Shown here: positions 1-64,000 of the stretch, piece by piece
Position numbering within the stretch: the stretch's first letter is position 1
Layout of the letters: each line of letters opens with the position of its first letter
NCBI GenBank assembly: GCA_000720995.1
Contig: JOEL01000013.1
Span: 238,591-302,590 of the forward strand
Length of the DNA stretch: 64,000 nt
Direction of reading: 5' to 3'
Source of the DNA: Streptomyces celluloflavus
GTDB taxonomy: Bacteria; Actinomycetota; Actinomycetes; Streptomycetales; Streptomycetaceae
The notes under the pieces: model-generated
Seen by the model: only the letters and a program-made list of their open reading frames with translations
Database searches by the model: none
Told to the model about the DNA's origin: nothing
Program-made: the position numbers and the translations under genes

Positions 1-87
1 GTGGGCGATGGAGGTGATGTTGGCGGGGCCGCCGATGAGTTCCAGGAGGTCCCGGGCGGTCTGGGCGTGCTTGTCGTTCGCGTGCAT
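1..87 (-). CDS. PTS transporter EIIB domain, N-terminus only (cut by window edge)
   Basis: The reverse strand from 87 reads MHANDKHAQTARDLLELIGG followed by PANITSIAH and runs off the window. This is the classic start of a glucose/GlcNAc/MurNAc-family PTS EIIB domain, in which a helix and the L-x-x-I-G-G-x-x-N-I segment come just before the phosphorylated cysteine (C-A-T-R-L-R in the family). The edge falls right before that cysteine. It lies 58 bp downstream of murQ on the same strand, so the operon order is regulator, etherase, permease. By analogy with MurP of E. coli it would import MurNAc or a related amino sugar as the 6-phosphate. Only 29 residues are visible, so the family is inferred from the start and the neighbours. 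It could also be a stand-alone IIB. Confidence 0.6.
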   Translation of the reverse strand, partial: MHANDKHAQTARDLLELIGGPANITSIAH

Positions 88-145
88 GGGGCCGTTCCGT
101 ACGTCGTTGTCTGGAGGAGGCACAGCGGGTGGGTGTCGGGGCAGG

Positions 146-1105
146 TCAGGGCGTGGGGGTCGGGGTGGCTGACGTGCTGGGGGGTGTGGTGTCGAGGGCC
201 GCGCGGAGCCGGCCGTCGTGGTCGGTGAGGAGGCCGGCGGCACGGTCCGCGGTCACACCGGCGAGGATCATCAGGATGGCGCGCTTGACCTCGCCGTCCG
301 CCGCGTCGAGGGCGGTTTCGACGGTGGACTCGTCGGCGTCGGTGGCGAGGTGGACGATCCGGCGGGAGCGGGCGCGCAGCTTCTCGTTGGAGGCGCGCAC
401 GTCCACCATGAGGTTGCCGTAGGTCTTGCCCAGCTTGATCATGACGGCGGTGGAGAGGGTGTTGAGGACGAGCTTTTGACAGGTGCCCGCCTTCAGCCGG
501 GTGGAACCGGTCAGGAACTCGGGGCCGACGACGATCTCCAGCGGGATGTCGGCGGCCCGGCCGAGCTCGGAGGGCGAGTTGCAGGACAGGCCGACGGTCA
601 GGGCCCCGGCGGCGCGGGCGTGCCGGACGGCGGCGACGGCGAAGGGGGTGCGGCCGGAGGCGGAGATGCCCACCACGGTGTCCTCGGGACGCAGCCCGAG
701 CCCGTCCAGGGCCCGGACGGCCGCGTCCCCGTCGTCCTCGGCGCCCTCGACGGCGCTGAGCATGGCCTCCGTCCCGCCGGCGATGACGGCCACGACCTGG
801 CCGGGGCGGGTGTTGAAGGTGGGCGGGCACTCGGCGGAGTCGAGGACGCCCATCCGTCCGGCGGTGCCCGCGCCGATGTGGATCAGGCGTCCGCCGCGCC
901 GCATCCGGTCGGCGACCGCGTCCACGGTTTCGGCCAGCCGGTCGGCGACGCCCGCGATGGCGGTGGGCACCTTGGCGTCCTCGGCGTTCATCAGCCGGAT
1001 CAACTCGACGGTGGAAAGGGTGTCGACGGCGGCCAGTTCAGGCCGGTGGGCCTCGGTGGACAATCCGTCGAGCTGGGCGCGCAGGGTCCGGTAGGGGGCG
1101 TTCAT
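146..1105 (-). CDS. murQ: N-acetylmuramic acid 6-phosphate etherase
   Basis: 319 residues, close to the usual ~300 of MurQ. It is a SIS-domain lyase that splits MurNAc-6-phosphate into GlcNAc-6-phosphate and D-lactate in cytosolic peptidoglycan recycling. The signature GAGTAGRMGVLDSAECPPTF is present about a third of the way in, followed by a second SIS motif (GISASGRTPF) and the conserved glycine/glutamate segment near TRLKAGTCQKLVLN. The ATG at 1105 is preceded by a purine-rich GGAGAG. It sits 63 bp after an RpiR-type regulator and before a PTS EIIB start, the same trio as the murR-murQ-murP locus of E. coli. The C-terminal ~15 residues are a low-complexity Pro/Thr tail. Confidence 0.95.
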   Translation of the reverse strand: MNAPYRTLRAQLDGLSTEAHRPELAAVDTLSTVELIRLMNAEDAKVPTAIAGVADRLAETVDAVADRMRRGGRLIHIGAGTAGRMGVLDSAECPPTFNTRPGQVVAVIAGGTEAMLSAVEGAEDDGDAAVRALDGLGLRPEDTVVGISASGRTPFAVAAVRHARAAGALTVGLSCNSPSELGRAADIPLEIVVGPEFLTGSTRLKAGTCQKLVLNTLSTAVMIKLGKTYGNLMVDVRASNEKLRARSRRIVHLATDADESTVETALDAADGEVKRAILMILAGVTADRAAGLLTDHDGRLRAALDTTPPSTSATPTPTP

Positions 1106-1168
1106 GGTGAGCTCTCCGCTCTGGTGCGGTGGGTTTGCGGTCCTGCGGGGGTGAGGTCGTCGCCGGGG

Positions 1169-2095
1169 TCAGCGGTCGGTGGGGGCGTTTGCCTGGTGGC
1201 GGGGCAGGACGGCGCGGAAGGATGCGGCGAGGCCCCGCTGGGCCCCGGAGTGGTAGGTGCGCTGGGCGACTCCGGTGACCAGGCAGTCGACCACCAGGAG
1301 CTGGCTGGTACGGCTGCTCATGGAGACGGAGCGCAGATCGCTGCCCTGGGCGGCGGCGGCCGTGGCCAGCACGACGTCCGCGTAGTGGGCGGCCGGGGAG
1401 CGCGGGCGAGAGGTGAGGGTGACCGTGGTGGCGCCGTTGTCGGCGGCGGTCCGCAGCGGGTCGACCACGTCCAAGGTGGTGCCCGAGTGGGAGATGCCGA
1501 TCGCGACGTCCTCCTCACCGAGGTGGACGGCGCTGGTCATGGCCCGGTGGGCGTCGCTGTGGGCGTGCGCGACCCGGCCGATCCGCATGAGCTTGGCGGC
1601 CAGGTCGTCGGCGACCGATCCGGAGGAGCCGATGCCGTAGACGTCGATGCGGCGGGCCCGGCTGATGGCCGTCACGGCCGCGTCGAGGGCGTCGATGTCG
1701 AGCTGGGAGGCCGTATCGGCGAGGATCTGCCGTTCCTCGGCCGCCAGCTTGGCCACCACACGGTCGAGCGGGTCGTTCAGGGCCACGGCGCCGACCGTGG
1801 GCACGGCCTGGGTGTTGGTGATGACGGCCGCCAGCTCCACCAGCGCGCGCCGGAGTTCGCGGTAGCCGGCATAGCCGAGGAGGCGGGCGGTACGGACCAC
1901 GGTGGTGTCGCTGGTGTGGGCGTGGTCGGCCAGGTCGGACACGCTCATCCGGGAGCAGGCCACGGGGTCGGCGAGCAGCGCGCGGGCGACCCGTTGCTGC
2001 TGGGCGCCGAGGCTCGGTACCAGGGACCGCACCTTCGCGGGCAGTGGGTGCTGGATCTCCACCTCGGCGAAAGTTTCTTCCGTCGTCTTTCTCAT
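1169..2095 (-). CDS. RpiR/MurR-family transcriptional regulator
   Basis: 308 residues from the ATG at 2095; the longer reading frame upstream is Pro/Arg-rich non-coding composition. An N-terminal RpiR helix-turn-helix (residues ~20-90, with SVSDLADHAHTSDTTVVRTA) is followed by a C-terminal SIS sugar-phosphate-binding domain (DVYGIGSSGSVADDLAAKL and GISHSGTTLDVVD). Such proteins sense an amino-sugar phosphate and control uptake and breakdown genes. As the first gene before murQ and the PTS gene it most likely autoregulates the operon. A matching pair of repeats overlaps its start. The ligand is probably MurNAc-6-phosphate, by analogy to MurR. Confidence 0.9.
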   Translation of the reverse strand: MRKTTEETFAEVEIQHPLPAKVRSLVPSLGAQQQRVARALLADPVACSRMSVSDLADHAHTSDTTVVRTARLLGYAGYRELRRALVELAAVITNTQAVPTVGAVALNDPLDRVVAKLAAEERQILADTASQLDIDALDAAVTAISRARRIDVYGIGSSGSVADDLAAKLMRIGRVAHAHSDAHRAMTSAVHLGEEDVAIGISHSGTTLDVVDPLRTAADNGATTVTLTSRPRSPAAHYADVVLATAAAAQGSDLRSVSMSSRTSQLLVVDCLVTGVAQRTYHSGAQRGLAASFRAVLPRHQANAPTDR

Positions 2096-2113
2096 GACAC
2101 GAAAGTTACTACC
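2068..2113. promoter_or_regulatory. Paired repeats at the rpiR start, candidate autoregulatory site; 2114-2495 otherwise empty
   Basis: Two copies of CGAAAGTT(T/A)CT(T/A)CC lie at 2068-2081 and 2100-2113, 32 bp apart, one just inside and one just upstream of the regulator's start codon. About three helical turns separate them, suitable for a dimer of dimers. RpiR proteins often bind GAAA/TTTC-type sites near their own promoters, so this is a candidate operator. The rest of the ~400-bp gap up to the permease stop at 2496 is GC-rich and holds no gene I can support. Confidence 0.4.
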
Positions 2114-2495
2114 GTCGCCGGCTCGATGGCGTGGGCCGTTGGACCCCCGGCCGCCCGACGAAGGGCCCGACGGCCTCTGGTCGCCGTTCCCTGGCCGGGG
2201 CCCCGGCCTGTTCCGGCAGGCTGCGGTGAGGGCTCCGGAGCCTTGAGGCCCCTGGGGATTCCGGTGGCCGGTGAGCCCTGGAGGCTCGGAACCCTGGCGC
2301 TCGGTGCACGGGGGGGCTGGGGTCAAGCACCCCCGCCCCGCGGCGGTCCCAGCCGCCCGCGCGGCAGCCGCCGCAAACCCCCTGCCGCCGTTCGGCTGCC
2401 CGTCCATCGACGCCCAGCCGGACGTCGAGCCGACTCACGACCGCCCGCTGTCCCGCGCACCGGACCTGGCCCATGGCGCGGGGGCCCGTCCCGGC

Positions 2496-3863
2496 TCAGG
2501 CGGCCGAGGGCTCGGTGGCCGGGTTCGGGTCCGCGTGGGTGTCGGCCGGCCGGAACTCCGGGGTGGGACGGCGGAAGCCGCGGGTCAGCCACAGGAGGCA
2601 GGCGAAACCGCAGACGAGCCAGCAGGCTCCGATGGCGAGGGCGACCGCGCTGAGCCGGGTCAGCAGGTAGACGGTGACGCAGGCACCCAATGCGGGGAGG
2701 ACGACATGGCCCAGCACCCCGACGCGGCGGGTGCGCCGGTTGCGGACGAAGTACGCGATGACGCACACGTTGACGACGGTGAAGCCCAGCAGCGCGCCGA
2801 AGTTGATGAACGAGGTCGCGGTCTCGACGGAGAGGCCGAGGCCGACGACGCACATGGCCCCGGTCACCAGGAGGCAGCGGACGGGCGTCCCGGTCCGGGC
2901 ATTGAGCGCGCCGAAGAACCGCTTGGGCAGCACTCCGTCCCGGCCCATGACGAACAGCAGGCGGCTGGAGCCGAGTTGGACGGCGAGTCCGGAGGCGAAG
3001 CCGCCGACGATGCCGGCCAGGTTGGTCCAGTCCGCGAAGAACACGCCGCCGACCTGGATGGACATGGTGTACCCGGCGACCTGCGGATCGCCGAACACGC
3101 CACCCGCGTGGACCAGTTGCATGAGGTAGGCGACGACCGCGAAGAGGACGCCGCCGATCGCGATGACGAGTACGACCGCGCGGGGAATGGTGCGCTCGGC
3201 GTCGAGGGTCTCCTCCGAGAGGGTGGTGACGGCGTCGAAGCCGAGATAGGAGTAGGCGGCGACGGCCGCGGCGGTGGAGACCCCGTCGAGGCTGGTGTGC
3301 GCGTTCCAGACCGGCGCCGTGTAGGACGTCGGCTGGTGGTGCCCCAGGTAGACCAGGCAGTAAGCGGCGAAGAGCAGCACGAGGAAGACGGCCAGGCCGG
3401 TAAGGACCCTGTTGACGCGGTCGGAGAGCACGACCCCGAAGATGTTGATGAGCGTGGTCAGGCCGGCGTTGATCAGCATCCACGCCCAGACGGGGACGGC
3501 CGGGAACTGGGCGTTGAGGTACACCGACTGCACCAGCCAGGCGACCATCGGCAGGAACAGGTAGTCGAGCAGGATGCTCCAGCCGACGAGGAAACCGATC
3601 GGGGAGCCGATCTGCTTGCGGGCGTAGACGTACGCCGACCCGGAAGCGGGATGGTGCCTGGCCATCTTGGCGTAGCTCAGCGCGGTGAGCAGAATCGCCC
3701 CGGTGGCCAGGACGAAGGCGGTCGGGGCGGTTCCCGCGCTGGCGGCGGCGATCACCTCGAAGATCACCATCACCAGGCTCGGCGACATATAGGCCAGCCC
3801 GAAGGTGACGACGGAGAGCAGGGAGAGCCTGGGCGCGAGGCCGGCCGGTTCCGCGGCGGTCAT
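2496..3863 (-). CDS. APC-family amino acid permease
   Basis: 455 residues from the ATG at 3863. It is a polytopic membrane protein with about 12 hydrophobic segments. The first carries the APC-superfamily hallmark (LAYMSPSLVMVIFEVIAAAS), and a later segment has the family's Y-L-G-F-D-A-V-T-T-L-S-E-E motif of helix 6. It is probably an amino-acid or polyamine/H+ symporter of the inner membrane. Its start overlaps the stop of the C-N hydrolase by ATGA, so the two are translationally coupled, and the permease may import the substrate of that hydrolase. The substrate is not evident from the sequence. Confidence 0.88.
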   Translation of the reverse strand: MTAAEPAGLAPRLSLLSVVTFGLAYMSPSLVMVIFEVIAAASAGTAPTAFVLATGAILLTALSYAKMARHHPASGSAYVYARKQIGSPIGFLVGWSILLDYLFLPMVAWLVQSVYLNAQFPAVPVWAWMLINAGLTTLINIFGVVLSDRVNRVLTGLAVFLVLLFAAYCLVYLGHHQPTSYTAPVWNAHTSLDGVSTAAAVAAYSYLGFDAVTTLSEETLDAERTIPRAVVLVIAIGGVLFAVVAYLMQLVHAGGVFGDPQVAGYTMSIQVGGVFFADWTNLAGIVGGFASGLAVQLGSSRLLFVMGRDGVLPKRFFGALNARTGTPVRCLLVTGAMCVVGLGLSVETATSFINFGALLGFTVVNVCVIAYFVRNRRTRRVGVLGHVVLPALGACVTVYLLTRLSAVALAIGACWLVCGFACLLWLTRGFRRPTPEFRPADTHADPNPATEPSAA

Positions 3864-4792
3864 TGCGGGCCGTTCTCCCCGGCGGGACGGCAGAAGACGA
3901 CCGGGCCGGCCGGGCGCAGGTCGTTCCGGGTCTCCGGCGAGATGGCCGGCCGCCACGTGGCCGGGTCGATGTGCCCGTTGTAGAGCGGGAGTTCCAGGGG
4001 GCTGTCGTCCGCCCGGAACTGGTCCCAGGGCCAGGAGTCGCCGCTCGTCCCGAACTTGCGGGTGGCCGCGACGCGGTCGAAGTCGATGACACCGAGCAGC
4101 GTGGTGTCCTCCATCCCGGCGGCGACGCGGATACCGCCTTCGGGGTCGACCAGCAGGCTGTGCCCCTGCGCGGTGGGGGCGGCTCCGTTCACGCTGGCCA
4201 CCCAGATCTGGTTGACGATCGCGTTGGCCTGGTTCAACGGGATCTCCTGGGCGCGGCCCGACGTCGAGGTCTGCACGAGGTTGACGACGAGTTCGGCGCC
4301 CATCCACGCCAGATGCCGGGTGACCTCCGGGTACCACGCGTCATAGCAGATGGACAGGCCCACCCTGCCGGTGCCGGGCATGTCGAAGACGACGAACCGG
4401 CGGCCGGGGCACATCGGCTCGTACGGGCGCCAGGTGAAGATCTTCCGGTAGTCGGCGACCAACTCCCCCTGCGGGTTGTAGACCACGGCGGTGTTGTGGA
4501 CCGCGCCGTCCGCGCCGCGTTCGAGCACGGTTCCGGGGATCAGCCAGATGCCGAGCTCCCGTGCCAGGCCGGCGAGCGCCATCCCCCGGGGGCCGTCGAG
4601 GGGTTCGGCGTAGGCGGTGTAGTACTCGCGCTCGCTCATCGTCTCCGCTCCGAGGGAGCAGAGGTGGAGCTCGGGGTAGATGACGAGTTCCGCGGCGTTG
4701 GGCGACTTCATCAGCGATCGCAGGCCCTGGGCGAAGTCCTCGAAGGACTGCGCGGAGGCTTGGACGAGGGCCAGCCGCAGGTGTCGGCTCAT
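3860..4792 (-). CDS. Carbon-nitrogen hydrolase (nitrilase superfamily amidase)
   Basis: 310 residues from the ATG at 4792 (MSRHLRLALVQAS). The Glu-Lys-Cys catalytic triad of the nitrilase superfamily is visible: Glu in LVIYPELHLCS, Lys in VADYRKIFTW and Cys in VGLSICYDAWYPEV. The overall organisation resembles formamidase/aliphatic-amidase branches, with an extended C-terminal tail. It hydrolyses a C-N bond of an amide, nitrile or carbamoyl compound in the cytosol. Coupling to an amino-acid permease and a divergent TetR gene suggests a small uptake-and-deamidation unit for a nitrogen source. Which amide is used is unknown. Confidence 0.88.
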   Translation of the reverse strand: MSRHLRLALVQASAQSFEDFAQGLRSLMKSPNAAELVIYPELHLCSLGAETMSEREYYTAYAEPLDGPRGMALAGLARELGIWLIPGTVLERGADGAVHNTAVVYNPQGELVADYRKIFTWRPYEPMCPGRRFVVFDMPGTGRVGLSICYDAWYPEVTRHLAWMGAELVVNLVQTSTSGRAQEIPLNQANAIVNQIWVASVNGAAPTAQGHSLLVDPEGGIRVAAGMEDTTLLGVIDFDRVAATRKFGTSGDSWPWDQFRADDSPLELPLYNGHIDPATWRPAISPETRNDLRPAGPVVFCRPAGENGPQ

Positions 4793-4993
4793 GGGGGCCG
4801 GTCTCCTTGCTCCTTGACGACGGTGGCACGGGAACAGGTGGGGCGTCGAGGTATCGACGCGGGGGTGCGGAGGCACCGGGCTGCACCGCCGCGGAGTTCA
4901 CCCCCCGTTAATTAAACGAAATTTAGATAATGAATGAGGGCGGGTCAATGGGTGCCGCGGGAGAAGTCCGGACCGTGTGCCAGCATGAGAGCC
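4793..4993. promoter_or_regulatory. Divergent promoter region with an AT-rich palindrome
   Basis: The 201-bp gap between the amidase/permease operon and the TetR gene holds an abruptly AT-rich stretch at 4907-4936 (GTTAATTAAACGAAATTTAG, then ATAATGAAT), including the perfect palindrome TTAATTAA at 4908-4915. In DNA this GC-rich, such a patch between divergent genes most likely holds the core promoters and the TetR operator. This assignment is inferred from position and composition only. Confidence 0.45.
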
Positions 4994-5605
4994 ATGCCCC
5001 GCCCGAAGAACCAGGCCGAACGCCGCGCCCACCTGATCAACGCCGCCACCCGGGCCGTGATCAAGCGCGGGTCCACCGGCACGAAACTGCGGGACATCGC
5101 CGAGGCCGCCGAGCTCACCCCCGCCTCGGTCCTCTACTACTATCCGGACGTCCAGGACCTGTACGCGGCGGTCCTCGAACGCGGCATCACGACCTACTGC
5201 GAGCACCGCGAGCAGGAGATCGCCGCCGTACAGGGCCCGGTGGAGCAGCTGCGCGCCTGCATCCGCTCCGGCGTCCCCTGGCCCGGCGAGGCGGAGCAGA
5301 ACACCCGGCTGCTGTTCGAGCTCTTCCCGGTGGTCCTGCGCAACGAGGCGGCCGCCGAACAGGACCGGGTCTTCGTCGCGCGGCAGGCCGAGCTCTACCG
5401 CGACGTGCTCCAACGCGGCGCCGATGGCGGCGACTTCGCGCTGGCCGGCGCCGCCCCGGCGCTCGCCCGCTCCTTCGTCGCCCTGGAGGACGGCTATGCC
5501 ATCGAGCTCATGATCGGCGCCGCCACCGCCGAGGAGATCGAAGCCCGGCTGCTCGCCCACGCCCGCCTTGTCACGGGCAATCCTGCTTTCACGCCGGGGA
5601 GCTGA
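4994..5605 (+). CDS. TetR-family transcriptional regulator
   Basis: 203 residues from the ATG at 4994; an in-frame ATG at 4985 is also possible. The N-terminal TetR helix-turn-helix spans residues ~8-55, with KLRDIAEAAELTPASVLYYY as recognition region. The C-terminal half is an all-helical ligand domain. It is divergent from the permease/amidase operon and therefore its probable local regulator. The ligand is unknown. Confidence 0.88.
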   Translation: MPRPKNQAERRAHLINAATRAVIKRGSTGTKLRDIAEAAELTPASVLYYYPDVQDLYAAVLERGITTYCEHREQEIAAVQGPVEQLRACIRSGVPWPGEAEQNTRLLFELFPVVLRNEAAAEQDRVFVARQAELYRDVLQRGADGGDFALAGAAPALARSFVALEDGYAIELMIGAATAEEIEARLLAHARLVTGNPAFTPGS

Positions 5606-5701
5606 CGCTCTTTCAGCCAGTCCGGCGAGCGCTGGAGGGCAGGAGGGCTGGAGGGCTGGATTCGCAGAAGGGTGGCAGTGGGTGGGGTGGTCAGGACAAC
5701 T

Positions 5702-5746
5702 GCGCCCGTTCCCCGTTCCCCATACCGCGCCCGTTCCCCGTTCCCC
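5702..5746. repeat. Short direct repeat, two 20-bp copies
   Basis: GCGCCCGTTCCCCGTTCCCC occurs exactly at 5702-5721 and 5727-5746 (25-bp period). Each copy contains an internal CGTTCCC doublet, and an imperfect GGAGGGCTGGA tandem lies just before, around 5630-5660. It lies in the 315-bp convergent gap between the TetR and glycosylase-like genes, and no gene is visible there. It is probably simple-sequence slippage. Confidence 0.6.
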
Positions 5747-5850
5747 GTCGCGCATGCGGACGCCGGCGCCTCATCGCGCTGTCACGCCATGGGCGGAGGG
5801 CGGCAGCGACGGCGTGGTCCACGGCGCCTTCCGGAGGACCGGGCGGGCCT

Positions 5851-5914
5851 GGGCCCTGCCGTCACCTTCCCGTCTGCCCCGCGGTGCGACGACGGGAAGG
5901 TGACGACAGGCCCC
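5851..5914. terminator. Bidirectional intrinsic-type terminator
   Basis: A perfect 14-bp stem, GTCACCTTCCCGTC (5861-5874) with GACGGGAAGGTGAC (5891-5904), is extended outward by CCTGCC/GACAGG with one mismatch, around a 16-nt loop. It sits between two convergent genes, immediately after the stop at 5921 on the minus strand. It has no U-tract, as is common for Streptomyces terminators. Confidence 0.75.
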
Positions 5915-5920
5915 AGCGGC

Positions 5921-6559
5921 TCACGCGGCTCGGAGTTCCTGGGCCGCGCCTTTCGACAGGCCGACGCGTACCAGGGCGGCCGCGAATCGGGCGTGGTCCT
6001 CCGGCTGCGTCAACCGCCCGAGGCCGTCCGGAGTGTGCGGCAGTCCCAGACTCTTCGCCGTCTCGCAGGCCCTCTCGTCGAAGAAGGGGCGCAGGTGTGG
6101 CCAGACGGCCTGGACCTCCCGGCAGAAGATGTTCGCGCCGACCGGGCCGATCCTGGGGACCTCCCGCAGCAGTTCCTGGAGCTTGCCGCGGTCGCCGCCG
6201 GATTCTTCGTGCATCCGCCGGAGGTCGCCGTGCCAGCGTTCGAGCACCAGGTCAGCCCCCTTTCCGAGAGCCGTGGCGGTGCTCTCGTCGTAGCGGACGT
6301 AATGGGCCCGGCCCAGCGCGTCCACCCGGTCCTGCCAGCCGGAGTCCGCCATCGCCCGTGACGTGCGGAAGCCCGCTGCGAACAGTTCCCGGGCCGCGTG
6401 CGTAGCCGTCTCCGCCTTGATCCGGATCGAGCACAGCGTCGTGAACACCAGCAGTTGGTACAGCGGCGCGGGTTTGTCCCGGAGCGCGATACCGGCTTCC
6501 TCGGCGTACGTCTGCCCGTGCGCGGACAGCAACTCGGCAACGATCTCGTCGGACTTCAT
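5921..6559 (-). CDS. HhH-GPD (endonuclease III-like) DNA glycosylase-family protein
   Basis: 212 residues. The segment around residues 130-155 (LQELLREVPRIGPVGANIF) is the helix-hairpin-helix of the Nth/MutY superfamily, with the expected hydrophobic helices around it. There is no C-terminal four-cysteine cluster, so it would lack the FeS cluster of classical Nth. The usual catalytic Lys position is not obvious to me, but an aspartate-containing segment (FFDERACE) follows the HhH. It probably acts in base-excision repair or is a non-catalytic relative. It stands alone on the minus strand with its own terminator. Confidence 0.7.
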   Translation of the reverse strand: MKSDEIVAELLSAHGQTYAEEAGIALRDKPAPLYQLLVFTTLCSIRIKAETATHAARELFAAGFRTSRAMADSGWQDRVDALGRAHYVRYDESTATALGKGADLVLERWHGDLRRMHEESGGDRGKLQELLREVPRIGPVGANIFCREVQAVWPHLRPFFDERACETAKSLGLPHTPDGLGRLTQPEDHARFAAALVRVGLSKGAAQELRAA

Positions 6560-7358
6560 GAGGGCTCACATCCTCCGGACGTGGTCGTCGTCGCTGACGG
6601 ACCGCATCGCCGTGGCACCATCGAGGGGCCCGCCCTCCCCCGGCAACGGGCGGGCGATACCCCCGTGGAAAGCCCGCCGTCCGACGTGGGGCGGTGCCCG
6701 CACGGTGATCCCCCCTTCGCTCTTCCGAGACTCGCGAAATACGGAAGCGTGGCAGCAAGCGCTGGGCGCGCACGGCAGGAGGCAGCACACCGCGCGGCGG
6801 GCGCGGAGCGCTGATCGGCCCGGCACGGGCCGTTCCTTCAACGATAAATTCCGCCGACGGCATGTGCACCGCGGCCGTCGCGGAGAGCGGTGCTCGCAGG
6901 GACCGGTCAGGTCGCGCCCTGCACCACGGCGCGGGGACGCCGCATCGCCGTTCCGGGGGCAGTTGCCTGCCGGCGCGTTACGGGTTCCGGGCCGTCGGGA
7001 GACCGCGGGTGCGGCGCCGGACCGGCCGCGCGTCGCACCACCACACGGAGGCGGACGGGGCCGGATCGCGGCGGTCTACCCGTGATCGTCCGCACCGCCG
7101 GGCCGGGTGAAGCGGTCGAGGAGGCGGACGGCGATGTCGATGGCGCGGTCCGCTCGTGTGCGGTCCCCGGAGACGCGGTAGTGCTCCGACGACGGTGGGC
7201 GGCAACGCCGAGCGCACCCGTCACAGAGCCCGAAAGTGGGTGTGAATGTGGGGGTCCTCCGGGACTTCTCCGGGACTTTCGGCGGCAGCAACAGGCACAC
7301 ATCGCGTACCGCTGCGCGCTCCGGGCCGTCGCGGTCCATGCCGGGCGTCGCCCGGCGG
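6560..7358. other. ~800-bp gap with no well-supported gene
   Basis: No frame here combines a plausible start, Shine-Dalgarno and consistent codon bias. The best fragment is a minus-strand tail ending at 7076 (..RADRAIDIAVRLLDRFTRPG..) that looks protein-like for ~50 codons with high third-position GC but has no convincing start. It may be the remnant of a small gene. A tandem CGGGACTT element lies at 7260-7279. Confidence 0.4.
7260..7279. repeat. CGGGACTTC tandem element, copy 1
   Basis: CGGGACTTC at 7260-7268 is followed 11 bp later by CGGGACTTT (7271-7279). A related pair occurs at 8997-9017. Both are intergenic, on either side of the TOPRIM and DUF6328 genes. Confidence 0.45.
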
Positions 7359-7976
7359 TCAGAGGCTGGTGAGCAGGCCGTCGAGCGGGGCGGGTGTGCG
7401 GTCGGGGTCGAGGGCCTCGACGAGGACACGGCCGTAGTGGATCTTGCGGCCTTTCTTCGTGCCGAGGAAGCGCCGCAACTGCTGCTGTGAGGTGCGGTCC
7501 TGCTGTGCGGGCTGACGCAGGAAGGTCCGCAGGGCGCGCTGGTCGCCCTCCGCCCGGACGAGTTCCGCGACCCGTGTCACGCCCAGCGCGCGGATGAGCT
7601 CGTCCTCCAGATCCGCCGCGCAGACGAAGAACTCCGGCTGTGCCGTATCGGCCCGCTCCAAGGCGCGGGCGTAGTAGGGCCGCTCCGCCTCGTCGCACAG
7701 TCCCGTGAGGCGGAGGCCCAGGCCGGTCGGCCCGAGGAGACGGGCGAAGCGACCGACGCTCATCGCACCGCCCATCGACAGGACGCAGACGCCTTCGGCC
7801 GCCAGGTTCCGGCCACGGCTCGCGGCCAGCGCGTCGACCGCCGCGGCGTCGCTCAGTCCTTCGAGCAGGACGACGGCCCGGACGGGCAGCTGCACAGCCA
7901 GTTCGCGAGCGCAGTCGCCGGGACCACCGGCCGCCCACTCGGCGACCGCCTCCCCGAACGTCCGCATATCAGCCAT
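7359..7976 (-). CDS. Stand-alone TOPRIM-domain protein (OLD-like nuclease fragment family)
   Basis: 205 residues from the ATG at 7976; upstream sequence in frame is unlike protein. TOPRIM metal ligands are visible: Glu in AVVLLEGLSDAAAVDALA, the acidic pair in LTGLCDEAERPYY and the later acidic motif in AADLEDELIRALG. This is the nuclease half of OLD-family ATP-dependent endonucleases, but the AAA/SMC-type ATPase half is absent. Such short TOPRIM proteins are common in Streptomyces and usually annotated ATP-dependent endonuclease. A role in DNA processing or phage defence is possible but not shown. No partner ATPase lies next to it. Confidence 0.72.
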   Translation of the reverse strand: MADMRTFGEAVAEWAAGGPGDCARELAVQLPVRAVVLLEGLSDAAAVDALAASRGRNLAAEGVCVLSMGGAMSVGRFARLLGPTGLGLRLTGLCDEAERPYYARALERADTAQPEFFVCAADLEDELIRALGVTRVAELVRAEGDQRALRTFLRQPAQQDRTSQQQLRRFLGTKKGRKIHYGRVLVEALDPDRTPAPLDGLLTSL

Positions 7977-8245
7977 GAGGCGGAGTCTCCCTCCTTCCCG
8001 GCCACCACACCAGGGAATTTCCGACGGCACGTCGATCGGCGGTGTGCTACCGGCCCGAGGCCCGAACACGGGCGTCCGGCACGGGATTTGCCCCAGTCGG
8101 CGCGCCAGGGAGACGACCGATTCCCCTGCCTCCAGTTCCTCGGAGGCGTGGACGCTCCGATTCGCATGGCACCAGTAGAAACGTTGTCGCCGCGGCAAGG
8201 TCAACCGGCGCCGTCATCGCCTGGCCGGTGAGTGCCACGGCGTCC

Positions 8246-8281
8246 ATGACGTGCCCGGCGGGATCCTGCCGGGCACGTCAT
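8246..8281 (-). terminator. Perfect 14-bp hairpin overlapping the DUF6328 stop codon
   Basis: ATGACGTGCCCGGC (8246-8259) pairs exactly with GCCGGGCACGTCAT (8268-8281) around GGGATCCT. The TGA stop of the upstream minus-strand gene (8278-8280) is part of the stem, so the terminator is fused to the end of the coding sequence. Confidence 0.8.
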
Positions 8282-8772
8282 GGGGTGGGGCGGCGCAGTG
8301 CCCTCGGGAGGACGAACCACAGGCCGGTGAACATGGCGAAGGTGGCGGTCGTGACCGTGACGGCCGCGATGCGGCCGAGGACGACATCCATGAGCAGGAG
8401 AACGGCTCCGTTGAGCGCGAGGGCGAGGAAGACCAGGCCGACTTCGGCGAGCCGCGCGGACAGGGCGACGATCCGGACCTTGGCACCCCGGTGGAACAGG
8501 CCACGGTGCAGTGCGACCGGCGTCGCGAGCACCGCCGAGGAGACCACCGTGAGCAGCAACGTCACGACATACGTGGTGCGTTCGAAGGTGTCGAGGTGCG
8601 GAAACTGACTGGTGAAGGCCACGCCGAGGAGAAAGGCGAAGACGATCTGCACACCGGTCTGCACGACCCTCAGTTCCTGGAGGAGCTCGACCAGGTTGCG
8701 GTCGGCCCGCTCCGCAGGTGTCTCCCGGCTCAGCGGAAACCGACCGCCACCGCCCGGGGGGATATGAGACAT
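8278..8772 (-). CDS. DUF6328 family membrane protein
   Basis: 164 residues with a hydrophilic N-terminus (about 30 residues) and four hydrophobic helices: VQTGVQIVFAFLLGVAF, then YVVTLLLTVVSSAVLATPVA, LAEVGLVFLALALNGAVLLL and VTVTTATFAMFTGLWFVLP. The ELRVVQTGVQIVFAFLLGVAF segment and the short basic loop VALHRGLFHRGAK match the DUF6328 family seen throughout actinobacteria, whose function is unknown. It is a solitary gene with its own terminator. Confidence 0.85.
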   Translation of the reverse strand: MSHIPPGGGGRFPLSRETPAERADRNLVELLQELRVVQTGVQIVFAFLLGVAFTSQFPHLDTFERTTYVVTLLLTVVSSAVLATPVALHRGLFHRGAKVRIVALSARLAEVGLVFLALALNGAVLLLMDVVLGRIAAVTVTTATFAMFTGLWFVLPRALRRPTP

Positions 8773-8996
8773 GAGGCATATTTTGTTCTCCGCCGCCCGG
8801 TCAGATCACGCGACGCACCGCATCGCGTCTGAACGGGCCAAGCACTCCGCAGGGCGATCACAGCCCTTGTACGGACCGCCTCGGACGTCGCGCACGTCCC
8901 GCGTATCCCTGTACCCCTGGGCCCTGCTCATCCCGCATACATCCCACAGAATTCATGGCCTTCCGTCAGGAGTGGCGGGCGGGAGTTGGACTTCTA

Positions 8997-9017
8997 CGGG
9001 ACTTCGGGCGGAACTTC
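8997..9017. repeat. CGGGACTTC tandem element, copy 2
   Basis: CGGGACTTC (8997-9005) and CGGAACTTC (9009-9017), 12 bp apart, resemble the pair at 7260-7279. The element lies in the 280-bp gap between the DUF6328 start and the GntR-TetR stop, where no gene is seen. Confidence 0.4.
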
Positions 9018-9052
9018 GGGCCGGGGCTCGGGTGGGCGGGCGAGTCCCGGCG

Positions 9053-10057
9053 TCACGTCGCCGCTTCCCGCTCCGCATCGTTTCGGGCGGCCTCCATGAA
9101 TGCGGCGATGCCGTCGAGGAGGCGCTGCAAGCCGAAGGTGAAGAGGCCGTCGAGGTCGAAGTCGTACCCGGACTCGGTGAGCCGTCCGAGGGCCGGGAAC
9201 CGGCCGGTGGCCAGGAGGGCCTGGAACGCGGGCTCCTGGGCGTCCATCCACTCCTCGCTGTCGAGGCCGGTGAGCGCCTCCGCCTCCCGCTCCATCTCGA
9301 CGTTGAACGCCGTGCCGCGCACGTAGTTGAACAGAGTGAGGTGCACGGTGAAGGCGAGGGAGAAGTCCAGGCCGTGGCGCTCCAGGGCGGTGAGCACCCA
9401 CTCGGTGAAGGGCAGCGCGCCGGCGACCGCCTGCGGCCGGGCCAGCGAGAGAGCCGGTGCGAGCCAGGGGTGGCGGCGGAACATGTCCCACAGCATCCGG
9501 GCGGCGAGGGTGAGCTGTTCCCGCCAGCCTTCCGGCGGGACGGCGGGGAACGTCCACCGGGAGAACGCCGCGTCCATCATCCGCATCAACAGGTCGTCCT
9601 TGTCCGCCACGTGCCGGTACAGCGACATGGTCGCCACCCCGAGATCCGCGGCGACGCGGCGCATGGAGACCGCGGCCAGTCCTTCCGCGTCGGCGACGGC
9701 GATGGCCGAGGTGACGATCCGTCCGAGGGTGAGTGCCTCGTCCGCGACGGGCTGGCGGCGGGCGGGTGACGCGGGAGCGGGTGACGCGTCCGGACGTCCG
9801 GCGGCCGGGGGCCGGCCGGTGCGCGCCGGCTTGCTTCTGGCTTCGACGACCGTCCCGACACCCCGGACCGCGCGGACCAGACCTTCCTGCCGGAGCTCGG
9901 CGAGCACTCTGGTCGCGGTCGCCATCGCGACCCCCCACTGCCGGGTGATCTCACGGGTTGACGGCACCCGATCGCCCGGCGCCAGCTCGCCCGCCTCGAT
10001 CCGCTGCCGCAGTTCGGCGACGATCCGGCCTGAGCGAGGCGCCTCCTGTCGGTTCAC
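9053..10057 (-). CDS. GntR-TetR double helix-turn-helix regulator
   Basis: 334 residues. An N-terminal GntR winged helix (residues ~8-72: RIEAGELAPGDRVPSTREIT and ATATRVLAELRQEGLVRAV) and a Pro/Ala linker precede a complete TetR helix-turn-helix (VSMRRVAADLGVATMSLYRH, ~130-150). A TetR-type ligand domain follows, with HPWLAP and later helices. It thus carries two separate DNA-binding modules. It is divergent from an FAD monooxygenase, and palindromic GTGCAC sites fill the gap. The arrangement parallels TetR/TetX-like pairs in which the repressor senses the drug the monooxygenase acts on. The ligand is unknown. Confidence 0.88.
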   Translation of the reverse strand: MNRQEAPRSGRIVAELRQRIEAGELAPGDRVPSTREITRQWGVAMATATRVLAELRQEGLVRAVRGVGTVVEARSKPARTGRPPAAGRPDASPAPASPARRQPVADEALTLGRIVTSAIAVADAEGLAAVSMRRVAADLGVATMSLYRHVADKDDLLMRMMDAAFSRWTFPAVPPEGWREQLTLAARMLWDMFRRHPWLAPALSLARPQAVAGALPFTEWVLTALERHGLDFSLAFTVHLTLFNYVRGTAFNVEMEREAEALTGLDSEEWMDAQEPAFQALLATGRFPALGRLTESGYDFDLDGLFTFGLQRLLDGIAAFMEAARNDAEREAAT

Positions 10058-10069
10058 CGATACCCCTCC

Positions 10070-10221
10070 GCACTAGTGCACCCGATCGCCGCCACCCTAA
10101 CCGCCCCCGACGTTCCGGTTGCCGCGGCCGTACCTGCCTCCGCGCCGGGGAGACACCTCCCCCGCGCACCGGATGGCGGGAGCAACCCGCCCCTTCAGCC
10201 CTGGTGCACCAGTGCACCAGG
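10070..10221. promoter_or_regulatory. GTGCAC palindromes, probable operators of the GntR-TetR regulator
   Basis: The perfect palindrome GCACTAGTGC (10070-10079), which continues as GTGCACC, lies 13 bp upstream of the regulator start. A second cluster at 10201-10221, CTGGTGCACCAGTGCACCAG, begins with a perfect 12-bp palindrome (CTGGTGCACCAG) and adds another half-site. Both share GTGCAC and sit between the divergent regulator and monooxygenase genes, about 130 bp apart. They are suited to autoregulation and control of the monooxygenase. Confidence 0.65.
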
Positions 10222-10304
10222 CGGCCCAGATCTCGCCTAATCTCCTTGTTCAGCGCAGTTTTGGGGGTTGCTGCGACGCGCGCGTACGCCGTACATTCGG
10301 CGCC

Positions 10305-11531
10305 ATGGGGAACACCGACATACTCATCTCCGGCGCCGGTATCGGCGGACCCGCGCTGGCCTACTGGCTGCGCGCGGCAGGCTTCACCGTGACGGTCGTC
10401 GAGCGGGCGCCCGCGCCCCGGCCCGGCGGCCAGACCGTGGATCTGCGCGGCGCCGGCCGCACCGTGATCACGCGGATGGGCCTGATGGACCGTGCGCGGG
10501 CGCTCTGTGTCGACCAGCGGGGCCTCGCCTACGTCAACGCCCCCGGGCGGATCACCGCCCGGATGCCGGCGGACAGCTTTGGCGGCGAGGGAATCATCTC
10601 CGAGATCGAGATCCTCCGCGGTGACCTGGGCCGCCTGCTGTACGACGCCACCCTGCCGGACACGGAGTACCTGTTCGACGACACCATTACCGGGCTCGAC
10701 CAGGACGACGACGGAGTCACCGTCACCTTCGAGCGGGCCGGGCCGCGTCGCTTCGGGCTGGTCGTCGGGGCGGACGGGCTGCACTCAGCGGTGCGCGCGG
10801 CGGCCTTCGGCCCGGAGGCGCACCACATCCGGCCGCTGGACCTCTACACCGCATGGTTCACCGTCACCGAGGAGATGGACCTCGACGGCTGGTACCAGAT
10901 GTACAGCGCACCCGGCGGGCGCGTCGCCTCGGCCCGGCCGGGCCGCCTGCCCGGCGAGGTCAAGGCCGGTCTCAGCTTCCGGTCCCCGCCGCTCGCCTAC
11001 GACCGCCGCGACATCGCCGCCCAGCGCGAGCTGGTGGCCGGGCGCTTCTCCGGCGCCGGCTGGGAGGTCCCGCGCCTGCTGCGGGGGATGCGTACGGCGT
11101 CCGACTTCTGCTTCGGCTCCGTGGGCCAGGTACACCTCGACAGCTGGTCGCGCGGCCGGGTGGCGCTGCTCGGCGACGCCGGTTACTGCCCGACGCCGCT
11201 GACCGGTCTGGGGACCAGCCTCGCCCTGGTCGGCGCCTATGTGCTGGCCGGTGAACTCGCCGCCGCCGACGGCGACCACCACATCGCCTTCCGGAACTAC
11301 GACCGCATCATGCGTCCGTACGTCCGCCAGGCCCAGGAGCTGCCGCCCGGCGGCGCCTCGGGGTACGCACCCGCCGGCGCGCTCGCCATCCGGTTGCGGG
11401 ACCTCTCGATGCGCGCGATGAACCACTGGCCGGTACGGAACCTGCTCGCCGCGCAGTTCGCCAAGGCCGGGAACATCGCCCTGCCCGACTACGGCCGCGC
11501 GGCGGTGCGGGAACCCAGGGGCGCCGCCTGA
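10305..11531 (+). CDS. FAD-dependent monooxygenase (PHBH/TetX-like)
   Basis: 408 residues from the ATG at 10305. It has the Rossmann GxGxxG motif near the N-terminus (LISGAGIGGPALAYWL), a DG motif (GLVVGADGLHSAVR, ~155) and a GD motif (ALLGDAGYCPTPLTGLGTSL, ~285), which together define class A flavoprotein hydroxylases. It would hydroxylate an aromatic or antibiotic substrate with NAD(P)H and O2. A divergent drug-type repressor makes a detoxification role plausible. No partner reductase is needed for this class. The substrate is unknown. Confidence 0.87.
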   Translation: MGNTDILISGAGIGGPALAYWLRAAGFTVTVVERAPAPRPGGQTVDLRGAGRTVITRMGLMDRARALCVDQRGLAYVNAPGRITARMPADSFGGEGIISEIEILRGDLGRLLYDATLPDTEYLFDDTITGLDQDDDGVTVTFERAGPRRFGLVVGADGLHSAVRAAAFGPEAHHIRPLDLYTAWFTVTEEMDLDGWYQMYSAPGGRVASARPGRLPGEVKAGLSFRSPPLAYDRRDIAAQRELVAGRFSGAGWEVPRLLRGMRTASDFCFGSVGQVHLDSWSRGRVALLGDAGYCPTPLTGLGTSLALVGAYVLAGELAAADGDHHIAFRNYDRIMRPYVRQAQELPPGGASGYAPAGALAIRLRDLSMRAMNHWPVRNLLAAQFAKAGNIALPDYGRAAVREPRGAA

Positions 11532-11560
11532 CGGCGTATGCGGACCTGAGTCGGTAATAC

Positions 11561-11593
11561 GGGGGACGGGGCCGCGTCGCAGCCCCGTCCCCC
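11561..11593. terminator. Bidirectional terminator between convergent genes
   Basis: GGGGGACGGGGC (11561-11572) pairs exactly with GCCCCGTCCCCC (11582-11593) over a 9-nt loop, between the monooxygenase stop and the carboxypeptidase stop. Confidence 0.8.
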
Positions 11594-11616
11594 GTCCCCC
11601 GGTCCCCGGCCGTCGC

Positions 11617-14319
11617 TCAGCCCAGGCGGGTGAGCTTCGCGGTGAACGATGGCTCGACGAGGTTCTGCTGGAGTGCCACCGGTACCTTTACCTCGCCCTG
11701 GCCGCTGCCCGCCGTCAGCAGGCCGACCTCCGTACCGGCCTTGGCCGCGTGCGGGAGCTTCTTTCCGCCGTCGGTGAGTTTCAGTTGCACGGCGGCGGCG
11801 GGCCAGCCGACGACCGCCATGTCCGCGGTCGCCACGACCGGCGTCCGGCCGCCGAGTCCGTCGTCGATCGCGCCGACGACCTGGCCCTTCTTGACCACCG
11901 TCCGCTCCGTCAGTTCCTTGCCCGCCGCCAGGATGAGCTGCTTGCTGTGCTCGGTGGCGGTCTCGATGATGTTGGGCTTGTGCTGTCCGAAGACCGCGCC
12001 GACGATCAGCTGCGTGGTCGTGCCCACCTTCTTCTCGGCGGCGAAGAGCAGATTGCCGCCCGCCTTGGTGGTGGAGCCGGTCTTGATGCCCACCACACCG
12101 AACATCGGCACGAGCTTGTTGAAGTTGTACTGCGTCCGCGTGGTGGGGTCACCGGGACTGCCGGTGCCCGATGTCGTGGTGGCGGTGTAGTTCGTCATCT
12201 TCGCGATCTCGCGGAACACCTCGTCCGCCATCGCCTTCTTCGCCAGTTTCACCTGGTCCTCGGCGGTGCTGACCGTGGTCTCCTTGAGCCCGCTCGCGTC
12301 GGTGTACGTCGTGTTCGTCATCCCGAGCTCCTTCGCGGTCGCGTTCATCTTCTCGATGAACGCCTCCTCGGAACCGGCGTCCCAGCGGGCGAGCAGCCGG
12401 GCGACGTTGTTCGCGGACGGCAGCATGACGGCCTCCAGGGCTTCGCGCTGGGAGATCTGCTGCCCCTTCTTGACCTCGACGACCGACTCCTTCTCCTTGC
12501 GGCCCTGCGTGTAGTCGTCCTCGGCCTTCTGGTCGACGGGGAGGGACGGGCCCTTCGCCCCCTTCTCCAGCGGGTGGCCCTTCAGCACGAGGTACGTGGT
12601 CATCACCTTCGCGACGCTGCCGATCGGCAGCGGCTTCATCTCGCCGAACGCGCCCATCCGGCCGAGACCGTTGACGTCGACGACCGCCTGCCCCTCCGTC
12701 GGCCACGGGAGCGACGGCCCGGCCCCGTCGAACGTGTGCGTCTCCTGCGCGGTGAGCACCGTCTTCGGGTCGGGCAGCGGCCGCACCGCCTGGACGACTA
12801 CGAGGCCGACCACGAGCAGCGCCGCCAGCGAGCCCCATATCTTCACCCGCCGGGCGGCCGTACGCATCGGAGTCTCGGGCGGCGCCGGGGTGTTGGTCAG
12901 CTGCGCCAGGAGGTCCAGCGGCGGCTGGGTGTCCGGCTGCGGGCGGGCGGCGTCCGGGACCCCGGCCGCCGGGCCGGCAGGCCGGTCGGCGAAGGGCGCG
13001 GCCGGCGGTCCGGCGAGGGCGGGGCCGCCGGCCGCGGTGCGGTTTCCCGCCTCCGGTGCCTGCGTGTCCACCGCTCGCCAGGCGGGCCCGGTGTCCGCTT
13101 GCCGGGCCACCGGTGCGCCGCCGCCCGCTCCCCCGGCCGGTCCGTCCCCGGCGGACGGAGCGGCGGCGCCGCTACCGGGGGCGGCCGGCGGACGGGGCCC
13201 GGCCTGGCCCGGCGGCATCGGCTGCGGAGGCTTGGGCGGCGCCACCGGCTGCGGGGGCTTGAGCGGCGACATCGGCTGCGGGGGCTTGAGCGGTCGTGGG
13301 TCCGTCGACTTCAGCGCCACGAACCGGCTGGTCCGCTCCGCGTCCGGCGCGTCGTCCGCCTGCGCGGCCGGGCGCTTCGGTACGCGGACGGGCAGCGCCG
13401 ACGGCCTGGGCTCGGCACCGGTGCGGGCGGCCGTCCCTGCGTCGGCCCGTACCGCGCCGGTAGCCCGTACCGCCCCGTCTGCACCGTTGGCATCGTCGCC
13501 ACCGTCGGATTCCGCGCGCCCGGCGTCGGCCGCGCCCTCCGGGGTCACGGAGCCCGTGCGGGTCTCGGAACCCGTACGGGTCACGGAACCCGTACGGGCC
13601 TCGGAGCCCGTGCGGGCCTCGGTGGCTTTTCCGGTCTCGGTGGCCTTGCCGGTCTCGGTGGCCCGGCCCGGCTGAGTGGCCTGGCCTGGCTGGGTGACCC
13701 GGCCCGGCTCGGCGGCCTTGCCCGGCTGGGTGGCCTGGCCGGACCCGGCGACCTGGCCAGGCCCGGCGACCTTTCCGGGGTCCCCGGCCTCCCCGTTCTC
13801 GCCAGCCTCGCCGTGCGTGCCGATCGTCCCGGTCCCAGCGGCCTTGCCGACCGCACCGACCACGCTGTTCGTACCGTTCGTACCGTTCGCGTCGGCCTTG
13901 CCGGTCCCGTCGCCCGCGCCCGCCTTACCGTCCCTGCTGTCCCTGCTGTCCTCGTCGGCCGCGCCCTTCTCGGTCCCGCGGCCCGTCACGGCCTCGCCGC
14001 GCGTCACGGCCTGACCGCTCGCCGCAGCCCTGTCTCCGGACGTTCTGTTCCTCGGCGTGAACGCCCAGGAGGGGGCAGCCTTCCCGGCGTCATGACCCGT
14101 CGACTCACGACCCGCCGGGTCGCGACCAGCGGGGTCGTTGTCCGCCGGCTCGCGACCCGCGGACCCGCGCTCCGCGGAGTCCTTGTCCGCCGGACCGTGG
14201 TCCGCGGAGCCGTGCGGCGCCACCGGGGGGAGGTCGTCACGTCGCCGAGGGGCTTGGTCCCCCGTCAACTCCCCTGACGACTGCTGCTCTTCCGGTCTGC
14301 CAGGGGATGCGCCCGCCAC
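11617..14319 (-). CDS. D-alanyl-D-alanine carboxypeptidase (S11) with ~490-residue disordered N-terminal tail
   Basis: 900 residues from a GTG start at 14319 with a good GAAGGAG. Residues 1-490 are low complexity, rich in Ala/Gly/Glu/Pro, with degenerate repeats (variants of TGSETRTGSVT, GRATETGKATE and LKPPQPM). A single membrane helix follows at ~493-512 (IWGSLAALLVVGLVVVQAV), then the extracellular peptidase domain. Penicillin-binding motifs are present: S-V-A-K (~568-571), S-A-N (~635) and K-T-G (~745). It trims the terminal D-Ala of cell-wall stem peptides. With a type II topology the long tail would be cytoplasmic, which is unusual: catalytic domains of this family are ~380 residues, so more than half the protein is a putative intracellular tether or regulatory tail. 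Confidence 0.9.
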   Translation of the reverse strand: MAGASPGRPEEQQSSGELTGDQAPRRRDDLPPVAPHGSADHGPADKDSAERGSAGREPADNDPAGRDPAGRESTGHDAGKAAPSWAFTPRNRTSGDRAAASGQAVTRGEAVTGRGTEKGAADEDSRDSRDGKAGAGDGTGKADANGTNGTNSVVGAVGKAAGTGTIGTHGEAGENGEAGDPGKVAGPGQVAGSGQATQPGKAAEPGRVTQPGQATQPGRATETGKATETGKATEARTGSEARTGSVTRTGSETRTGSVTPEGAADAGRAESDGGDDANGADGAVRATGAVRADAGTAARTGAEPRPSALPVRVPKRPAAQADDAPDAERTSRFVALKSTDPRPLKPPQPMSPLKPPQPVAPPKPPQPMPPGQAGPRPPAAPGSGAAAPSAGDGPAGGAGGGAPVARQADTGPAWRAVDTQAPEAGNRTAAGGPALAGPPAAPFADRPAGPAAGVPDAARPQPDTQPPLDLLAQLTNTPAPPETPMRTAARRVKIWGSLAALLVVGLVVVQAVRPLPDPKTVLTAQETHTFDGAGPSLPWPTEGQAVVDVNGLGRMGAFGEMKPLPIGSVAKVMTTYLVLKGHPLEKGAKGPSLPVDQKAEDDYTQGRKEKESVVEVKKGQQISQREALEAVMLPSANNVARLLARWDAGSEEAFIEKMNATAKELGMTNTTYTDASGLKETTVSTAEDQVKLAKKAMADEVFREIAKMTNYTATTTSGTGSPGDPTTRTQYNFNKLVPMFGVVGIKTGSTTKAGGNLLFAAEKKVGTTTQLIVGAVFGQHKPNIIETATEHSKQLILAAGKELTERTVVKKGQVVGAIDDGLGGRTPVVATADMAVVGWPAAAVQLKLTDGGKKLPHAAKAGTEVGLLTAGSGQGEVKVPVALQQNLVEPSFTAKLTRLG

Positions 14320-14544
14320 CGTGTCTCCTTCGTCCCTTGCCCTGTGCCTGGTCGGTGTCCGCCACTCCGCAGAAGAAGTGGATCACCGAGCTGCTAGACG
14401 GGTCGAAACACGTGATGGTTCCGGGAGAGAACACGCCGTATGTAATGAATTGACTACCACTGTGGCGCAGGTGTCCGGTGACACCGTGTGGGGCCCGGCT
14501 CGATCGACCGGACGGCGGTTGCCGGGAGCCCCGGGGCGGGGCCT

Positions 14545-14590
14545 GCCGCGCGGCCGCGCCCCTGGTTTTCCGGGGGCGCGGCCGCGCGGC
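14545..14590 (-). terminator. Strong 17-bp hairpin terminator
   Basis: GCCGCGCGGCCGCGCCC (14545-14561) is perfectly complementary to 14574-14590, with a 12-nt loop. It lies 16 bp beyond the stop of the PEP hydrolase-like gene and closes that operon. Confidence 0.8.
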
Positions 14591-14606
14591 GGACCGTTGT
14601 CGGAGG

Positions 14607-15431
14607 TCAGCCCAGGGAGAGGGATTTGAAGGCGCGGGCCTGGTCGGTGATGGCGCGCTCGGTGGGCAGGCGTTCCATGGAGGAGGCGCCGAAGAAGCCG
14701 GCGATACCGGAGGTGTGCTCCAGGATGTAGCGGGCGTCCGCCGGTTCGGCGATCGGGCCGCCGTGGCAGAGCACGATGATGTCCGGGTTGACCCGCTTGG
14801 CGGCGTCGTGCATCTCCTGCACGGCGGTGGCCGCCTGATCGAGGGTGAGGGCGGTGGCGGCGCCGATGGCGCCCTTGGTGGTGAGCCCGACATGCGGTAC
14901 GAGGACGTCCGCGCCGGCCCGTGCCATCTCGGCGGCCTGGTCGGGATCGAAGACGTAGGGGGCGGTGAGCAGATCGCGCTCATGGGCCTGGCGGATCATG
15001 TCGATCTCCAGGCCGAAGCCCATACCGGTCTCCTCCAGGTTCGCGCGGAACGTGCCGTCGTACAGTCCGACGGTGGGGAAGTTCTGTACGCCGGTGAACC
15101 CGACGGCCTTCAGCTGGTCGAGGAAGTTGCCCATGATCCGGAAGGGGTCGGTGCCGCACACTCCGGCGAGTACCGGCACGTCCCGTACGACGGGCAGGAC
15201 CTCGCCCGCCATGTCCAGCACGATGGCGTTGGCGTCGCCGTAGGGCAGCAGGCCCGCCAGCGAACCCCGGCCGGCCATCCGGTACCGGCCGGAGTTGTAG
15301 ATGATCAGCAGGTCGACGCCGCCGGCCTCCGCGCACTTGGCGGACAGGCCGGTGCCGGCGCCGGCGCCGATGACGGCGTGGCCGGCGCCGACCTGGTCGG
15401 TCAGGCGGGCCAGGGCTTCATTGCGGTTCAC
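14607..15431 (-). CDS. Phosphoenolpyruvate hydrolase-like TIM-barrel protein
   Basis: 274 residues. It belongs to the PEP-mutase-superfamily relatives annotated phosphoenolpyruvate hydrolase family, which are homologous to the C-terminal half of the tomato Tm-1 protein. Conserved segments are [34 protein letters not shown] and [20 protein letters not shown]. It lies 69 bp downstream of a Tm-1-like ATP-binding protein on the same strand, so both halves of the Tm-1 architecture are present as two genes. The biochemical role is not established, and a sugar-acid or enol-phosphate substrate is a guess from the fold. Confidence 0.82.
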
Positions 15432-15500
15432 GAGTGGCTCCTGTTCGGTCGGTACGGGTTCAGGCGTGCGTGGTCGTGCGGTCGTTCGGTCGGTACGGGT

Positions 15501-16754
15501 TCAGGCGTGCGCGGACGCGCGGTCGTGCGCGGTGATCAGCCGGTGGAGGTGGTCGGCGGCGGCGACGGCGAAGGCCGGGTCGTTGAGGTGCGCGTCGATC
15601 TCGTGCAGGGTGACGGCGCTGTCCGCCAGGGCCGCGCGGAGCGCCACGAGACCGGCCCGGTCGGCGGCCGGGTCGTGGAAGGAGCCGTCCGGTGCGTCCA
15701 CGGCGGAGACGCCGCGCAGCGGCCAGAAGACCGCCGCCGGGCCACGCGCCGCGGCCAGCTTGTGCCCGAGGGTGGTGCCGAGCGCCGCCATCTCCTCGGC
15801 CGTGGTGCGCATCAGGGTGACGGTGGGGTTGTGGACGAGCAGCCGGCGTTCGGCGAAGCGCTCCGGGACGGTCTCCGCGGGGCCGAAGTTGACCATGTCC
15901 AGCGCGCCCGGGGCGATCACCTGGGGGATGCCCGCCCGGCCCGCCGCGGTGAGCCGGTCGGGCCCGGCGCTCAGCACACCGCCGACCAGTTCGTCCGCGA
16001 GTTCGGTGGTGGTCAGGTCCAGGACGCCGGCGAGGAACCCGCCGGCGGCGAGCTTCTCCAGGGCCCGGCCGCCCGCACCGGTGGCGTGGAAGACCAGGAC
16101 CTCGTAGCCGAGCTCGTCCAGGCGCCGGCGGGCGGCGTCGACCGCTTCCGTGGTGACGCCGAACATGCTGGCGCCGATCAGCTTGCGGCCCTGCGGCTGC
16201 GGATGGTTCAGGCTCCGCTCGTGGTGGGCGGCCATCCCGGCGGCCGCGGCCACCGCGTTCCCCAGGATCCGGGAGGACACGGAGTTGATGCCCGCGACGT
16301 CGACGACGCTGTACATCATGGTGAGGTCGCTGCTGCCCACGTACGGCGCCACGTCCCCGCTCGCCATGGTGGAGACCAGCAGCTTCGGTACGCCGACGGG
16401 CAGGGCCTGCATGGCACGGGCGGCGATGAACGAGCCGCCGCTGCCGGCCACCGCCAGCACCGCGTGCAGCCGCCCCTGCCGGTACAGGTCGGCGACGACC
16501 CGCTCGACGCCCTCGGCCATCGCCGCCACGGCCGCGCCGCGGTCGCCGCCCGCCCGCAGTGCCGCCAGGTCGTGCTCGGCGCGGCGTGCCACGGCGGCGG
16601 CGTCGATGTCACCGGCGGGCGCGCCGGCCGGCGGCGGCAGCACACCGGCGTCGACGGTCACGACCTCGCAGCCGGCGGCGCGCAGCCGCGTCGCGAGCCA
16701 CGCGTACTCCGCTCCCTTTGTGTCCAGTGTCCCGACCAGCACCACGGTCGCCAT
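15501..16754 (-). CDS. Tm-1-like ATP-binding domain protein (UPF0261)
   Basis: 417 residues from the ATG at 16754 (MATVVLVGTLDTKGAEYAWL). GTLDTKG at the N-terminus is diagnostic of the UPF0261/Tm-1-like family. A glycine-rich segment (AVAGSGGSFIAARAMQALPV) and the central AMFGVTTE and HATGAGGRALEKL motifs are also typical. It is the first gene of a two-gene operon with the PEP hydrolase-like gene and is divergent from a MocR regulator 149 bp away, which probably controls it. The molecular function in bacteria is not known to me. Confidence 0.85.
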   Translation of the reverse strand: MATVVLVGTLDTKGAEYAWLATRLRAAGCEVVTVDAGVLPPPAGAPAGDIDAAAVARRAEHDLAALRAGGDRGAAVAAMAEGVERVVADLYRQGRLHAVLAVAGSGGSFIAARAMQALPVGVPKLLVSTMASGDVAPYVGSSDLTMMYSVVDVAGINSVSSRILGNAVAAAAGMAAHHERSLNHPQPQGRKLIGASMFGVTTEAVDAARRRLDELGYEVLVFHATGAGGRALEKLAAGGFLAGVLDLTTTELADELVGGVLSAGPDRLTAAGRAGIPQVIAPGALDMVNFGPAETVPERFAERRLLVHNPTVTLMRTTAEEMAALGTTLGHKLAAARGPAAVFWPLRGVSAVDAPDGSFHDPAADRAGLVALRAALADSAVTLHEIDAHLNDPAFAVAAADHLHRLITAHDRASAHA

Positions 16755-16903
16755 GTCCTTGCTCCTTTGAACGGACGGTGCTCCTGATCCTGCGTCCGGC
16801 GCCGGCGGGCGGCAAAGACCACTTGGGGGCAATTGGCCTGCGGGGCGCCGGCCGGCCCGGCGCCCGTCCGGGCGGGTGGGGCGCGGCGGGGGATCATGGG
16901 GGC

Positions 16904-18322
16904 ATGGACCGGATACCGCCCACCCGTCTGTCGCGTCTGCTGACCGGGTGGTCCAAGGGCGGCACCGAGGCGCTGCCGCGGCTGCTGGCGGACGCGCTGC
17001 GCGAGCTGGCGGAGCGCGGCGACGTGGCCCCCGGCACGGTGCTGCCCTCGCAACGCGCCCTCGCGGCGGCGATCGGCGTCAGCCGCAGTACGGTGACGGC
17101 CGCGTTCGGGCTGCTGGAGGCCGAGGGGTGGCTGGAGAGCCGGCAGGGCAGCGGGTCCCGGCTGCGGGGGTCCGGGGCGGTGGGCGAACCCGCGACCGAG
17201 GGGCGGCTGGCCAGTTTCGGGACCCGGGACGGTGGCATCGACCTGTCCAGCGGCGCGCTGGACGGGCTGCCCGCGGTCGCGGCGGCGGTCGGCGCCCTGT
17301 CCACCCGGGACCTCACGGCCGCGCTGGCCGGCGACGGCTACTTTCCGTACGGGCTGCCGGAGCTGCGTGCGGGGATCGCTCAGTATCACCGGTCCGCGGG
17401 CCTGCCGACGTCACCGGAGCAGATCCTGGTCACCGCCGGGTCCCAGCAGGCCGTCTGGCTGATCACCCAGGGGCTGGTAGAGCCGGGTGACACGGTGATC
17501 GTCGAGGATCCGACCTACCGCGGCGCCCTCGAAGCGCTGCGGGCCCGCGGTGCCCGGCTGGTCCCGCTGCCGGCGGACGCCGCCCCCGGCGAGGGCCCCG
17601 CCGCGCTGGCACGGCTGGCCGGTCATGTCCGCCCGCGCCTGGTCTATCTGCAGCCGTCCGTCCACAACCCCACCGGCCGCGGGATGGGCGAGCCCGCCCG
17701 CCGGGCCTGGGCCGCCGCCTTGGCCGAGCACGGTCTGTACACGGTGGAGGACAACGCCTACGCGGAACTGTCCCTGCGCGACGATGCCGCGCCCGTCTCC
17801 CTCGCGCCGCGGCTGCCACCGGCCGCCACCGCCACCGTCGGCACCCTGTCCAAGCTCTTCTGGGGCGGTCTGCGGCTGGGCTGGATACGCGCCTCCACCA
17901 CCGTCATCCGCCGCTTGGCCGACATCAAGAAGTCCGTCGATCTGTCCTGCCCGGTGGTGGACCAGATGCTGGCGGTGCAACTGCTCCGGCAGCTGCCCGA
18001 GGCGCGCGCCCGGCGCCGCGCCCAGCTGCGCGAGCGCCTCGCGGAGACCGAGCGGCTCCTCGCCGACCGGGCGCCCCGCTGGCGGTGGGAGCGCCCCGCG
18101 GGAGGCTCCGCCCTCTGGGTGGAGATCCCCGGTGCCGACGCCGAGGCCACCGCTCAGCTCGCCCGCCGCGCGGGGGTACTGATCGTCCCCGGCCCGGCCT
18201 TCTCCGCCGTCGACGGTTTCCGCCACCATCTGCGGCTCCCGTTCGCCGACCGCGACGGGGGCCTGGAGCGGGCCCTGCCCGTCCTCGTCGACTGCGCGGA
18301 GCGGAGCCGCCCCCCGCACTGA
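16904..18322 (+). CDS. MocR-type PLP-dependent transcriptional regulator
   Basis: 472 residues from the ATG at 16904. The N-terminal GntR winged helix (residues ~20-90, with LPSQRALAAAIGVSRSTVTA) is joined to a fold-type I aminotransferase domain. Recognisable segments there are VTAGSQQAVWLITQGLVEPG, EDPTYRGALEAL, LQPSVHNPTGRGM and TVGTLSKLFWGGLRLGWI, whose Lys is the likely PLP-lysine. MocR proteins use the aminotransferase domain as a sensor of PLP or amino compounds. It is divergent from the Tm-1-like operon. Confidence 0.9.
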   Translation: MDRIPPTRLSRLLTGWSKGGTEALPRLLADALRELAERGDVAPGTVLPSQRALAAAIGVSRSTVTAAFGLLEAEGWLESRQGSGSRLRGSGAVGEPATEGRLASFGTRDGGIDLSSGALDGLPAVAAAVGALSTRDLTAALAGDGYFPYGLPELRAGIAQYHRSAGLPTSPEQILVTAGSQQAVWLITQGLVEPGDTVIVEDPTYRGALEALRARGARLVPLPADAAPGEGPAALARLAGHVRPRLVYLQPSVHNPTGRGMGEPARRAWAAALAEHGLYTVEDNAYAELSLRDDAAPVSLAPRLPPAATATVGTLSKLFWGGLRLGWIRASTTVIRRLADIKKSVDLSCPVVDQMLAVQLLRQLPEARARRRAQLRERLAETERLLADRAPRWRWERPAGGSALWVEIPGADAEATAQLARRAGVLIVPGPAFSAVDGFRHHLRLPFADRDGGLERALPVLVDCAERSRPPH

Positions 18323-18352
18323 GGGCGCGGGGGGGCGGCCAGGAGCGGGGAT

Positions 18353-18841
18353 TTACAGCTCGGTCCAGGTGAACGCCACGCTGTCGCCGTCGGCTATCCG
18401 GAACTGGCAGCCGCCCACCGGTGTGGCGACGCCGTTGACGGCGATGTTCCAGTACGCCTCGGAGCCGCCCGTATGCCCGGCGATGGACGCCACGAGGTAG
18501 TCGTTGAAGGACGCGTACCAGGTGCCGTCCCAGGTGAAGCCGGCCGCGTGGGCGGCGTCGTCCAGGGCGGCGGTCGGGGTCGCACCGGGCGAGGGGTTCG
18601 CGCCGTTGTTGGTGCCGTCGCAGATGTGCGTGCCGCCGGAGGCGGTGGTGACGGTGTGACCGGTCGTCTTGAGGTCGGCGTTGTAGAGGACCGAGCCGGG
18701 GCCGGTCACGGTCAGGTGCACCGTGACCGGCGCGGCCGCGGCCGGGGCGGCCTGGGCGGTGGCCGCCGGTGCCCAGGCGGTGAGGGCGAGGCCGAGGGCC
18801 GCCGCGGTGACGAGGATGCGGTGCCGCAGGTTTCCGAACAT
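18353..18841 (-). CDS. Secreted DUF4430 (transcobalamin beta-domain-like) protein
   Basis: 162 residues. A Sec signal peptide at ~1-32 (TAAALGLALTAWAPAATAQA with basic N-region) is followed by a single DUF4430 domain, containing HTVTTASGGTHICDGTNNG, AGFTWDGTWYASFNDYLVAS and YWNIAVNGVATPVGGC. DUF4430 is the fold of the C-terminal beta domain of intrinsic factor and transcobalamin. It is the last gene of the riboswitch-led ECF operon, 58 bp after the alpha/alpha-barrel protein. In the mammalian carriers the barrel and beta domains form one chain; here they are consecutive genes. It probably captures cobalamin or a cobinamide outside the membrane. It has no anchor of its own, so it may be released or may dock onto the anchored partner. 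Confidence 0.82.
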   Translation of the reverse strand: MFGNLRHRILVTAAALGLALTAWAPAATAQAAPAAAAPVTVHLTVTGPGSVLYNADLKTTGHTVTTASGGTHICDGTNNGANPSPGATPTAALDDAAHAAGFTWDGTWYASFNDYLVASIAGHTGGSEAYWNIAVNGVATPVGGCQFRIADGDSVAFTWTEL

Positions 18842-18899
18842 GTGAAGCCGTCCTTGTCCTTCGGGTGGGGTGGGGATGGGGCGGGTGGTGGTACGGGGG

Positions 18900-20318
18900 T
18901 CAGGCGGTGCGGCGGCGCCGTACGGCGAGCACGGTCACCGCGCCCGCGACGGTGAGCGCGGCGGCGGCGCCGGCCAGGGACAGCGCCGGGGTTCCGGTGG
19001 CGGCGAGGCCGCCGCTGCCGCCGGTGGTGGTCTGCGCGGGGCCGCCGCCTGACGGGCCGGAGCCGCCGGAGTCGGCGCCTCCGGAGTCGGTGCCGGGGCC
19101 GGCGGGGGGTGTGCTGCCGGTGGTGGGGGTGGGGCCGGTGCTCGGTTCCGTCCCCGTCCCGCCGCCGGTGGAGCCGCCGGTGGCGGGGCCGCCCGTCGCG
19201 CCGCCGGAGTGGGTTCCGCCGTGGGTGGCGCCCCCGTCCGTACCGCCGGTGCCGGGGTCGCCCGTGCCGCCGGTGGTGGTGCCCGGGGAGCAGTCGACGG
19301 GCTCCAGACCGTCCGCGGCGTTCCGGCCGTCGATCCGGTCGAGGGACTTCCCGGCGAGGGCGGGGACCGCCTGCGCGGTGGCGCGCAGGGCGCTGCCGTC
19401 GGCCTTCGGTTCCTGGTAGCCGACGGCGCCGCGGTCCGCCTCGGCGCCGTCGCAGCGCACCTGGCGCGAGATCAGCCAGGCCAGGCCCTTGGCCGCGGTC
19501 GCGGTACGGCCGCCCGCCGTGAGGGCCTGGACGTCCAGAGCCGTCGTGTTGGTGTTGCCGGGTGCGGTGCCGAAACCGTTGTCGGAGAAGCCGCCGTCCG
19601 CGTTCTGGTGCTTCTCCAGCCAGTCCAGGCCGGGGGCGGCGTCGGCCGGGCGGCCGGCGCCGAGCAGGGCCTGGACGGCGAGACCGGTGCTGTCGGTGTG
19701 GGAGGAGCATTTGGCGGGGTCGGCGCGGAACGTCAGGGGGTAGCCGCCGTCCGCGCAGCGGGAGCGGGCGAGGAAGTCGACGGCGGCGGACGGCAGTTTG
19801 CCGGTGCGCTGGAGGGCGAGGACGGCGAGCGACTGGGTGAACTGGTTCGACATGTCGCCGGTCGGCAGGTCGTCGGTGAAGCGGCCGCTGTCCTGGAGCC
19901 GGCCCAGCAGGGTGGCTACCAGGTCGTGTCCGCCGAAGTCCGTGGGGTCGCGGTGCTCGACGGCGGCGACGAGCGCGAGTTTGGCGGCGCCCCCGGCGAA
20001 GACCTTCCCGGGGGTACCGCGGTCGACGTAGTCGCCGGTGTGGGCCGCCAGCCAGTCCGTCGCCTTGGCGGCGACGCGGCCGCCGGTCCCGGTGGAGGCG
20101 AGGGCCAGGACGATATCGGCGGTCAGCCCCTGGTCGCCGGAGGCGTTGCTGCCGTCCTTGAGCTGGGCGGCCGCCCAGGTGGCGGCGGAGTTCGCGGGCG
20201 ATGTCAGGGCCGGGGGCGGTGCGTCGGCCGCCGCCGCGGTGGGGCTCAGCACGGCGGCGGCCAGCGCGAGCGCGGCCAGGGCGGCGGCCGGTCTGCCGCG
20301 TCGGGCGGTCGGGGACAT
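18900..20318 (-). CDS. Exported prenyltransferase/terpenoid-cyclase-type alpha-barrel protein with LAATG cell-wall anchor
   Basis: 472 residues from the ATG at 20318. Signal peptide at ~1-33, then ~340 residues of tandem alpha-hairpin repeats of the prenyltransferase/squalene-oxidase type (repeated Q-x-x-D-G-x-F/Y units such as SRCADGGYPLTF and KHQNADGGFSDNGFG). A Gly/Thr-rich spacer of ~100 residues follows, and then LAATG, a hydrophobic segment and RRRRTA. That is the pattern of a sortase class E substrate. The alpha/alpha barrel is the same fold as the N-terminal domain of intrinsic factor/transcobalamin. It lies 32 bp after the S-component gene and before the DUF4430 gene. It is likely the wall-anchored half of a corrinoid-capture system rather than an enzyme, since the catalytic Asp-rich motif of squalene cyclases is not apparent. 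Confidence 0.82.
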   Translation of the reverse strand: MSPTARRGRPAAALAALALAAAVLSPTAAAADAPPPALTSPANSAATWAAAQLKDGSNASGDQGLTADIVLALASTGTGGRVAAKATDWLAAHTGDYVDRGTPGKVFAGGAAKLALVAAVEHRDPTDFGGHDLVATLLGRLQDSGRFTDDLPTGDMSNQFTQSLAVLALQRTGKLPSAAVDFLARSRCADGGYPLTFRADPAKCSSHTDSTGLAVQALLGAGRPADAAPGLDWLEKHQNADGGFSDNGFGTAPGNTNTTALDVQALTAGGRTATAAKGLAWLISRQVRCDGAEADRGAVGYQEPKADGSALRATAQAVPALAGKSLDRIDGRNAADGLEPVDCSPGTTTGGTGDPGTGGTDGGATHGGTHSGGATGGPATGGSTGGGTGTEPSTGPTPTTGSTPPAGPGTDSGGADSGGSGPSGGGPAQTTTGGSGGLAATGTPALSLAGAAAALTVAGAVTVLAVRRRRTA

Positions 20319-20350
20319 GAGGGGCTCCTTGCTCTGGGGGATCCGGGCCG

Positions 20351-21319
20351 TCACCGGTGCGGTGCCGTGCGCCGTGGCGGGGTGAAGCGGACCGGGGCGT
20401 CAAACGCGGCACGGCGGGCGGCGCGGCGCAGCACCGCCAGGACCGCCGGGCCGACGAGGAGGATCGCGAGAAGATTGGTGATCGCCCGCCCCGTGTCCCA
20501 GCCGAACGTGGACGTGGTGAGGGTGAAGAGAAAGAAGGTGTGCAGGTTCTCCAGGAGCGGGGCGCCCGCCGTGAAGGAGAGCTGGGTGCCGGGGCCGGCG
20601 GTGAACGGCCAGAACCACATGTTCATGATGAAGCCGAACACATAGGCGGCGAGCACCCCGTACGCGGCGAGCATGGCGATCTCCGCCTTGCCCCGCACCC
20701 GTTGGGGCAGCAGCCCGGCGCCCAGCCCGATCCAGGCGGCGGACACCATCTGGAACGGCAGCCAGGGCCCGACGCCCGCGGTCAGCAGCGCGGAGGCGAA
20801 GAGGGAGACGGCGCCCAGGGCGAACCCGAAGCCGGGGCCGAAGACCCGGCCCGCCAGCACCAGGAGGAAGAAGACCGTTTCGATGCCCGCCGTGCCCGCG
20901 CCGAGCGGGCGCAGACCGGCGTTGACGGCGGACAGCACCCCGAGCAGGGCGAGCGCCTTGGGGTCCATACCGCCGGAGGACAGTTCCGCCAGGACGACGG
21001 CGAGGATCACCGGCATCGCGAGGAGGAACAGCAGCGGCGCGTCGGCGGCGTGTGCCGTGGCCGCCGGCTGCGGGGGTGCGAACAACGGCCAGCAGAACAT
21101 GGCCAGTCCGGCGAGGGTGGCCAGTAACAGGACCACCGAGGTGCGCGGTTCGAGGCGGATCACCGAGGTGCGGCGGCCGGACGGGCGCTCCGTGGCGGCG
21201 CGGGCCGCGGGGTCTTTCCCGGGGTCCGGCGCGGTGTCCTCCGGCGCCGCGGGTGCGGCGTCGGTGGGGCGCGGCGGGTGGTCCGCCGGGCGGGGGCCGC
21301 CGTCGGTCCCGGCGGTCAT
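20351..21319 (-). CDS. ECF transporter substrate-binding S component (probable cobalamin-type)
   Basis: 322 residues from the ATG at 21319, overlapping the ATPase stop by ATGA. After a ~60-residue hydrophilic N-terminus come about six membrane helices (LEPRTSVVLLLATLAGLAMF, ALLGVLSAVNAGLRPLG, FFLLVLAGRVFGPGFGFALG and others), with the small-residue-rich first helix that S components use to dock on the T protein. The L-G-V-L-S-A-V-N-A-G-L-R-P-L-G segment is typical of CbrT-like/QueT-superfamily S components. A B12 riboswitch in front of the operon assigns it to cobalamin or a precursor. Confidence 0.82.
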   Translation of the reverse strand: MTAGTDGGPRPADHPPRPTDAAPAAPEDTAPDPGKDPAARAATERPSGRRTSVIRLEPRTSVVLLLATLAGLAMFCWPLFAPPQPAATAHAADAPLLFLLAMPVILAVVLAELSSGGMDPKALALLGVLSAVNAGLRPLGAGTAGIETVFFLLVLAGRVFGPGFGFALGAVSLFASALLTAGVGPWLPFQMVSAAWIGLGAGLLPQRVRGKAEIAMLAAYGVLAAYVFGFIMNMWFWPFTAGPGTQLSFTAGAPLLENLHTFFLFTLTTSTFGWDTGRAITNLLAILLVGPAVLAVLRRAARRAAFDAPVRFTPPRRTAPHR

Positions 21320-22932
21320 GTGGGCACCTCCTCCGTGGCCAGCGCCCGGACTATCTGCTCGACGGTCAGCCAGGGCTGCGGTGCGAGGACCTTCGCCACC
21401 TGAGGGGCGAACGCCGGTGAGGAGACGACGACCTCGGCGGTGGGGCCGTCGGCGACGATCTCGCCCTCGGCCAGCACCACCACGCGATCCGCGGCCCCGG
21501 CCACGAACTCCACGTCGTGGGTGGCGACCACCACCGAGCGCCCCTGCGCGGCCAACTCCCGTACCACGTCGGTGAAGCGGCGTTTGGCGTGGTAGTCGAG
21601 GCCGCGGGTCGGCTCGTCCAGCAGCACCACGCCCGGTGCCGCGGCGAGCTGCACCGCGAGGACCAGGGCGAGCTTCTGGCCCTCGGAGAGGTCGCGGGGG
21701 TGCCGGGTGCCGGGGATGCCGGGGGCCAGGGAGTCGAGCAGGGCGCGGCAGGTGCCGGGCGGGGCGGTCGACTCGCGGTCGCTCTGGGCGCATTCCGCCG
21801 CCACCGTCTCCAGATAGAGCAGGTCGCTCGCCGTCTGCGGGACGAGTCCGACCAGGGACCGCGCCGTCCGCGCGGACGCCGTACCGGGATCGGTCCCCGC
21901 CACGTCCACGGTGCCCGAGCGGCGTGGCCCCGAGCCCTGGAGGGCCCACAGCAGTGAGGACTTGCCGGAGCCGTTGCGGCCCATCAGCGCGGTGACCTCG
22001 CCGCGGCGCAGGTCGAGGTCCAGCTCCCGCACCGCGATCGTCGGGCCGTGGGCGACGGTGACCCGCCGGGCGGTCAGCCGCACGGCGCCGGGTGCGGCGC
22101 CGGCCGGTGCGGGGGTGTGCGCGGCGAGCCGCGCCCGCAGTTCACCGGCGCGGCGGCGGGCGTCGCGGACGGAGAGCGGCAGCGGCCGCCAGCCCGCCAG
22201 GCGCCCCAGCCGCACGACGGGCGGTGCGACATCGCTGTCGGCCATCAGGTCGGCGGGGTGGCCGTCGCGTACGCCGCCGTCCCCGTCCAGATGCAGCAGC
22301 CGGTCGGCGTACTGCACCACCCGCTCCACGCGGTGCTCGGCGACCAGCACCGTCGTCCCGAGGTCGTGCACGAGGCGGATGATCGCCGCGAGGACGTCCT
22401 CGGCGGCGGTCGGGTCCAGCGCCGATGTCGGCTCGTCCAGGACCAGCACCCTGGGGTGGGTGGTGAGCACGGAGCCGATGGCCACGCGCTGCTGCTGGCC
22501 GCCGGAGAGCGTGCGCAGCGCGCGGCGGCGCAGCTCGGCGATGCCCAGCAGGTCCAGGGTCTCCTCGACGCGTTTGCGCATCACCTCCGGGCGCAGGCGC
22601 AACTGCTCCATACCGTAGGCGAGTTCCTCCTCGACCGTGTCGGTGACGAAGCCGGCCAGCGGGTCCTGGCCGACGACGCCGACCAGATGCGCGAACTCCT
22701 GCGGCGGGAAGTTCTCGGTGCTCTGCCCGGCCACGCTCACCCTGCCGTGCAGCCGGCCGCCGGTGAAGCGCGGTACGAGGCCGTTGACGGCGCCCAGGAG
22801 GGTGGATTTGCCCACGCCGGTGCGCCCGGTGACCAGGCACAGTTCGCCCTCGGCGATGTGCAGGCCGACGTCGCGCAGGGCGGGCCGCCCGGCCCCGGGG
22901 TAGGTGAAGGTCACCTCGTCGAACCGGATCAC
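21316..22932 (-). CDS. ECF transporter double ATPase (fused A and A' domains)
   Basis: 538 residues from the GTG at 22932 (V-I-R-F-D-E-V), which overlaps the T-component stop by GTGA. Two complete ABC domains are present: Walker A GRTGVGKSTLL, signature LSGGQQQRVAIG and Walker B VLVLDEPTSALDP; then GRNGSGKSSLL, a variant signature LSEGQKLALVL and VVLLDEPTRGLDY. ECF systems normally use two separate ATPases, and this fusion is the common actinobacterial form. It powers vitamin import on the inner face of the membrane. The LSEGQ variant in the second half suggests asymmetric ATP sites. Confidence 0.93.
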   Translation of the reverse strand: MIRFDEVTFTYPGAGRPALRDVGLHIAEGELCLVTGRTGVGKSTLLGAVNGLVPRFTGGRLHGRVSVAGQSTENFPPQEFAHLVGVVGQDPLAGFVTDTVEEELAYGMEQLRLRPEVMRKRVEETLDLLGIAELRRRALRTLSGGQQQRVAIGSVLTTHPRVLVLDEPTSALDPTAAEDVLAAIIRLVHDLGTTVLVAEHRVERVVQYADRLLHLDGDGGVRDGHPADLMADSDVAPPVVRLGRLAGWRPLPLSVRDARRRAGELRARLAAHTPAPAGAAPGAVRLTARRVTVAHGPTIAVRELDLDLRRGEVTALMGRNGSGKSSLLWALQGSGPRRSGTVDVAGTDPGTASARTARSLVGLVPQTASDLLYLETVAAECAQSDRESTAPPGTCRALLDSLAPGIPGTRHPRDLSEGQKLALVLAVQLAAAPGVVLLDEPTRGLDYHAKRRFTDVVRELAAQGRSVVVATHDVEFVAGAADRVVVLAEGEIVADGPTAEVVVSSPAFAPQVAKVLAPQPWLTVEQIVRALATEEVPT

Positions 22933-24095
22933 GCGACCGGCTCCCCGACCCGGGCCCCGGTGGCGGCGGGCGCCGCCGTGCCGTGGGGCGCCGGCTCCGC
23001 GGCGAGTTCGGGCGGCGGCGCCAGCCAGGCGGGCAGCGCGCCGAGCAGGATCGCCACGGTGGGCAGCAACGAGACCTCCGGCCAGGTCAGCGGGTTGAGC
23101 GAGGGGTAGAGGTGGGCCGCGTTCACCTTGGTGGTCACGGACATCAGCGCCGCGGCCAGCAGGCCCGAGCCCACGACGACCGCTTCGCCCGGCCGCCAGC
23201 GGTCCGGCCGGTAGCGGGTGCGCCGCAGCCGCCGTCCGCCGAGCAGGAATCCGGTGGTGGCGACGGCCAGGCCGGCGAGCAGCATCGGTGCGCCCAGATA
23301 GCGGGGCGAGGCGGCGTCCATGACGCCATAGAGCCCGGCGCACACCCCCAGCAGACCGGTGATCACCAGGAATCCGGTGAGCAGGCGGGCGCCGGGCGCG
23401 GTACGGCCGGTGCGTCCGTAGCCGTGCGAGGCCATGGCTGCCGCGAGGGCGAGGGACCGGTTGAGGGCGTCCTCCAGCACCGGGACGAGGATGCCGCGCA
23501 GGGCGCGCAGTCCCTTCTGTCCGCCGGCCCGCAGCCGCCGGGCGCGGCGGACCCGCAGGACGCTCTCGACGAGTTGCGGTGCGAAGGTCAGCGCGACGAC
23601 GACCGCCGTGCCGATCTCGTAGAGCGCGCCCGGCAGTGTCTTGAGCATCCGTTTGGGGTTGGCCAGGGCGTTGGCGGCGCCGACGCAGACCAGCATGGTG
23701 GCCAGCCGCAGTCCGTCGTAGCAGCCGCCGAGCAGTTGCTCGGCGGCCACGGGGCCGAACAGCCGGATGCCGGCGGCCCATTCGGGCAGCGGGAGCTGCG
23801 GCAGTGTGAACAGGATGTGCTCGCCCTGTCCGCCGCCGAAGACGATCCGGAAGACCACCCGCATGGTGACGATGAAGGCGCCGAGCAGGACGTACATCCG
23901 GAAGGCGAGTGCCCAGGGGGCGTCGCCGCGCCGTCGCACCACCACATAGCCGCAGACCGCCAGGATCATGATCAGCAGCAGTGGGTTGGTGGTGCGGCCG
24001 GCGCAGGTGGCCAGGCACAGCGCCCACAGCCACCACGCGCCGGGGTGCACGGTGCGGGGCAGCGGTCTGCCGAAGGGCAGCAGGCGGTACGTCAT
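22929..24095 (-). CDS. ECF transporter transmembrane T component
   Basis: 388 residues from the ATG at 24095, coupled at both ends by 4-bp overlaps. Several hydrophobic helices plus the long amphipathic coupling helices are present, with the basic motif LRVRRARRLRAGGQKG and then RSLALAAAMASHGYGRTGRT, which corresponds to the two short Ala-Arg-Gly-type motifs by which EcfT contacts the ATPases. It joins the S component to the double ATPase. Confidence 0.88.
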   Translation of the reverse strand: MTYRLLPFGRPLPRTVHPGAWWLWALCLATCAGRTTNPLLLIMILAVCGYVVVRRRGDAPWALAFRMYVLLGAFIVTMRVVFRIVFGGGQGEHILFTLPQLPLPEWAAGIRLFGPVAAEQLLGGCYDGLRLATMLVCVGAANALANPKRMLKTLPGALYEIGTAVVVALTFAPQLVESVLRVRRARRLRAGGQKGLRALRGILVPVLEDALNRSLALAAAMASHGYGRTGRTAPGARLLTGFLVITGLLGVCAGLYGVMDAASPRYLGAPMLLAGLAVATTGFLLGGRRLRRTRYRPDRWRPGEAVVVGSGLLAAALMSVTTKVNAAHLYPSLNPLTWPEVSLLPTVAILLGALPAWLAPPPELAAEPAPHGTAAPAATGARVGEPVA

Positions 24096-25120
24096 GCGGA
24101 CCGGTCGGCTCGGGCGGCCCGTCGTCGGCGCCAGGCAGTGGCGCCGGCGGCGGCCGCGACCAGGGCGGCCGCGGCGGCTCCGGCCACCGTGCCGACGGGG
24201 ATGCCACCGTCCGGCGCGGCGGCGGCCGGTGGCGGTCCGTCCCGGCGGCCGGTCCACCCGGCCGCCGGGGTCGGCTCGGCCGCGGTACCGGGCAGCGGCC
24301 CCTCGGATGCCGTGGGCGAGGGGTCCGCGGTGTGGTCCCGCGGTGTCTCCGTCGCGGGCTCGGACGGCTGGTCCGGCCCGGCCTGCGGTCCGGGGGTGGC
24401 GGCCGTCCCATCGCGTCCGGCGGAGCCGTCCGGCCGCCCGGCCGTGGTGGGGCCGGTGGCGGGTGCGCCGCCGCCGGACGTGGTCTGTCCGCCGCCGGAC
24501 GTACCGGGGCCGCCGGCCGGGCCGCCCGTCCCCCCGCCGCCGGTGGTGCCGGCGCCGCTGCCGCCCGACGAGCCGTCGGCGGCGGGGCGCAGCGGTGCGA
24601 TGCGTGGTGCCGTCCTGGTGTCCTCGGACCGATTCCTGGCGAACGACCAGCCCTCGAAGCTGCCCGGCGGCGGTTTGCGGTTCGTCACGCCCCACTGGCT
24701 GTAGGTCCACGGACCGCCGTTGCCGGCGTGCCAGTACGACCAGTAGGCGGTGGCCGGCGGGGTGTCGACGCAGGGTTCGCTCTCCGGGCCGGGCAGTCCG
24801 TCGATACGGCAGACGAACGCCTCGCCCCACCGGGTGGTGCCGGTGATGTGGATACCCGCGTTCTTCAGCGCGGTCAGCCCGGTGGCCTGGTCGCCGGGCG
24901 CGCAGCGGACGAGGGAGGGGCCGCCGAGGTCCTGGAAGTCGATGACGACGGTGACGCCGGTGCCGTCCTTGCAGTAACCGGCGCTGCCGCGGGTGGTGTC
25001 GACCAGCGCGGTCCGCGCCGCCGGGTCGGCGGAGACCGTGGGGGCGAACGCCGCCGTGGCGCCGAGGAGCAGCGATATGCCGGCCGCGAGCGCCGCGGCC
25101 CTTGGTCGGTGGCCGGCCAT
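24092..25120 (-). CDS. Membrane-anchored DUF4430-domain surface protein of the ECF operon
   Basis: 342 residues from the ATG at 25120, preceded by GGAAGG at good spacing. Signal peptide at ~1-30 (AAALAAGISLLLGATAAFAP), then a DUF4430-like domain at ~35-165 with CKDGTGVTVVIDFQDLGG, TTRWGEAFVCRIDGLPG and YWSYWHAGNGGPWTYSQWG. A ~130-residue Gly/Thr/Pro-rich spacer and a C-terminal membrane helix (VAGAAAAALVAAAAGATAW, followed by RRRR) complete it. Four or more cysteines in the domain could form disulphides. It is the first gene after the riboswitch, directly coupled to the T component. A flexible tether holding a transcobalamin-like beta domain near the transporter fits the role of docking receptor or substrate-binding protein. 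Confidence 0.82.
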   Translation of the reverse strand: MAGHRPRAAALAAGISLLLGATAAFAPTVSADPAARTALVDTTRGSAGYCKDGTGVTVVIDFQDLGGPSLVRCAPGDQATGLTALKNAGIHITGTTRWGEAFVCRIDGLPGPESEPCVDTPPATAYWSYWHAGNGGPWTYSQWGVTNRKPPPGSFEGWSFARNRSEDTRTAPRIAPLRPAADGSSGGSGAGTTGGGGTGGPAGGPGTSGGGQTTSGGGAPATGPTTAGRPDGSAGRDGTAATPGPQAGPDQPSEPATETPRDHTADPSPTASEGPLPGTAAEPTPAAGWTGRRDGPPPAAAAPDGGIPVGTVAGAAAAALVAAAAGATAWRRRRAARADRSA

Positions 25121-25279
25121 CAGATGCCTTCCGGACGGGGCCGGCATCAGGACCCACGAGCCACCCCGGCCGCACGGCAAACCCCTGACGCGCATTCCTT
25201 GCAGAAAGCGGCAGGGGCCGGCGAACAGGGCGTTCGGGCTCCACGCTGCGGACCATGACAGTGAGAAGCGGTGCACGTA

Positions 25280-25420
25280 GCGCACTGGGCGGTCCGGCTC
25301 GCAGCGTCGGTGCGCTGCTCACGGTTGCAGGTCAGCGCCGGATTCCCACCGGCTTTCCCCACTGCGTACGCATGAAGTTGTCGGCCCGTCACCTGACGGA
25401 ACCAGGCAGTATCGTACGCC
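25280..25420 (-). promoter_or_regulatory. Cobalamin (B12) riboswitch
   Basis: On the reverse strand the leader contains the conserved core GGGGAAAGCCGGTGGGAATC at about 25341-25360. It continues through CCGGCGCTGACCTGCAACCG to about 25321, and the B12-box-like GAGCCGGACCGCC lies at 25288-25300. These are the characteristic blocks of the adenosylcobalamin riboswitch, in the right order and spacing. It lies 160-300 nt upstream of the first ECF-operon gene, within the gap shared with the divergent htpG. It should repress the operon when B12 is plentiful. The outer boundaries are approximate. Confidence 0.85.
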
Positions 25421-25590
25421 CGTTCCCCTATGCCCACCAGACCCGCGGCCGGATGCCCGCCGGTGGGCGGCGGCACCTGCTTGGGAGCCCGTTTTCCGCG
25501 ATAAGAGGAACCTGTTCTCCGCGGCGATCCGTTGATCTACAGTGCCCGGGAAGCTCCCGTCACCTGGTGACCTGTAAGGATTCCACGCAT

Positions 25591-27537
25591 ATGCCGACCG
25601 AGACATTCGAGTTCCAGGTAGAAGCACGCCAGCTTCTGCAGATGATGATCCACTCGATCTACTCGAACAAGGACGTGTTTCTGCGCGAGCTGATCTCCAA
25701 CGCGTCCGACGCGCTGGACAAGCTCCGCCTCGAAGCCCTGCGCGACGACACGCTCGGGGCCGACGTGTCCGACCTCCACATCGACATCGAGGCCGACAAG
25801 GACGCCCGTACCCTCACGGTGCGCGACAACGGCATCGGCATGTCGCACGACGAGGTCGTCCGGCTCATCGGAACGATCGCCAACTCCGGTACCGCGAAGT
25901 TCCTCAAGGAGCTGAAGGAGGCCCAGGACCCGGCCGCCGCGGAAGGGCTCATCGGGCAGTTCGGCGTCGGCTTCTACGCCAGCTTCATGGTCGCCGACGA
26001 GGTCACCCTGGTGACCCGGCGCGCGGGCGAGAGCAAGGGCACCCGCTGGGCGTCCACCGGCGAGGGCACCTACACGATCGAGACGGCCGACGACGCCCCG
26101 CAGGGCACCTCGGTCACGCTGCGGCTCAAGCCGGCGGACACCGAGGACCAGCTCTTCGACTACACCTCTCCCTGGAAGATCAAGGAGATCGTCAAGCGGT
26201 ACTCGGACTTCATCACCTGGCCGGTCAAGATGGCCGCGGAGCCCACGGCCGACGCCGAGGGCGGCGCGGACGGCGAGAACGCTGAGAACGCTGAGAGCAC
26301 GGCCCCGCCGGAGCCCGAGACGCTCAACTCCATGAAGGCCCTGTGGGCCCGGTCCCGCGACGATGTGTCCGATGACGAGTACCACGAGCTGTACAAGCAC
26401 ATCAGCCACGACTGGAACGATCCGCTCGAAACCATCCGCATGCAGGCGGAGGGCACCTTCGAGTACCAGGCGCTGCTCTTCATCCCCTCGCGCGCACCCC
26501 AGGACCTGTTCTCGCAGGGGCACAAGCGCGGTGTGCAGCTCTATGTGAAGCGCGTCTTCATCATGGACGACTGCGAAGCGCTCATGCCCGAGTACCTCCG
26601 CTTCGTCAAGGGTGTCGTCGACGCGCAGGACCTCTCGCTCAACGTGTCGCGCGAGATCCTCCAGCAGGACCGCCAGATCCAGCTGATGCACCGCCGGCTG
26701 GCGAAGAAGGTGCTGTCCAGCATCAAGGAGATGATGGCCGCCCACCCGGAGCGCTACGCCACGTTCTGGCGGGAGTTCGGCCGGGTCCTCAAGGAGGGTC
26801 TGCTCGGCGACTTCGACAACCGCGACGCGATCCTCGGTGTCTCCTCGTTCGCCACGACCCACGACGAGGCGGAGCCGACCACCCTCCAGCAGTACGTGGA
26901 GCGCATGAAGGAGGGGCAGCAGCACATCTTCTTCATGACGGGCGAGTCCCGTGCGGCGATCGAGAACTCGCCCCATATGGAAGCCTTCCGGGCCAAGGGC
27001 GTCGAGGTGCTGCTGCTGACCGATCCCGTCGACGAGGTGTGGGTCGACGCCGTCCCCGAGTTCGACGGCAAGCAGCTGCGCTCCATCGCCAAGGGCGAGG
27101 CCGACCTCGACACCGAGGAGGAGAAGAAGGAGGTCGAGGCCGAGCGGGAGAAGCGGCAGCAGGAGTTCGCGGAGCTGCTGACCTGGATGACGGCGCGGCT
27201 CGGCGAGGACGTCAAGGAGGTCCGGCTCTCCTCCCGTCTCACCGTCTCCCCGGCCTGCATCGTCTCGGACACGCACGATGTGACCCCGGCCCTGCAGAAC
27301 ATGTACCGCGCCATGGGCCAGGACATGCCCCGTACCAAGCGCATCCTGGAACTCAACCCCGGCCACCCGCTGGTCGCCGGCCTGCGGACGGCCCAGGCCG
27401 AGCGCGCGGACGACGCGGACCTCGCCGAGACGGCCGAGCTCCTCTACGGACTGGCACTGCTCGCCGAGGGCGGCGAACTGAGCGACCCGTCCCGCTTCAC
27501 CAAGCTGATGGCGGACCGCCTGGAGCGCACCCTGTAG
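25591..27537 (+). CDS. htpG: Hsp90-family chaperone HtpG
   Basis: 648 residues from the ATG at 25591, preceded by AAGGA. The GHKL ATP-binding motifs are NASDALDKL, DNGIGM, GTIANSGT and GQFGVGFYASF, followed by the middle domain (RGVQLYVKRVFIMDD, QDLSLNVSREILQQDRQIQ) and the C-terminal dimer domain. An acidic, charged insert (ADAEGGADGENAENAESTAP) sits between the N-terminal and middle domains. It is an ATP-dependent cytosolic chaperone. It appears monocistronic with a strong terminator, and is unrelated to the divergent ECF operon apart from sharing the intergenic region. Confidence 0.97.
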   Translation: MPTETFEFQVEARQLLQMMIHSIYSNKDVFLRELISNASDALDKLRLEALRDDTLGADVSDLHIDIEADKDARTLTVRDNGIGMSHDEVVRLIGTIANSGTAKFLKELKEAQDPAAAEGLIGQFGVGFYASFMVADEVTLVTRRAGESKGTRWASTGEGTYTIETADDAPQGTSVTLRLKPADTEDQLFDYTSPWKIKEIVKRYSDFITWPVKMAAEPTADAEGGADGENAENAESTAPPEPETLNSMKALWARSRDDVSDDEYHELYKHISHDWNDPLETIRMQAEGTFEYQALLFIPSRAPQDLFSQGHKRGVQLYVKRVFIMDDCEALMPEYLRFVKGVVDAQDLSLNVSREILQQDRQIQLMHRRLAKKVLSSIKEMMAAHPERYATFWREFGRVLKEGLLGDFDNRDAILGVSSFATTHDEAEPTTLQQYVERMKEGQQHIFFMTGESRAAIENSPHMEAFRAKGVEVLLLTDPVDEVWVDAVPEFDGKQLRSIAKGEADLDTEEEKKEVEAEREKRQQEFAELLTWMTARLGEDVKEVRLSSRLTVSPACIVSDTHDVTPALQNMYRAMGQDMPRTKRILELNPGHPLVAGLRTAQAERADDADLAETAELLYGLALLAEGGELSDPSRFTKLMADRLERTL

Positions 27538-27555
27538 GCACCTGTGGGTACCCGG

Positions 27556-27589
27556 CCGCGGGGCAGGCCGACGAACGCCTGCCCCGCGG
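27556..27589 (+). terminator. htpG terminator
   Basis: CCGCGGGGCAGGC (27556-27568) pairs exactly with GCCTGCCCCGCGG (27577-27589) over an 8-nt loop, 19 bp after the htpG stop. Confidence 0.82.
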
Positions 27590-28214
27590 ACCGGTGCGCA
27601 GAGCGCGCGCCGGCGACAACGCGGCCGGCGCCCCCATTCCCCGGCCGTTCGGCATAACTCCCGTGAATCGACCGGGATTTCAGCACTCCCCCGACGGCCA
27701 CCGCGCAACCACCTCCGCGGGAACAGCGGACTTCTCCTCTTCGGCTTTATCCGGTCGGCCCGGAAAACGGGAACGGCCCGCGGAGCGGAACGCCGGTGTC
27801 CGGTACGGCGATTCACCGGCCGGCCCCGCCCGTAACGCCCCCGACGGCAATGTCGTGTAAATGTTCTAGCCACTTCGAACCATACGGGCTAAGATCCTCG
27901 GTAACCGGCAACGCACGGCCCGTTCCGCGGACTTGACCTGGGAGGCTGCAATTCCATCCATCGGTCTCCTTCTGCGATTTCGGCCTGTCCCGTCCTGCTG
28001 ACGCAGTACCGCTCGCGAGAAATTCCGCGCGAGGGTAAAGGCGACGAGACGCCGTCGCGTTACCGAATGGGCGCGGCCTGACGTGCCTTTCCGGCGCAGG
28101 CCGGGCCCGGCAAGAATATGCGGCGGAATTCTTTCACCCGCATACGTCACATATGAGTACCCGATCTTCCCGCAATGCGCTTTCGCGCACTACACGAAGA
28201 GTAAGGAAATCTCG
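27590..28214. other. Leader/promoter region of the lanthipeptide cluster, no gene seen
   Basis: About 625 bp between the htpG terminator and the precursor gene. The part from ~27850 is clearly less GC-rich than its surroundings (for example ATGTTCTAGCCACTTCGAAC and GCAAGAATATGCGGCGGAAT), as expected for promoter DNA. It ends in AAGGAA 6 bp before the precursor ATG. No convincing second precursor peptide or small regulator was found. Confidence 0.5.
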
Positions 28215-28415
28215 ATGACTACTGCCCTCCTCGCGGCCGAGACGGATCTGGATCTCGACCTCGCCGACCTCGACCTGGACATCCAGACGGCGGTCACCGG
28301 CGGTGCGAACGCCCCGCTCGAACCGACGATGTTCACGTTCATCACCTGTGACACCGGTGGCGCCACGGGCACCTCGTGCGCGTTCACCAACGGCTGCAAC
28401 CCCATGTGCTGCTGA
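28215..28415 (+). CDS. lanA: Class I lanthipeptide precursor (LDLD-leader type)
   Basis: 66 residues. The acidic leader (residues 1-30) has a repeated L-D-L-D motif (DLDLDLADLDLDIQ), equivalent to the F-N/D-L-D box that LanB recognises, and ends in TAVTGG. The predicted core begins about residue 31 (ANAPLEPTMFTFITCDTGG) and ends ATGTSCAFTNGCNPMCC. It holds five cysteines (45, 55, 61, 65, 66), seven threonines and one serine, so up to five (methyl)lanthionine rings, with Thr/Ser-x-x-Cys spacings throughout. The leader recalls FxLD-family and NAI-107-type precursors; the Cys-Cys end is also seen in the NAI-107/planosporicin group, but the core sequence is different. The genes that follow encode LanB and LanC. 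AAGGAA sits just before the ATG. Confidence 0.9.
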   Translation: MTTALLAAETDLDLDLADLDLDIQTAVTGGANAPLEPTMFTFITCDTGGATGTSCAFTNGCNPMCC

Positions 28416-28468
28416 CCCCGGGGTCCTGAACCGACCGGACTCACGGAGTCCTGAACGTCCAGGCCGCA

Positions 28469-28501
28469 GGCCGCCATCGGCGACACCCGCCGATGGCGGC
28501 C
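28469..28501 (+). terminator. Hairpin between precursor and LanB, probable attenuator
   Basis: GGCCGCCATCGGC (28469-28481) and GCCGATGGCGGCC (28489-28501) form a 13-bp stem with a 7-nt loop, 53 bp after the precursor stop and 34 bp before lanB. Partial termination here would give more precursor than enzyme mRNA, the usual arrangement in lanthipeptide operons. Confidence 0.75.
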
Positions 28502-28535
28502 CCGGCCGCCTGACCCGACCGGAAAGAACCTCAGC

Positions 28536-31500
28536 ATGACGCGGCGCAGCCCCTTCACAGCCGTCGGACCGGTTCTCCTGCGGTCCGCCGCCCTCCCCCA
28601 CGACACCTTCGACGAGGCCGTCGAGGGGTTCGGGCGCACCACCGCGCCGACCGACGCGGAACTCGTCGCGTACCTCACCGGTATCGCCGCGCATCCCGTG
28701 CTGCGCGAGGCCATCGCGGTGTCGAGTGACGCCCTCTCGGCGGAGCTGGACAAGATCGCGGGCGGTACGGCGGTCAGCCGCAAGAAGCTGATCCGCGCGG
28801 CGATATCCGTCACCCGCTACGCCCGGCGGATCACCGGCCGGCCCACGCCGTTCGGCCTCTTCGCCGGAGTGTCGGTGCCCGGCGGGCAGGACCGCCCGGC
28901 GGACGCCCCCGCCGCCGGTGCCGCGGTCAAGTCGGCCCGCCCCGACGCCGGCTGGTTCGACGGGCTGGCCGCGAAGTGGCTGGCCGACCCGGATGTCCGC
29001 GGCTCCTTGCACGTCGTGCTGAACAACCTCTGCTTCGTCCGGGGCGACCGGCTGGTACTGCCGCACGTCCGGCTGCGCAGCGCGGGCGACGAGAAGGCGA
29101 CCACCACCCGGCAGGCGAGCGAGGAACTCTCCCTGCGGTGCACACCGGTCCTGTCCTGGGTCCGGGAAGCGGCCGCCCGCCCCGTGCCGTACCGGGAACT
29201 GCTCGCCGCGGCCGTGGCGGCCCACCCCCGCCTCGGCGAAGCCCGTCTCGAAGCCTTCCTCGGCAGCCTGGTCGCCCACGAGGTCCTGCTCACCCAGCTC
29301 GCCCCGACCCGGCTCGACGATCCCTACCTGGAGTCGCTGGAGCGCGTCCTGCCCGCGGACTCGGACGAGCGCGCCCACCTGGCGGCGGTGCGCGCCGCCC
29401 TGGCCACGTACGGCGGTACCGCGCCGGGCGAGGGCCGCGAGCCGTGGCGCCGTCTCGTCGAGGTGTCGGGCCGGGCGCACCGCTCCCGGGCGGTCGCGCC
29501 TCAGGTGGACCTGCGTCTGGACACCGATGCCGAGATTCCCCCGGCGGTGACCGAGGAGATCGAGCGGTACGCCGCGGCGATGTGGTCGATGTCGCCGAAG
29601 AACGAGTCCTACGCCCATATGCGGGGATACCGGCGCGCCTTCCTCGACGCCTACGGGCAGCACGGCGCGGTGCGGCTCGCCGAACTCGTCGACCCGCACC
29701 GCGGACTGGGCTACCCGGACACCTACCTCCACCCGAGGACCAGCAACGAGTTCCCGTCCGGGAAGCGGGCCGCGGCCGGCGCGGACGACCGGATCCAGGC
29801 GCTGGCCGATGTGCTGCACCGGGGCCTGGCCGATGAGCGGCGGGAGGTCGTCCTCACCGAGGAGGACGTCCGGCGGCTGACCGTCGATCCGGACGCGCCG
29901 GTCCCCGCCTCGCTCGAACTCTGCTTCCAGCTCCTGGCCGGCAGCGCGCAGGACCTGGCGGCCGGGAGATTCGACCTCCTCACCACCCCGTCCGTGGGCA
30001 CGCCCACCGCCGGCGCGATGGCGGGGCGGTTCGCCGCGCTCACCGACAGCGCCGAGGACCTCGGCCGGCTGATGGCGGACACGGACGGCGCACTGGCCGC
30101 GCAGGTGACGTTCCGCCCCGTGCTGCCCCGCGCGCTGAACGTGATGCAGGTGCCCGACCTCCTCCCGCATTCGATCCCCGTGGGGACCTTCGGCGATCCG
30201 GGCGGGGAGGGCTGTATCGACTGGCGGGACCTCGTCGTCGCCGCGGACGGCGACCGGCTCCGCCTGTACCGGGAGACGACCGGCCAGGAGATCCGGCCGG
30301 TGATCCCCCATGTGCTGTCGCTCGGCACCGCCGCACCCAATCTCGCGCGCCTCCTCGGGGAACTCCCGTACTGCGGTGAGGACAAGACCTGGCAGCCGTG
30401 GGACTGGGGACCGTTCGAGCACCTCCCCTGGCTGCCCCGCGTCCGGCTCGGCCGGGTCGTGCTCTCGCCCCTCAGCTGGCGGCCGAGCGCGGCGATGCGG
30501 GAGAGCGCGGGACGGGGCAAGGACTGGGGGCGGGCGGTGGACGCCTGGCGGACCGGTGCGCGCGTCCCCGACCGGGTCACCGTCGGCCAACGCGACCAGC
30601 TCTGCGAACTCGACCTGGGCAACGCCTTCCACCAGGAGATACTCCGCCGCGAAATCGCCCGGGGCCGGGTGACCGTCGCGGAGAGCCCCCGGGACTCCGG
30701 CGAGGTGTACGGCTGGCTGGGCGGCCGGAGCAACGAGATCATCGTGCCGCTCCGGGGCGCACCGCGGCCGCCCGGCGCGGAACCGTCGGCGGCGGAGCTG
30801 GACGTGCAGCGCCTCGCCAACAGCGCCGCCGCGACCGCCCATCACCCGGGCGGCGAATGGGCCTTCGTCGAACTCCACGGTGTGCCCGAGGTCCACGAGG
30901 AGCTGCTCACCCGCCACCTCCCCCCGCTGATCGACCGCACCGCCGGGCGGGTCGACCGCTGGTTCTTCATGCGCTACCGGGAGGCGGGCCACCACATCCG
31001 GCTGCGGCTGCACGGGGACCCCGCGGAGCTCGCCAGCACCGTGTGGCCGGAGCTGCTGGGCTTCTGCGACTCCCTGAAGAAGGCCGGTCTCATCCGGGAC
31101 TTCAAGGTCTCCTCGTACGCACCGGAGGTCTCCCGCTACGGCGGGCCGGAGGGGGTCCGGCGCGCCGAGGAGTGGTTCTGCGCCGACAGCGGGCTGGCGA
31201 CCGGTCTGCTGACCCTGTTCGCCGGTGGCGGCGGCGTCCGCAAGGACCTGCTCCTGCTGGCGGGTTACGTCCATCTGCTGGAGTCGCTGGGGCCGTGGGA
31301 CTGGTGTTCCTGGGTGCACCGGTCGCTCCCGAGGGAGAACGGCGCCGCGCCCGCCCGGTCCGATATCGCGGCGGCGGCGCGGCTGGTGCCGCCGGGGCGC
31401 GCCCGGGAGGAGCTGGCCCGGGTGCTGCCCGCGCCCGCACTGCCGGCGCTCGACCGGGTCGCCACGACGGCGCGCGGACTCGGTGAACTGCTGCTGCCCG

Positions 31501-31718
31501 GTATCGGCCGGTACGCCGGACGGGGCTGGCAGGACACCGCGGTGGCCAGTCTGCTCCATATGCACCACAACCGGCTGTACGGCATCGACCCGTACAGCGA
31601 GGCGCGCAGCCTGGCCCTGCTGGCGCACGCGGCCCGTGCCCACCTCGGCAGGGCCCGGCACACCGCACCGTCCGGCGCCGCACCGGCGGCGACGGCCGAG
31701 GAGAGGAGCGGGCAGTGA
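28536..31718 (+). CDS. lanB: Class I lanthipeptide dehydratase LanB (full length, glutamylation plus elimination domains)
   Basis: 1060 residues, the normal size for a full LanB. The N-terminal ~750 residues are the tRNA-Glu-dependent glutamylation domain (conserved RITGRPTPFGLFAGVSV near residue 105 and ATTRQASEELSLRCTPVL). The C-terminal ~280 are the SpaB_C elimination domain (GEWAFVELHG, RWFFMRYREAGHHIRLRLHG). It activates core Ser/Thr with glutamyl-tRNA and eliminates glutamate to give dehydroalanine/dehydrobutyrine. Its GTGA junction with lanC shows coupling. Confidence 0.92.
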   Translation: MTRRSPFTAVGPVLLRSAALPHDTFDEAVEGFGRTTAPTDAELVAYLTGIAAHPVLREAIAVSSDALSAELDKIAGGTAVSRKKLIRAAISVTRYARRITGRPTPFGLFAGVSVPGGQDRPADAPAAGAAVKSARPDAGWFDGLAAKWLADPDVRGSLHVVLNNLCFVRGDRLVLPHVRLRSAGDEKATTTRQASEELSLRCTPVLSWVREAAARPVPYRELLAAAVAAHPRLGEARLEAFLGSLVAHEVLLTQLAPTRLDDPYLESLERVLPADSDERAHLAAVRAALATYGGTAPGEGREPWRRLVEVSGRAHRSRAVAPQVDLRLDTDAEIPPAVTEEIERYAAAMWSMSPKNESYAHMRGYRRAFLDAYGQHGAVRLAELVDPHRGLGYPDTYLHPRTSNEFPSGKRAAAGADDRIQALADVLHRGLADERREVVLTEEDVRRLTVDPDAPVPASLELCFQLLAGSAQDLAAGRFDLLTTPSVGTPTAGAMAGRFAALTDSAEDLGRLMADTDGALAAQVTFRPVLPRALNVMQVPDLLPHSIPVGTFGDPGGEGCIDWRDLVVAADGDRLRLYRETTGQEIRPVIPHVLSLGTAAPNLARLLGELPYCGEDKTWQPWDWGPFEHLPWLPRVRLGRVVLSPLSWRPSAAMRESAGRGKDWGRAVDAWRTGARVPDRVTVGQRDQLCELDLGNAFHQEILRREIARGRVTVAESPRDSGEVYGWLGGRSNEIIVPLRGAPRPPGAEPSAAELDVQRLANSAAATAHHPGGEWAFVELHGVPEVHEELLTRHLPPLIDRTAGRVDRWFFMRYREAGHHIRLRLHGDPAELASTVWPELLGFCDSLKKAGLIRDFKVSSYAPEVSRYGGPEGVRRAEEWFCADSGLATGLLTLFAGGGGVRKDLLLLAGYVHLLESLGPWDWCSWVHRSLPRENGAAPARSDIAAAARLVPPGRAREELARVLPAPALPALDRVATTARGLGELLLPGIGRYAGRGWQDTAVASLLHMHHNRLYGIDPYSEARSLALLAHAARAHLGRARHTAPSGAAPAATAEERSGQ

Positions 31719-33022
31719 CCCCGACCGTGCCGGTACCCCGACACCGGGACCGGGCCCTGGCGCTCGTCGACACCCTGGCCGACCGGTTGCGCGACCCCGC
31801 GCGCCTGCCCCACGCCACCACCGGGACGGAGCCCGCCGACCGCTGGAAGACCACGTCCCTCGCCAGCGGATACGCCGGTATCTCACTGCTCTTCAGCAGC
31901 CGGTCCGATGCCGAACCGGATGACCGGCGTACCGCGCACCGGTATCTGGGCCTGGCCGCGGACAGTCTCAAGAGCCAGCCCAGGCCCCACTACGGCCTGT
32001 TCTACGAGATCGCCGGCCTGGGGTTCGCGCTGGACCTCGCCCACCGGGCCGGCGGGGGCTATGCGAAGGCCCTCGCCTCGCTCGACGCCCGTGCCGCCGA
32101 GGGCGCCCGCGGCCTGTGCCACGTGGTGGAGACCGTCCCGCTCGGCCCGATGGCCCGGTTCGACGTCCTGGACGGCCTGGCCGGTCTGGGCCGGTACCTG
32201 CTGCTGCGCGGACTCGGCGGCTCCGCCGAGATGGAGCGGATCCTCACCGCCCTGGCGGCCATGCTCGGCACCACCGAGCACGTCGGCCGCCAGGTCCCCC
32301 GCTACTGGTCGACCACCCCGCCGAACTGGTACCCGACGACCGACCGCGCCCTGCGCGAGTCCGGCCACCTCAACCTGGGGCTCGCCCACGGCATCGCCGG
32401 ACCGCTGGCCCTGCTCTCCCTCGCCCACCGGCAGGGCGCCGTGACCGACGGCCAGGAGGAGGCGATCCGCCGCCTGGTCGGTCTGCTGGACCGGTTCCGG
32501 CAGACCGATGAGTACGGCGTCTTCTGGCCCCATACCGTCTCCCTGGACACCTTCGAGGGCAACGCGCCCGGCGCCGGCCGCGGCCGGGTCGCCTGGTGCT
32601 ACGGAACCCCCGGCATCTCCCGGGCCCTGCAGCTCGCCGGGCAGGCACTGGGGCGGGAGGACTGGCTGCGCCTGGCCGACGACTCGATCGGCGCGGTGGC
32701 CGCCCTCCCCCTGGACGCCTGGCGGGCCGATCACTGGTCGCTGTGCCACGGGTGGGCCGGTGTGCTGCATCTGCTCCGCTTCTTCACGGACGGGCCCGTC
32801 GGCGCGCGGGCGGACGCGCTCATCGACACCGTCGCCGAGCGGATCCTCGACGGCTTCGACACCGCCGGCTGCCCGCCGCTGGAGATCGGCCACGACGGTC
32901 TGCGCCCCGGCAACGAACCGGCCGGATTCCTGGAGGGCGCCGCGGGCCTCGCCCTCGCCCTCGACTCCTACGCACGTCCCGGGCGGACACTGCCCTGGGA
33001 CACCGTTCTGATGGTGAACTGA
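31715..33022 (+). CDS. lanC: Lanthionine synthetase LanC (cyclase)
   Basis: 435 residues from a GTG that overlaps the lanB stop by GTGA. Zinc-site motifs of LanC cyclases are present: WCYGTPGISRAL (Cys ~295) and LCHGWAGVLHLL (Cys-His ~343-344), together with LAHGIAGPLALLSLA and GFLEGAAGLALAL of the alpha-toroid. It adds cysteine thiols to dehydrated residues to close the thioether rings. Its stop abuts the ATG of the next gene with no gap. Confidence 0.93.
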   Translation: MTPTVPVPRHRDRALALVDTLADRLRDPARLPHATTGTEPADRWKTTSLASGYAGISLLFSSRSDAEPDDRRTAHRYLGLAADSLKSQPRPHYGLFYEIAGLGFALDLAHRAGGGYAKALASLDARAAEGARGLCHVVETVPLGPMARFDVLDGLAGLGRYLLLRGLGGSAEMERILTALAAMLGTTEHVGRQVPRYWSTTPPNWYPTTDRALRESGHLNLGLAHGIAGPLALLSLAHRQGAVTDGQEEAIRRLVGLLDRFRQTDEYGVFWPHTVSLDTFEGNAPGAGRGRVAWCYGTPGISRALQLAGQALGREDWLRLADDSIGAVAALPLDAWRADHWSLCHGWAGVLHLLRFFTDGPVGARADALIDTVAERILDGFDTAGCPPLEIGHDGLRPGNEPAGFLEGAAGLALALDSYARPGRTLPWDTVLMVN

Positions 33023-34111
33023 ATGCCCCGCACCCCTGCCACGCAGACGTCCGAAGAGCAGCCCCTCGCCGGGCGGTCCGCCGACGGGTCCGGACCCGAC
33101 CGGGGCTCAGGAGCGGCACCGGCACCGGGCGGCACCGTCCGGTGCGGCGCACTCGATCTGCCGCTCCCCCGGTTCCTGCGCGCCGTGGCCGACCAGTTGG
33201 AGGGCACGGACGCGGCGCCGCCCGACGGACTGCTCCCGGCGGCCGAGGTCTTCCTCGGCGCCGGCCTGCCCGCGCTGCGGGCCGCCGACCGCCCGCACGC
33301 CTGGCTGGAGTACCGCCTGCTGACCTCGCCGGCGGCCACGGGGGCACCCCACCTCTACGCCGCCCTGCTCGGGACGGTGCGCGAACTCCTCGCCGAAAGG
33401 ACCGTCGAGGACTTCTTCTTCGTCCACAAGACCCCCGGCCTGCGGGTGCGCTTCCAGACCCGCCCCGACCTCCGGGAGCGAGCCGCCGGCCTGCTGGCGC
33501 GGACCTGGGACGACTGGCGGGCCCGCGGCATCCTCACCGGCGTCCACCACGCCGTGTACGAACCGGAGCAGCACCTGTTCGGCGGCCCGGAGTCGATGCG
33601 CAGTGTGCACCGCGTCTTCACCGCGGACTCCCTGGTCTGGCTCCGGCACCTCTCCCTGGCCCAGCCGCCCGCGCCGGTGTGGGCGCTGTCGATGGCCATG
33701 ATCCGCGTCCTGTTCACGGAGCTGCACATCACGGACTTCGAGGACCGGGACGTCTGGGACCGGATGCGGTGGCAGGTCGGCCGGAGGTTCACCGGGGACC
33801 CGCCCGCCGGCTGGGCGGACACCGCGGCCAGGCTGCGCCAGGTCTGGTACTCCCCCGAGCGGCTCGACGCGCTCCGCGGCCCGGCCGTCGAGGACGACTT
33901 CGCCGCGTTCCGCGAGTCCGTCGCGGAGATCTGCGCCCAGTGGCGCGCGGAGTACTTCACCGGGCCAGGCGCGCGGGTCGGCCCCCGGGAGGCGGCCGCC
34001 TTCCTCCTCGTCTTCCACTGGAACCGCGCACGGCTGCCGAAGGACTGGCAGATCGGCATCACCGAAGCACTGGTACAAGGACCGGCGAAGGACGGGGCAC
34101 ATGACTCCTGA
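33023..34111 (+). CDS. Stand-alone thiopeptide-type (SpaB_C/elimination-like) biosynthesis protein
   Basis: 362 residues. After a ~45-residue disordered start it matches the thiopeptide-type bacteriocin biosynthesis domain: AWLEYRLLTSPAATG, VEDFFFVHKTPGLRVRFQTR and HAVYEPEQHLFGGPESMRSV, ending FHWNRARLPKDWQ. This is the same fold as the LanB C-terminal elimination domain, yet the neighbouring LanB already has one. A second copy could eliminate at particular residues or act as a partner protein. It could also catalyse a different reaction, as the related [4+2] cyclases of thiopeptide pathways do. It overlaps the methyltransferase by 11 bp. Confidence 0.85.
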   Translation: MPRTPATQTSEEQPLAGRSADGSGPDRGSGAAPAPGGTVRCGALDLPLPRFLRAVADQLEGTDAAPPDGLLPAAEVFLGAGLPALRAADRPHAWLEYRLLTSPAATGAPHLYAALLGTVRELLAERTVEDFFFVHKTPGLRVRFQTRPDLRERAAGLLARTWDDWRARGILTGVHHAVYEPEQHLFGGPESMRSVHRVFTADSLVWLRHLSLAQPPAPVWALSMAMIRVLFTELHITDFEDRDVWDRMRWQVGRRFTGDPPAGWADTAARLRQVWYSPERLDALRGPAVEDDFAAFRESVAEICAQWRAEYFTGPGARVGPREAAAFLLVFHWNRARLPKDWQIGITEALVQGPAKDGAHDS

Positions 34112-34850
34112 CGTACACGGCGCACCCACCGGCGGCGACGCGTTCGGCGCCATGCTCCAGGACTGCTGGGCGGGCGGCGGAGCGGGCAGCGGGGTCCGCG
34201 AACTCCTCGAACGGGACGACGGGCAGCTCTACCACTCGGACGCGGGCCTGTACTTCACCGCCGCCGACGCCTGGCCGGACGTCGACCGGGAGCTGCTGCG
34301 CCGGGTCCGCGGCACGGTCCTCGACATCGGGTGCGGCGGCGGCCGCACCATGGCCGAACTCCAGGGGCGCGGACACGAGGTGCTCGGCGTCGACCCCTCC
34401 CCGGGAGCCGTCCGCCTGTGCGGCGAACGCGGACTGCGCGCCATCGAGGCCACGGCGGCCGATCTCGGCGCCGTCGACGGCGAGTTCGACACCCTCGTGA
34501 TGACCGGCAACGGGCTCGGCTTCCTCGAAAGCCGCGAACAGGCCCCGCGCGTCCTCAAGGAGCTGGCGCGGGTGGCCCGGCCCGGGGCGGCGCTGCTGGG
34601 CACGACGTTCGACCCCGCCCGCCTGACGGCACCGTCCGAGACGGAGTACCGCGCGCGCAATGTGGCGGCCGGCCGTCTCCCGGGGCAGTGGCGGATCCGG
34701 GTCCGCTACGCCGGTCTGGCGACCGACTGGTTCCGCTACGCCTTCCTCTCCCCCGACGACCTGGCGGAGCTCACCGCCGGCTCCCCCTGGCGCATCGAGG
34801 AGATCCACTCCGGGGACTTCCACTACCTGGCCCATCTCGTCCTGGACTGA
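34101..34850 (+). CDS. SAM-dependent class I methyltransferase of the lanthipeptide cluster
   Basis: 249 residues. Motif I of the Rossmann-type methyltransferases is VLDIGCGGGRTMAEL at ~75, with GVDPSPGAVRLC as motif II and the post-motif region EFDTLVMTGNGLGFLE. Translation is coupled to the upstream gene, so it most likely tailors the lanthipeptide, by N- or O-methylation of the peptide or a side chain. It is not of the isoaspartyl (PCMT) type found in FxLD-type or OlvSA-type systems, so a different site is probably modified. Confidence 0.85.
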   Translation: MTPDVHGAPTGGDAFGAMLQDCWAGGGAGSGVRELLERDDGQLYHSDAGLYFTAADAWPDVDRELLRRVRGTVLDIGCGGGRTMAELQGRGHEVLGVDPSPGAVRLCGERGLRAIEATAADLGAVDGEFDTLVMTGNGLGFLESREQAPRVLKELARVARPGAALLGTTFDPARLTAPSETEYRARNVAAGRLPGQWRIRVRYAGLATDWFRYAFLSPDDLAELTAGSPWRIEEIHSGDFHYLAHLVLD

Positions 34851-34923
34851 TCCCGCTGGGCGGTGCCACCAGGCGTCACCAGGCGCCGCACGGACAGCAC
34901 CGCGGGGCGCCCGTGGCTTCCCG

Positions 34924-34959
34924 GGCACCCCGGCGCGCCCGTGGGCGGGCCGGGGTGCC
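34924..34959. terminator. Bidirectional terminator closing the lanthipeptide operon
   Basis: GGCACCCCGGC (34924-34934) pairs exactly with GCCGGGGTGCC (34949-34959), and a smaller CCC/GGG stem can form in the loop. It sits between the methyltransferase and the convergent SDR gene and is a natural boundary between the two clusters. Confidence 0.75.
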
Positions 34960-34966
34960 GCCCGCG

Positions 34967-35698
34967 TCAGGGCGCGGGTTCGAAGTGGAAGGCGCTGATG
35001 AAGCAGTCCCGGGGCTGGTTCACCGCGAAGGTGATGCAGTCGACGAGTGACTGGGCGGTCAGGGTGTTCTCCGGTCCGCGCGGGGCCGTCTCCCACTCGG
35101 GCGAGAGGGGGTCGATGTTGTCGAAGTCCGGCGGGAAGAGGGAGATGACGCGGACGCCCCGCTCGCGCAGCCGCTTGGACAGGATGCCGGTGAAGGCGCT
35201 CTGCGCGCCCTTGGCGGCGTAGAAGGCGTCGTGTGCGGAGGAGCCCGCGAAGTTCGGGACGCCGCATACGGAGACCATGGTGACGATGTCCGGCTGCGCC
35301 GAGGCGAGCAGCAGCGGCAGGAAGTACTTGGTCGCCAGCACCGTGCCGGTCGCGCCGGATCCGGTGGTGGCGAGGATCGCCTCGTCGTCGGCCGACAGCA
35401 GGTCCTCGCCCTCCAGCCAGGCGGCGCCGTTGTTGATGAGGAGGTCGACGTGGTCGGTGTGTTCGCGGACCGCGTCGGCGAACGCCCGGACCGATTCCGG
35501 GGAGCTGATGTCGCAGGCGAAGGCGTGGACGCGGTCGTGGCCGAGCGCCCGGATCTCGTCCCGGGTCCGCTCGGCGCCCGCCAGGCTGCGGGCGGAGAGG
35601 TAGACCTCGGCGCCCAGCCGGGCGAAGGCGATGGCGAGGGTGCGCCCGAAGTCCCGGGCGGCACCGGTGATGACGACGCGCCGGTTTTCGATGGTCAT
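34967..35698 (-). CDS. Short-chain dehydrogenase/reductase (SDR)
   Basis: 243 residues from the ATG at 35698. Cofactor motif TGAARDFGRTLAIAF (TGxxxxxG-like), NNGA (LLINNGAAWL) and the catalytic Ser...YAAK (VSVCGVPNFAGSSAHDAFYA, then AK) are present. Arg/Ser after the second strand suggests NADPH. It is the last gene of the leftward arm that starts with the cupin, though a 95-bp gap precedes it. A ketone or aldehyde intermediate is the likely substrate. Confidence 0.85.
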   Translation of the reverse strand: MTIENRRVVITGAARDFGRTLAIAFARLGAEVYLSARSLAGAERTRDEIRALGHDRVHAFACDISSPESVRAFADAVREHTDHVDLLINNGAAWLEGEDLLSADDEAILATTGSGATGTVLATKYFLPLLLASAQPDIVTMVSVCGVPNFAGSSAHDAFYAAKGAQSAFTGILSKRLRERGVRVISLFPPDFDNIDPLSPEWETAPRGPENTLTAQSLVDCITFAVNQPRDCFISAFHFEPAP

Positions 35699-35793
35699 GC
35701 GGATGGCTTTCTGTTCGGGAGCGGGAGGCGAGATCAAGGGGGCAAGAGGCAGGGGTGGGTGACAGGCCGCCGGGCCGCCACAGGGTCCGGTGG

Positions 35794-36666
35794 TCAGGTG
35801 CTCAGCTCGAAGACGCCCGCGCGGTTCAGTTCCTGGCAGCGTGCGATGTCCGCGCGGAGTGCCGCCTCGTCGCGGTTGCGCAGCAGCACCGTCAGCGGTC
35901 CGCCCTCGATCGAGCGCTGCACCACCTCGTCGCCGGGTGCCGGGGCCTCCAGTACGCCCGCGTAGGAGCCGAGTGCCTGGATGGTGTCCAGATGGCGGAT
36001 GCGGACGAGGCGGCCGGGGCGGCGGGTGATGAAGGAGTAGTCGGCCAGGAAGCCGGCGCCGTACCCGGCGAGTTCGCGGGCCAGTGTCGGCAGCGGTTCA
36101 CCGCCGGCCCTGGGTGCGAACTTCACGACCTTGCACGTCCGCTCGCCGAGAACCAGCTCGAAGGTCACCGGCCCCGCGCGCAACCCGGCGGCCTCCACCA
36201 CCGGCTGAAGGCGGTCGGCGAGGCCGCGCACCGTCGGCGCGTCCGGGGGCACGTTGATCACGCTGGTGAGGTACGCGAACGGGCCCTCGTCGAGGCAGAA
36301 GCACTCCCAGCGGTCGGTGAGTTCGAGCCGGCCGCCGGTCACCCGGCCGCCGGCGAAGTGCGGGACGCCGGCGACGTGGTCGTGCGCGACCAGGCGGGTG
36401 CCCCGCGCCCAGAGGTCCGCCGTCTCCCGTTCCGGCAGCGGCGCACCGGCGCGGCACAGTACGGCGGAGCCGAGGTCGTCGGAGAACTCCGGGCGCAGCA
36501 CCACGGTGCCGCTCCGCGCGGCCAGGTGGCCCGGGAGCTGCTCGGGAGCGGTCAGGACGGTGAGGTCGAGGGCCAGGTCCGGATCGGCCGCGGCGACCAG
36601 ATCGCGCTGGGCGACCTTGCCGGCCCACGGGTGGGCGGCGGACTCGGGCGGGGGCGTCGGGGACAC
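35794..36666 (-). CDS. Degenerate ATP-grasp-like protein
   Basis: 290 residues from a GTG at 36666, preceded by GAGGAGAG. The segment order resembles the ATP-grasp fold: a nucleotide-binding strand (GTVVLRPEFSDDLGSAVLC), HDHVAGVPHFAGGRVTGGRL and then PVTFELVLGERTCKVVKFAP. However, the N-terminal pre-ATP-grasp domain is missing, the usual strand Lys is Arg, and the metal-binding Asn/Glu set is not fully conserved. It is probably an accessory or inactive relative of ATP-grasp ligases; a complete ATP-grasp protein is encoded at 48340-49605. A hairpin separates it from the upstream PPOX gene. Confidence 0.5.
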   Translation of the reverse strand: MSPTPPPESAAHPWAGKVAQRDLVAAADPDLALDLTVLTAPEQLPGHLAARSGTVVLRPEFSDDLGSAVLCRAGAPLPERETADLWARGTRLVAHDHVAGVPHFAGGRVTGGRLELTDRWECFCLDEGPFAYLTSVINVPPDAPTVRGLADRLQPVVEAAGLRAGPVTFELVLGERTCKVVKFAPRAGGEPLPTLARELAGYGAGFLADYSFITRRPGRLVRIRHLDTIQALGSYAGVLEAPAPGDEVVQRSIEGGPLTVLLRNRDEAALRADIARCQELNRAGVFELST

Positions 36667-36734
36667 GGCTCTCTCCTCGGTGAACGTCGGGCTGCGGACG
36701 GGGTGGTGGGACGCCGCGGACGGGGAAAGCCGTA

Positions 36735-36777
36735 CGGGGCGGCCGGGGATGTGTAGCCGTACGGGCCGGCCGCCCCG
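36735..36777 (-). terminator. Hairpin downstream of the PPOX gene
   Basis: CGGGGCGGCCGG (36735-36746) and CCGGCCGCCCCG (36766-36777) form a 12-bp stem with a 19-nt loop immediately after the stop at 36783. It should separate the cupin-to-PPOX transcript from the ATP-grasp-like and SDR genes. Confidence 0.65.
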
Positions 36778-36782
36778 CCGCG

Positions 36783-37484
36783 TCAGTCGCGTCGCAGGTG
36801 GGCGGGGAGCGCGATGTCCGGGGGCAGCGCCGGGTCGGGTACGAGCGCGCCGCGCACGGTGGTCAGCGGCAGTACGCCGGCCCACAGGCCCAGTTGCGCG
36901 TCGGGGCTGTCGCCGTCGTCCGGCGGACCGGTGCGCACCTTCACCGACGCCTCGTCGAGGCCCAGCGCCAGCAGGGAGGTCGCGGCGAGTTCCTTGCGGC
37001 TGGGGCGCCGTGCGTAGTCCCACTGGCCGGGGGCGGCCTGTTCGGTCAGGACCCGCAGGCCGGTGAGCTTCTCCGCGTCGTCGGTGACCTGGCGCGGTAC
37101 GCCGTAGATCATGGCGCAGCGGTAGTTGATGCCGTGCTCGAAGACCGACCGGGCCAGGACCACACCGTCCACGTGCGTGACCGTCACACAGACGGTCCCG
37201 TCCGGGGCCTGTATCAGGCTGCGGCTGGCCGACGAGCCGTGCAGGTACAGGGTGTCGGCGGTGGCGCCGTACACGGTCGGTACGACCATGGGGGTGCCGT
37301 CCACGAGGACGCCCAGGTGGCAGAGGAAGCCCGCCGCCAGGACGGCGTCGAGGTCGCTGCGGGCGGTACGGCCCTTCTCCTTCATGCGGCGCAGCCGGGT
37401 GCGGTCGGTGACCGGCAGCTCGGTGTGCGGCTGTCCGGCGGCCGGGAGTTCGGTGCCCGGGGGGCGGGGCGGCGGGTTGTTCAA
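36783..37484 (-). CDS. Pyridoxamine 5'-phosphate oxidase-related (PPOX-class) flavin-binding protein
   Basis: 233 residues from a TTG at 37484 that overlaps the upstream stop (TTGA), preceded by GAGG. The pattern LPVTDRTRLRRMKEKGRTAR, AVLAAGFLCHLGVLVDGTPM, VPTVYGATADTLYLHGSSAS and then HGINYRCAMIYGVPR is that of FMN- or F420-type split-barrel proteins of the PPOX superfamily. It may act as a flavin-dependent redox enzyme on an intermediate of the hydrazine pathway. Its direct coupling to the DAO fusion supports a shared pathway. Confidence 0.78.
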   Translation of the reverse strand: MNNPPPRPPGTELPAAGQPHTELPVTDRTRLRRMKEKGRTARSDLDAVLAAGFLCHLGVLVDGTPMVVPTVYGATADTLYLHGSSASRSLIQAPDGTVCVTVTHVDGVVLARSVFEHGINYRCAMIYGVPRQVTDDAEKLTGLRVLTEQAAPGQWDYARRPSRKELAATSLLALGLDEASVKVRTGPPDDGDSPDAQLGLWAGVLPLTTVRGALVPDPALPPDIALPAHLRRD

Positions 37485-39565
37485 CGTATGACCTCTGTCG
37501 GTGCGGGCGGTACTGGCTGTCCGGTGTCCGCGGTCCCGGTGGGGTCCGCGTGGTCCGTCCGCAGCAGCCGCCGGACCGCCGCCGCAGCTTCGGCGGCGGC
37601 ACCGGGTGCCGTCTTGAAGCCGGCACCGGACCAGCAGGCCGCCACCACGACGCGCGGTTCCCCCGGGAGCGGTCCCAGGAACGGACCGTCCGGATGGTAC
37701 AGATCGGCGCCGAACCTGCCCAGGAGATAACGGGCTTGGCCGATCCACGGCCAGCGGCGGACGGCGCCGGAGCGGATGTGGGCGATCTCCTCGCCGGTGA
37801 GCTGCCCGCCGCCCGCGGCGGGTACGTCCCATTCGTCCACCGGGCGTCCGGTGAGGTGTCCGCCGGCCGCCGGGCCGCCGGTCTGGGGCCGTCCCCACAT
37901 ACCGGTCGTCAGATCGCTGACGGCGGGCAGCCGGCGGCCGCCGAGGTCGAAGAAGGCGTACCGGATGCGCTTGGTGCGCGGTGCGCCGCGGCCGGGGCGC
38001 ACCGGCAGGCGGTCGCCCAGCAGGGCCGGGGTGCCGCTGCCCGCCGCGACCACCGCGCACCGCGCGGTCACGGCGCCGGCCGGGGTGACGGCGCGGACGC
38101 CGCGCGGGTGCGTTTCGAGTGCCACCACGGGGCCGGGCAGCAGGGTGGCTCCGTACCGCAGGGCCCGGGTGCGGTAGTGGGCCGCGGTGGCGGGCGGATC
38201 GGCGTAGCCGCCGCCGGGCTCCCACACCGCGCCGGCGATGCCGTCGGCCGCCAGGTCCGGCCAGCGGTCGCGGACCTCCGCGGGGCCGAGGAGGTCCACG
38301 GTCACCCCGGCGTCGCGCAGCTGCGCGAGACCGCGTTCGGCCTCTTCGACGTCCCCGTCACCCAGCAGGACGAGGGAGCCGGTGCGACGGAAGCCGCAGG
38401 CGGCGCTCTGTCCGGCGGGATTCCCCCACAGCAGCCCGTGGCTGCGGACGGCCAGGGCGCGCATCGCCGGATCGGGTTCGTAGGCCCGGACCAGGCCGCC
38501 CGACCAGTCGGTGGCCGAGGCGGTGCCGGGGCCGGGCGCGGTCATGGCGACGGACAGTCCGGCCTCGGCCAGGTGGGCGGCGGTGGCGGCGCCGACCACA
38601 CCGGCGCCGACGACCACCACGTCCGGTCCGGGCGCGGGACCGGGCGCGGGGGACGCCGCCCGGAGCACCGGTACGACTTCCCAGCCCGCGGCGCCGTCGG
38701 CGTCCACCGGGTCGCCGTCCGCGTCGAACGCCAGGCCCGCGTGGGCGCGCAGGGCGGCCAGCAGCCGGCCGCCGCGCGCGCCCGGGTCACCGGCGAGGGC
38801 CCGGACCAGGCAGCCGAAGGCGGCGTCGACGTGGGTGTAGGGGCCGCCGCGCAGCCGTACGACGCGGGCGCCGCGGGCCTCGTCGGCGCCCAGCAGCCCG
38901 GCGAACTCGGCCACGGCGCAGTCGTCGGTGAACAGCAGCCGGCCCGCGAAGCCGGCCGTGCGCAGCCGCCGGGCGGTGGCCGCCGCCCCGAAGTGCGTGC
39001 CGCAGACGACCAGCGCGGCCGGGCCGTCCCGGCGTACCGGTGGCGCGGTCCGCCAGGCGGCGCGGAACCGTTCGGCGAGCCGGCGTCCGTAGTCGGTGCC
39101 GTCGTCGGCGACCGCCGGGGTGCCGGTCGCCTCGGTGGCGCGGCGCAGCGCGGCGGGCTGGCCCGTGTCGAGCGGGCACCAGCGCAGCGCGCCGCCCCCG
39201 CCGCCGCGGAGCAGGCCGGGGGCGGTGGCCAGCGGCAGCAGTAGCGGCAGTCCGGCATCGCGGTAGACGGGCAGGGCGTGGCCGGCGCCGATGCTGTTGA
39301 AGTGCCCGACGACGGCGGCGTATCCGCCGTCGCCGGTCACCGCCTCGGCGACGGCGGCGGCCCGTCCGGCGTCCCCGCGGTCGTCGTGGCGCTCCCAGGT
39401 GATCCCGCGGTCGCGGTGGGCGTCCGCCGCCCGGGTCAGCAGTTCGCCCCAGGCGGCGCGCGGTCCGCTGAACGGTCCGACCACCGCGACGCGCAGCGGC
39501 CCGGCCGCCGCGGCGGGGTGTGAACCGGCCGCCGCGGCGGGGTGCGGGCCGGCCGTCTCAGCCAC
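37481..39565 (-). CDS. Fusion of a periplasmic-binding-protein-like domain with a DAO-type FAD oxidoreductase
   Basis: 694 residues from a GTG at 39565 that overlaps the MetRS-like stop by 8 bp. Residues ~18-300 resemble the type I periplasmic-binding (Leu/Ile/Val receptor) fold, with VAVVGPFSGPRAAWGELL, AVVGHFNSIGAGHALPVY and RLLFTDDCAVAEFAGLLG. There is no signal peptide, so it is cytosolic. From ~314 a complete DAO flavoprotein follows (DVVVVGAGVVGAATAAHLAE, TDWSGGLVRAYEPDP, and the C-terminal ACWSGAGFKTAPGAAAE). DAO flavoenzymes in known hydrazine pathways oxidatively cleave the N-N-linked lysine adduct. The receptor-like domain may bind the amino-acid part. I know of no common enzyme with this architecture. 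Confidence 0.8.
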   Translation of the reverse strand: MAETAGPHPAAAAGSHPAAAAGPLRVAVVGPFSGPRAAWGELLTRAADAHRDRGITWERHDDRGDAGRAAAVAEAVTGDGGYAAVVGHFNSIGAGHALPVYRDAGLPLLLPLATAPGLLRGGGGGALRWCPLDTGQPAALRRATEATGTPAVADDGTDYGRRLAERFRAAWRTAPPVRRDGPAALVVCGTHFGAAATARRLRTAGFAGRLLFTDDCAVAEFAGLLGADEARGARVVRLRGGPYTHVDAAFGCLVRALAGDPGARGGRLLAALRAHAGLAFDADGDPVDADGAAGWEVVPVLRAASPAPGPAPGPDVVVVGAGVVGAATAAHLAEAGLSVAMTAPGPGTASATDWSGGLVRAYEPDPAMRALAVRSHGLLWGNPAGQSAACGFRRTGSLVLLGDGDVEEAERGLAQLRDAGVTVDLLGPAEVRDRWPDLAADGIAGAVWEPGGGYADPPATAAHYRTRALRYGATLLPGPVVALETHPRGVRAVTPAGAVTARCAVVAAGSGTPALLGDRLPVRPGRGAPRTKRIRYAFFDLGGRRLPAVSDLTTGMWGRPQTGGPAAGGHLTGRPVDEWDVPAAGGGQLTGEEIAHIRSGAVRRWPWIGQARYLLGRFGADLYHPDGPFLGPLPGEPRVVVAACWSGAGFKTAPGAAAEAAAAVRRLLRTDHADPTGTADTGQPVPPAPTEVIR

Positions 39566-41150
39566 CGAAGACCGGTCCGGCCGGCGGGTCGAGGCGGCGG
39601 CCCGGTTCGGGTGCGGCGAGGGCGGCCGCGGTGACCGGGCGGCCGGGCCGCTCGCCGAGCAGGGCGGCGAGGCGGGCGGCGCCGGCCGGCATGACCGGGG
39701 CGGCCCAGGCGGCCAGCGCCGCGGCGGCGGCGAGCTGGGCGGTGAGGGCGGCGCGGTGGGCGGCGGCGCCGTCGGGGCGGTCGCGTTCGTGGGCGTGCAC
39801 ATGCCCGAAGTCGGCGGTGCGGGCCACCGCGTCGTCCAGCAGCGCCACGGCGCGGCGCGGGTCGAACCCCGCCGTCCCGTACGCCTCGCGCAGTTCCGCG
39901 ACGGTGCGCAGCAGCCCGGCCCGCAGCCGCTCCCAGTCGGGTCCGGCGGGCCGTTCGGCGGGCACCCGGCCGTCGCAGTCCCGTGCGACGGCGGCGCACA
40001 GCCGGTGCAGCCAGCCGTCCCAGCCGGTGCGCAGGTGGCCGATGGTGCGGTCCAGGTCGGCCGGGGCGAAGCTGGTCTGGCGGCCGTCGGGGCGGTCGGC
40101 GAGCACATGGTGGCGCAGGGCGTCGGAGCCGGCCCCGGCGAGCGCGTCGTGGGCCCAGACGGCGTGCCGCCGGCTGGTGGAGAACTTCTGCCCGTCCAGT
40201 TGGTAGAACTCGTTGACCACGAAGGCGGTGGGCAGCGGGAGGGCCGCGTCGTACGCCATGAACAGGGCGGGGAAGAGCACGGCGTGGAAGTAGCCGTTGT
40301 CGAAGCCGAAGAACTGCACGGGTCCGGTGGCCGGTCCGCCGCCGGGCCCGCGCCGGTCCGACTGGTAGAGGTAGCCGGGTGCCATCTCGCACCACACGTA
40401 GGCGCGCTGGTCGGTGAATCCGTCGACGGGCACCGGGACGCCCCAGTCGGCGGGGTGGCTGACGGCGATCTCCGGCAGTCCGTCGGCGAGCATGGTCTCG
40501 CACAGCACCCGCAGATGGGGCGGCATGCGGACATCGGCCCAGAAGGCGGTGAGCCGGTCGGCGAAGGGCGCCAGCGGGAAGTACAGGCGGGTGCAGTCGC
40601 GCAGTTCGGCCGGGAGTCCGCAGGTCTCGCAGTGCGGATCGGTCAGGTCGCCGCAGTCGTTGGGGCGGCCGCAGGGTTCGCAGGCGTTGCCGTGGGAACC
40701 GGCGCCGCAGTGCGGGCACTTGCCGGAGACGTACGCCTCGTACAGCCAGCGCCGGCAGCCGGTGCAGTAGGGCAGCGGGCGGGTGCGGGCGACGAGGTGC
40801 CCGGCACCGTGCAGCCGGCGCAGGAAGTCCTGGACGAACGCGGGGTAGTCCGCGTCGCGGCGGGGGTGGACGATGCGGTCGAAGGCGACCTCGGCCGCGT
40901 GCCAGGTCCGTTCGATGGACGCGCCGTAGCCGTCGGCGACGTCCTCGCCGGTGCGGCCGTCCTTGGCGCCGCGTACCGGCACATAGCTCTGGTGGTCGTC
41001 GAGTCCGGTGGTGTAGCGGGCCTCGACGCCGTCGGCGGCCAGGAAGCGGCGCAGCACGTCCCCGGCCACGTACGGCCCGGCGATATGGCCGACGTGCAGA
41101 TCGCCGTTGGGGGTGGGGGGTGTCGCGGTGATCCAGACCGGGGCGCTCAT
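39558..41150 (-). CDS. Methionyl-tRNA synthetase-like enzyme of a hydrazine synthetase
   Basis: 530 residues. Class I synthetase signatures are H-V-G-H at 19-22 (NGDLHVGHIAG) and a KMSKS-like K-F-S-T-S at ~323-327 (LDGQKFSTSRRH), plus two CxxC-type zinc knuckles (CTGCRRWLYEAYVSGKCPHC and CGDLTDPHCETCG). The anticodon-binding region is short. It is coupled by ATGA to a cupin gene, and the divergent operon starts with an N-hydroxylase. In the s56-p1 pathway the didomain Spb40 (cupin then MetRS-like) esterifies N6-hydroxylysine with an amino acid and rearranges it to an N-N bond. Here the same two modules are adjacent separate genes in the same order. A resistance MetRS is the alternative but does not explain the cupin. 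Confidence 0.9.
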   Translation of the reverse strand: MSAPVWITATPPTPNGDLHVGHIAGPYVAGDVLRRFLAADGVEARYTTGLDDHQSYVPVRGAKDGRTGEDVADGYGASIERTWHAAEVAFDRIVHPRRDADYPAFVQDFLRRLHGAGHLVARTRPLPYCTGCRRWLYEAYVSGKCPHCGAGSHGNACEPCGRPNDCGDLTDPHCETCGLPAELRDCTRLYFPLAPFADRLTAFWADVRMPPHLRVLCETMLADGLPEIAVSHPADWGVPVPVDGFTDQRAYVWCEMAPGYLYQSDRRGPGGGPATGPVQFFGFDNGYFHAVLFPALFMAYDAALPLPTAFVVNEFYQLDGQKFSTSRRHAVWAHDALAGAGSDALRHHVLADRPDGRQTSFAPADLDRTIGHLRTGWDGWLHRLCAAVARDCDGRVPAERPAGPDWERLRAGLLRTVAELREAYGTAGFDPRRAVALLDDAVARTADFGHVHAHERDRPDGAAAHRAALTAQLAAAAALAAWAAPVMPAGAARLAALLGERPGRPVTAAALAAPEPGRRLDPPAGPVFGG

Positions 41151-41527
41151 GCGCCGGACCGGGGGCCGGGCTCCGGTCCGTCCGGCTGCGGTTCGTGCAG
41201 CGGCCAGTACAGGGAGACCCAGACGAGGGTGTCCGTACCGGGGTTGTGCACCACGTGTTCGTGCTTGCGGGGCAGGACGACGACGTCCCCGGCCTCGAAC
41301 GTGCCCTCCTCGCCGGCCAGGTCGAGGCGGCCGGCGCCGGACGTGATGATCATGACCTCGTCCTGGTCGTGGCAGTCCGGTGCGGAGCTGGCGCCGGCCG
41401 GCAGGAAGCAGGCCATGGCGCCCAGCGGGGGTTCCTCGTCCTGGCCCTGCCAGGGGATGACCCGCTGGCAGGCCATGCCGAACTCACGGGTGGCCGCGTC
41501 CTCGTTCAGCCGAAATTTCGTGATCAT
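41147..41527 (-). CDS. Small cupin, probable N-N-bond-forming subunit of hydrazine synthetase
   Basis: 126 residues from the ATG at 41527; no better in-frame start is present. It is a single cupin barrel with metal-ligand motifs in CHDQDEVMIITSGAGRLDL (His, Gln/Glu) and DVVVLPRKHEHVVHNPGTD (His-x-His). It matches the role of the zinc cupin that precedes the MetRS-like domain in Spb40-type hydrazine synthetases, which converts the O-aminoacyl hydroxylamine to a hydrazine. It is first in its operon and overlaps the MetRS-like gene by ATGA. Confidence 0.85.
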   Translation of the reverse strand: MITKFRLNEDAATREFGMACQRVIPWQGQDEEPPLGAMACFLPAGASSAPDCHDQDEVMIITSGAGRLDLAGEEGTFEAGDVVVLPRKHEHVVHNPGTDTLVWVSLYWPLHEPQPDGPEPGPRSGA

Positions 41528-41855
41528 AAAAGGTATGCACCCCGAAAGTTGATCCGGCACGTCGTCCGGAGATCCGGAATTCACGCTTCGCCGCGGCAAC
41601 TGTGGTGCGGGGCGTTCGCGGAGGTCAACGGATCTCCACGCGATGTGCAGGAAGGTGCCACCGGCGGTGGCGCAAAGAAGCGACAAGAGGCGACAAAGGG
41701 CGACAGGTTGCCCGGGTCGGACAGGGAGAACGGCAGCCCCCTGCCATGTTTCTCCCCACCCGCCCCAATGTTCCCTCGCGGCCCGTTAGCGTCCCGTCAG
41801 CTCAGTCGGCGAGGACCCGGCAGCGATACCGGTAGCGAGGGAAGGGCGAAGTTTC
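41528..41855. promoter_or_regulatory. Divergent control region of the hydrazine cluster with 10-bp phased repeats
   Basis: 328 bp between the leftward cupin operon and the rightward N-hydroxylase operon. At 41681-41707 three copies of CGACAA(G/A)-type sequence occur exactly 10 bp apart (CGACAAGAGG, CGACAAAGGG, CGACAGG). Direct repeats phased on one helical turn between divergent operons are typical of a cooperative activator. No other gene is visible in the gap. The twin LuxR-like regulators at the far end of the cluster are candidate binders. Confidence 0.55.
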
Positions 41856-43184
41856 ATGGGGAATCCGCTCGGTCACTGTGCGCCCGTCCATGACGTCGTG
41901 GGAATCGGCTTCGGCCCGGCCAACCTGGCCCTGGCCATCGCGCTGGAGGAGCACAACGAGAGCGTGCCGCCCGACCGGGCGGTCACCGCGATGTTCCTGG
42001 AGCGGCAGCCGCGGTTCGGCTGGCACCGCGGCATGCTCATCGACGGCGCGACCATGCAGGTGTCCTTCCTCAAGGACCTCGCCACCCTGCGCAACCCCAC
42101 CAGCCGCTTCGGCTTCGTGCCCTATCTGCACGACCGCGGCCGCCTCGTGGACTTCATCAACCACAAGATGCTCTACCCCACCCGGGAGGAGTTCCACGAC
42201 TACCTGGAGTGGGCGGCCGCCGGCGTCGACCATCTGGTCGGGTACTCCTCCGAGGTGACCGAGATCCGCCGGGCCGGCGATCTGCTGGAGGTGGCGGTGC
42301 GCCGCCCCGACGGCACCGCCGTGCACCTCGCCCGCAATGTCGTCGTCGCCTGCGGACTGCGCCCCCGGCTTCCCGAGGGCGTCAAACCCTCCGAACACGT
42401 CTGGCACAGCAGCGAGTTGCTGCCCCGGCTCGCGGACGCCGGCCAGGACGGCGCCCGGCGGTTCGTGGTGGTCGGCGCGGGGCAGAGCGCGGCGGAGGCC
42501 GCCGAGTACCTGCACCGCACCTATCCCGCCGCGGAGGTGTGCGCGGTCTTCTCCCGCTACGGCTACAGCCCCGCCGACGACAGCCCGTACGCCAACCGCG
42601 TCTTCGACCCGGAGGCGGTCGACGTCTACTTCGGCGCGGACGAGGACGCCCGGCGGCAGCTGATGGCGTACCACCGCAACACCAACTACGCCGTGGTCGA
42701 CCTCGAACTCATCGAGGACCTCTACCGCCGCGCCTACCAGGAGAAGGTCCACGGCCGCGAACGGCTGCGCGTCCTGGGCACGACCGAGGTGACCGAGGTG
42801 TCCGACGGCGCCGGCGGCGCGACGGTGCGCACCCGCTCGCTGACCACCGGGGCCGTGGACGAACTCACCGCCGACGCCGTAGTGTTCGCCACCGGCTACG
42901 AGGAGCAGGACCCCCTCCCGCTGCTCGGCGCGGTGGCCGCCGACTGCGCGCGGGACGCCGCGGGGCGGCTGCGGGTCGGCCGCGACTACCGGGTGGCGAC
43001 CACCGCCCCCGCGGGGCCCGGCATCTACCTCCAGGGCGGCACCGAGCACACCCACGGCATCACCTCCTCGCTGCTGTCGATGGTGGCCGTACGGTCCGGC
43101 GAGATCCTCGGGTCGGTACTGGCCCGGCGCGCCCCCGCGCCCGCCGCCGAACGGCCCACCGTGGCCGGCGCCGGCCATGAGTGA
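41856..43184 (+). CDS. L-lysine/L-ornithine N-monooxygenase
   Basis: 442 residues. The start VVGIGFGPANLALAIALEEH is diagnostic of amino-acid N-hydroxylases (SidA/IucD/PvdA type). FAD, NADPH (FVVVGAGQSAAEAAEYL, ~205) and substrate-lid motifs (NTNYAVVD, FATGYEEQDPLPLL at ~344) are all present. It hydroxylates the side-chain amine of lysine or ornithine. There is no siderophore synthetase nearby; instead the cupin and MetRS-like genes are divergent to it, so it most likely makes N6-hydroxylysine for N-N bond formation. It overlaps the next gene by 8 bp. Confidence 0.92.
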   Translation: MGNPLGHCAPVHDVVGIGFGPANLALAIALEEHNESVPPDRAVTAMFLERQPRFGWHRGMLIDGATMQVSFLKDLATLRNPTSRFGFVPYLHDRGRLVDFINHKMLYPTREEFHDYLEWAAAGVDHLVGYSSEVTEIRRAGDLLEVAVRRPDGTAVHLARNVVVACGLRPRLPEGVKPSEHVWHSSELLPRLADAGQDGARRFVVVGAGQSAAEAAEYLHRTYPAAEVCAVFSRYGYSPADDSPYANRVFDPEAVDVYFGADEDARRQLMAYHRNTNYAVVDLELIEDLYRRAYQEKVHGRERLRVLGTTEVTEVSDGAGGATVRTRSLTTGAVDELTADAVVFATGYEEQDPLPLLGAVAADCARDAAGRLRVGRDYRVATTAPAGPGIYLQGGTEHTHGITSSLLSMVAVRSGEILGSVLARRAPAPAAERPTVAGAGHE

Positions 43185-44304
43185 GACCGGGGCCGACGCC
43201 GAGGTCGTGGTGGTCGGCGGCGGTGTGGTCGGCGCCGCGGTCTTCCACGAACTGGCCGCCCGCGGCGCCGCCGTCACCCTGGTCGAACAGGACCGCGGCG
43301 GGCTGGGCTCCACCGCCTGGAGCGGCGGCATCGTCCGCTGCTACCACGACGACCCGGAGCTGACCGACCGCGCCCTCACCGGCTGGCGCCACTTCCGGGA
43401 GTTCGCCGCGCACACCGGCGAGAGCGCCGCCTTCCACCCGTGCGGCTTCCTCTACCTGCCGCACCCCGACCGCGCCGGGGCCGCCCGGCGCGAGACCGCC
43501 CGGCTGTCGGCGCACGCGCCCGCGCGGTGGCTGACCGCGGAGGAAGTGGACAGCCGCTTCGGGCAGTTGCTCGCCGCCCCCGCCCGCGGCGGCGCCGTAT
43601 GGGAGCCGGAGGCCGGCTGGCTGGACGCCACCGAGGTGACCCGCGGCTATCTGCGGGCCGGCCGACGCAAGGGCGGCACGGTGCTGGAGGGCGTCGCGGT
43701 GCACAGTCCGCTGCGCGGGGGCGACGGCCGCCTGCACGGCGTGCGGACCACCTCGGGCGCGGTCCGGGCCGCCACCGTGGTGCTGGCCGCCGGGGCCGCG
43801 ACGCCCGGTCTGCTGACGTCCTGGGGGATCGAGCACGACCTGTGGGCCCAGGCCGTCCAGGTCGAACTGCGGCGCCCCGCCGCCCCGGTCACCGGCCAGC
43901 CCGCCTACACGGACGACGAGTTCGACGTCAACGGCCGCCCGGATCCCGACTCCGGCGGCATCTACCTGGGCCACCCGACCGGCCGCCGGGTGCCCGGCGC
44001 GGGCCGCGAACCCGTGGACGCCGCCCAGTCGCAGCTGGCCGCCGAGGCCGGGGCCCGGCGGTGGCGCTGGGTGCCCGGCAGCCAAAGCCTGGGCGGGCTG
44101 CGGGCCGCCGAGTGCTGGGCGCCGGACGGCGGCGGCCGGGTCGTCCGCCACCCGCGCGAGCCGGGCCTGCTGCTGGCCACCGGCTTCAACGGGGGCGGAT
44201 TCAAGATGGCGCCCTGGGCGGCCGCCGAGACCGCCCGCCTGATCGGCATCGACGGCAACCACGCGCCGCCCCCGGCGCACGACACGAACGGAACCAGCCG
44301 ATGA
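43177..44304 (+). CDS. DAO-type FAD-dependent oxidoreductase
   Basis: 375 residues. Dinucleotide motif EVVVVGGGVVGAAVFHELAA, the FAD-site STAWSGGIVRCYHDDPEL and the C-terminal LLATGFNGGGFKMAPWAA define the glycine/D-amino-acid oxidase family. In s56-p1-type pathways a flavin enzyme of this family oxidatively releases the hydrazino acid (hydrazinoacetate or its hydrazone) from the lysine backbone. It is one of two DAO proteins in the cluster, overlapping the N-hydroxylase and coupled by ATGA to the aldolase-type gene that follows. Confidence 0.88.
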   Translation: MSETGADAEVVVVGGGVVGAAVFHELAARGAAVTLVEQDRGGLGSTAWSGGIVRCYHDDPELTDRALTGWRHFREFAAHTGESAAFHPCGFLYLPHPDRAGAARRETARLSAHAPARWLTAEEVDSRFGQLLAAPARGGAVWEPEAGWLDATEVTRGYLRAGRRKGGTVLEGVAVHSPLRGGDGRLHGVRTTSGAVRAATVVLAAGAATPGLLTSWGIEHDLWAQAVQVELRRPAAPVTGQPAYTDDEFDVNGRPDPDSGGIYLGHPTGRRVPGAGREPVDAAQSQLAAEAGARRWRWVPGSQSLGGLRAAECWAPDGGGRVVRHPREPGLLLATGFNGGGFKMAPWAAAETARLIGIDGNHAPPPAHDTNGTSR

Positions 44305-45230
44305 GTCTGCCCACAGCCAAGGACGTCAAGGGTGTTCTGCCGGTCGTCCTCATGCCCTACACCGACAGCGGCGAACTGCACGAGGACGACTTCCGCCGCC
44401 AGGCCGACCACATGTTCCGGGCCGGCTGCGACGGGTTCGTCGTCGGCCAGGTCTCGGAGGTCCTGCGGCTGACGCACACCGAGCGGCTGCGCGTCGCCGA
44501 GCTGTGCGCCAAGTCGGCCGACGGGCGCGGGGTGTCGGTGATGAGCACCGGTGCGGAGACCGCGGAGGCCGCGGTCGAGTACAGCCGGCACGCGCAGGAC
44601 GTCGGCGTCGACGCGCTGCTCGTCATGCACCCGGCCACGATCGGCCTGGGCGAGGACGAGATGGTCGGCTACTACAGCCGCGTCATCGAGTCGGTCGACA
44701 TCCCGGTGATCGTCCACCACGCCAAGAGCCTGGCCAAGCAGCCGCTGACCATCGGCGCCCAGGCCCGCCTGCTGGAGACGTACGGCGAGGAACGGGTGAT
44801 GTTCAAGCCGGAGGCGCAGCCCACCCCGCCGCGGGTGAGCCAGCTGCGCGACGCCACCGGGGGCCGGGCCAGGGTCTTCGAGGGCGACGGCGGCATGATG
44901 CTCCTGGACTGCCACGGCCGGGGCCTGACCGGGACCATCCCCGCCACCGAGATCGCCGAGATCGTCGTGACGCTGTGGCGGCTGCTGGAGGCGGGCGACC
45001 GGGCGAACGCCGAACGCCTCGGCCACCCGCTGTCGTACCTCATGTGCCACATGATGAACAGCACCGACTACTACCTGTCGATCGCCAAGCGCTTCCTGAA
45101 GGAACGCGGCCTCATCACGACCACCTATGTCCGGGGTCCCAGCCGCCACGTCCTCGACGACGAGTCGTGGACCGAAGTGAACCGCACCTACCAGCACCTG
45201 CTCACCCTCGCGAAGGAGCTCGCTCGATGA
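44301..45230 (+). CDS. Dihydrodipicolinate synthase/N-acetylneuraminate lyase-family aldolase
   Basis: 309 residues, class I pyruvate-aldolase TIM barrel. The Schiff-base lysine is visible at ~K169 (VMFKPEAQ), in the DHDPS position. The usual GTTGE loop is replaced by VGQVSEVLRLT and the catalytic Tyr of the YN-x-P motif by His (VIVHHAKSLAK, ~139), so it is not a housekeeping DHDPS. The family adds or removes pyruvate at an aldehyde, or dehydrates keto acids. It may build the carbon chain onto an aldehyde or hydrazone made by the DAO enzymes. Confidence 0.85.
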   Translation: MSLPTAKDVKGVLPVVLMPYTDSGELHEDDFRRQADHMFRAGCDGFVVGQVSEVLRLTHTERLRVAELCAKSADGRGVSVMSTGAETAEAAVEYSRHAQDVGVDALLVMHPATIGLGEDEMVGYYSRVIESVDIPVIVHHAKSLAKQPLTIGAQARLLETYGEERVMFKPEAQPTPPRVSQLRDATGGRARVFEGDGGMMLLDCHGRGLTGTIPATEIAEIVVTLWRLLEAGDRANAERLGHPLSYLMCHMMNSTDYYLSIAKRFLKERGLITTTYVRGPSRHVLDDESWTEVNRTYQHLLTLAKELAR

Positions 45231-45616
45231 AGAACTACGCCTTCACCATCCGTCTCCGGGACCAGGCCGCCGCCGACAAGTACATCGCCCTGCACCGGGA
45301 GGTGTGGCCGGAGATCGTCGGCCCCGGCGGCGCGCTGGACACCATCGGCGTCCGCAAGCTCCAGATCTTCTTCATCGAGCCGCTCACCCTCTTCATGTAC
45401 GTCGAGGCCGAGGACCACTTCGAGCCGGTGCGCGACTTCCTGCGCGCCAACGACCTGGACCCCCGGGTCCAGGAGTGGGACGACATGATGCACGACGGCG
45501 GCGGCAGCCTCCTGGTGCGCCACCCGGGCAACGACGGCCGCCTCAACTGGGCCCCGATGCAGCGCGTCCACCACGTCGACTTCACCGACACCCTCCCGGA
45601 CCTGGAGGACAAATGA
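45227..45616 (+). CDS. L-rhamnose mutarotase-like (dimeric alpha-beta barrel) protein
   Basis: 129 residues, overlapping both neighbours by 4 bp. It has a ferredoxin-like dimeric alpha/beta barrel of the RhaM type: NYAFTIRLRDQAAADKYIAL, HREVWPEI and GVRKLQIFFIEPLTLFMYVE, with the conserved His-x-x-x-W-P. In sugar metabolism these interconvert anomers. In a biosynthetic operon such folds also serve as small cyclases or isomerases. The family assignment is firm, but the reaction here is unknown. Confidence 0.8.
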   Translation: MKNYAFTIRLRDQAAADKYIALHREVWPEIVGPGGALDTIGVRKLQIFFIEPLTLFMYVEAEDHFEPVRDFLRANDLDPRVQEWDDMMHDGGGSLLVRHPGNDGRLNWAPMQRVHHVDFTDTLPDLEDK

Positions 45617-46665
45617 GCACGCCCGCACCGCACGCACCGGCCGTCCGGGACCGGCTGACCGTCCTGGACTGCACGCTGCGGGACGGCGGTTACTACACCA
45701 ACTGGGAGTTCGACGACGCCCTGGTCGAGGACTATCTGCGGGTCTGCGCCCACACCGGCATCGACATCGTGGAGCTCGGCTACGCCCGGTTCGACCCGGG
45801 CGGCCGCGGCCCCTACGGCAGGCTCCCGGCCGGGCTCACCCCCAACCTGCCCAAGGTCCTGCCCGACGGCCACGGACTGCGGTTCGCCGTGATGGTGGAC
45901 GCGTCCGGCCTCGCGGGCGTCCCCGCCGCCGAGACCGGCCCCCGCCTCGCGGAGCTGCTGGCCACCGGCTCGCTCCCGGTCGACCTGGTACGTGTCGCGG
46001 TGCACCACAGCCGCGCCGCCGGCCTCGCCGCCGAGATCGCCTCGCTGCGCGCCGCGGGCTTCGGCGTCGGCCTCAACCTGATGCAGATCGACCTGGCCAC
46101 CCCCGCCGAAGTCACCGCCCTGGTACGGACGGTGGCGGACCTGGGGCCGCTGGAGGCGGTGTACGTCGCCGATTCGCTCGGCTCGCTGCACGCCGCGCGC
46201 ATCGCCGAACTCGTGGAGCTCTTCCGCACCGGGCAGGACGCCCCGGTCGGCATCCACGGCCACGACAACCAGGGGTTCGCGCTGCGCAACACCCTGGCCG
46301 CCGCCGAGGCCGGGGCCACCTGGCTCGACGCCACCGTCCTGGGCATGGGCCGCGGCGCGGGCAACGCCCGCACCGAGCAGTTGCTCGCCGCCCTCGGCAC
46401 CGCCCCCGACACCCTCCAGCCGATGCTGGACCTGGTGGCCCGGCGGTTCGAACCGCTGCGGGACACCCACCGGTGGGGCGCCGGCGCCCTGTACGCGATC
46501 GCCGGGATGCGCCGCGTCCACCCGACGTACGTACAGCGGCTGGAGGAGAACGCGGAGCGGGACGTCGAGACCAAGCTGCGGGCCCTGCGCCACCTGGCCG
46601 GGCAGCACGCGACGTCGTTCACCCCGCAGGCACTGGAGGACGCGCTGCGCCATGCGTGTGCCTGA
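45613..46665 (+). CDS. DRE-TIM metallolyase / 4-hydroxy-2-oxovalerate aldolase-like protein
   Basis: 350 residues. Metal motif TVLDCTLRDGGYYTNWEF (residues ~16-33) and HGHDNQG (~215) are those of the HMGL/isopropylmalate-synthase/DmpG superfamily. It corresponds to the aldolase catalytic domain of DmpG-type enzymes, without the extra communication domain. It makes or breaks a C-C bond with pyruvate or an acyl-CoA using a divalent metal. It is the second aldolase in this operon. Confidence 0.87.
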   Translation: MSTPAPHAPAVRDRLTVLDCTLRDGGYYTNWEFDDALVEDYLRVCAHTGIDIVELGYARFDPGGRGPYGRLPAGLTPNLPKVLPDGHGLRFAVMVDASGLAGVPAAETGPRLAELLATGSLPVDLVRVAVHHSRAAGLAAEIASLRAAGFGVGLNLMQIDLATPAEVTALVRTVADLGPLEAVYVADSLGSLHAARIAELVELFRTGQDAPVGIHGHDNQGFALRNTLAAAEAGATWLDATVLGMGRGAGNARTEQLLAALGTAPDTLQPMLDLVARRFEPLRDTHRWGAGALYAIAGMRRVHPTYVQRLEENAERDVETKLRALRHLAGQHATSFTPQALEDALRHACA

Positions 46666-47449
46666 GACCGGCCCGGTCCCCCTGGAGGAGGCGCTGGCCG
46701 ACCACACCGCGGTGGTGTTCGACCTGGACGGGGTGCTCGTCGACTCCAACGAGCTGAAGGTGGACTGCGTACGCGACGCGCTCGCGGTCTTCGGCCCGGA
46801 ACTCGTCGATCCCTTCGTCGACGAGTTCCGCCGCACCTTCGGCCGGACCCGGCGGGAGCACTTCCTCGCCTTCCACCGCGACTACCTCGGCGGCCGCAAC
46901 ACCGGGCGCGACGAGGACTTTGAGCCGTTCTACGCGCGCTACGCCGGTGACTACGCCGCCCTGCTGGGCGAGCGGTACGCCAAGGCACCGCTGTGTGCGC
47001 ACGCCGACCGGCTGGTGCCCGCCCTCGCCGCCCGCGGCGTACCGCTGTACGTGGCGACCGGCACGCTCACCCCGGAGGCCGAGCGGCTGCTGGGGTGGCA
47101 CGGTCTGCTGGACGCCTTCCGCGGTGTGCTGGGCGGGGAGGAGCCCAAGGCGCGGCGGCTGTCCGGCGTGGTGGCCGGAACCGGCGCCGCGCCGCACCGG
47201 ACGGTCCTGCTGGGCGACTCCCGGCAGGACCTGCTCGCCGCGGGGGCCGCCGGCACCGCCTTCGTCCTCGTCACCGGGTACGGCTTCTTCCCGCCCGGCG
47301 AGATCCTGGGCGGCCCCGGCGGACCGGCCGGCAAGGAGGTGGCGGTGGCGGCCGGATTGGATCCGCGCGGTTTGGTGACCGGGGCCGTCGTGGCGCAGGG
47401 TCCTGGGCAGGCAGGTCCGGTGAACGCCGAACCTCGGTCGGCGCCGTGA
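46652..47449 (+). CDS. HAD-superfamily hydrolase
   Basis: 265 residues, overlapping the aldolase by 14 bp. The HAD motifs are AVVFDLDGVLVDSNELK (motif I, ~23), YVATGTLTPEAERLL (motif II Thr), the Lys in EEPKARRLSG and TVLLGDSRQDLLAAG (motif IV). It is probably a phosphatase that removes phosphate from a pathway intermediate. The last ~50 residues are Gly/Pro rich and unlike the family. Confidence 0.85.
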   Translation: MRVPETGPVPLEEALADHTAVVFDLDGVLVDSNELKVDCVRDALAVFGPELVDPFVDEFRRTFGRTRREHFLAFHRDYLGGRNTGRDEDFEPFYARYAGDYAALLGERYAKAPLCAHADRLVPALAARGVPLYVATGTLTPEAERLLGWHGLLDAFRGVLGGEEPKARRLSGVVAGTGAAPHRTVLLGDSRQDLLAAGAAGTAFVLVTGYGFFPPGEILGGPGGPAGKEVAVAAGLDPRGLVTGAVVAQGPGQAGPVNAEPRSAP

Positions 47450-47567
47450 GCGGACCGGGCAGGTCCGGGCCCCGGTGCCCGGACCGCCCGGTACCGCGAG
47501 GGCCGGCCCGCCGCACCGGCCCGCTCCGCCCGGAGCCGGCCGCCCGAACCGGAAGGACGACGCAGCC

Positions 47568-48284
47568 TTGACGACCGACCGCACCGACCGCACCTCCCCG
47601 GTGGTCATCTCCGGCGTCAGCAGAGGACTGGGGGCCGCGCTGGCCCGCCGGTTCGCCGAACTGGGCCGGCCCGTCGCCGGCTGCGCCCGCGACCGGGCCG
47701 CGCTCGCCGCCCTGCGCGCGGACCTCGGCCCCGGCCACCTCGTCAGCGCGGTGGACGTCACCGACGCGGACGCGGTCGCCCGGTGGGCCGCCGAGGTCGG
47801 CGAACGCCTGGGCGCCCCCGGCATGGTGGTGGCCAACGCCGGGCACATCACCGCGCAGGCCCCCGTCTGGGAGGTGCCCCCGGCGGAGTTCGAGCACATG
47901 ATGCGGGTCAACGTCGTGGGCGTGTACGCGATGGCCCGTGCCTTCCTGCCGCTCCTCGGCGACGGGGGCACGCTGGTCTCCGTCTCCTCCGGCTGGGGCC
48001 GCAATCCGCGCGGACTGCTCGCCGCCTACACCGCCGCCAAGTTCGCGGTGGAGGGGTTCACCCGGGCCGTCGCCCAGGAGACCGGCGCGCTGCGGCCGGG
48101 CGTGACGGCCGTCTCGCTCGACCCCGGCGGCGGGGTGGACACCGACATGCTCGCCACCTGCCTGCCGGATGAGCACAGCCAGTACGAAGGCCCCCGCGAG
48201 TGGGCGCTGCGGGCCGCGGACTACCTGCTGCACCATGTGCCCGCCGCGCCGAACGGCGCGGCACTCACCGTCCCGTCCGGCTGA
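47568..48284 (+). CDS. Short-chain dehydrogenase/reductase
   Basis: 238 residues from a TTG at 47568, chosen because GGAAGGA lies 10 bp upstream and no later start keeps the cofactor motif. SGVSRGLGAALARRFAELGR is the NADP(H) Rossmann motif, VVANAGHIT the NAG, and VSVSSGWGRNPRGLL plus YTAAK the active site. It is likely a ketoreductase step of the rightward pathway. It is the second SDR of the cluster. Confidence 0.85.
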   Translation: MTTDRTDRTSPVVISGVSRGLGAALARRFAELGRPVAGCARDRAALAALRADLGPGHLVSAVDVTDADAVARWAAEVGERLGAPGMVVANAGHITAQAPVWEVPPAEFEHMMRVNVVGVYAMARAFLPLLGDGGTLVSVSSGWGRNPRGLLAAYTAAKFAVEGFTRAVAQETGALRPGVTAVSLDPGGGVDTDMLATCLPDEHSQYEGPREWALRAADYLLHHVPAAPNGAALTVPSG

Positions 48285-48339
48285 CGGCGCGCCCCGCCCG
48301 GACCGCGGCCGACCGGCCGCCCCAGCACAGGAGAAGCCC

Positions 48340-49605
48340 ATGCCAGCACGCGGTACGGTCGCCCTCGTCGACGCGTACTCCTCGGCCCACCGGCTCGCAC
48401 CGCTCTTCCGGGAGCGCGGCTACCGCTGTGTCCATGTGCGCAGCACCCCCGTCATCCCCGCGGTGTACGCCGGTTCGTTCGTCGCCGGTGACTTCGCGGC
48501 CGAGGTGGTGCACGACGGCGCCCTAGACGACACCGTGCGGCAGTTGCGCGCGCAGCGGCCGGTGGCGCTGCTGGCCGGGATCGAGAGCGGGGTGGAGCTC
48601 GCCGACGAGCTGAGCGAGGCGCTGGGACTGCGCACCAACGGCACCGCGCTGAGCGCGGCCCGGCGCGACAAGTTCCGGATGGCGGAGGCGGTCCGTGCCG
48701 CCGGGCTGCGCGCGGCCCGCCAGCTGCTCACCGCCGACGAGGACGAACTGCGTGCCTGGTACGAGGAGATGGCCCGGGAGCAGGGCTCCGCGGGGCGGGT
48801 GGTGGTCAAACCCGTCAAGAGCGCCGGCAACGACGGGGTGTTCTTCTGCGACAGCCCGGAGGAGGCCGGCGCCGCCTTCCGCGCGATCGTCGGCACCCGC
48901 AGCGCCCTGTCCCTGGAGAACGACGCGGTGCTGGCCCAGGAGTACCTGTGGGGCGGCGAGTTCTACGTCAACACGGTCAGCCTGGACGGTGTGCACCATG
49001 TCTGCGACGTGTGGAAGACCAGCCATCTCCACGCGAACGGCGTCCGCGACCTGCTGGACGGCGCCTGGCTGTTGGAGCGGCACGGCCCCGTCCAGGACCG
49101 GTTGGTGCGGTACGCGTGCGGGGTGCTGGACGCGCTGGGCATCCGCAACGGCCCGTCGCACACCGAGCTGAAGCTCACCCCCGACGGGCCGTGCCTGATC
49201 GAGACCGGTGCCCGGGTCTGCGGCGGGGACCTGCCGAACCTGGTGCGGCGGGCGGTGGGCGAGAGCCAGCTGGAGTGGACGGCCGACGCCTACACCGACC
49301 CCGAGCGCTTCCGGTCCCGGGCCCAGGCGCCCTACACCGTGCGGGAGTTCGTCTCCTCGCAGGCGGTGGTGGCGCCGCGTCCGGGCACGCTCCTGGGGTA
49401 TCCGCGGCTGGACGAGGTCAAGGCGCTGGAGAGCTTCCACGAGGTGAAGATGGCGGTGGCCCCCGGTGAGCGCGTCCACCGGACCGTCAACGACTTCACC
49501 ATCCCCCTGCTGATCAACCTCGCCCATCCGGTGCAGGACGTCGTGCTGCGCGATTTCGGCACCGTGCGCTACCTGGACGGGGAGGGCTTCTATGACCTCG
49601 CCTAG
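48340..49605 (+). CDS. ATP-grasp ligase
   Basis: 421 residues from the ATG at 48340, preceded by AGGAGAAG. A pre-ATP-grasp Rossmann domain (TVALVDAYSSAHRLAPLFRE) is followed by the ATP-binding motifs GRVVVKPVKSAGNDGVFFC, LAQEYLWGGEFYVNTVSLDG, and the metal site TELKLTPDGPCLIETGARVC. The family (as in L-amino-acid alpha-ligases) joins a carboxylate to an amine through an acyl phosphate. In this cluster it probably forms the amide or hydrazide bond between the hydrazine unit and another acid. It overlaps the exporter gene by 14 bp. Confidence 0.9.
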   Translation: MPARGTVALVDAYSSAHRLAPLFRERGYRCVHVRSTPVIPAVYAGSFVAGDFAAEVVHDGALDDTVRQLRAQRPVALLAGIESGVELADELSEALGLRTNGTALSAARRDKFRMAEAVRAAGLRAARQLLTADEDELRAWYEEMAREQGSAGRVVVKPVKSAGNDGVFFCDSPEEAGAAFRAIVGTRSALSLENDAVLAQEYLWGGEFYVNTVSLDGVHHVCDVWKTSHLHANGVRDLLDGAWLLERHGPVQDRLVRYACGVLDALGIRNGPSHTELKLTPDGPCLIETGARVCGGDLPNLVRRAVGESQLEWTADAYTDPERFRSRAQAPYTVREFVSSQAVVAPRPGTLLGYPRLDEVKALESFHEVKMAVAPGERVHRTVNDFTIPLLINLAHPVQDVVLRDFGTVRYLDGEGFYDLA

Positions 49606-50623
49606 CCGGACCGGGCGGGCGGCGGGCGCGTTCCGGGCGGCGGCGTGGGGCGGGCCCCTCCTGGTGCTCGTCTACTGCCTCGCCAACGCGGTCAAGTCGG
49701 TGGTCGAGGGCGCGCTGGTGCAGCACATCAGCCCGGAGTTCTACGCCTTCAACACCTTCGCGGTCACCCAGCTCTTCTATCTGGCGCTCAACCGCGATCT
49801 GCGCGAACTGGCGGCCGCCGTACGCCGCTCATGGCGCGATGTCCTCGCGTACAACGTGACGACGACGCTGAGCTGGCTGGCCGTGCTGTACGCGCTCACG
49901 GTCTTCGAGCCGGTGGTGGCCAACTCCGTCATCGTGGGGCTGGTGCCCTGTCTGACGATCCTGCTCGGCGGTCTGCTGCGCCCCCAGGCGCGGCCCAGCC
50001 GGGTGGAGGTGCTGTCCTCCGTCGGCGTGCTGGCGGCCATGGCCTACCTCGCGGTGACCACCCTGGCCGGTTCGGCGGCCACCGGGTCGGTCTCGGCCGG
50101 CGGTTTCGCCCTCGGACTGGCCGCCTGCGCGCTGACCGCGGGCGCCGTGGCGGGCAACACCTTCTACACCAAGCGGCTGGGCGAGGCCGGGATGCGCGTG
50201 GGGCAGATGATGGCCTGCCGGTTCTGGCTGCTGCTGGTGTCCACGCTGGTCATCTTCCTGGTGCGGGGCACCGCGAGCCCGTACAGCGGGACGAACGTGG
50301 CGCTGTACCTCGGCCTCGGCCTCGGGGTGATCGGCACCCTCTACGTCCTCCAGGTGGGCATCACCCGCACCGAGCCGATGACCGTGTCGCTGCTGTTCGG
50401 CAGCAATCTGGTGATGACGTTCGCCCTCCAGTTCTTCGACCCCCGGCTGCACCAGTCCGGCCACACGCTGACCGGGGTGCTGCTGCTGACCGGCTTCATC
50501 CTCTGGGGCGCGCTGGCCCGGTCCCGGCCCCCGGCGGACCGGACGCCGGCCGGGGAACCAACCGGGGAACCGGCCGCGTCCGCACCGGCGGACGGGGCGC
50601 CACCGGGCGCCCGGACGCCCTGA
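49592..50623 (+). CDS. DMT/EamA-family exporter
   Basis: 343 residues with about ten hydrophobic helices in two repeats (LLVLVYCLANAVKSVVEG ... TTTLSWLAVLYALTVFEPV ... LYLGLGLGVIGTLYVLQVGI) and a hydrophilic Pro/Ala C-tail. This is the EamA drug/metabolite transporter pattern. It is the last gene of the rightward operon, overlapping the ATP-grasp gene, so it is the likely product exporter and self-protection gene. Confidence 0.85.
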   Translation: MTSPSRTGRAAGAFRAAAWGGPLLVLVYCLANAVKSVVEGALVQHISPEFYAFNTFAVTQLFYLALNRDLRELAAAVRRSWRDVLAYNVTTTLSWLAVLYALTVFEPVVANSVIVGLVPCLTILLGGLLRPQARPSRVEVLSSVGVLAAMAYLAVTTLAGSAATGSVSAGGFALGLAACALTAGAVAGNTFYTKRLGEAGMRVGQMMACRFWLLLVSTLVIFLVRGTASPYSGTNVALYLGLGLGVIGTLYVLQVGITRTEPMTVSLLFGSNLVMTFALQFFDPRLHQSGHTLTGVLLLTGFILWGALARSRPPADRTPAGEPTGEPAASAPADGAPPGARTP

Positions 50624-50650
50624 CCCGGCGGCGGATGGTGCGCCGCCGGG
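50624..50650. terminator. Terminator between convergent exporter and regulator genes
   Basis: CCCGGCGGCG (50624-50633) pairs with CGCCGCCGGG (50641-50650) over GATGGTG. It begins directly after the exporter stop and faces the stop of the LuxR-like gene at 50656. Confidence 0.75.
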
Positions 50651-50655
50651 GGCCG

Positions 50656-51435
50656 TCAGCCGTCGCGCGGCAGCAGGCCCGCCTCGGCGGCGCGCACCCC
50701 CGCCTGGAACCGCGAGGTCGCGCCGAGCAGCGCCATGATGTCCGCGACGTGCCGGCGGTAGGTGCGCACCGACATCGCCAGTTCCCGGGCCGCCGTGTCG
50801 TCGCTGACGCCGTCCCGCAGCCGGACCAGCACCTTGCCGGCCACCTCGGGCCAGTTCCGCCGCCGCAGCCGCAGGTACTCCTCCACTCCCGTCGCCCCCT
50901 GCCAGACGGTGTCGAAGAGCGCGCGCAGGCTCGCCACCACGGACGGCGCGCGCACGACGGCGGCCGCGCCCGGACCGGGCTTGCCGGTCCGCAGCAGGGC
51001 GACCTCGCCGTCGGCGATGACGGCGGTCAGCGGGAGCAGCCGGGCCATCCGGACCTCGGGCCGCACCGTGTCACCGTCGTCCGAGAGCGCGGTCAGCAGG
51101 GCGCACTCCGACGACAGCGGCACCGCGCACCGCCATGACTGCGGGGTGCACAGGATGCGGGGTTCGGGGTGCGCGGTGTACGGCGGCAACGCCTGGCGCA
51201 GGGCCGCGATGACCGTGCCGTTCACCTGCGGGAGACCGGCCAGCAGCACCTCCACGCTGCTGACCGCCCGGGACATCAGCACCCCGGCCGTGGCGCCGAA
51301 GGCGTCGTGGTGCGGTTCCACGACGGTCACCTGCGCGTCGCTCGCGGTCTGGTCGCGCCGTCTGACGGCGAGCGCCGCCAGCAGTTCGCGCACCTCCATG
51401 AGCTCCCGCTCCATGTCCTTCGTCCCCGGCAGCAC
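50656..51435 (-). CDS. LuxR-type HTH regulator (cluster-linked, paralog A)
   Basis: 259 residues. The N-terminal ~185 residues are a sensor-like region (VTVVEPHHDAFGATAGVLMS) and the C-terminal ~65 are a LuxR-like helix-turn-helix (KVLVRLRDGVSDDTAARELA, then MSVRTYRRHVADIMALLGAT). No receiver domain is apparent. It lies 15 bp downstream of a clear paralog with the same layout; the RTYRRHVA(D/E)IM recognition helix is shared. Likely a pathway-specific activator pair for the hydrazine cluster. Confidence 0.82.
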   Translation of the reverse strand: MLPGTKDMERELMEVRELLAALAVRRRDQTASDAQVTVVEPHHDAFGATAGVLMSRAVSSVEVLLAGLPQVNGTVIAALRQALPPYTAHPEPRILCTPQSWRCAVPLSSECALLTALSDDGDTVRPEVRMARLLPLTAVIADGEVALLRTGKPGPGAAAVVRAPSVVASLRALFDTVWQGATGVEEYLRLRRRNWPEVAGKVLVRLRDGVSDDTAARELAMSVRTYRRHVADIMALLGATSRFQAGVRAAEAGLLPRDG

Positions 51436-51450
51436 CCGTGCTCTCCTTCC

Positions 51451-52266
51451 TCACAGCAACCGTGACTCGACGGCGCGCACGCCGGCCTCGAAGCGGGTAC
51501 GGGCGTCCAGGCAGCGCATGATCTCGGCGACATGGCGCCGGTAGGTCCGCAGCGAGACCGCCATCTCCCGGGCGGCGACCGCGTCGGTGACCCCCAGGCG
51601 CAGCCGCTGGAGCACCTGGCGCGCGATCTCGGTGTGCAGGTATCCGTCCAACTGGCGGCTGTCGGCCCATGGTTGCGCCGCGGCCCAGGCGCTGTCCACC
51701 AGACGGCCCAGGGACCGGACCGTGGCCTCGTCCTTGACCAGCAGGCCCTTCGCGCCATCGTCGTCCGCCGCCTCGGACCACACCAGAGCGGTCCGGCCGT
51801 CCACCACCACGGTCGGGGTGAGCCCGCAGCCGGCCGAGCGGACGCCGGCGCGTTCGGTGATCCGGGGCGGCAGCCACACGGGGAGGCGGCCCGCCACCAG
51901 CAGGCGGACGGTGAGCGGTGGCCGGTCCGCGGCGGTCGGGTGCCGCTCCAGCGCGTCCCGCAGCACCGTCAGGAGTTCCGGGCCGCCGGGGAGGGCCGCG
52001 GTGACCGTCCGGCGGGCGCCGCCCACCACATGGGCGACCAGTTCCTGCGGTGCGGCCAGGGCCCGTGCCGGCAGTGCGGTCAGCCGCTGGTCGGGCAGGG
52101 CACGTAACGCTGAGACGGCGGTGTCGACCAAGTCCCGGGTGTGCAGCAGGACTTGCTCGACCGGGTCGGCGTGGGGCGCCGCGGCCGGCTGCCGTAACGG
52201 ACGGGCGGGCGGGGCCGGGAGCGGGCCCGCTTCCTCGTGTGTCAGAAACGCGCGCTCCCCGCTCAC
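51451..52266 (-). CDS. LuxR-type HTH regulator (paralog B)
   Basis: 271 residues from a GTG at 52266 (V-S-G-E-R-A); the longer frame upstream is Arg/Pro-rich non-protein composition. It has the same architecture as its neighbour: HPTAADRPPLTVRLLVAGRL in the sensor part, and QRLRLGVTDAVAAREMAVSL then RTYRRHVAEIMRCLDARTRF in the C-terminal helix-turn-helix. The tandem arrangement suggests duplication and possibly heterodimers. Confidence 0.8.
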   Translation of the reverse strand: MSGERAFLTHEEAGPLPAPPARPLRQPAAAPHADPVEQVLLHTRDLVDTAVSALRALPDQRLTALPARALAAPQELVAHVVGGARRTVTAALPGGPELLTVLRDALERHPTAADRPPLTVRLLVAGRLPVWLPPRITERAGVRSAGCGLTPTVVVDGRTALVWSEAADDDGAKGLLVKDEATVRSLGRLVDSAWAAAQPWADSRQLDGYLHTEIARQVLQRLRLGVTDAVAAREMAVSLRTYRRHVAEIMRCLDARTRFEAGVRAVESRLL

Positions 52267-52688
52267 CGTCCCACCACCACCGGCCGCCCGGACGGGTGTT
52301 CCGAGGGGGATAAGTGGTCCTGGCGGGGGCCGGTGCCCTCGCCCGGCGACCGGTGTGCGAGCCGGCCGACGGCGGGTCCGGGTCGCCCCGGCGGGCCCGT
52401 CGGCCCCTCCGGCCTTCTTGCCACGAGAAACACCCCCGCACCCCGGTGCACCACGGCGTGGTGCTCGCCTGCCTCGTTCCGGCCCGGCACCCGGGCGACC
52501 GCGAAGCGGCCAACGAGTTGGTCCTCTTGAGCAATCGGTCGCAATATACCGCACATGCGTTCTGACTGGTGAGGGGTTGATCACCGACTGTCGCCCCGCC
52601 CCGGACCGGCCCGGGTCCGACGGCGGTCAGCCGTCATCCGCCGCCCACGGCACGCCACTTGACGGACTCCCGGGAGCGCCGCCGGACT
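52267..52688. other. 422-bp gap upstream of the LuxR pair, promoter-like patch
   Basis: The segment 52521-52580 (GTTGGTCCTCTTGAGCAATC then GGTCGCAATATACCGC) is relatively AT-rich and probably holds the promoter of the minus-strand regulator pair. The remainder shows no supported gene. Confidence 0.4.
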
Positions 52689-53822
52689 TCAGGGCCTCCC
52701 CCGGTACAGCTCCTTCGCGATGACGGAGCGCTGCACCTCGGTGGCGCCTTCGTAGATCCGCGGGGCACGCACCTCGCGGTAGAGGTGCTCCAGCAGATGG
52801 CCGCGGTGCAGCGCGCGGGCACCGTGGATCTGGACGGCCGCGTCCACGACGTACTGCGCGGTCTCGGTCGCCAGCAGCTTGGCCATCGCCGCGCGGCGGA
52901 CGATCTCCGGGTCCCCCATGTCGTACGCGGAGGCGGCCGCGTACACCAGCAGGCGGGCGGACTCGACGCGGGTGGCCATCTCGGCGAGCTGGTGGCCGAC
53001 GGACTGGAGGTCCTTGAGCGGGCCGCCGAACGCCGTGCGCGCACCCGCGTACGTCAGCGCCGCGTCCAGCGCGGCCTGCGCCATACCGACCGCGAAGGCG
53101 CCCACGCTCGGCCGGAAGAGGTTCAGGGTGCGCATCGCGACCCCGAACCCGCGGTCCACCTCGCCGAGCACATCGGCGCGGGTCACCGGTACCCCGTCGA
53201 ACTCCAGGGTGCCGATCGGGTGCGGGCTGAGCATGTCCACATGGCTGCCGGTCAGGCCCGGCCGCCCGGCGGGCACCAGGAACGCGGTGATGCCGCGGGC
53301 GCCGGGCGCGCCGCCGGTGCGGGCGAAGACGGTCGCGAAGTCGGCCTCGGGGGCGTTGGAGATCCAGCACTTCTCGCCGGTCAGCCGCCAGCCGTCCGGG
53401 CCGTCGGGCTCGGCGGCCAGGGCGAGCGCCGCGGCGTCCGAACCGGCGCCCGGCTCGCTCAGCGCGAAGGAGGCGACCGCGCGCCCGGCGGTCACCTCCG
53501 GCAGCCAGCGGGCCCGCTGCGCCGCGCTCCCGGACTGGACGATCGGGTAGGCGCCCAGCCCCTGGAGGGCCAGCGCGGTCTCGGCCTCGGTGCACTCCTG
53601 TGCGAGGGACTCCCGCAACAGGCAGAGATCGAGGGCGCGCAGCCCTCCTTCGGCGGGGAACATCCGCTCCAGCAGGCCGAGTTGGCCGAGGGCGGCGACC
53701 AGCGGACGGTTGACCCGGCCCGGTGTCCCGTCCGCCGCCAGGGGACGCAGCCGCTCGGCCGTCAGCGTGCGCAGCCGCGCACACCATTCCCGGTCGTCCT
53801 CTGCCAGCGCGAATGCGGTCAC
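52689..53822 (-). CDS. Acyl-CoA dehydrogenase
   Basis: 377 residues from a GTG at 53822. The FAD/acyl-CoA dehydrogenase pattern is complete: ASFALSEPGAGSDAAALALA, WRLTGEKCWISNAPEAD, RTAFGGPLKDLQSVGHQLAE, and the catalytic Glu in RAPRIYEGATEVQR near the C-terminus. It is divergent from an aryl-CoA ligase pseudogene, and a motif shared with the enoyl-CoA hydratase promoter lies 43 bp upstream. It probably acts in ring-derived acyl-CoA beta-oxidation. Confidence 0.93.
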   Translation of the reverse strand: MTAFALAEDDREWCARLRTLTAERLRPLAADGTPGRVNRPLVAALGQLGLLERMFPAEGGLRALDLCLLRESLAQECTEAETALALQGLGAYPIVQSGSAAQRARWLPEVTAGRAVASFALSEPGAGSDAAALALAAEPDGPDGWRLTGEKCWISNAPEADFATVFARTGGAPGARGITAFLVPAGRPGLTGSHVDMLSPHPIGTLEFDGVPVTRADVLGEVDRGFGVAMRTLNLFRPSVGAFAVGMAQAALDAALTYAGARTAFGGPLKDLQSVGHQLAEMATRVESARLLVYAAASAYDMGDPEIVRRAAMAKLLATETAQYVVDAAVQIHGARALHRGHLLEHLYREVRAPRIYEGATEVQRSVIAKELYRGRP

Positions 53823-53864
53823 GAGGCGGCTCCCTGGTAGCGGTCCTCTGTCGCGTTCTGTTGC

Positions 53865-53881
53865 CTGTCGTCACGAACACG
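53865..53881. promoter_or_regulatory. 17-bp motif shared with the distant catabolic operon, copy 1
   Basis: CTGTCGTCACGAACACG lies 43 bp upstream of the acyl-CoA dehydrogenase start. It matches CTGTCGTCATGAGCACG at 63936-63952 at 15 of 17 positions, in the same orientation. It is a candidate binding site of the PaaX-type regulator, also positioned to control the divergent ligase. Confidence 0.55.
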
Positions 53882-54042
53882 TTACGCCGGCGGCGGATCC
53901 GTACGGCAGTTCCCGGCCGGTTCCCGCACCGGCCGGGCCGGCTGCTCCGCCCGGTCCGGCCCTCTCTCGCACCGGCCTCCAGAGTCCCCCATCCCTTCCC
54001 CGGCCGCCCGTCGGCCACCTCGGCGCAAGGGGGCGCCTGTCC

Positions 54043-54875
54043 ATGGAGCCACGGTCCTCGGCCCACACCGACACCTTCACCCGCGACCGGCTGCCGCCCC
54101 CCGGGCAGTGGCCGCGCCTCACGGATCTGGGCTATCCGGACCGGCTGAACTGCGGCACCGAGCTGCTGGACGCCACGATCGGGCGGCTGGGCCCCGACCG
54201 GCCCGCGATGCGCGACGCGAACGGCCCCGTGTGGACGTACGGGCAGCTGCGCGACCGGGTCGACGCGATCGCCCGCGCCCGCACCGACGACCTGGGGGTG
54301 CGGCCGGGCAACCGGGTGCTGCTGCGCGGCCCGACCACCCCGTGGCTGGCCGCCTGCTGGCCGGCGGTGATGAAGGCGGGCGCGGTCGCGGTGACCGTCC
54401 TGGCCGCGCACCGCCCGCCCGAGCTCGCCACGATCTGCCGGCTCGCACGGGTGCGGTACGCGCTGTGCGACGCCCGCTCCGTCGCGGACCTGGCGCGGGC
54501 CGGGGTCTTGGGGCTGCGGATCACGGTGTACGGCGGGGACGGGCCGGACGATCTGCGGCGGCTGGCCCGGCGCCGCACCGGGCCGTTCGAGGCCGTCGCG
54601 ACGGCCGCCGACGATGTCGCGCTGATCGCCTTCACCTCTGGCACGACCGGCCGCCCCAAGGGCTGTATGCGCATGTGGTGCTGCGGGCCGGCGTCCCGCG
54701 GGGCGCGGCGACCGCCGCCGCGCTGCGCACCTTCACCAAGTCCGGGATCGCGCCGTACAAATGCCCGCGCGAGATCGTCTTCCACACCGCCCTGCCGCGC
54801 ACCCCGACCGGCAAACTCCAGCGCTTCCGGCTGCGCCCCGGCGCCCTGGAGCGCGGCGGACCCGCTCTAGAGTGA
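54043..54875 (+). pseudogene. Aryl-CoA (2-aminobenzoate/benzoate-type) ligase with internal deletion and frameshift
   Basis: From the ATG at 54043 the frame encodes the first ~208 residues of an AMP-forming ligase (LGYPDRLNCGTELLDATIGR ... DVALIAFTSGTTGRPKGCM). It then shifts: in another frame, starting around 54660, the family C-terminus appears (AHVVLRAGVPRG ... KSGIAPYKCPREIVFHTALP, RTPTGKLQRFRLR) and stops at 54875. The P-loop and the C-terminal lysine motif are joined directly, so roughly 260 residues of the middle are missing with loss of frame. Family proteins are ~540 residues. PKGCM is typical of 2-aminobenzoate-CoA ligases, in keeping with the 2-aminobenzoyl-CoA monooxygenase-like gene nearby. 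The gene cannot give an active enzyme. Confidence 0.85.
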
Positions 54876-54879
54876 GCCG

Positions 54880-55743
54880 GTGAACGACCGTCAGACGCAG
54901 CGCACCCCACGGTCCTTGATCGTCACGTTCTACGGCGCCTACGGGCGCGGCGGACCGGACGGCCCCGGCACGGCGGCCGGACCGGTGCCGGTCGCCGCCC
55001 TGATCCGGCTGCTCGGCGTGGTCGGTGTGACGCCGCCGTCGGTGCGTTCCGCCGTCTCCCGCCTCAAGCACCGCGGGCTGCTCGTCGCGGAGCGCACGCC
55101 CGCGGGGGCCGCCGCGTACGGTCTCTCCGACGCGGCCCGCCAGTTGCTGGCGGACGGCGACCGGCGGATCTACGGCCGCCCGGCCGCGCGGCTGTCCGAC
55201 GGCTGGGTGCTGGCCGTCTTCTCCGTCCCCGAGGCGGAGCGGCACAAGCGCCATCTGCTGCGCTCGCGGCTGTCCCGGCTGGGCTTCGGCACCGCCGCGC
55301 CGGGCGTGTGGATCGCCCCCGCACACCTCTGCGAGGAGACCCGGCACACCCTGGAACGCCTTCAACTCGCCCCGTACGTCGATCTTTTCACGGGCCGTCA
55401 TGCCGGTTTCGAGCCCACCGCGCGGTCGGTGGCGCGGTGGTGGGACCTGGACGCCATCGCCGCGCAGCACCGCGCCTTCCTCGCCACGCACGAGCCGGTC
55501 CTGCGCCGGTGGACGGGCCGGGGCAAGGTGCCGCCCGAGGCCGCGTACCACGACTATCTGCTGGCCCTGGACGCCTGGCGCCGCCTCCCCTACGCGGACC
55601 CCGGACTGCCCTCTCCCCTCCTGCCGGAGGACTGGCCGGGCGGCCGCGCGGCGGAGGTGTTCGGCCGGCTGCACACCACCCTGCGGGCGGCGGGCGCCCG
55701 TTACGTGCGCGACGAACCCGGCCGCGCCGCGGGCGCCGGCTGA
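54880..55743 (+). CDS. paaX: PaaX-family transcriptional repressor
   Basis: 287 residues from the GTG at 54880, 4 bp after the ligase pseudogene. N-terminal winged helix (SLIVTFYGAYGR, GVTPPSVRSAVSRLKHRGLL) and the PaaX C-terminal domain (LSRLGFGTAAPGVWIAP, PEAAYHDYLLALDAWRRLPY) are present. PaaX regulators respond to aryl-CoA thioesters such as phenylacetyl-CoA and repress aromatic-acid catabolism. Here it probably controls the acyl-CoA dehydrogenase, the ligase and the enoyl-CoA hydratase/ACMR operon. The last two visible C-terminal stretches are Gly/Ala rich. Confidence 0.88.
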   Translation: MNDRQTQRTPRSLIVTFYGAYGRGGPDGPGTAAGPVPVAALIRLLGVVGVTPPSVRSAVSRLKHRGLLVAERTPAGAAAYGLSDAARQLLADGDRRIYGRPAARLSDGWVLAVFSVPEAERHKRHLLRSRLSRLGFGTAAPGVWIAPAHLCEETRHTLERLQLAPYVDLFTGRHAGFEPTARSVARWWDLDAIAAQHRAFLATHEPVLRRWTGRGKVPPEAAYHDYLLALDAWRRLPYADPGLPSPLLPEDWPGGRAAEVFGRLHTTLRAAGARYVRDEPGRAAGAG

Positions 55744-55755
55744 GCCGCGGGCGCC

Positions 55756-56520
55756 TCAGCGGCGGCGCTGCTGCGGTGCGCCGGCGGCGGCCGGCCGGGG
55801 CCGGGCGGCGGCGATGACCGAGACCACGTCCTTGAACGAACCGCACATCCGGGTGCCGGCGACCGCGGCCAGCTCGCCGAAGGTGCCGATGCCGTACGTC
55901 ACCGCGACCGGCTCCATGCGCGCGGTGACCGCCATCCGCATGTCCCCGACGGTGTCCCCCACGTACGCGCTCTCCCAGGGTGCGACCCCCAGCCGGCCGG
56001 CCGCCCGCAGCACCATCTCCGGGTGCGGTTTGCCCCGCCTGACCACGTCCTGCCCGATGACGGGACCAACCAGGTCGCGGATGCCCATGACGTCCAGCAG
56101 CGCCTCGGCGCTGCGGGTGGTCTTGGACGTGGCGACGGCCAGCTCGACGCCGTGGGCGCGCAGCGCGGAGAGTCCGGCCGTGACGCCGGGGAAGAGCAAC
56201 TGCGGCCCCTGGCACAGGACCTCGTAGGAGAACAGCTCGCGGTAGCGGGAGATGGCGGCCTGCACCCGGCCGTCCTCCTCCGGCCTGCCCAGCAGCCGCC
56301 CGAAAGCCTGGCCGGGCGGGCGGCCGATGGCGGCGGCGGCCTGCCGCGCGGTCACCGAACAGCCCTGCTCCGAGGCCACCTTGACCAGCAGCTTGCTGAT
56401 CGGGGGCAGAGTGTTGGCGAGGGTGCCGTCGAGGTCGAAGACCGCGGCCCTGATCGTCTCGCCGCCGGCGCCGCGCACGCCTCGTGCAGGACGCTCGCCG
56501 ACTTCCGCTGATACGCGCAT
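55756..56520 (-). CDS. HAD-superfamily phosphatase next to butyrolactone genes
   Basis: 254 residues from the ATG at 56520. Motifs: AAVFDLDGTLANTLPPISKL (I), AVATSKTTRSAEALLD (II), RRGKPHPEMVLRAAGRL (III) and SAYVGDTVGDMRMA (IV), with the helical cap of phosphoglycolate-phosphatase relatives. AfsA-type synthesis passes through a phosphorylated butenolide that needs dephosphorylation, so a phosphatase beside receptor and synthase genes is suggestive. A weak ARE-like sequence lies upstream at 56722-56746. Direct evidence for that role is lacking. Confidence 0.85.
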   Translation of the reverse strand: MRVSAEVGERPARGVRGAGGETIRAAVFDLDGTLANTLPPISKLLVKVASEQGCSVTARQAAAAIGRPPGQAFGRLLGRPEEDGRVQAAISRYRELFSYEVLCQGPQLLFPGVTAGLSALRAHGVELAVATSKTTRSAEALLDVMGIRDLVGPVIGQDVVRRGKPHPEMVLRAAGRLGVAPWESAYVGDTVGDMRMAVTARMEPVAVTYGIGTFGELAAVAGTRMCGSFKDVVSVIAAARPRPAAAGAPQQRRR

Positions 56521-56721
56521 GACTGGAGACCTTTCCGGGTTCCGAATGGATGCAGTGGCTCTGGTGACGTGGCCGGCTCGGCTGGTTTCGGGCGGCTGGG
56601 CGGTCGACGGCAGACGGGGGCAGAGGCGGTCTCGCCAGGGCGCACTGCTGTCCAAGAGCGGCGCGCGACCGTCAAGGCGACTTCACGGAAGGGATCGTCC
56701 CGTTTGCCGCCTCCGCAGATT

Positions 56722-56746
56722 TAAAAACCGCCTGCGCTGTTTGTCA
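56722..56746. promoter_or_regulatory. Weak ARE-like site upstream of the HAD gene
   Basis: TAAAAACCGCCTGCGCTGTT followed by TGTC resembles the autoregulatory element pattern of butyrolactone receptors, but less well than the three sites at 56903, 58771 and 59545. The wider gap 56521-56985 has no gene. Confidence 0.35.
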
Positions 56747-56902
56747 ATGTGCCGTTGCCACACCGTCCCGAGTGGACCGCACCGCCCCACAGCCCTTGTC
56801 CGACCGTGCCGATCCCGGCCTGTTACACCTATCGGCGGCCGATCCGACGGACGATCACTTCACGACAGGTGGACGGGCATCCGGCCATCTCGACGCAGAA
56901 TA

Positions 56903-56928
56903 GCGAACCGCATGGTTGGTTTTCTATG
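56903..56928. promoter_or_regulatory. ARE box 1 (butyrolactone receptor operator)
   Basis: GCGAACCGCATGGTTGGTTT then TCTATG. It shares ACCGCATGGTTGG with the box at 58771 and, as its reverse complement (AGAAAACCAACCATGCGG), aligns with the box at 59545. It lies 58 bp upstream of the GTG chosen for the first receptor gene, which supports that start over the ATG at 56926 that would overlap the box. Confidence 0.75.
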
Positions 56929-56985
56929 TACACTCAGCTCGCAGCCGTACCAGAGAGCAGCCGCACTAGAGACGGGACGGACACC

Positions 56986-57627
56986 GTGCCCACGCAGCAT
57001 CGCGCCATCCAGAGCCGCCAGGCGCTCATCCGCTCGGCCGCCGAGACCTTCCTGGAAAAGGGCGTGCCCGCCTCGGGCATGGTCGAAATCAGCCGGCGGG
57101 CCCGCCTGAGCAAAGGGGCGCTCTACTTCCACTTCACGTCCAAGGACGACCTGACGCTCGCGGTGCGCGACGCCGCGCTCGGCACGCTCCGGGGCGTCGA
57201 GGACGCCTTCGCCCGCTCCCCGCAGCCGCTGGCGACCGCCGTTCAGGACTTCGCGGTCGCGCTGTTCGACCAGGTGGAATCCGACGCGGTGCTGCGCGCG
57301 GGGCTGCGGCTGCGGCCGGAGACCGCGCCCGGACTCGACATCTACGCCCTGGAGCAGCGCTGGTACGCGCTCTTCCTCGACAAGGCGATGACCTGCGAGC
57401 CCGGGGAGCGCCTCGGGCCGGACGGGCAGCAGCGCCCGGACAGTGAACCGCGGCGCACCGCACAGCTGTTGACCTCGGTCGTGGTGGGTCTGCTGCACCT
57501 CGGCGGCGAGGACCGGTCGTGGTGGGACAAGGAGGCCGTCGTCGGCCTGTGGGCGCTGCTGTCGGGGATGTCCGGCCGGGAGGCGGCGGCCGGCATCCCG
57601 GCGCCGGCCCAGATCCCGGCCGGCTGA
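56986..57627 (+). CDS. Gamma-butyrolactone receptor-like TetR regulator (first copy)
   Basis: 213 residues from the GTG at 56986. The TetR/ArpA-ScbR-type helix-turn-helix is RHRAIQSRQALI-like, then MVEISRRARLSKGALYFHFT, the hallmark K-G-A-L-Y-F-H-F turn of butyrolactone receptors. A Trp in the ligand domain (LEQRWYALFLDKA) corresponds to the Trp that is essential for ligand response in this family. It differs clearly from the second receptor at 58878, and may be a pseudo-receptor sensing another signal or end product. It follows ARE box 1, so autoregulation is likely. Confidence 0.85.
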   Translation: MPTQHRAIQSRQALIRSAAETFLEKGVPASGMVEISRRARLSKGALYFHFTSKDDLTLAVRDAALGTLRGVEDAFARSPQPLATAVQDFAVALFDQVESDAVLRAGLRLRPETAPGLDIYALEQRWYALFLDKAMTCEPGERLGPDGQQRPDSEPRRTAQLLTSVVVGLLHLGGEDRSWWDKEAVVGLWALLSGMSGREAAAGIPAPAQIPAG

Positions 57628-57686
57628 CCCGGCCCGGCAGGGCGGCCGCACCGCGAACCCCGCGGCACCGCCCGACCGTCCGTGCG

Positions 57687-58706
57687 TCAGATCTCGACCA
57701 GCACCGCCCCGATGTGCCGTCCCTGCGTCAGCTCGCACAGGGCCCGAGGCGCCTGCTCGATCCCCCGCAGCATGGCGTGCGGGAAGACCAGCGAGCCGTC
57801 CCGCAGGCCCTGCCCGAACTCCTTCGTCCACTCGGCGGGCAGATCCGGGTGGGCATGCAGTCCGAAACCACGCAGCGCGACCCGGCGGGTGATGATCAGC
57901 CCCGCGTCCAGCCCGATCACGGAGGAGGCACCGCCGTCCCCGCCCAACTGAGTGGAGAGCGCGCCGACCAGTGCGAACCTCGCATCGGCGCGGGCCACCG
58001 TGAGCGCCGCCGCGAGCTGTTCGCCGGCCACGGTGTCCAGCACGACATCGATGCCGTCGGGGGCCGCCCGGCGCAGCTGTTCCGCGATCGGCCCCGCGCC
58101 GCGTACGACCGTGTCGTCATATCCCAGCTCGGCCCGCAACCGGGCGGCCTTGTGCGCGGATCCGGTGCTGCCCACGACCCGGCCCGCGCCCAGCCGCCGG
58201 GCGATCTGGCCGGCCAGGCTGCCCACCCCGCCGGCCGCGCCGGTGACGAACACGGTGTCCCCGGGCCGGACCTCGGCCACCCGGCGCAGCGCACCCCAGG
58301 CGGTCGCGCCCTGCGACAGATGCGCCGCGGGCGACGGCAGCGCGGATGGGTCGAGCCGCCTCAGCCGCGCCTCCTCGACGGCAGCGAATTCCCGCCAGCC
58401 ATACGGATGCTCGACGAGCTCGCCGGGTGCGAAGCCGCCGTCCGGCGCCGCCACGACCTCGCCGACCGCCGCGCCCCACAGTGCCCGGCCCGGTTCGAAG
58501 GACGGCATCGGCAGCCGGACGCCGGTCATCCGCGTACGCATCGCCGCGGTCACCGCCATCAGGCGGGTGCGCACCAGCACCTGACCGGGCCCCGGCTCGG
58601 GCACCGGTACCTCGGCGACGGTGAAGTGACCGCCGGTCAACTCGCCCTGGACGTGGTGGGCAAGGCGTACCTCCCGGTGCATGGCGGGGACGGCGACGGG
58701 GGACAT
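57687..58706 (-). CDS. MDR-family NAD(P)H-dependent reductase (quinone oxidoreductase-like)
   Basis: 339 residues from the ATG at 58706, preceded by AGGAG. The cofactor motif is VFVTGAAGGVGSLAGQIARR; other MDR features are FEPGRALWGAAVGEVVAAPD and LSQGATAWGALRRVAEVRPG. It lacks the Cys/His catalytic-zinc ligands, so it belongs to the zinc-free leukotriene-B4-dehydrogenase/quinone-reductase branch, which reduces activated C=C bonds. It is divergent from the second receptor across ARE box 2. Reduction of the butenolide double bond in signal synthesis is therefore a plausible task, but this is inference. Confidence 0.85.
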   Translation of the reverse strand: MSPVAVPAMHREVRLAHHVQGELTGGHFTVAEVPVPEPGPGQVLVRTRLMAVTAAMRTRMTGVRLPMPSFEPGRALWGAAVGEVVAAPDGGFAPGELVEHPYGWREFAAVEEARLRRLDPSALPSPAAHLSQGATAWGALRRVAEVRPGDTVFVTGAAGGVGSLAGQIARRLGAGRVVGSTGSAHKAARLRAELGYDDTVVRGAGPIAEQLRRAAPDGIDVVLDTVAGEQLAAALTVARADARFALVGALSTQLGGDGGASSVIGLDAGLIITRRVALRGFGLHAHPDLPAEWTKEFGQGLRDGSLVFPHAMLRGIEQAPRALCELTQGRHIGAVLVEI

Positions 58707-58770
58707 CGGGCAGCTCCTATCACACTCGGTGGCGAAGCGCAGGATCACGCCACCGGACACTCGCTTGGTT

Positions 58771-58797
58771 GAATACCGCATGGTTGGCTTCTTTATG
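58771..58797. promoter_or_regulatory. ARE box 2
   Basis: GAATACCGCATGGTTGGCTT then CTTTATG, 13-bp core identity with box 1. It lies between the reductase (start 58706) and the second receptor (start 58878) and can serve both divergent promoters. Confidence 0.75.
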
Positions 58798-58877
58798 ATG
58801 CGGAAACCGAATCCGCGGCCACCAGCAGCGGGTCATACGGACACAACAACTCCAAGAAACCATACGGAGGACGATCG

Positions 58878-59495
58878 GTGGCCAAGCAGGAACGCGCAGT
58901 GCGCACGCGACGTGCCGTCATCGAAGCAGCAGCCCACGTCATCGGCACACGCGGGTACCAGGCCGCCACGATGGCAGAGATCATCCAACGTGCCGGGGTC
59001 ACCAAGGGTGCCGTCTATTTCCACTTCACGTCCAAGGACGCCCTCGCCCGCGCCGTCATCAAGGAGCAGACCGAGCCGTTCCTCCCGCCGGTCAGCGAGT
59101 CCCGGTTACAGGACGCGATCGACTTCACCCACCAGGTGGCGCAAGGGCTCCGTACCGATCCGCTGTTGCAGGCGGGCACCCGGATCGCGGTGGAGACGAC
59201 GTTCAGCGACGATCCGCTGGTCCCGTACCAGGCATGGACCGACATCATCACGAACCTGTTCAGCGAGGCCCGGGAGAACGGGGAGCTGCTGCCGGCGGTC
59301 GTGCCGGAGCGGGCGGCCGAGTTCTTCGTCTCCGCCTATATGGGGGTGCAGTTGTTCTCGCGGGCGGCGACGGATCGCGCCGATCTGCCGGAGCGCGTCA
59401 CCACCCTGTGGCGGCACACCTTGCCGGGTCTGGCCTCGCCCGGTGCGCTCAGCCATCTCGACCCGCACGGCCGCAGTATCGAGATCGCCGTCTGA
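58878..59495 (+). CDS. scbR: Gamma-butyrolactone receptor (ScbR/ArpA family)
   Basis: 205 residues from the GTG at 58878 with GGAGG upstream. The N-terminus MAKQERAVRTRRAVIEAAAH and MAEIIQRAGVTKGAVYFHFT match ScbR closely, as do ARENGELLPAVVPERAAEFF and the ligand-pocket Trp (VPYQAWTDIITNLF). It binds ARE sites and is released by gamma-butyrolactones, de-repressing antibiotic production genes. It lies just upstream of the AfsA synthase gene, the usual pairing. Confidence 0.92.
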   Translation: MAKQERAVRTRRAVIEAAAHVIGTRGYQAATMAEIIQRAGVTKGAVYFHFTSKDALARAVIKEQTEPFLPPVSESRLQDAIDFTHQVAQGLRTDPLLQAGTRIAVETTFSDDPLVPYQAWTDIITNLFSEARENGELLPAVVPERAAEFFVSAYMGVQLFSRAATDRADLPERVTTLWRHTLPGLASPGALSHLDPHGRSIEIAV

Positions 59496-59544
59496 CCTGG
59501 CCGTCCACAGTCCCTCCGGCGGAAGAACGGTCCGCGCGCAGCTA

Positions 59545-59570
59545 GAAAACAGACCGTGTGGTTTGTATCT
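59545..59570. promoter_or_regulatory. ARE box 3
   Basis: GAAAACAGACCGTGTGGTTT then GTATCT, close to the published-type consensus (AAACA..ACCG..CGGTTTGT). It lies 71 bp upstream of the AfsA gene start, so the receptor should control signal synthesis. Confidence 0.75.
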
Positions 59571-59640
59571 TGGTGCGCGGGCCGACACCGAGGTCCAGCC
59601 CGCCAGGGCGCCGAGAGCCCGCCCATCAGAAAGGGACTCC

Positions 59641-60618
59641 ATGGCCAGCGCAACCCTCACCTCGCACCCCCGTACCCGCGACGGCGACGACGCGAGCAGG
59701 CCCGCCGACGAAGGCCGGTCGCCGGCACTCACCACGACCGTGCCCCGTGAGTACGTCCACCGCACCGCCGTGTCCGAGGTGTTCCTGACCGACTGGCGGC
59801 ACGACGGCGCGGACAGCTGGGTGGTGAACGCCCAGTGGCCGCGGGCGCACAGCTTCTACGGCCCGGTGAACGGGCTGCACGATCCGGTGATGCTGGTCGA
59901 GACCATGCGGCAGGCCGGGATATTGCTCAGCCATGTGGCGCACTGCGTACCGCTCGACCACCCGATCATCTGGCAGCAGGTCGGCTACCACCTCGACCCC
60001 GAGGCGCTGCGCGCGGCCGAGGCGCCGGCCGAGGTGCAGCTGCATGTCACCGACCACAACCTGGTCCGGCGCGGCAAGCGGCTGGTCAGCGCCCGCCAGG
60101 TGTTCCGCATCGTGTGCGACGGCGCCGAGCTGGGCACCGCGATGCTCGACTTCTCCTGCCACAGCCCGGCCGTCTACCGCCGGCTGCGCGGCGAGTACAG
60201 CGATCTGGCGCTCGCCAACGCCCGGCGCCTGCCGCTGCCGGACGCCGTCGCCCCGCAGTTGGTCGGCCGGGAGCGCGCCCGCGATGTGGTGCTCTCCCCC
60301 ACCGACGACGCGGACCGCTGGCAGCTGCGGGTGGACACCTCGCATCCGGTGCTCTTCGACCACCCCGTGGACCACACCCCCGGCATGCTGATGATCGAGG
60401 CCGCCCGGCAGGCCGCGCAGGCGGCGACGGACGGCGGCACGCTGCCCGTCACGATGGAGTGCTCCTTCGAGCGGTACGCCGAGCTGGACACGCCGAGCTG
60501 GGTGCGGGCGCACACCACGGGCCGTGACGAGGACGGCCGGGAGCAGGTCGAGGTCGGTATCGAGCAGCGTGGCGTACCGGTGCTCGCGGCGCGGGTCACC
60601 AGCGTGCCGACACCCTGA
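59641..60618 (+). CDS. afsA: AfsA/ScbA-family gamma-butyrolactone synthase
   Basis: 325 residues. Two A-factor hotdog repeats are visible: VPREYVHRTAVSEVFLTDWR, RAHSFYGPVNGLHDPVMLVE and TMRQAGILLSHVAHCVPLDH in the first, and VDTSHPVLFDHPVDHTPGML with MIEAARQAAQAATDGGTLPV in the second. AfsA enzymes condense a beta-ketoacyl chain from the carrier protein with dihydroxyacetone phosphate, the first step of A-factor-type signals. AAAGGGA precedes the ATG. It is preceded by ARE box 3 and by the receptor gene. Confidence 0.93.
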   Translation: MASATLTSHPRTRDGDDASRPADEGRSPALTTTVPREYVHRTAVSEVFLTDWRHDGADSWVVNAQWPRAHSFYGPVNGLHDPVMLVETMRQAGILLSHVAHCVPLDHPIIWQQVGYHLDPEALRAAEAPAEVQLHVTDHNLVRRGKRLVSARQVFRIVCDGAELGTAMLDFSCHSPAVYRRLRGEYSDLALANARRLPLPDAVAPQLVGRERARDVVLSPTDDADRWQLRVDTSHPVLFDHPVDHTPGMLMIEAARQAAQAATDGGTLPVTMECSFERYAELDTPSWVRAHTTGRDEDGREQVEVGIEQRGVPVLAARVTSVPTP

Positions 60619-60672
60619 CGGACCCGCCGCCCGCCCCTGAACGGCCCCGCCCCGCTGCTCCCGGCCTCCCCG

Positions 60673-62985
60673 TCACCGCAGCGTGAGGCGGGGTTTCGGT
60701 GCGTCGGTGCGTCCGGCGGGCGGTCTGCGGCTGCCCGCCCGGTAGGGCAGCGGCCAGGGGGCGCCGGGTCCCGTATAGCCCTGTTCCGCGGCCGCGTGCA
60801 GCGTCCAGTGCGGGTCGTACAGATGCGGCCGGGCCAGTGCGCACAGGTCCGCGCGCCCGGCCAGCACCAGGGAGTTGACGTCGTCCCAGGAGGAGATGGC
60901 GCCGACCGCGATGACGGGCACGCCCAGGGTGTTGCGGATGCGGTCGGCGAACGGCGTCTGGTACGAGCGGCCGGTCTCGGGGTGCTCGTCGGCGACGACC
61001 TGCCCGGTGGAGACGTCGATGGCGTCGGCGCCGTGTGCCGCGAAGGCCGCGGCGATGGCCACCGCGTCCTCGGCGGTGGTGCCTCCCTCGGCCCAGTCGG
61101 TCGCGGAGATCCGGACCGTCATCGGGCGGCCGGCCGGCCAGCGGGCACGGACCGCGTCGAAGACCTCCAAGGGGTAGCGGAGCCGGGCGGCCAGGCCGCC
61201 GCCGTAGGCGTCGGTGCGGTGGTTGGTGAGCGGCGAGAGGAAGCCGGAGAGCAGATAGCCGTGTGCGCAGTGCAGTTCGAGCAGATCGAATCCGGCGCGG
61301 GCGGCGGACTCCGCCGACCGTACGAACTGCTCGCGTATCAAGGTGAGTTCGGGCCCGCTCAGGGCGTGCGGAACCTGGTTGACGCCGCTGCGGTAGGACA
61401 GCGCGGAGGGCGCCACGACGGGCCAGTTGCCCGCCGGGAGCGGCTGGTCGATGCCGTCCCACATCAGCCGGGTGGAGCCCTTGCGGCCTGAGTGGCCGAG
61501 CTGCACGCCGATGGCGGCGCCGGGGGCGTCGGTGTGCACGAAGTCGGTGACCCGGCGCCAGGCGTGCTCGTGGCCGGGGGTGTACAGGCCCGTGCAGCCC
61601 GGGGTGATGCGGCCCCGGGGGCTGACGCACACCATTTCCGTCATCACCAGACCGGCCCCGCCCAGCGCGCGGGCCCCGAGGTGGACGAGGTGGAAGTCGC
61701 CGGGGGTGCCGTCGCCGTCCACCGCGGAGTACATGTCCATCGGGGAGACCACGACCCGGTTGCGCAGTGTCAGCCCGCCGAGCCGGAACGGCGTGAACAT
61801 CGGCGGGGTACCGGCCGGGACGCCGGCCTCCTCGGCCACCGACGCGACGAACCCCGCGTCGCGCAGCCGGAGGTTGTCGTGGGTGACGCGGCGGCTTCGG
61901 GTGAGCAGGTTGAAGGCGAACTGGCGGGGCGGCTGGCCGGCGTAGACCGCCAGATCCTCGAACCAGGTGAGGCTGGCGCGGGCGGCGCGCTGGAGCGAGG
62001 CGACGACCGGGCGGCGCTCGGCCTCGTACGCGGCCAGCGCGTCGGGCGGTGCGGGGTGCTCCGTCAGGCACGCGGCGAGCGCCAGGGCGTCCTCGACGGC
62101 GAGTTTGGTGCCCGAGCCGATGGAGAAGTGCGCGGTGTGCGCGGCGTCGCCGAGCAGCACGATCCGGCCGTGCGACCAGTGCTCGTTGACGACCGTACGG
62201 AAGGCGGTCCAGGCGGAGCGGTTGGAGCGCAGCGGGTGGCCGCGCAGGGTGGGCGCGAACAGCTCGGCGCACCACCGGGCCGAGGCCCGCTCGTCGAGGC
62301 GGTCCAGGCCGGCCCGCCGCCAGACCTCCTCGCGCATCTCGACGATGACGGTGCTGGCACCGGGACCGTGCGCCGGGCGGGCGTAGGGGTAACCGTGCAG
62401 CTGGACGATGCCGTGGCCGGTCTCGGCGGTCTCGAAGCGGAACGCGCCGAAGGCGAAGTCGGCGGAGAGCCAGATGTAGCGGCAGCGGTGGGTGGTCAAC
62501 CGGGGGTGGAAGACCTCGGCGTGCGCGGTGCGGGTGGTGCTGTGCACCCCGTCGGCGGCGATCACCAGGTCGTGGTCGGCGGCCAGTTCGGCGGCGGGCG
62601 GCGCGGCGGTGCGGAAGATCAGCCGGACGCCCAGCGCACGGCAGCGCTCGTGCAGGAGCTCCAGCAGCCGGCGGCGGCCGAGCGCGGCGAAGGCGTGGCC
62701 GCCGGAGGTCAGGGTGCGGCCGCGGTGCACGATGTCGATGTCGTCCCAGCGGACGAGTTCCGCCTGCAGCGCGCGGTGCACGACCGGGTCGGCGCTCTCG
62801 ATGCCGCCGAGGGTCTCGTCGGACAGGACGACGCCGAAGCCGAAGGTGTCGTCCGGGGCGTTGCGCTCCCAGAGGGTGATCTCCCGGTCCGGGTCGAGGC
62901 GTTTGAGGAGGGCCGCGGCGTAGAGCCCGCCGGGGCCGCCGCCCAGGATGGCGATCTTCCGTACGGGCTCCGCCACCCCGGACAT
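60673..62985 (-). CDS. Bifunctional aryl-CoA monooxygenase/reductase (2-aminobenzoyl-CoA or salicylyl-CoA 5-hydroxylase type)
   Basis: 770 residues. Residues 1-~375 are a class A FAD hydroxylase (KIAILGGGPGGLYAAALLKR, LVIAADGVHSTTR, VLLGDAAHTAHFSIGSGTKL). Residues ~395-760 are an old-yellow-enzyme domain (FTPFRLGGLTLRNRVVVSPM, GVQLGHSGRKGST, HCAHGYLLSGFLSPLTNHRT, DAYGGGL). This fusion is the form of the 2-aminobenzoyl-CoA monooxygenase/reductase of aerobic anthranilate degradation, which hydroxylates and then reduces the ring. Its ATG directly follows the enoyl-CoA hydratase stop (TAGATG). Confidence 0.92.
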   Translation of the reverse strand: MSGVAEPVRKIAILGGGPGGLYAAALLKRLDPDREITLWERNAPDDTFGFGVVLSDETLGGIESADPVVHRALQAELVRWDDIDIVHRGRTLTSGGHAFAALGRRRLLELLHERCRALGVRLIFRTAAPPAAELAADHDLVIAADGVHSTTRTAHAEVFHPRLTTHRCRYIWLSADFAFGAFRFETAETGHGIVQLHGYPYARPAHGPGASTVIVEMREEVWRRAGLDRLDERASARWCAELFAPTLRGHPLRSNRSAWTAFRTVVNEHWSHGRIVLLGDAAHTAHFSIGSGTKLAVEDALALAACLTEHPAPPDALAAYEAERRPVVASLQRAARASLTWFEDLAVYAGQPPRQFAFNLLTRSRRVTHDNLRLRDAGFVASVAEEAGVPAGTPPMFTPFRLGGLTLRNRVVVSPMDMYSAVDGDGTPGDFHLVHLGARALGGAGLVMTEMVCVSPRGRITPGCTGLYTPGHEHAWRRVTDFVHTDAPGAAIGVQLGHSGRKGSTRLMWDGIDQPLPAGNWPVVAPSALSYRSGVNQVPHALSGPELTLIREQFVRSAESAARAGFDLLELHCAHGYLLSGFLSPLTNHRTDAYGGGLAARLRYPLEVFDAVRARWPAGRPMTVRISATDWAEGGTTAEDAVAIAAAFAAHGADAIDVSTGQVVADEHPETGRSYQTPFADRIRNTLGVPVIAVGAISSWDDVNSLVLAGRADLCALARPHLYDPHWTLHAAAEQGYTGPGAPWPLPYRAGSRRPPAGRTDAPKPRLTLR

Positions 62986-63813
62986 CTATTTCCCCTGCCA
63001 CTCGGGCGGGCGCCGCTCGGTGAAGGCGGCGTGGAACTCGGCGTAGTCGGCGCTGTTCATCAGCAGCGCCTGGGTGGCGGCGTCCAGTTCGACTGCGGCG
63101 GCCAGCGGCATGTCGAGTTCGGCGGTGAGCAGCGCCTTGGTCTGGGCGTGCGCGAGCGCGGGGCCCTCGGCGAGCCGCCGGGCGAGCGCCGCGGCCGCCT
63201 CGTCGGCCCGCCCCTCCTCGGTCAACTCGCTGATCAGGCCGAGCCGTTCGGCTTCCGGTGCGCGCACCGGTTCGCCGAGCATCAGCAGCCGGGTGGCGTG
63301 GCCGAGGCCGATGACGCGGGGCAGCAGATAGGCCGCGCCCATGTCGCCGCCGGACAGCCCGACCCGGGTGAAGAGGAAGGCGAAGCGCGCCGAGGGGTCG
63401 GCGACCCGGAAGTCGGCGGCCAGCGCGAGTACCGCACCGGCGCCCGCCGCGACGCCGTGCACGGCCGCGATCACCGGGAAGGGGCACTCCCGCAGCGCCC
63501 GCACGACCTGGCCGGTCATCCGGTTGAAGTCCAGCAGCTGGCCGGTGTCCAGCTCCAGCGTGGCGCCGATGATCTCCTCGACGTCACCGCCGGAACAGAA
63601 GCCGCGGCCCTCCCCGCCGAGCACCAGGGCGCGTACCGAGCGCTCCCGGCTCAGCTCCGCGAGCAGGTCGCGGAGGTCGGCGTACGCCTCGAAGGTCAGC
63701 GCGTTGAGTTTCTCCGGCCGCGCGAGGGTGACGGTGGCGACGCCGTCGTCCCTGGTCACGCGGATGTGTTGCCATGCGCCGGTGGTGCGAGCGGATCCTG
63801 CGAACGGGCTCAT
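62986..63813 (-). CDS. Enoyl-CoA hydratase/isomerase family protein
   Basis: 275 residues. Crotonase motifs: VATVTLARPEKLNALTFEAY, the oxyanion-hole GGEGRGFCSGGDVEEI and HGVAAGAGAVLALAADFRVA, with VGLSGGDMGAAYLLPRVIGL. It hydrates or opens an unsaturated (possibly ring) acyl-CoA downstream of the ACMR-like enzyme, with which it forms a two-gene operon without a gap. Confidence 0.92.
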   Translation of the reverse strand: MSPFAGSARTTGAWQHIRVTRDDGVATVTLARPEKLNALTFEAYADLRDLLAELSRERSVRALVLGGEGRGFCSGGDVEEIIGATLELDTGQLLDFNRMTGQVVRALRECPFPVIAAVHGVAAGAGAVLALAADFRVADPSARFAFLFTRVGLSGGDMGAAYLLPRVIGLGHATRLLMLGEPVRAPEAERLGLISELTEEGRADEAAAALARRLAEGPALAHAQTKALLTAELDMPLAAAVELDAATQALLMNSADYAEFHAAFTERRPPEWQGK

Positions 63814-63935
63814 GGGCGGTCTGCCCCCTTCAGCCGGACGGCTGGTGCCTGCGTCTGCGTGCGGTCCCTTGCGGTCCCTTGTGCCTGTCTGCTCTGCGCA
63901 CGTGCCTGCTCTTCGAAGTTATCACCGCTTTGTGA

Positions 63936-63952
63936 CTGTCGTCATGAGCACG
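63936..63952. promoter_or_regulatory. 17-bp shared motif, copy 2, in the promoter of the enoyl-CoA hydratase operon
   Basis: CTGTCGTCATGAGCACG, with the flanking inverted repeat TGAC-N4-GTCA at 63933-63944, lies 123 bp upstream of the hydratase start. It matches 15 of 17 bases of the motif at 53865-53881. The rest of 63814-64000 shows no gene. Confidence 0.55.
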
Positions 63953-64000
63953 CGATACGAGAACGGGGGCGGGGACGGGCCGCGGCGGGGGTGGTGGGGC

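What the first reader, a model, noticed from the sequence alone, without database searches (positions are those of the whole stretch)
39558..43184. Split hydrazine synthetase: separate cupin and MetRS-like genes opposite a lysine/ornithine N-hydroxylase
The cupin (41147-41527) and MetRS-like (39558-41150) genes overlap by ATGA in the order found as one polypeptide in Spb40 of the s56-p1 pathway. An amino-acid N-monooxygenase starts the divergent operon, and a DAO flavoenzyme follows it. Together these are the complete machinery for N6-hydroxylysine plus amino acid to an N-N bond. The cluster therefore should make a hydrazine-derived natural product, and the discrete cupin and synthetase allow the two half-reactions to be studied separately.
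Basis: partly seen in the sequence, partly recalled or inferred. Interest (0 to 1): 0.87.

Follow-up and report, generated by a model that had tools for sequence, protein, structure and literature searches.

The report
Split hydrazine synthetase with sensor-fused oxidase
A Streptomyces gene cluster carries a known kind of two-protein enzyme that joins two nitrogen atoms, but beside it sits an unusual oxidase fused to an amino-acid-binding domain, and the product of the cluster is not known.

Summary
Cupin 41147-41527(-) and MetRS-like 39558-41150(-) overlap by ATGA; a Lys/Orn N-hydroxylase and a DAO flavoenzyme open the divergent operon. The hydrazine-synthetase reading is well supported by homology. 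The closest solved fold to the MetRS-like protein is the PyrN C-terminal domain, ahead of the true MetRSs listed. The genome has another, higher-scoring MetRS. The cupin's D51/H53/E57/H91 align with the metal residues of the proven N-N-forming cupin RHS1 and are kept in 25 of 25 rows. But split synthetases have been published and reconstituted since 2021 (PMC8664883), so the split is not new. The binding domain occurs in 27 of 27 related loci (one ORF with the oxidase in 25, separate in 2) and in 0 of 19 other MetRS-like loci. I met no description of it in the papers searched. The window's subtype adds aldolase-like, mutarotase-like, HAD, SDR and ATP-grasp proteins; its product is unknown. No activity was tested. 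New variant of a known kind.

The parts
41147..41527 (-). standalone Zn-type cupin, N-N forming half of the hydrazine synthetase; D51, H53, E57, H91
   Evidence: Cupin_2; D51/H53/E57/H91 align to RHS1 D63/H65/E69/H103, 25 of 25 rows
39558..41150 (-). standalone MetRS-like amino-acid-activating, ester-forming half; HVGH and KFSTS motifs intact
   Evidence: tRNA-synt_1g; best PDB match 9l8v, the PyrN C-terminal domain; motifs; another place, on contig 37, scores far higher with the MetRS family model
37481..39565 (-). 694-aa fusion: LivJ/LivK-type amino-acid-binding domain (about residues 23-300, no signal peptide seen) + DAO-family flavin oxidase (about 313-670)
   Evidence: Pfam Peripla_BP_6 (34.4 bits, cut-off 31.7) and DAO; LBP alignment; conservation; DAO fold; presence pattern
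36783..37484 (-). PNPOx-like protein (Pyridox_ox_2)
   Evidence: 15 of 27 related loci and also near two more distant MetRS-like genes, L098 and L099
35794..36666 (-). ATP-grasp-like protein (no Pfam hit)
   Evidence: the 48169 ATP-grasp protein matches this gene's counterpart in L018 at 29%, 61 bits
34967..35737 (-). short-chain dehydrogenase SDR1
   Evidence: adh_short
41856..43184 (+). L-lysine/L-ornithine N-monooxygenase, MbtG-like
43177..44304 (+). second DAO-family flavin oxidase, single domain
44301..45230 (+). DHDPS-family aldolase-like protein; K169 kept 9 of 9 (taken as the Schiff-base Lys), H139 in 9 of 9 where I recall the family's usual Tyr
45227..45616 (+). RhaM-like (L-rhamnose mutarotase family); H23 kept 10 of 10
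45613..46665 (+). HMGL-like, nearest to 4-hydroxy-2-oxovalerate aldolase models; HxHxN motif
46652..47449 (+). HAD hydrolase
47475..48284 (+). short-chain dehydrogenase SDR2 (start uncertain: 47475, 47568 or 47601)
48169..49605 (+). ATP-grasp ligase-like protein (start uncertain: 48169 or 48235)
   Evidence: ATP-grasp_4 6.7e-09; starts
49592..50623 (+). EamA transporter
   Evidence: in L044 a gene with a sub-cut-off EamA match (24.8 bits, cut-off 28.2) follows a 424-aa gene at the place of the ATP-grasp gene
50656..51435 (-). possible LuxR-type regulator (weak hit)
   Evidence: GerE E 0.015, below cut-off; similar genes near several relatives
51451..52584 (-). possible LuxR-type regulator (weak hit)
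   Evidence: GerE E 0.041, below cut-off; relative in L043

Best explanation
Two divergent operons with mostly overlapping genes encode a hydrazine pathway. Inferred steps: (1) the MbtG-like monooxygenase makes N6-hydroxylysine; (2) the MetRS-like protein adenylates an amino acid with ATP and forms an O-acyl-hydroxylamine ester without tRNA; (3) the separate Zn cupin rearranges the ester to an N-N bond; (4) one or both DAO-type oxidases cleave a C-N bond of the lysine-amino acid hydrazine. The oxidase of the cupin operon carries an amino-acid-binding (LivJ/LivK-type) domain that most likely captures an amino-acid-shaped substrate or product, or gates the oxidase by it. (5) Aldolase-like, mutarotase-like, HAD, SDR and ATP-grasp proteins elaborate the hydrazine into a small amino-acid-like product exported by the EamA protein. 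Shown here: gene order, homologies, conserved catalytic residues, structural match to PyrN, conservation of the binding-domain/oxidase pair. Not shown: any activity, the amino acid, the ligand, the product.
For: MetRS-like: 9l8v is the best PDB sequence match (E 7.3e-82; 9vq4, also labelled methionine-tRNA ligase and not identified here, 8e-82; next 1rqg, a true MetRS, 1.3e-61) and the best fold match (35% identity, TM 0.87, E 1.5e-41), named there as the PyrN C-terminal domain. Another MetRS match on contig 37 scores 494.6 bits against 224.5 for ours. D52, W253, H289 and K322-F-S-T are kept in 25 of 25 rows, S326 in 24 of 25. Cupin: RHS1 metal residues aligned, 25 of 25. NMO and cupin in 26 of 27 related loci; the missing one, L032, is a 3.4-kb contig. 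Binding domain in 27 of 27 here and 0 of 19 other MetRS-like loci. Residues aligned with LBP W18, S79, T102 (W39, S91, T114) are kept 16 of 16. In Cellulomonas (L042) a separate binding-domain ORF sits between MetRS-like and DAO: profile E 8.7e-20, with L042 not in the profile. Biochemistry of the family: PMC8664883.
Against: The sister group of this MetRS-like clade (11 loci) has no cupin, NMO, oxidase or binding domain by profile search and a different neighbourhood, so similarity of the MetRS-like protein alone does not prove N-N chemistry. The cupin scores slightly better against cupins 4mv2 and 4rd7 (and, with the profile, 5j7m), whose roles no call gave, than against RHS1. The binding-domain ligand is unknown, and the fold searches of the fusion tested only the oxidase half. 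LBP residue roles are recalled, not from a call.
Confidence: 0.86

Rival explanations
1. The MetRS-like protein is a duplicated housekeeping or resistance methionyl-tRNA synthetase and the cupin is unrelated.
For: It passes the Pfam MetRS model; resistance copies of synthetases occur in clusters (recalled).
Against: NCBIfam MetRS equivalog cut-offs are far from met (238 bits against 587, 212 against 336); PyrN is the closest named structure; cupin and NMO accompany it in 26 of 27 related loci.
Confidence: 0.04
2. The two DAO enzymes together remove both carbon chains, so the cluster delivers free hydrazine (as proposed for albofungin), later transferred to another scaffold.
For: A second DAO gene beside the fused one in the window and in 9 of 27 related loci; albofungin orfDEF is cupin, tRNA synthetase, FAD oxidoreductase (PMC9469721 passages), and a review describes an Asn-synthetase-like enzyme that condenses free hydrazine there (PMC11705231 passages); an Asn-synthetase gene lies next to the cluster in L023.
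Against: No Asn-synthetase-like gene was recognised among the window genes given to Pfam; the second DAO was not found in the other 18 of 27 related loci (loci are cut, so this is a lower bound).
Confidence: 0.12
3. The binding domain is a passive relic or folding partner without ligand.
For: Its C-terminal lobe is diverged from LBP: phmmer aligned only about residues 2-147 of 283; the two distant standalone relatives L062 and L063 differ at four of the six ligand-type residues, and Cellulomonas L042 at three.
Against: In the 16 fused rows W39, S91, T114, H191 and D215 are invariant and Y159 is kept in 15, and the domain was found in 27 of 27 related loci.
Confidence: 0.2

Closest known systems
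PyrN (pyrazomycin) and Spb40 (s56-p1) cupin/MetRS-like hydrazine synthetases
   Same: Cupin upstream of a MetRS-like enzyme; same kind of metal and ATP motifs (PyrN); N-hydroxylase in the cluster
   Different: Two proteins instead of one. PyrN has Arg at the places of our G259 and H289 and lacks the Asp of our D52 (alignment), so glutamate is unlikely here
Rhodococcus jostii RHS1 and other standalone pairs (Zhao 2021, PMC8664883)
   Same: Discrete cupin and discrete MetRS-like protein; D-x-H-x3-E...H metal set
   Different: The R. jostii cluster was found by its putative saccharopine dehydrogenase gene (paper); here there are DAO-type oxidases, one with a binding domain
Spb39 / Tri27 / Apy10 oxidases
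   Same: FAD oxidase of one family beside the synthetase (review passages; Tri27)
   Different: The oxidase at 37481-39565 has an added LivJ/LivK-type domain; the passages read mention none in those enzymes
Albofungin orfDEF/abf6 or Afn8/9/18
   Same: Cupin, tRNA synthetase and FAD oxidoreductase genes plus a Lys 6-monooxygenase
   Different: Aromatic polyketide cluster; whether its oxidase has the binding domain could not be checked
Leucine/LIV-binding proteins (LivK, LivJ)
   Same: N-lobe sequence and amino-acid-binding residues
   Different: No export signal seen; fused to an enzyme

Membership tests
cupin/MetRS-like hydrazine synthetase | Zn-cupin with (D/H)xHx3E...H | tested here: met
   alignment to RHS1; 25 of 25 rows; metal itself not measured
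cupin/MetRS-like hydrazine synthetase | MetRS-like protein with ATP motifs, distinct from the housekeeping enzyme | tested here: met
cupin/MetRS-like hydrazine synthetase | N-hydroxylating monooxygenase in the same cluster | tested here: met
   26 of 27 related loci
cupin/MetRS-like hydrazine synthetase | both parts in one polypeptide | tested here: not met
   separate genes overlapping by ATGA; not a defining feature, since standalone pairs are accepted members (PMC8664883 abstract)
cupin/MetRS-like hydrazine synthetase | tRNA-independent ester formation and N-N rearrangement in vitro | not testable with these tools
   -
Spb39-type DAO oxidase | DAO/sarcosine oxidase fold | tested here: met
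Spb39-type DAO oxidase | single-domain enzyme | tested here: not met
   37481-39565 has an N-terminal Peripla_BP_6 domain; 43177-44304 meets it
LivJ/LivK periplasmic binding protein | type-1 binding protein sequence and ligand residues | tested here: met
   N-lobe only; fold of this half not tested
LivJ/LivK periplasmic binding protein | secretion signal | tested here: not met
   by eye on the N-termini; no signal peptide program was run

The most novel reading that the evidence does not exclude
A hydrazine-forming lineage has turned an amino-acid transport receptor into a cytosolic ligand-gating or capture module of its C-N-cleaving flavin oxidase, so that the reactive hydrazine is released only when the right amino-acid-like ligand is bound; and the window's subtype uses this hydrazine in aldolase-based carbon-carbon bond formation to make a product class (perhaps a pyridazine-like amino acid) not yet described.
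Probability: 0.3. Interest if true: 0.75.

Novelty: new variant of a known kind. Interest (0 to 1): 0.5.

Why it matters
Few enzymes form N-N bonds. The pair itself adds a subfamily of standalone synthetases of known kind. The conserved binding-domain oxidase offers a testable question that the pathways read about here do not raise: how a reactive hydrazine is handed on or released under control. The aldolase-rich cluster is a concrete target for a new hydrazine-derived product.

Tried and rejected
Housekeeping MetRS: rejected. Glutamate as partner amino acid: judged unlikely from the PyrN alignment; Gly, Ala, Ser or Tyr not resolved. The pairs of S. malaysiensis and Cellulomonas flavigena listed in a review may be orthologues (S. 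samsunensis is S. malaysiensis subsp. samsunensis), but neither the passages found nor the sections read gave their substrates, and supplements could not be read. Pyridazomycin as product: only a lead (ornithine, oxaloacetate and glycine origin, review passages); no test possible. Plasmid searches meant to find a Rhodococcus reference gave none among the 30 of 84 records listed or the 3 records found. VIA-align listed mainly oxidase-half matches for the fusion, so the binding domain's fold rests on sequence and on a model of pLDDT 79. In one search the L042 ORF was itself a query, so its match there is a self-match; (profile without L042, and 37.5% identity, E 9e-13 to the window domain) replaces it. 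In one search cupins of distant synthetases were largely missed; the profile search finds a cupin in 8 of 8 distant synthetase loci (L098 and L099 were in the profile) and in 0 of 11 sister loci. L027's split of binding domain and oxidase may be a frameshift. L043 and L041 have broken MetRS-like frames; they were left as they are.

Not in print: the binding-domain/oxidase fusion was not met in the listings of searches (open-licence PMC library only) nor in the passages read; subscription papers, including the 2024 hydrazine synthetase phylogeny work cited in the review, were not seen.
Full report
What is there. The stated ORFs exist at the stated places, and the cupin and MetRS-like genes share the four bases ATGA at 41147-41150 on the minus strand. 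Codon-position composition marks them as coding and Pfam names each. The window lies in an 8.68-Mb genome; with the MetRS family model another place on contig 37 scores 494.6 bits and ours 224.5, so ours is an extra copy.

Wider anatomy. Minus operon: cupin, MetRS-like, binding-domain/oxidase fusion, PNPOx-like, ATP-grasp-like, SDR (41527 down to 34967). Plus operon: N-hydroxylase, DAO, DHDPS-like, RhaM-like, HMGL-like, HAD, SDR, ATP-grasp, EamA (41856 to 50623). By the starts chosen, 9 of the 13 junctions inside the two operons overlap by 4 to 14 bases (coordinates). Possible LuxR-type regulators follow (weak hits). Genes for a lanthipeptide-like pathway (28536-34850) lie beside it; they were queries and gave no listed match in the relatives, so I treat that set as separate.

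Is it a hydrazine synthetase? The MetRS-like protein's best PDB sequence match is 9l8v (E 7.3e-82); 9vq4 follows (8e-82; labelled methionine-tRNA ligase, not identified further, its aligned range shifted by 14 residues against 9l8v's), then the true MetRS 1rqg at 1.3e-61. Its model (pLDDT 87.9) matches 9l8v best, which names as the PyrN C-terminal domain with a glutamyl-adenylate analogue (TM 0.87, 35% identity). NCBIfam MetRS cut-offs are missed widely. Cupin residues D51, H53, E57 and H91 fall on RHS1 D63, H65, E69 and H103 (allowing 3 extra residues in the chain numbering) and hold in 25 of 25 rows. Against that, cupins 4mv2 and 4rd7 score better than RHS1. Zhao et al. (PMC8664883; abstract, Results parts 1-2 of 3 and sections 12 and 24 read) showed the two-step mechanism, that PyrN halves work in trans, and that standalone pairs occur in nature. 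So the assignment is strong and the split is already known.

Hydroxylase. MbtG (lysine) 523 bits, KtzI (an ornithine enzyme, per the passages) 428, 3s5w (ornithine) 283, 5cqf (named lysine 6-monooxygenase) 242: lysine is favoured but not proven.

Relatives. A cupin search found 6 of 394 family genomes, our own included; a contig scan gave 20 loci, a plasmid search one close record more, and a binding-domain search found 10 of 391 order genomes, our own included. NMO and cupin: 26 of 27, L032 being a 3.4-kb contig. HMGL-like: 19 of 27. PNPOx: 15 of 27. RhaM-like: 10 of 27. DHDPS-like and second DAO: 9 of 27 each (the stretches held end about 10 kb from the core, so these counts are lower bounds).

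Result that cuts the other way. The sister clade of ours in the tree (11 loci, 100/100; our own 22-row clade 90/92, the fork joining the two 94/90, neither starred) has no cupin, NMO, oxidase or binding domain by profile search in the 15-20 kb held, while 8 of 8 more distant loci have a cupin, 7 of 8 a DAO and 5 of 8 an NMO (two of those cupins were in the profile). The sister loci scanned by Pfam show MshA-like glycosyltransferases (L087, L092, L096), PIG-L deacetylases (L087, L092), and in L092 also an Asn synthetase and a sub-cut-off PrpF match. The four sister rows viewed have altered or lost KMSKS motifs. So the MetRS-like scaffold seems to have been reused for something else, and MetRS-like similarity alone is not proof; our call rests also on the cupin, the NMO and the intact motifs. 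More generally, 60 of 297 family genomes, our own included, hold a MetRS-like match at E <= 1e-65; some of the weakest may be ordinary MetRSs.

Product. K169 of the DHDPS-like protein (9 of 9; H139 in 9 of 9, where I recall Tyr), H23 of the RhaM-like protein (10 of 10) and the HxH pair of the HMGL-like protein (18 of 18 and 17 of 18) suggest working aldolase and mutarotase chemistry. In 8 of 18 HMGL-like rows, the eight loci of the subtype without DHDPS-like and RhaM-like genes, the metal-type Asp is Thr. With ATP-grasp ligases and an exporter this fits a small amino-acid or dipeptide-like hydrazine product. Pyridazomycin-like chemistry is only a thought. Free hydrazine by double cleavage is a live rival.

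Verdict. Known enzyme kind, correctly spotted; new variant because of the binding-domain oxidase and the aldolase cassette. No activity was measured.

Noticed in passing
L087-L096, L103 (e.g. L092:7669-15765): Sister MetRS-like proteins without cupin or NMO; the loci scanned by Pfam have GT4 (MshA-like) and PIG-L (MshB-like) genes, L092 also an Asn synthetase and a weak PrpF match; 7 of 11 have an SDR1-like gene within the stretch held; KMSKS altered or lost in the four rows viewed. Looks like a mycothiol-like pathway with a reused synthetase scaffold.
   Followed up: partly
L062:9529-10668 and L063:9513-10337: Standalone relatives of the binding domain near a regulator-like gene and an EamA transporter, with no synthetase, cupin or NMO in the stretch held; four of six LBP-type ligand residues differ.
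   Followed up: partly
window 28536-34850: LanB-type dehydratase, LanC, a second LanB C-terminal-type protein and a methyltransferase: a class I lanthipeptide-like set next to the hydrazine cluster.
   Followed up: no
L023:14412-18417: Asn-synthetase-like and BTAD-regulator genes border a window-like cluster in S. beigongshangae; an Asn-synthetase-like enzyme transfers hydrazine in albofungin according to a review.
   Followed up: no
L021, L031, L033-L036, L039, L040: A second subtype keeps HMGL-like, PNPOx and the core, with no DHDPS-like or RhaM-like gene seen in the stretch held; its HMGL-like protein has Thr in place of a metal-type Asp in 8 of 8 loci.
   Followed up: partly
L041 and L043, MetRS-like genes: MetRS-like reading frames appear broken in S. 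violaceus and Streptomyces sp. NBC_01483.
   Followed up: no
G192 (L017, L018) and Micromonospora sp. KC606 (L029, L037): Two different clusters of this clade in one genome.
   Followed up: no
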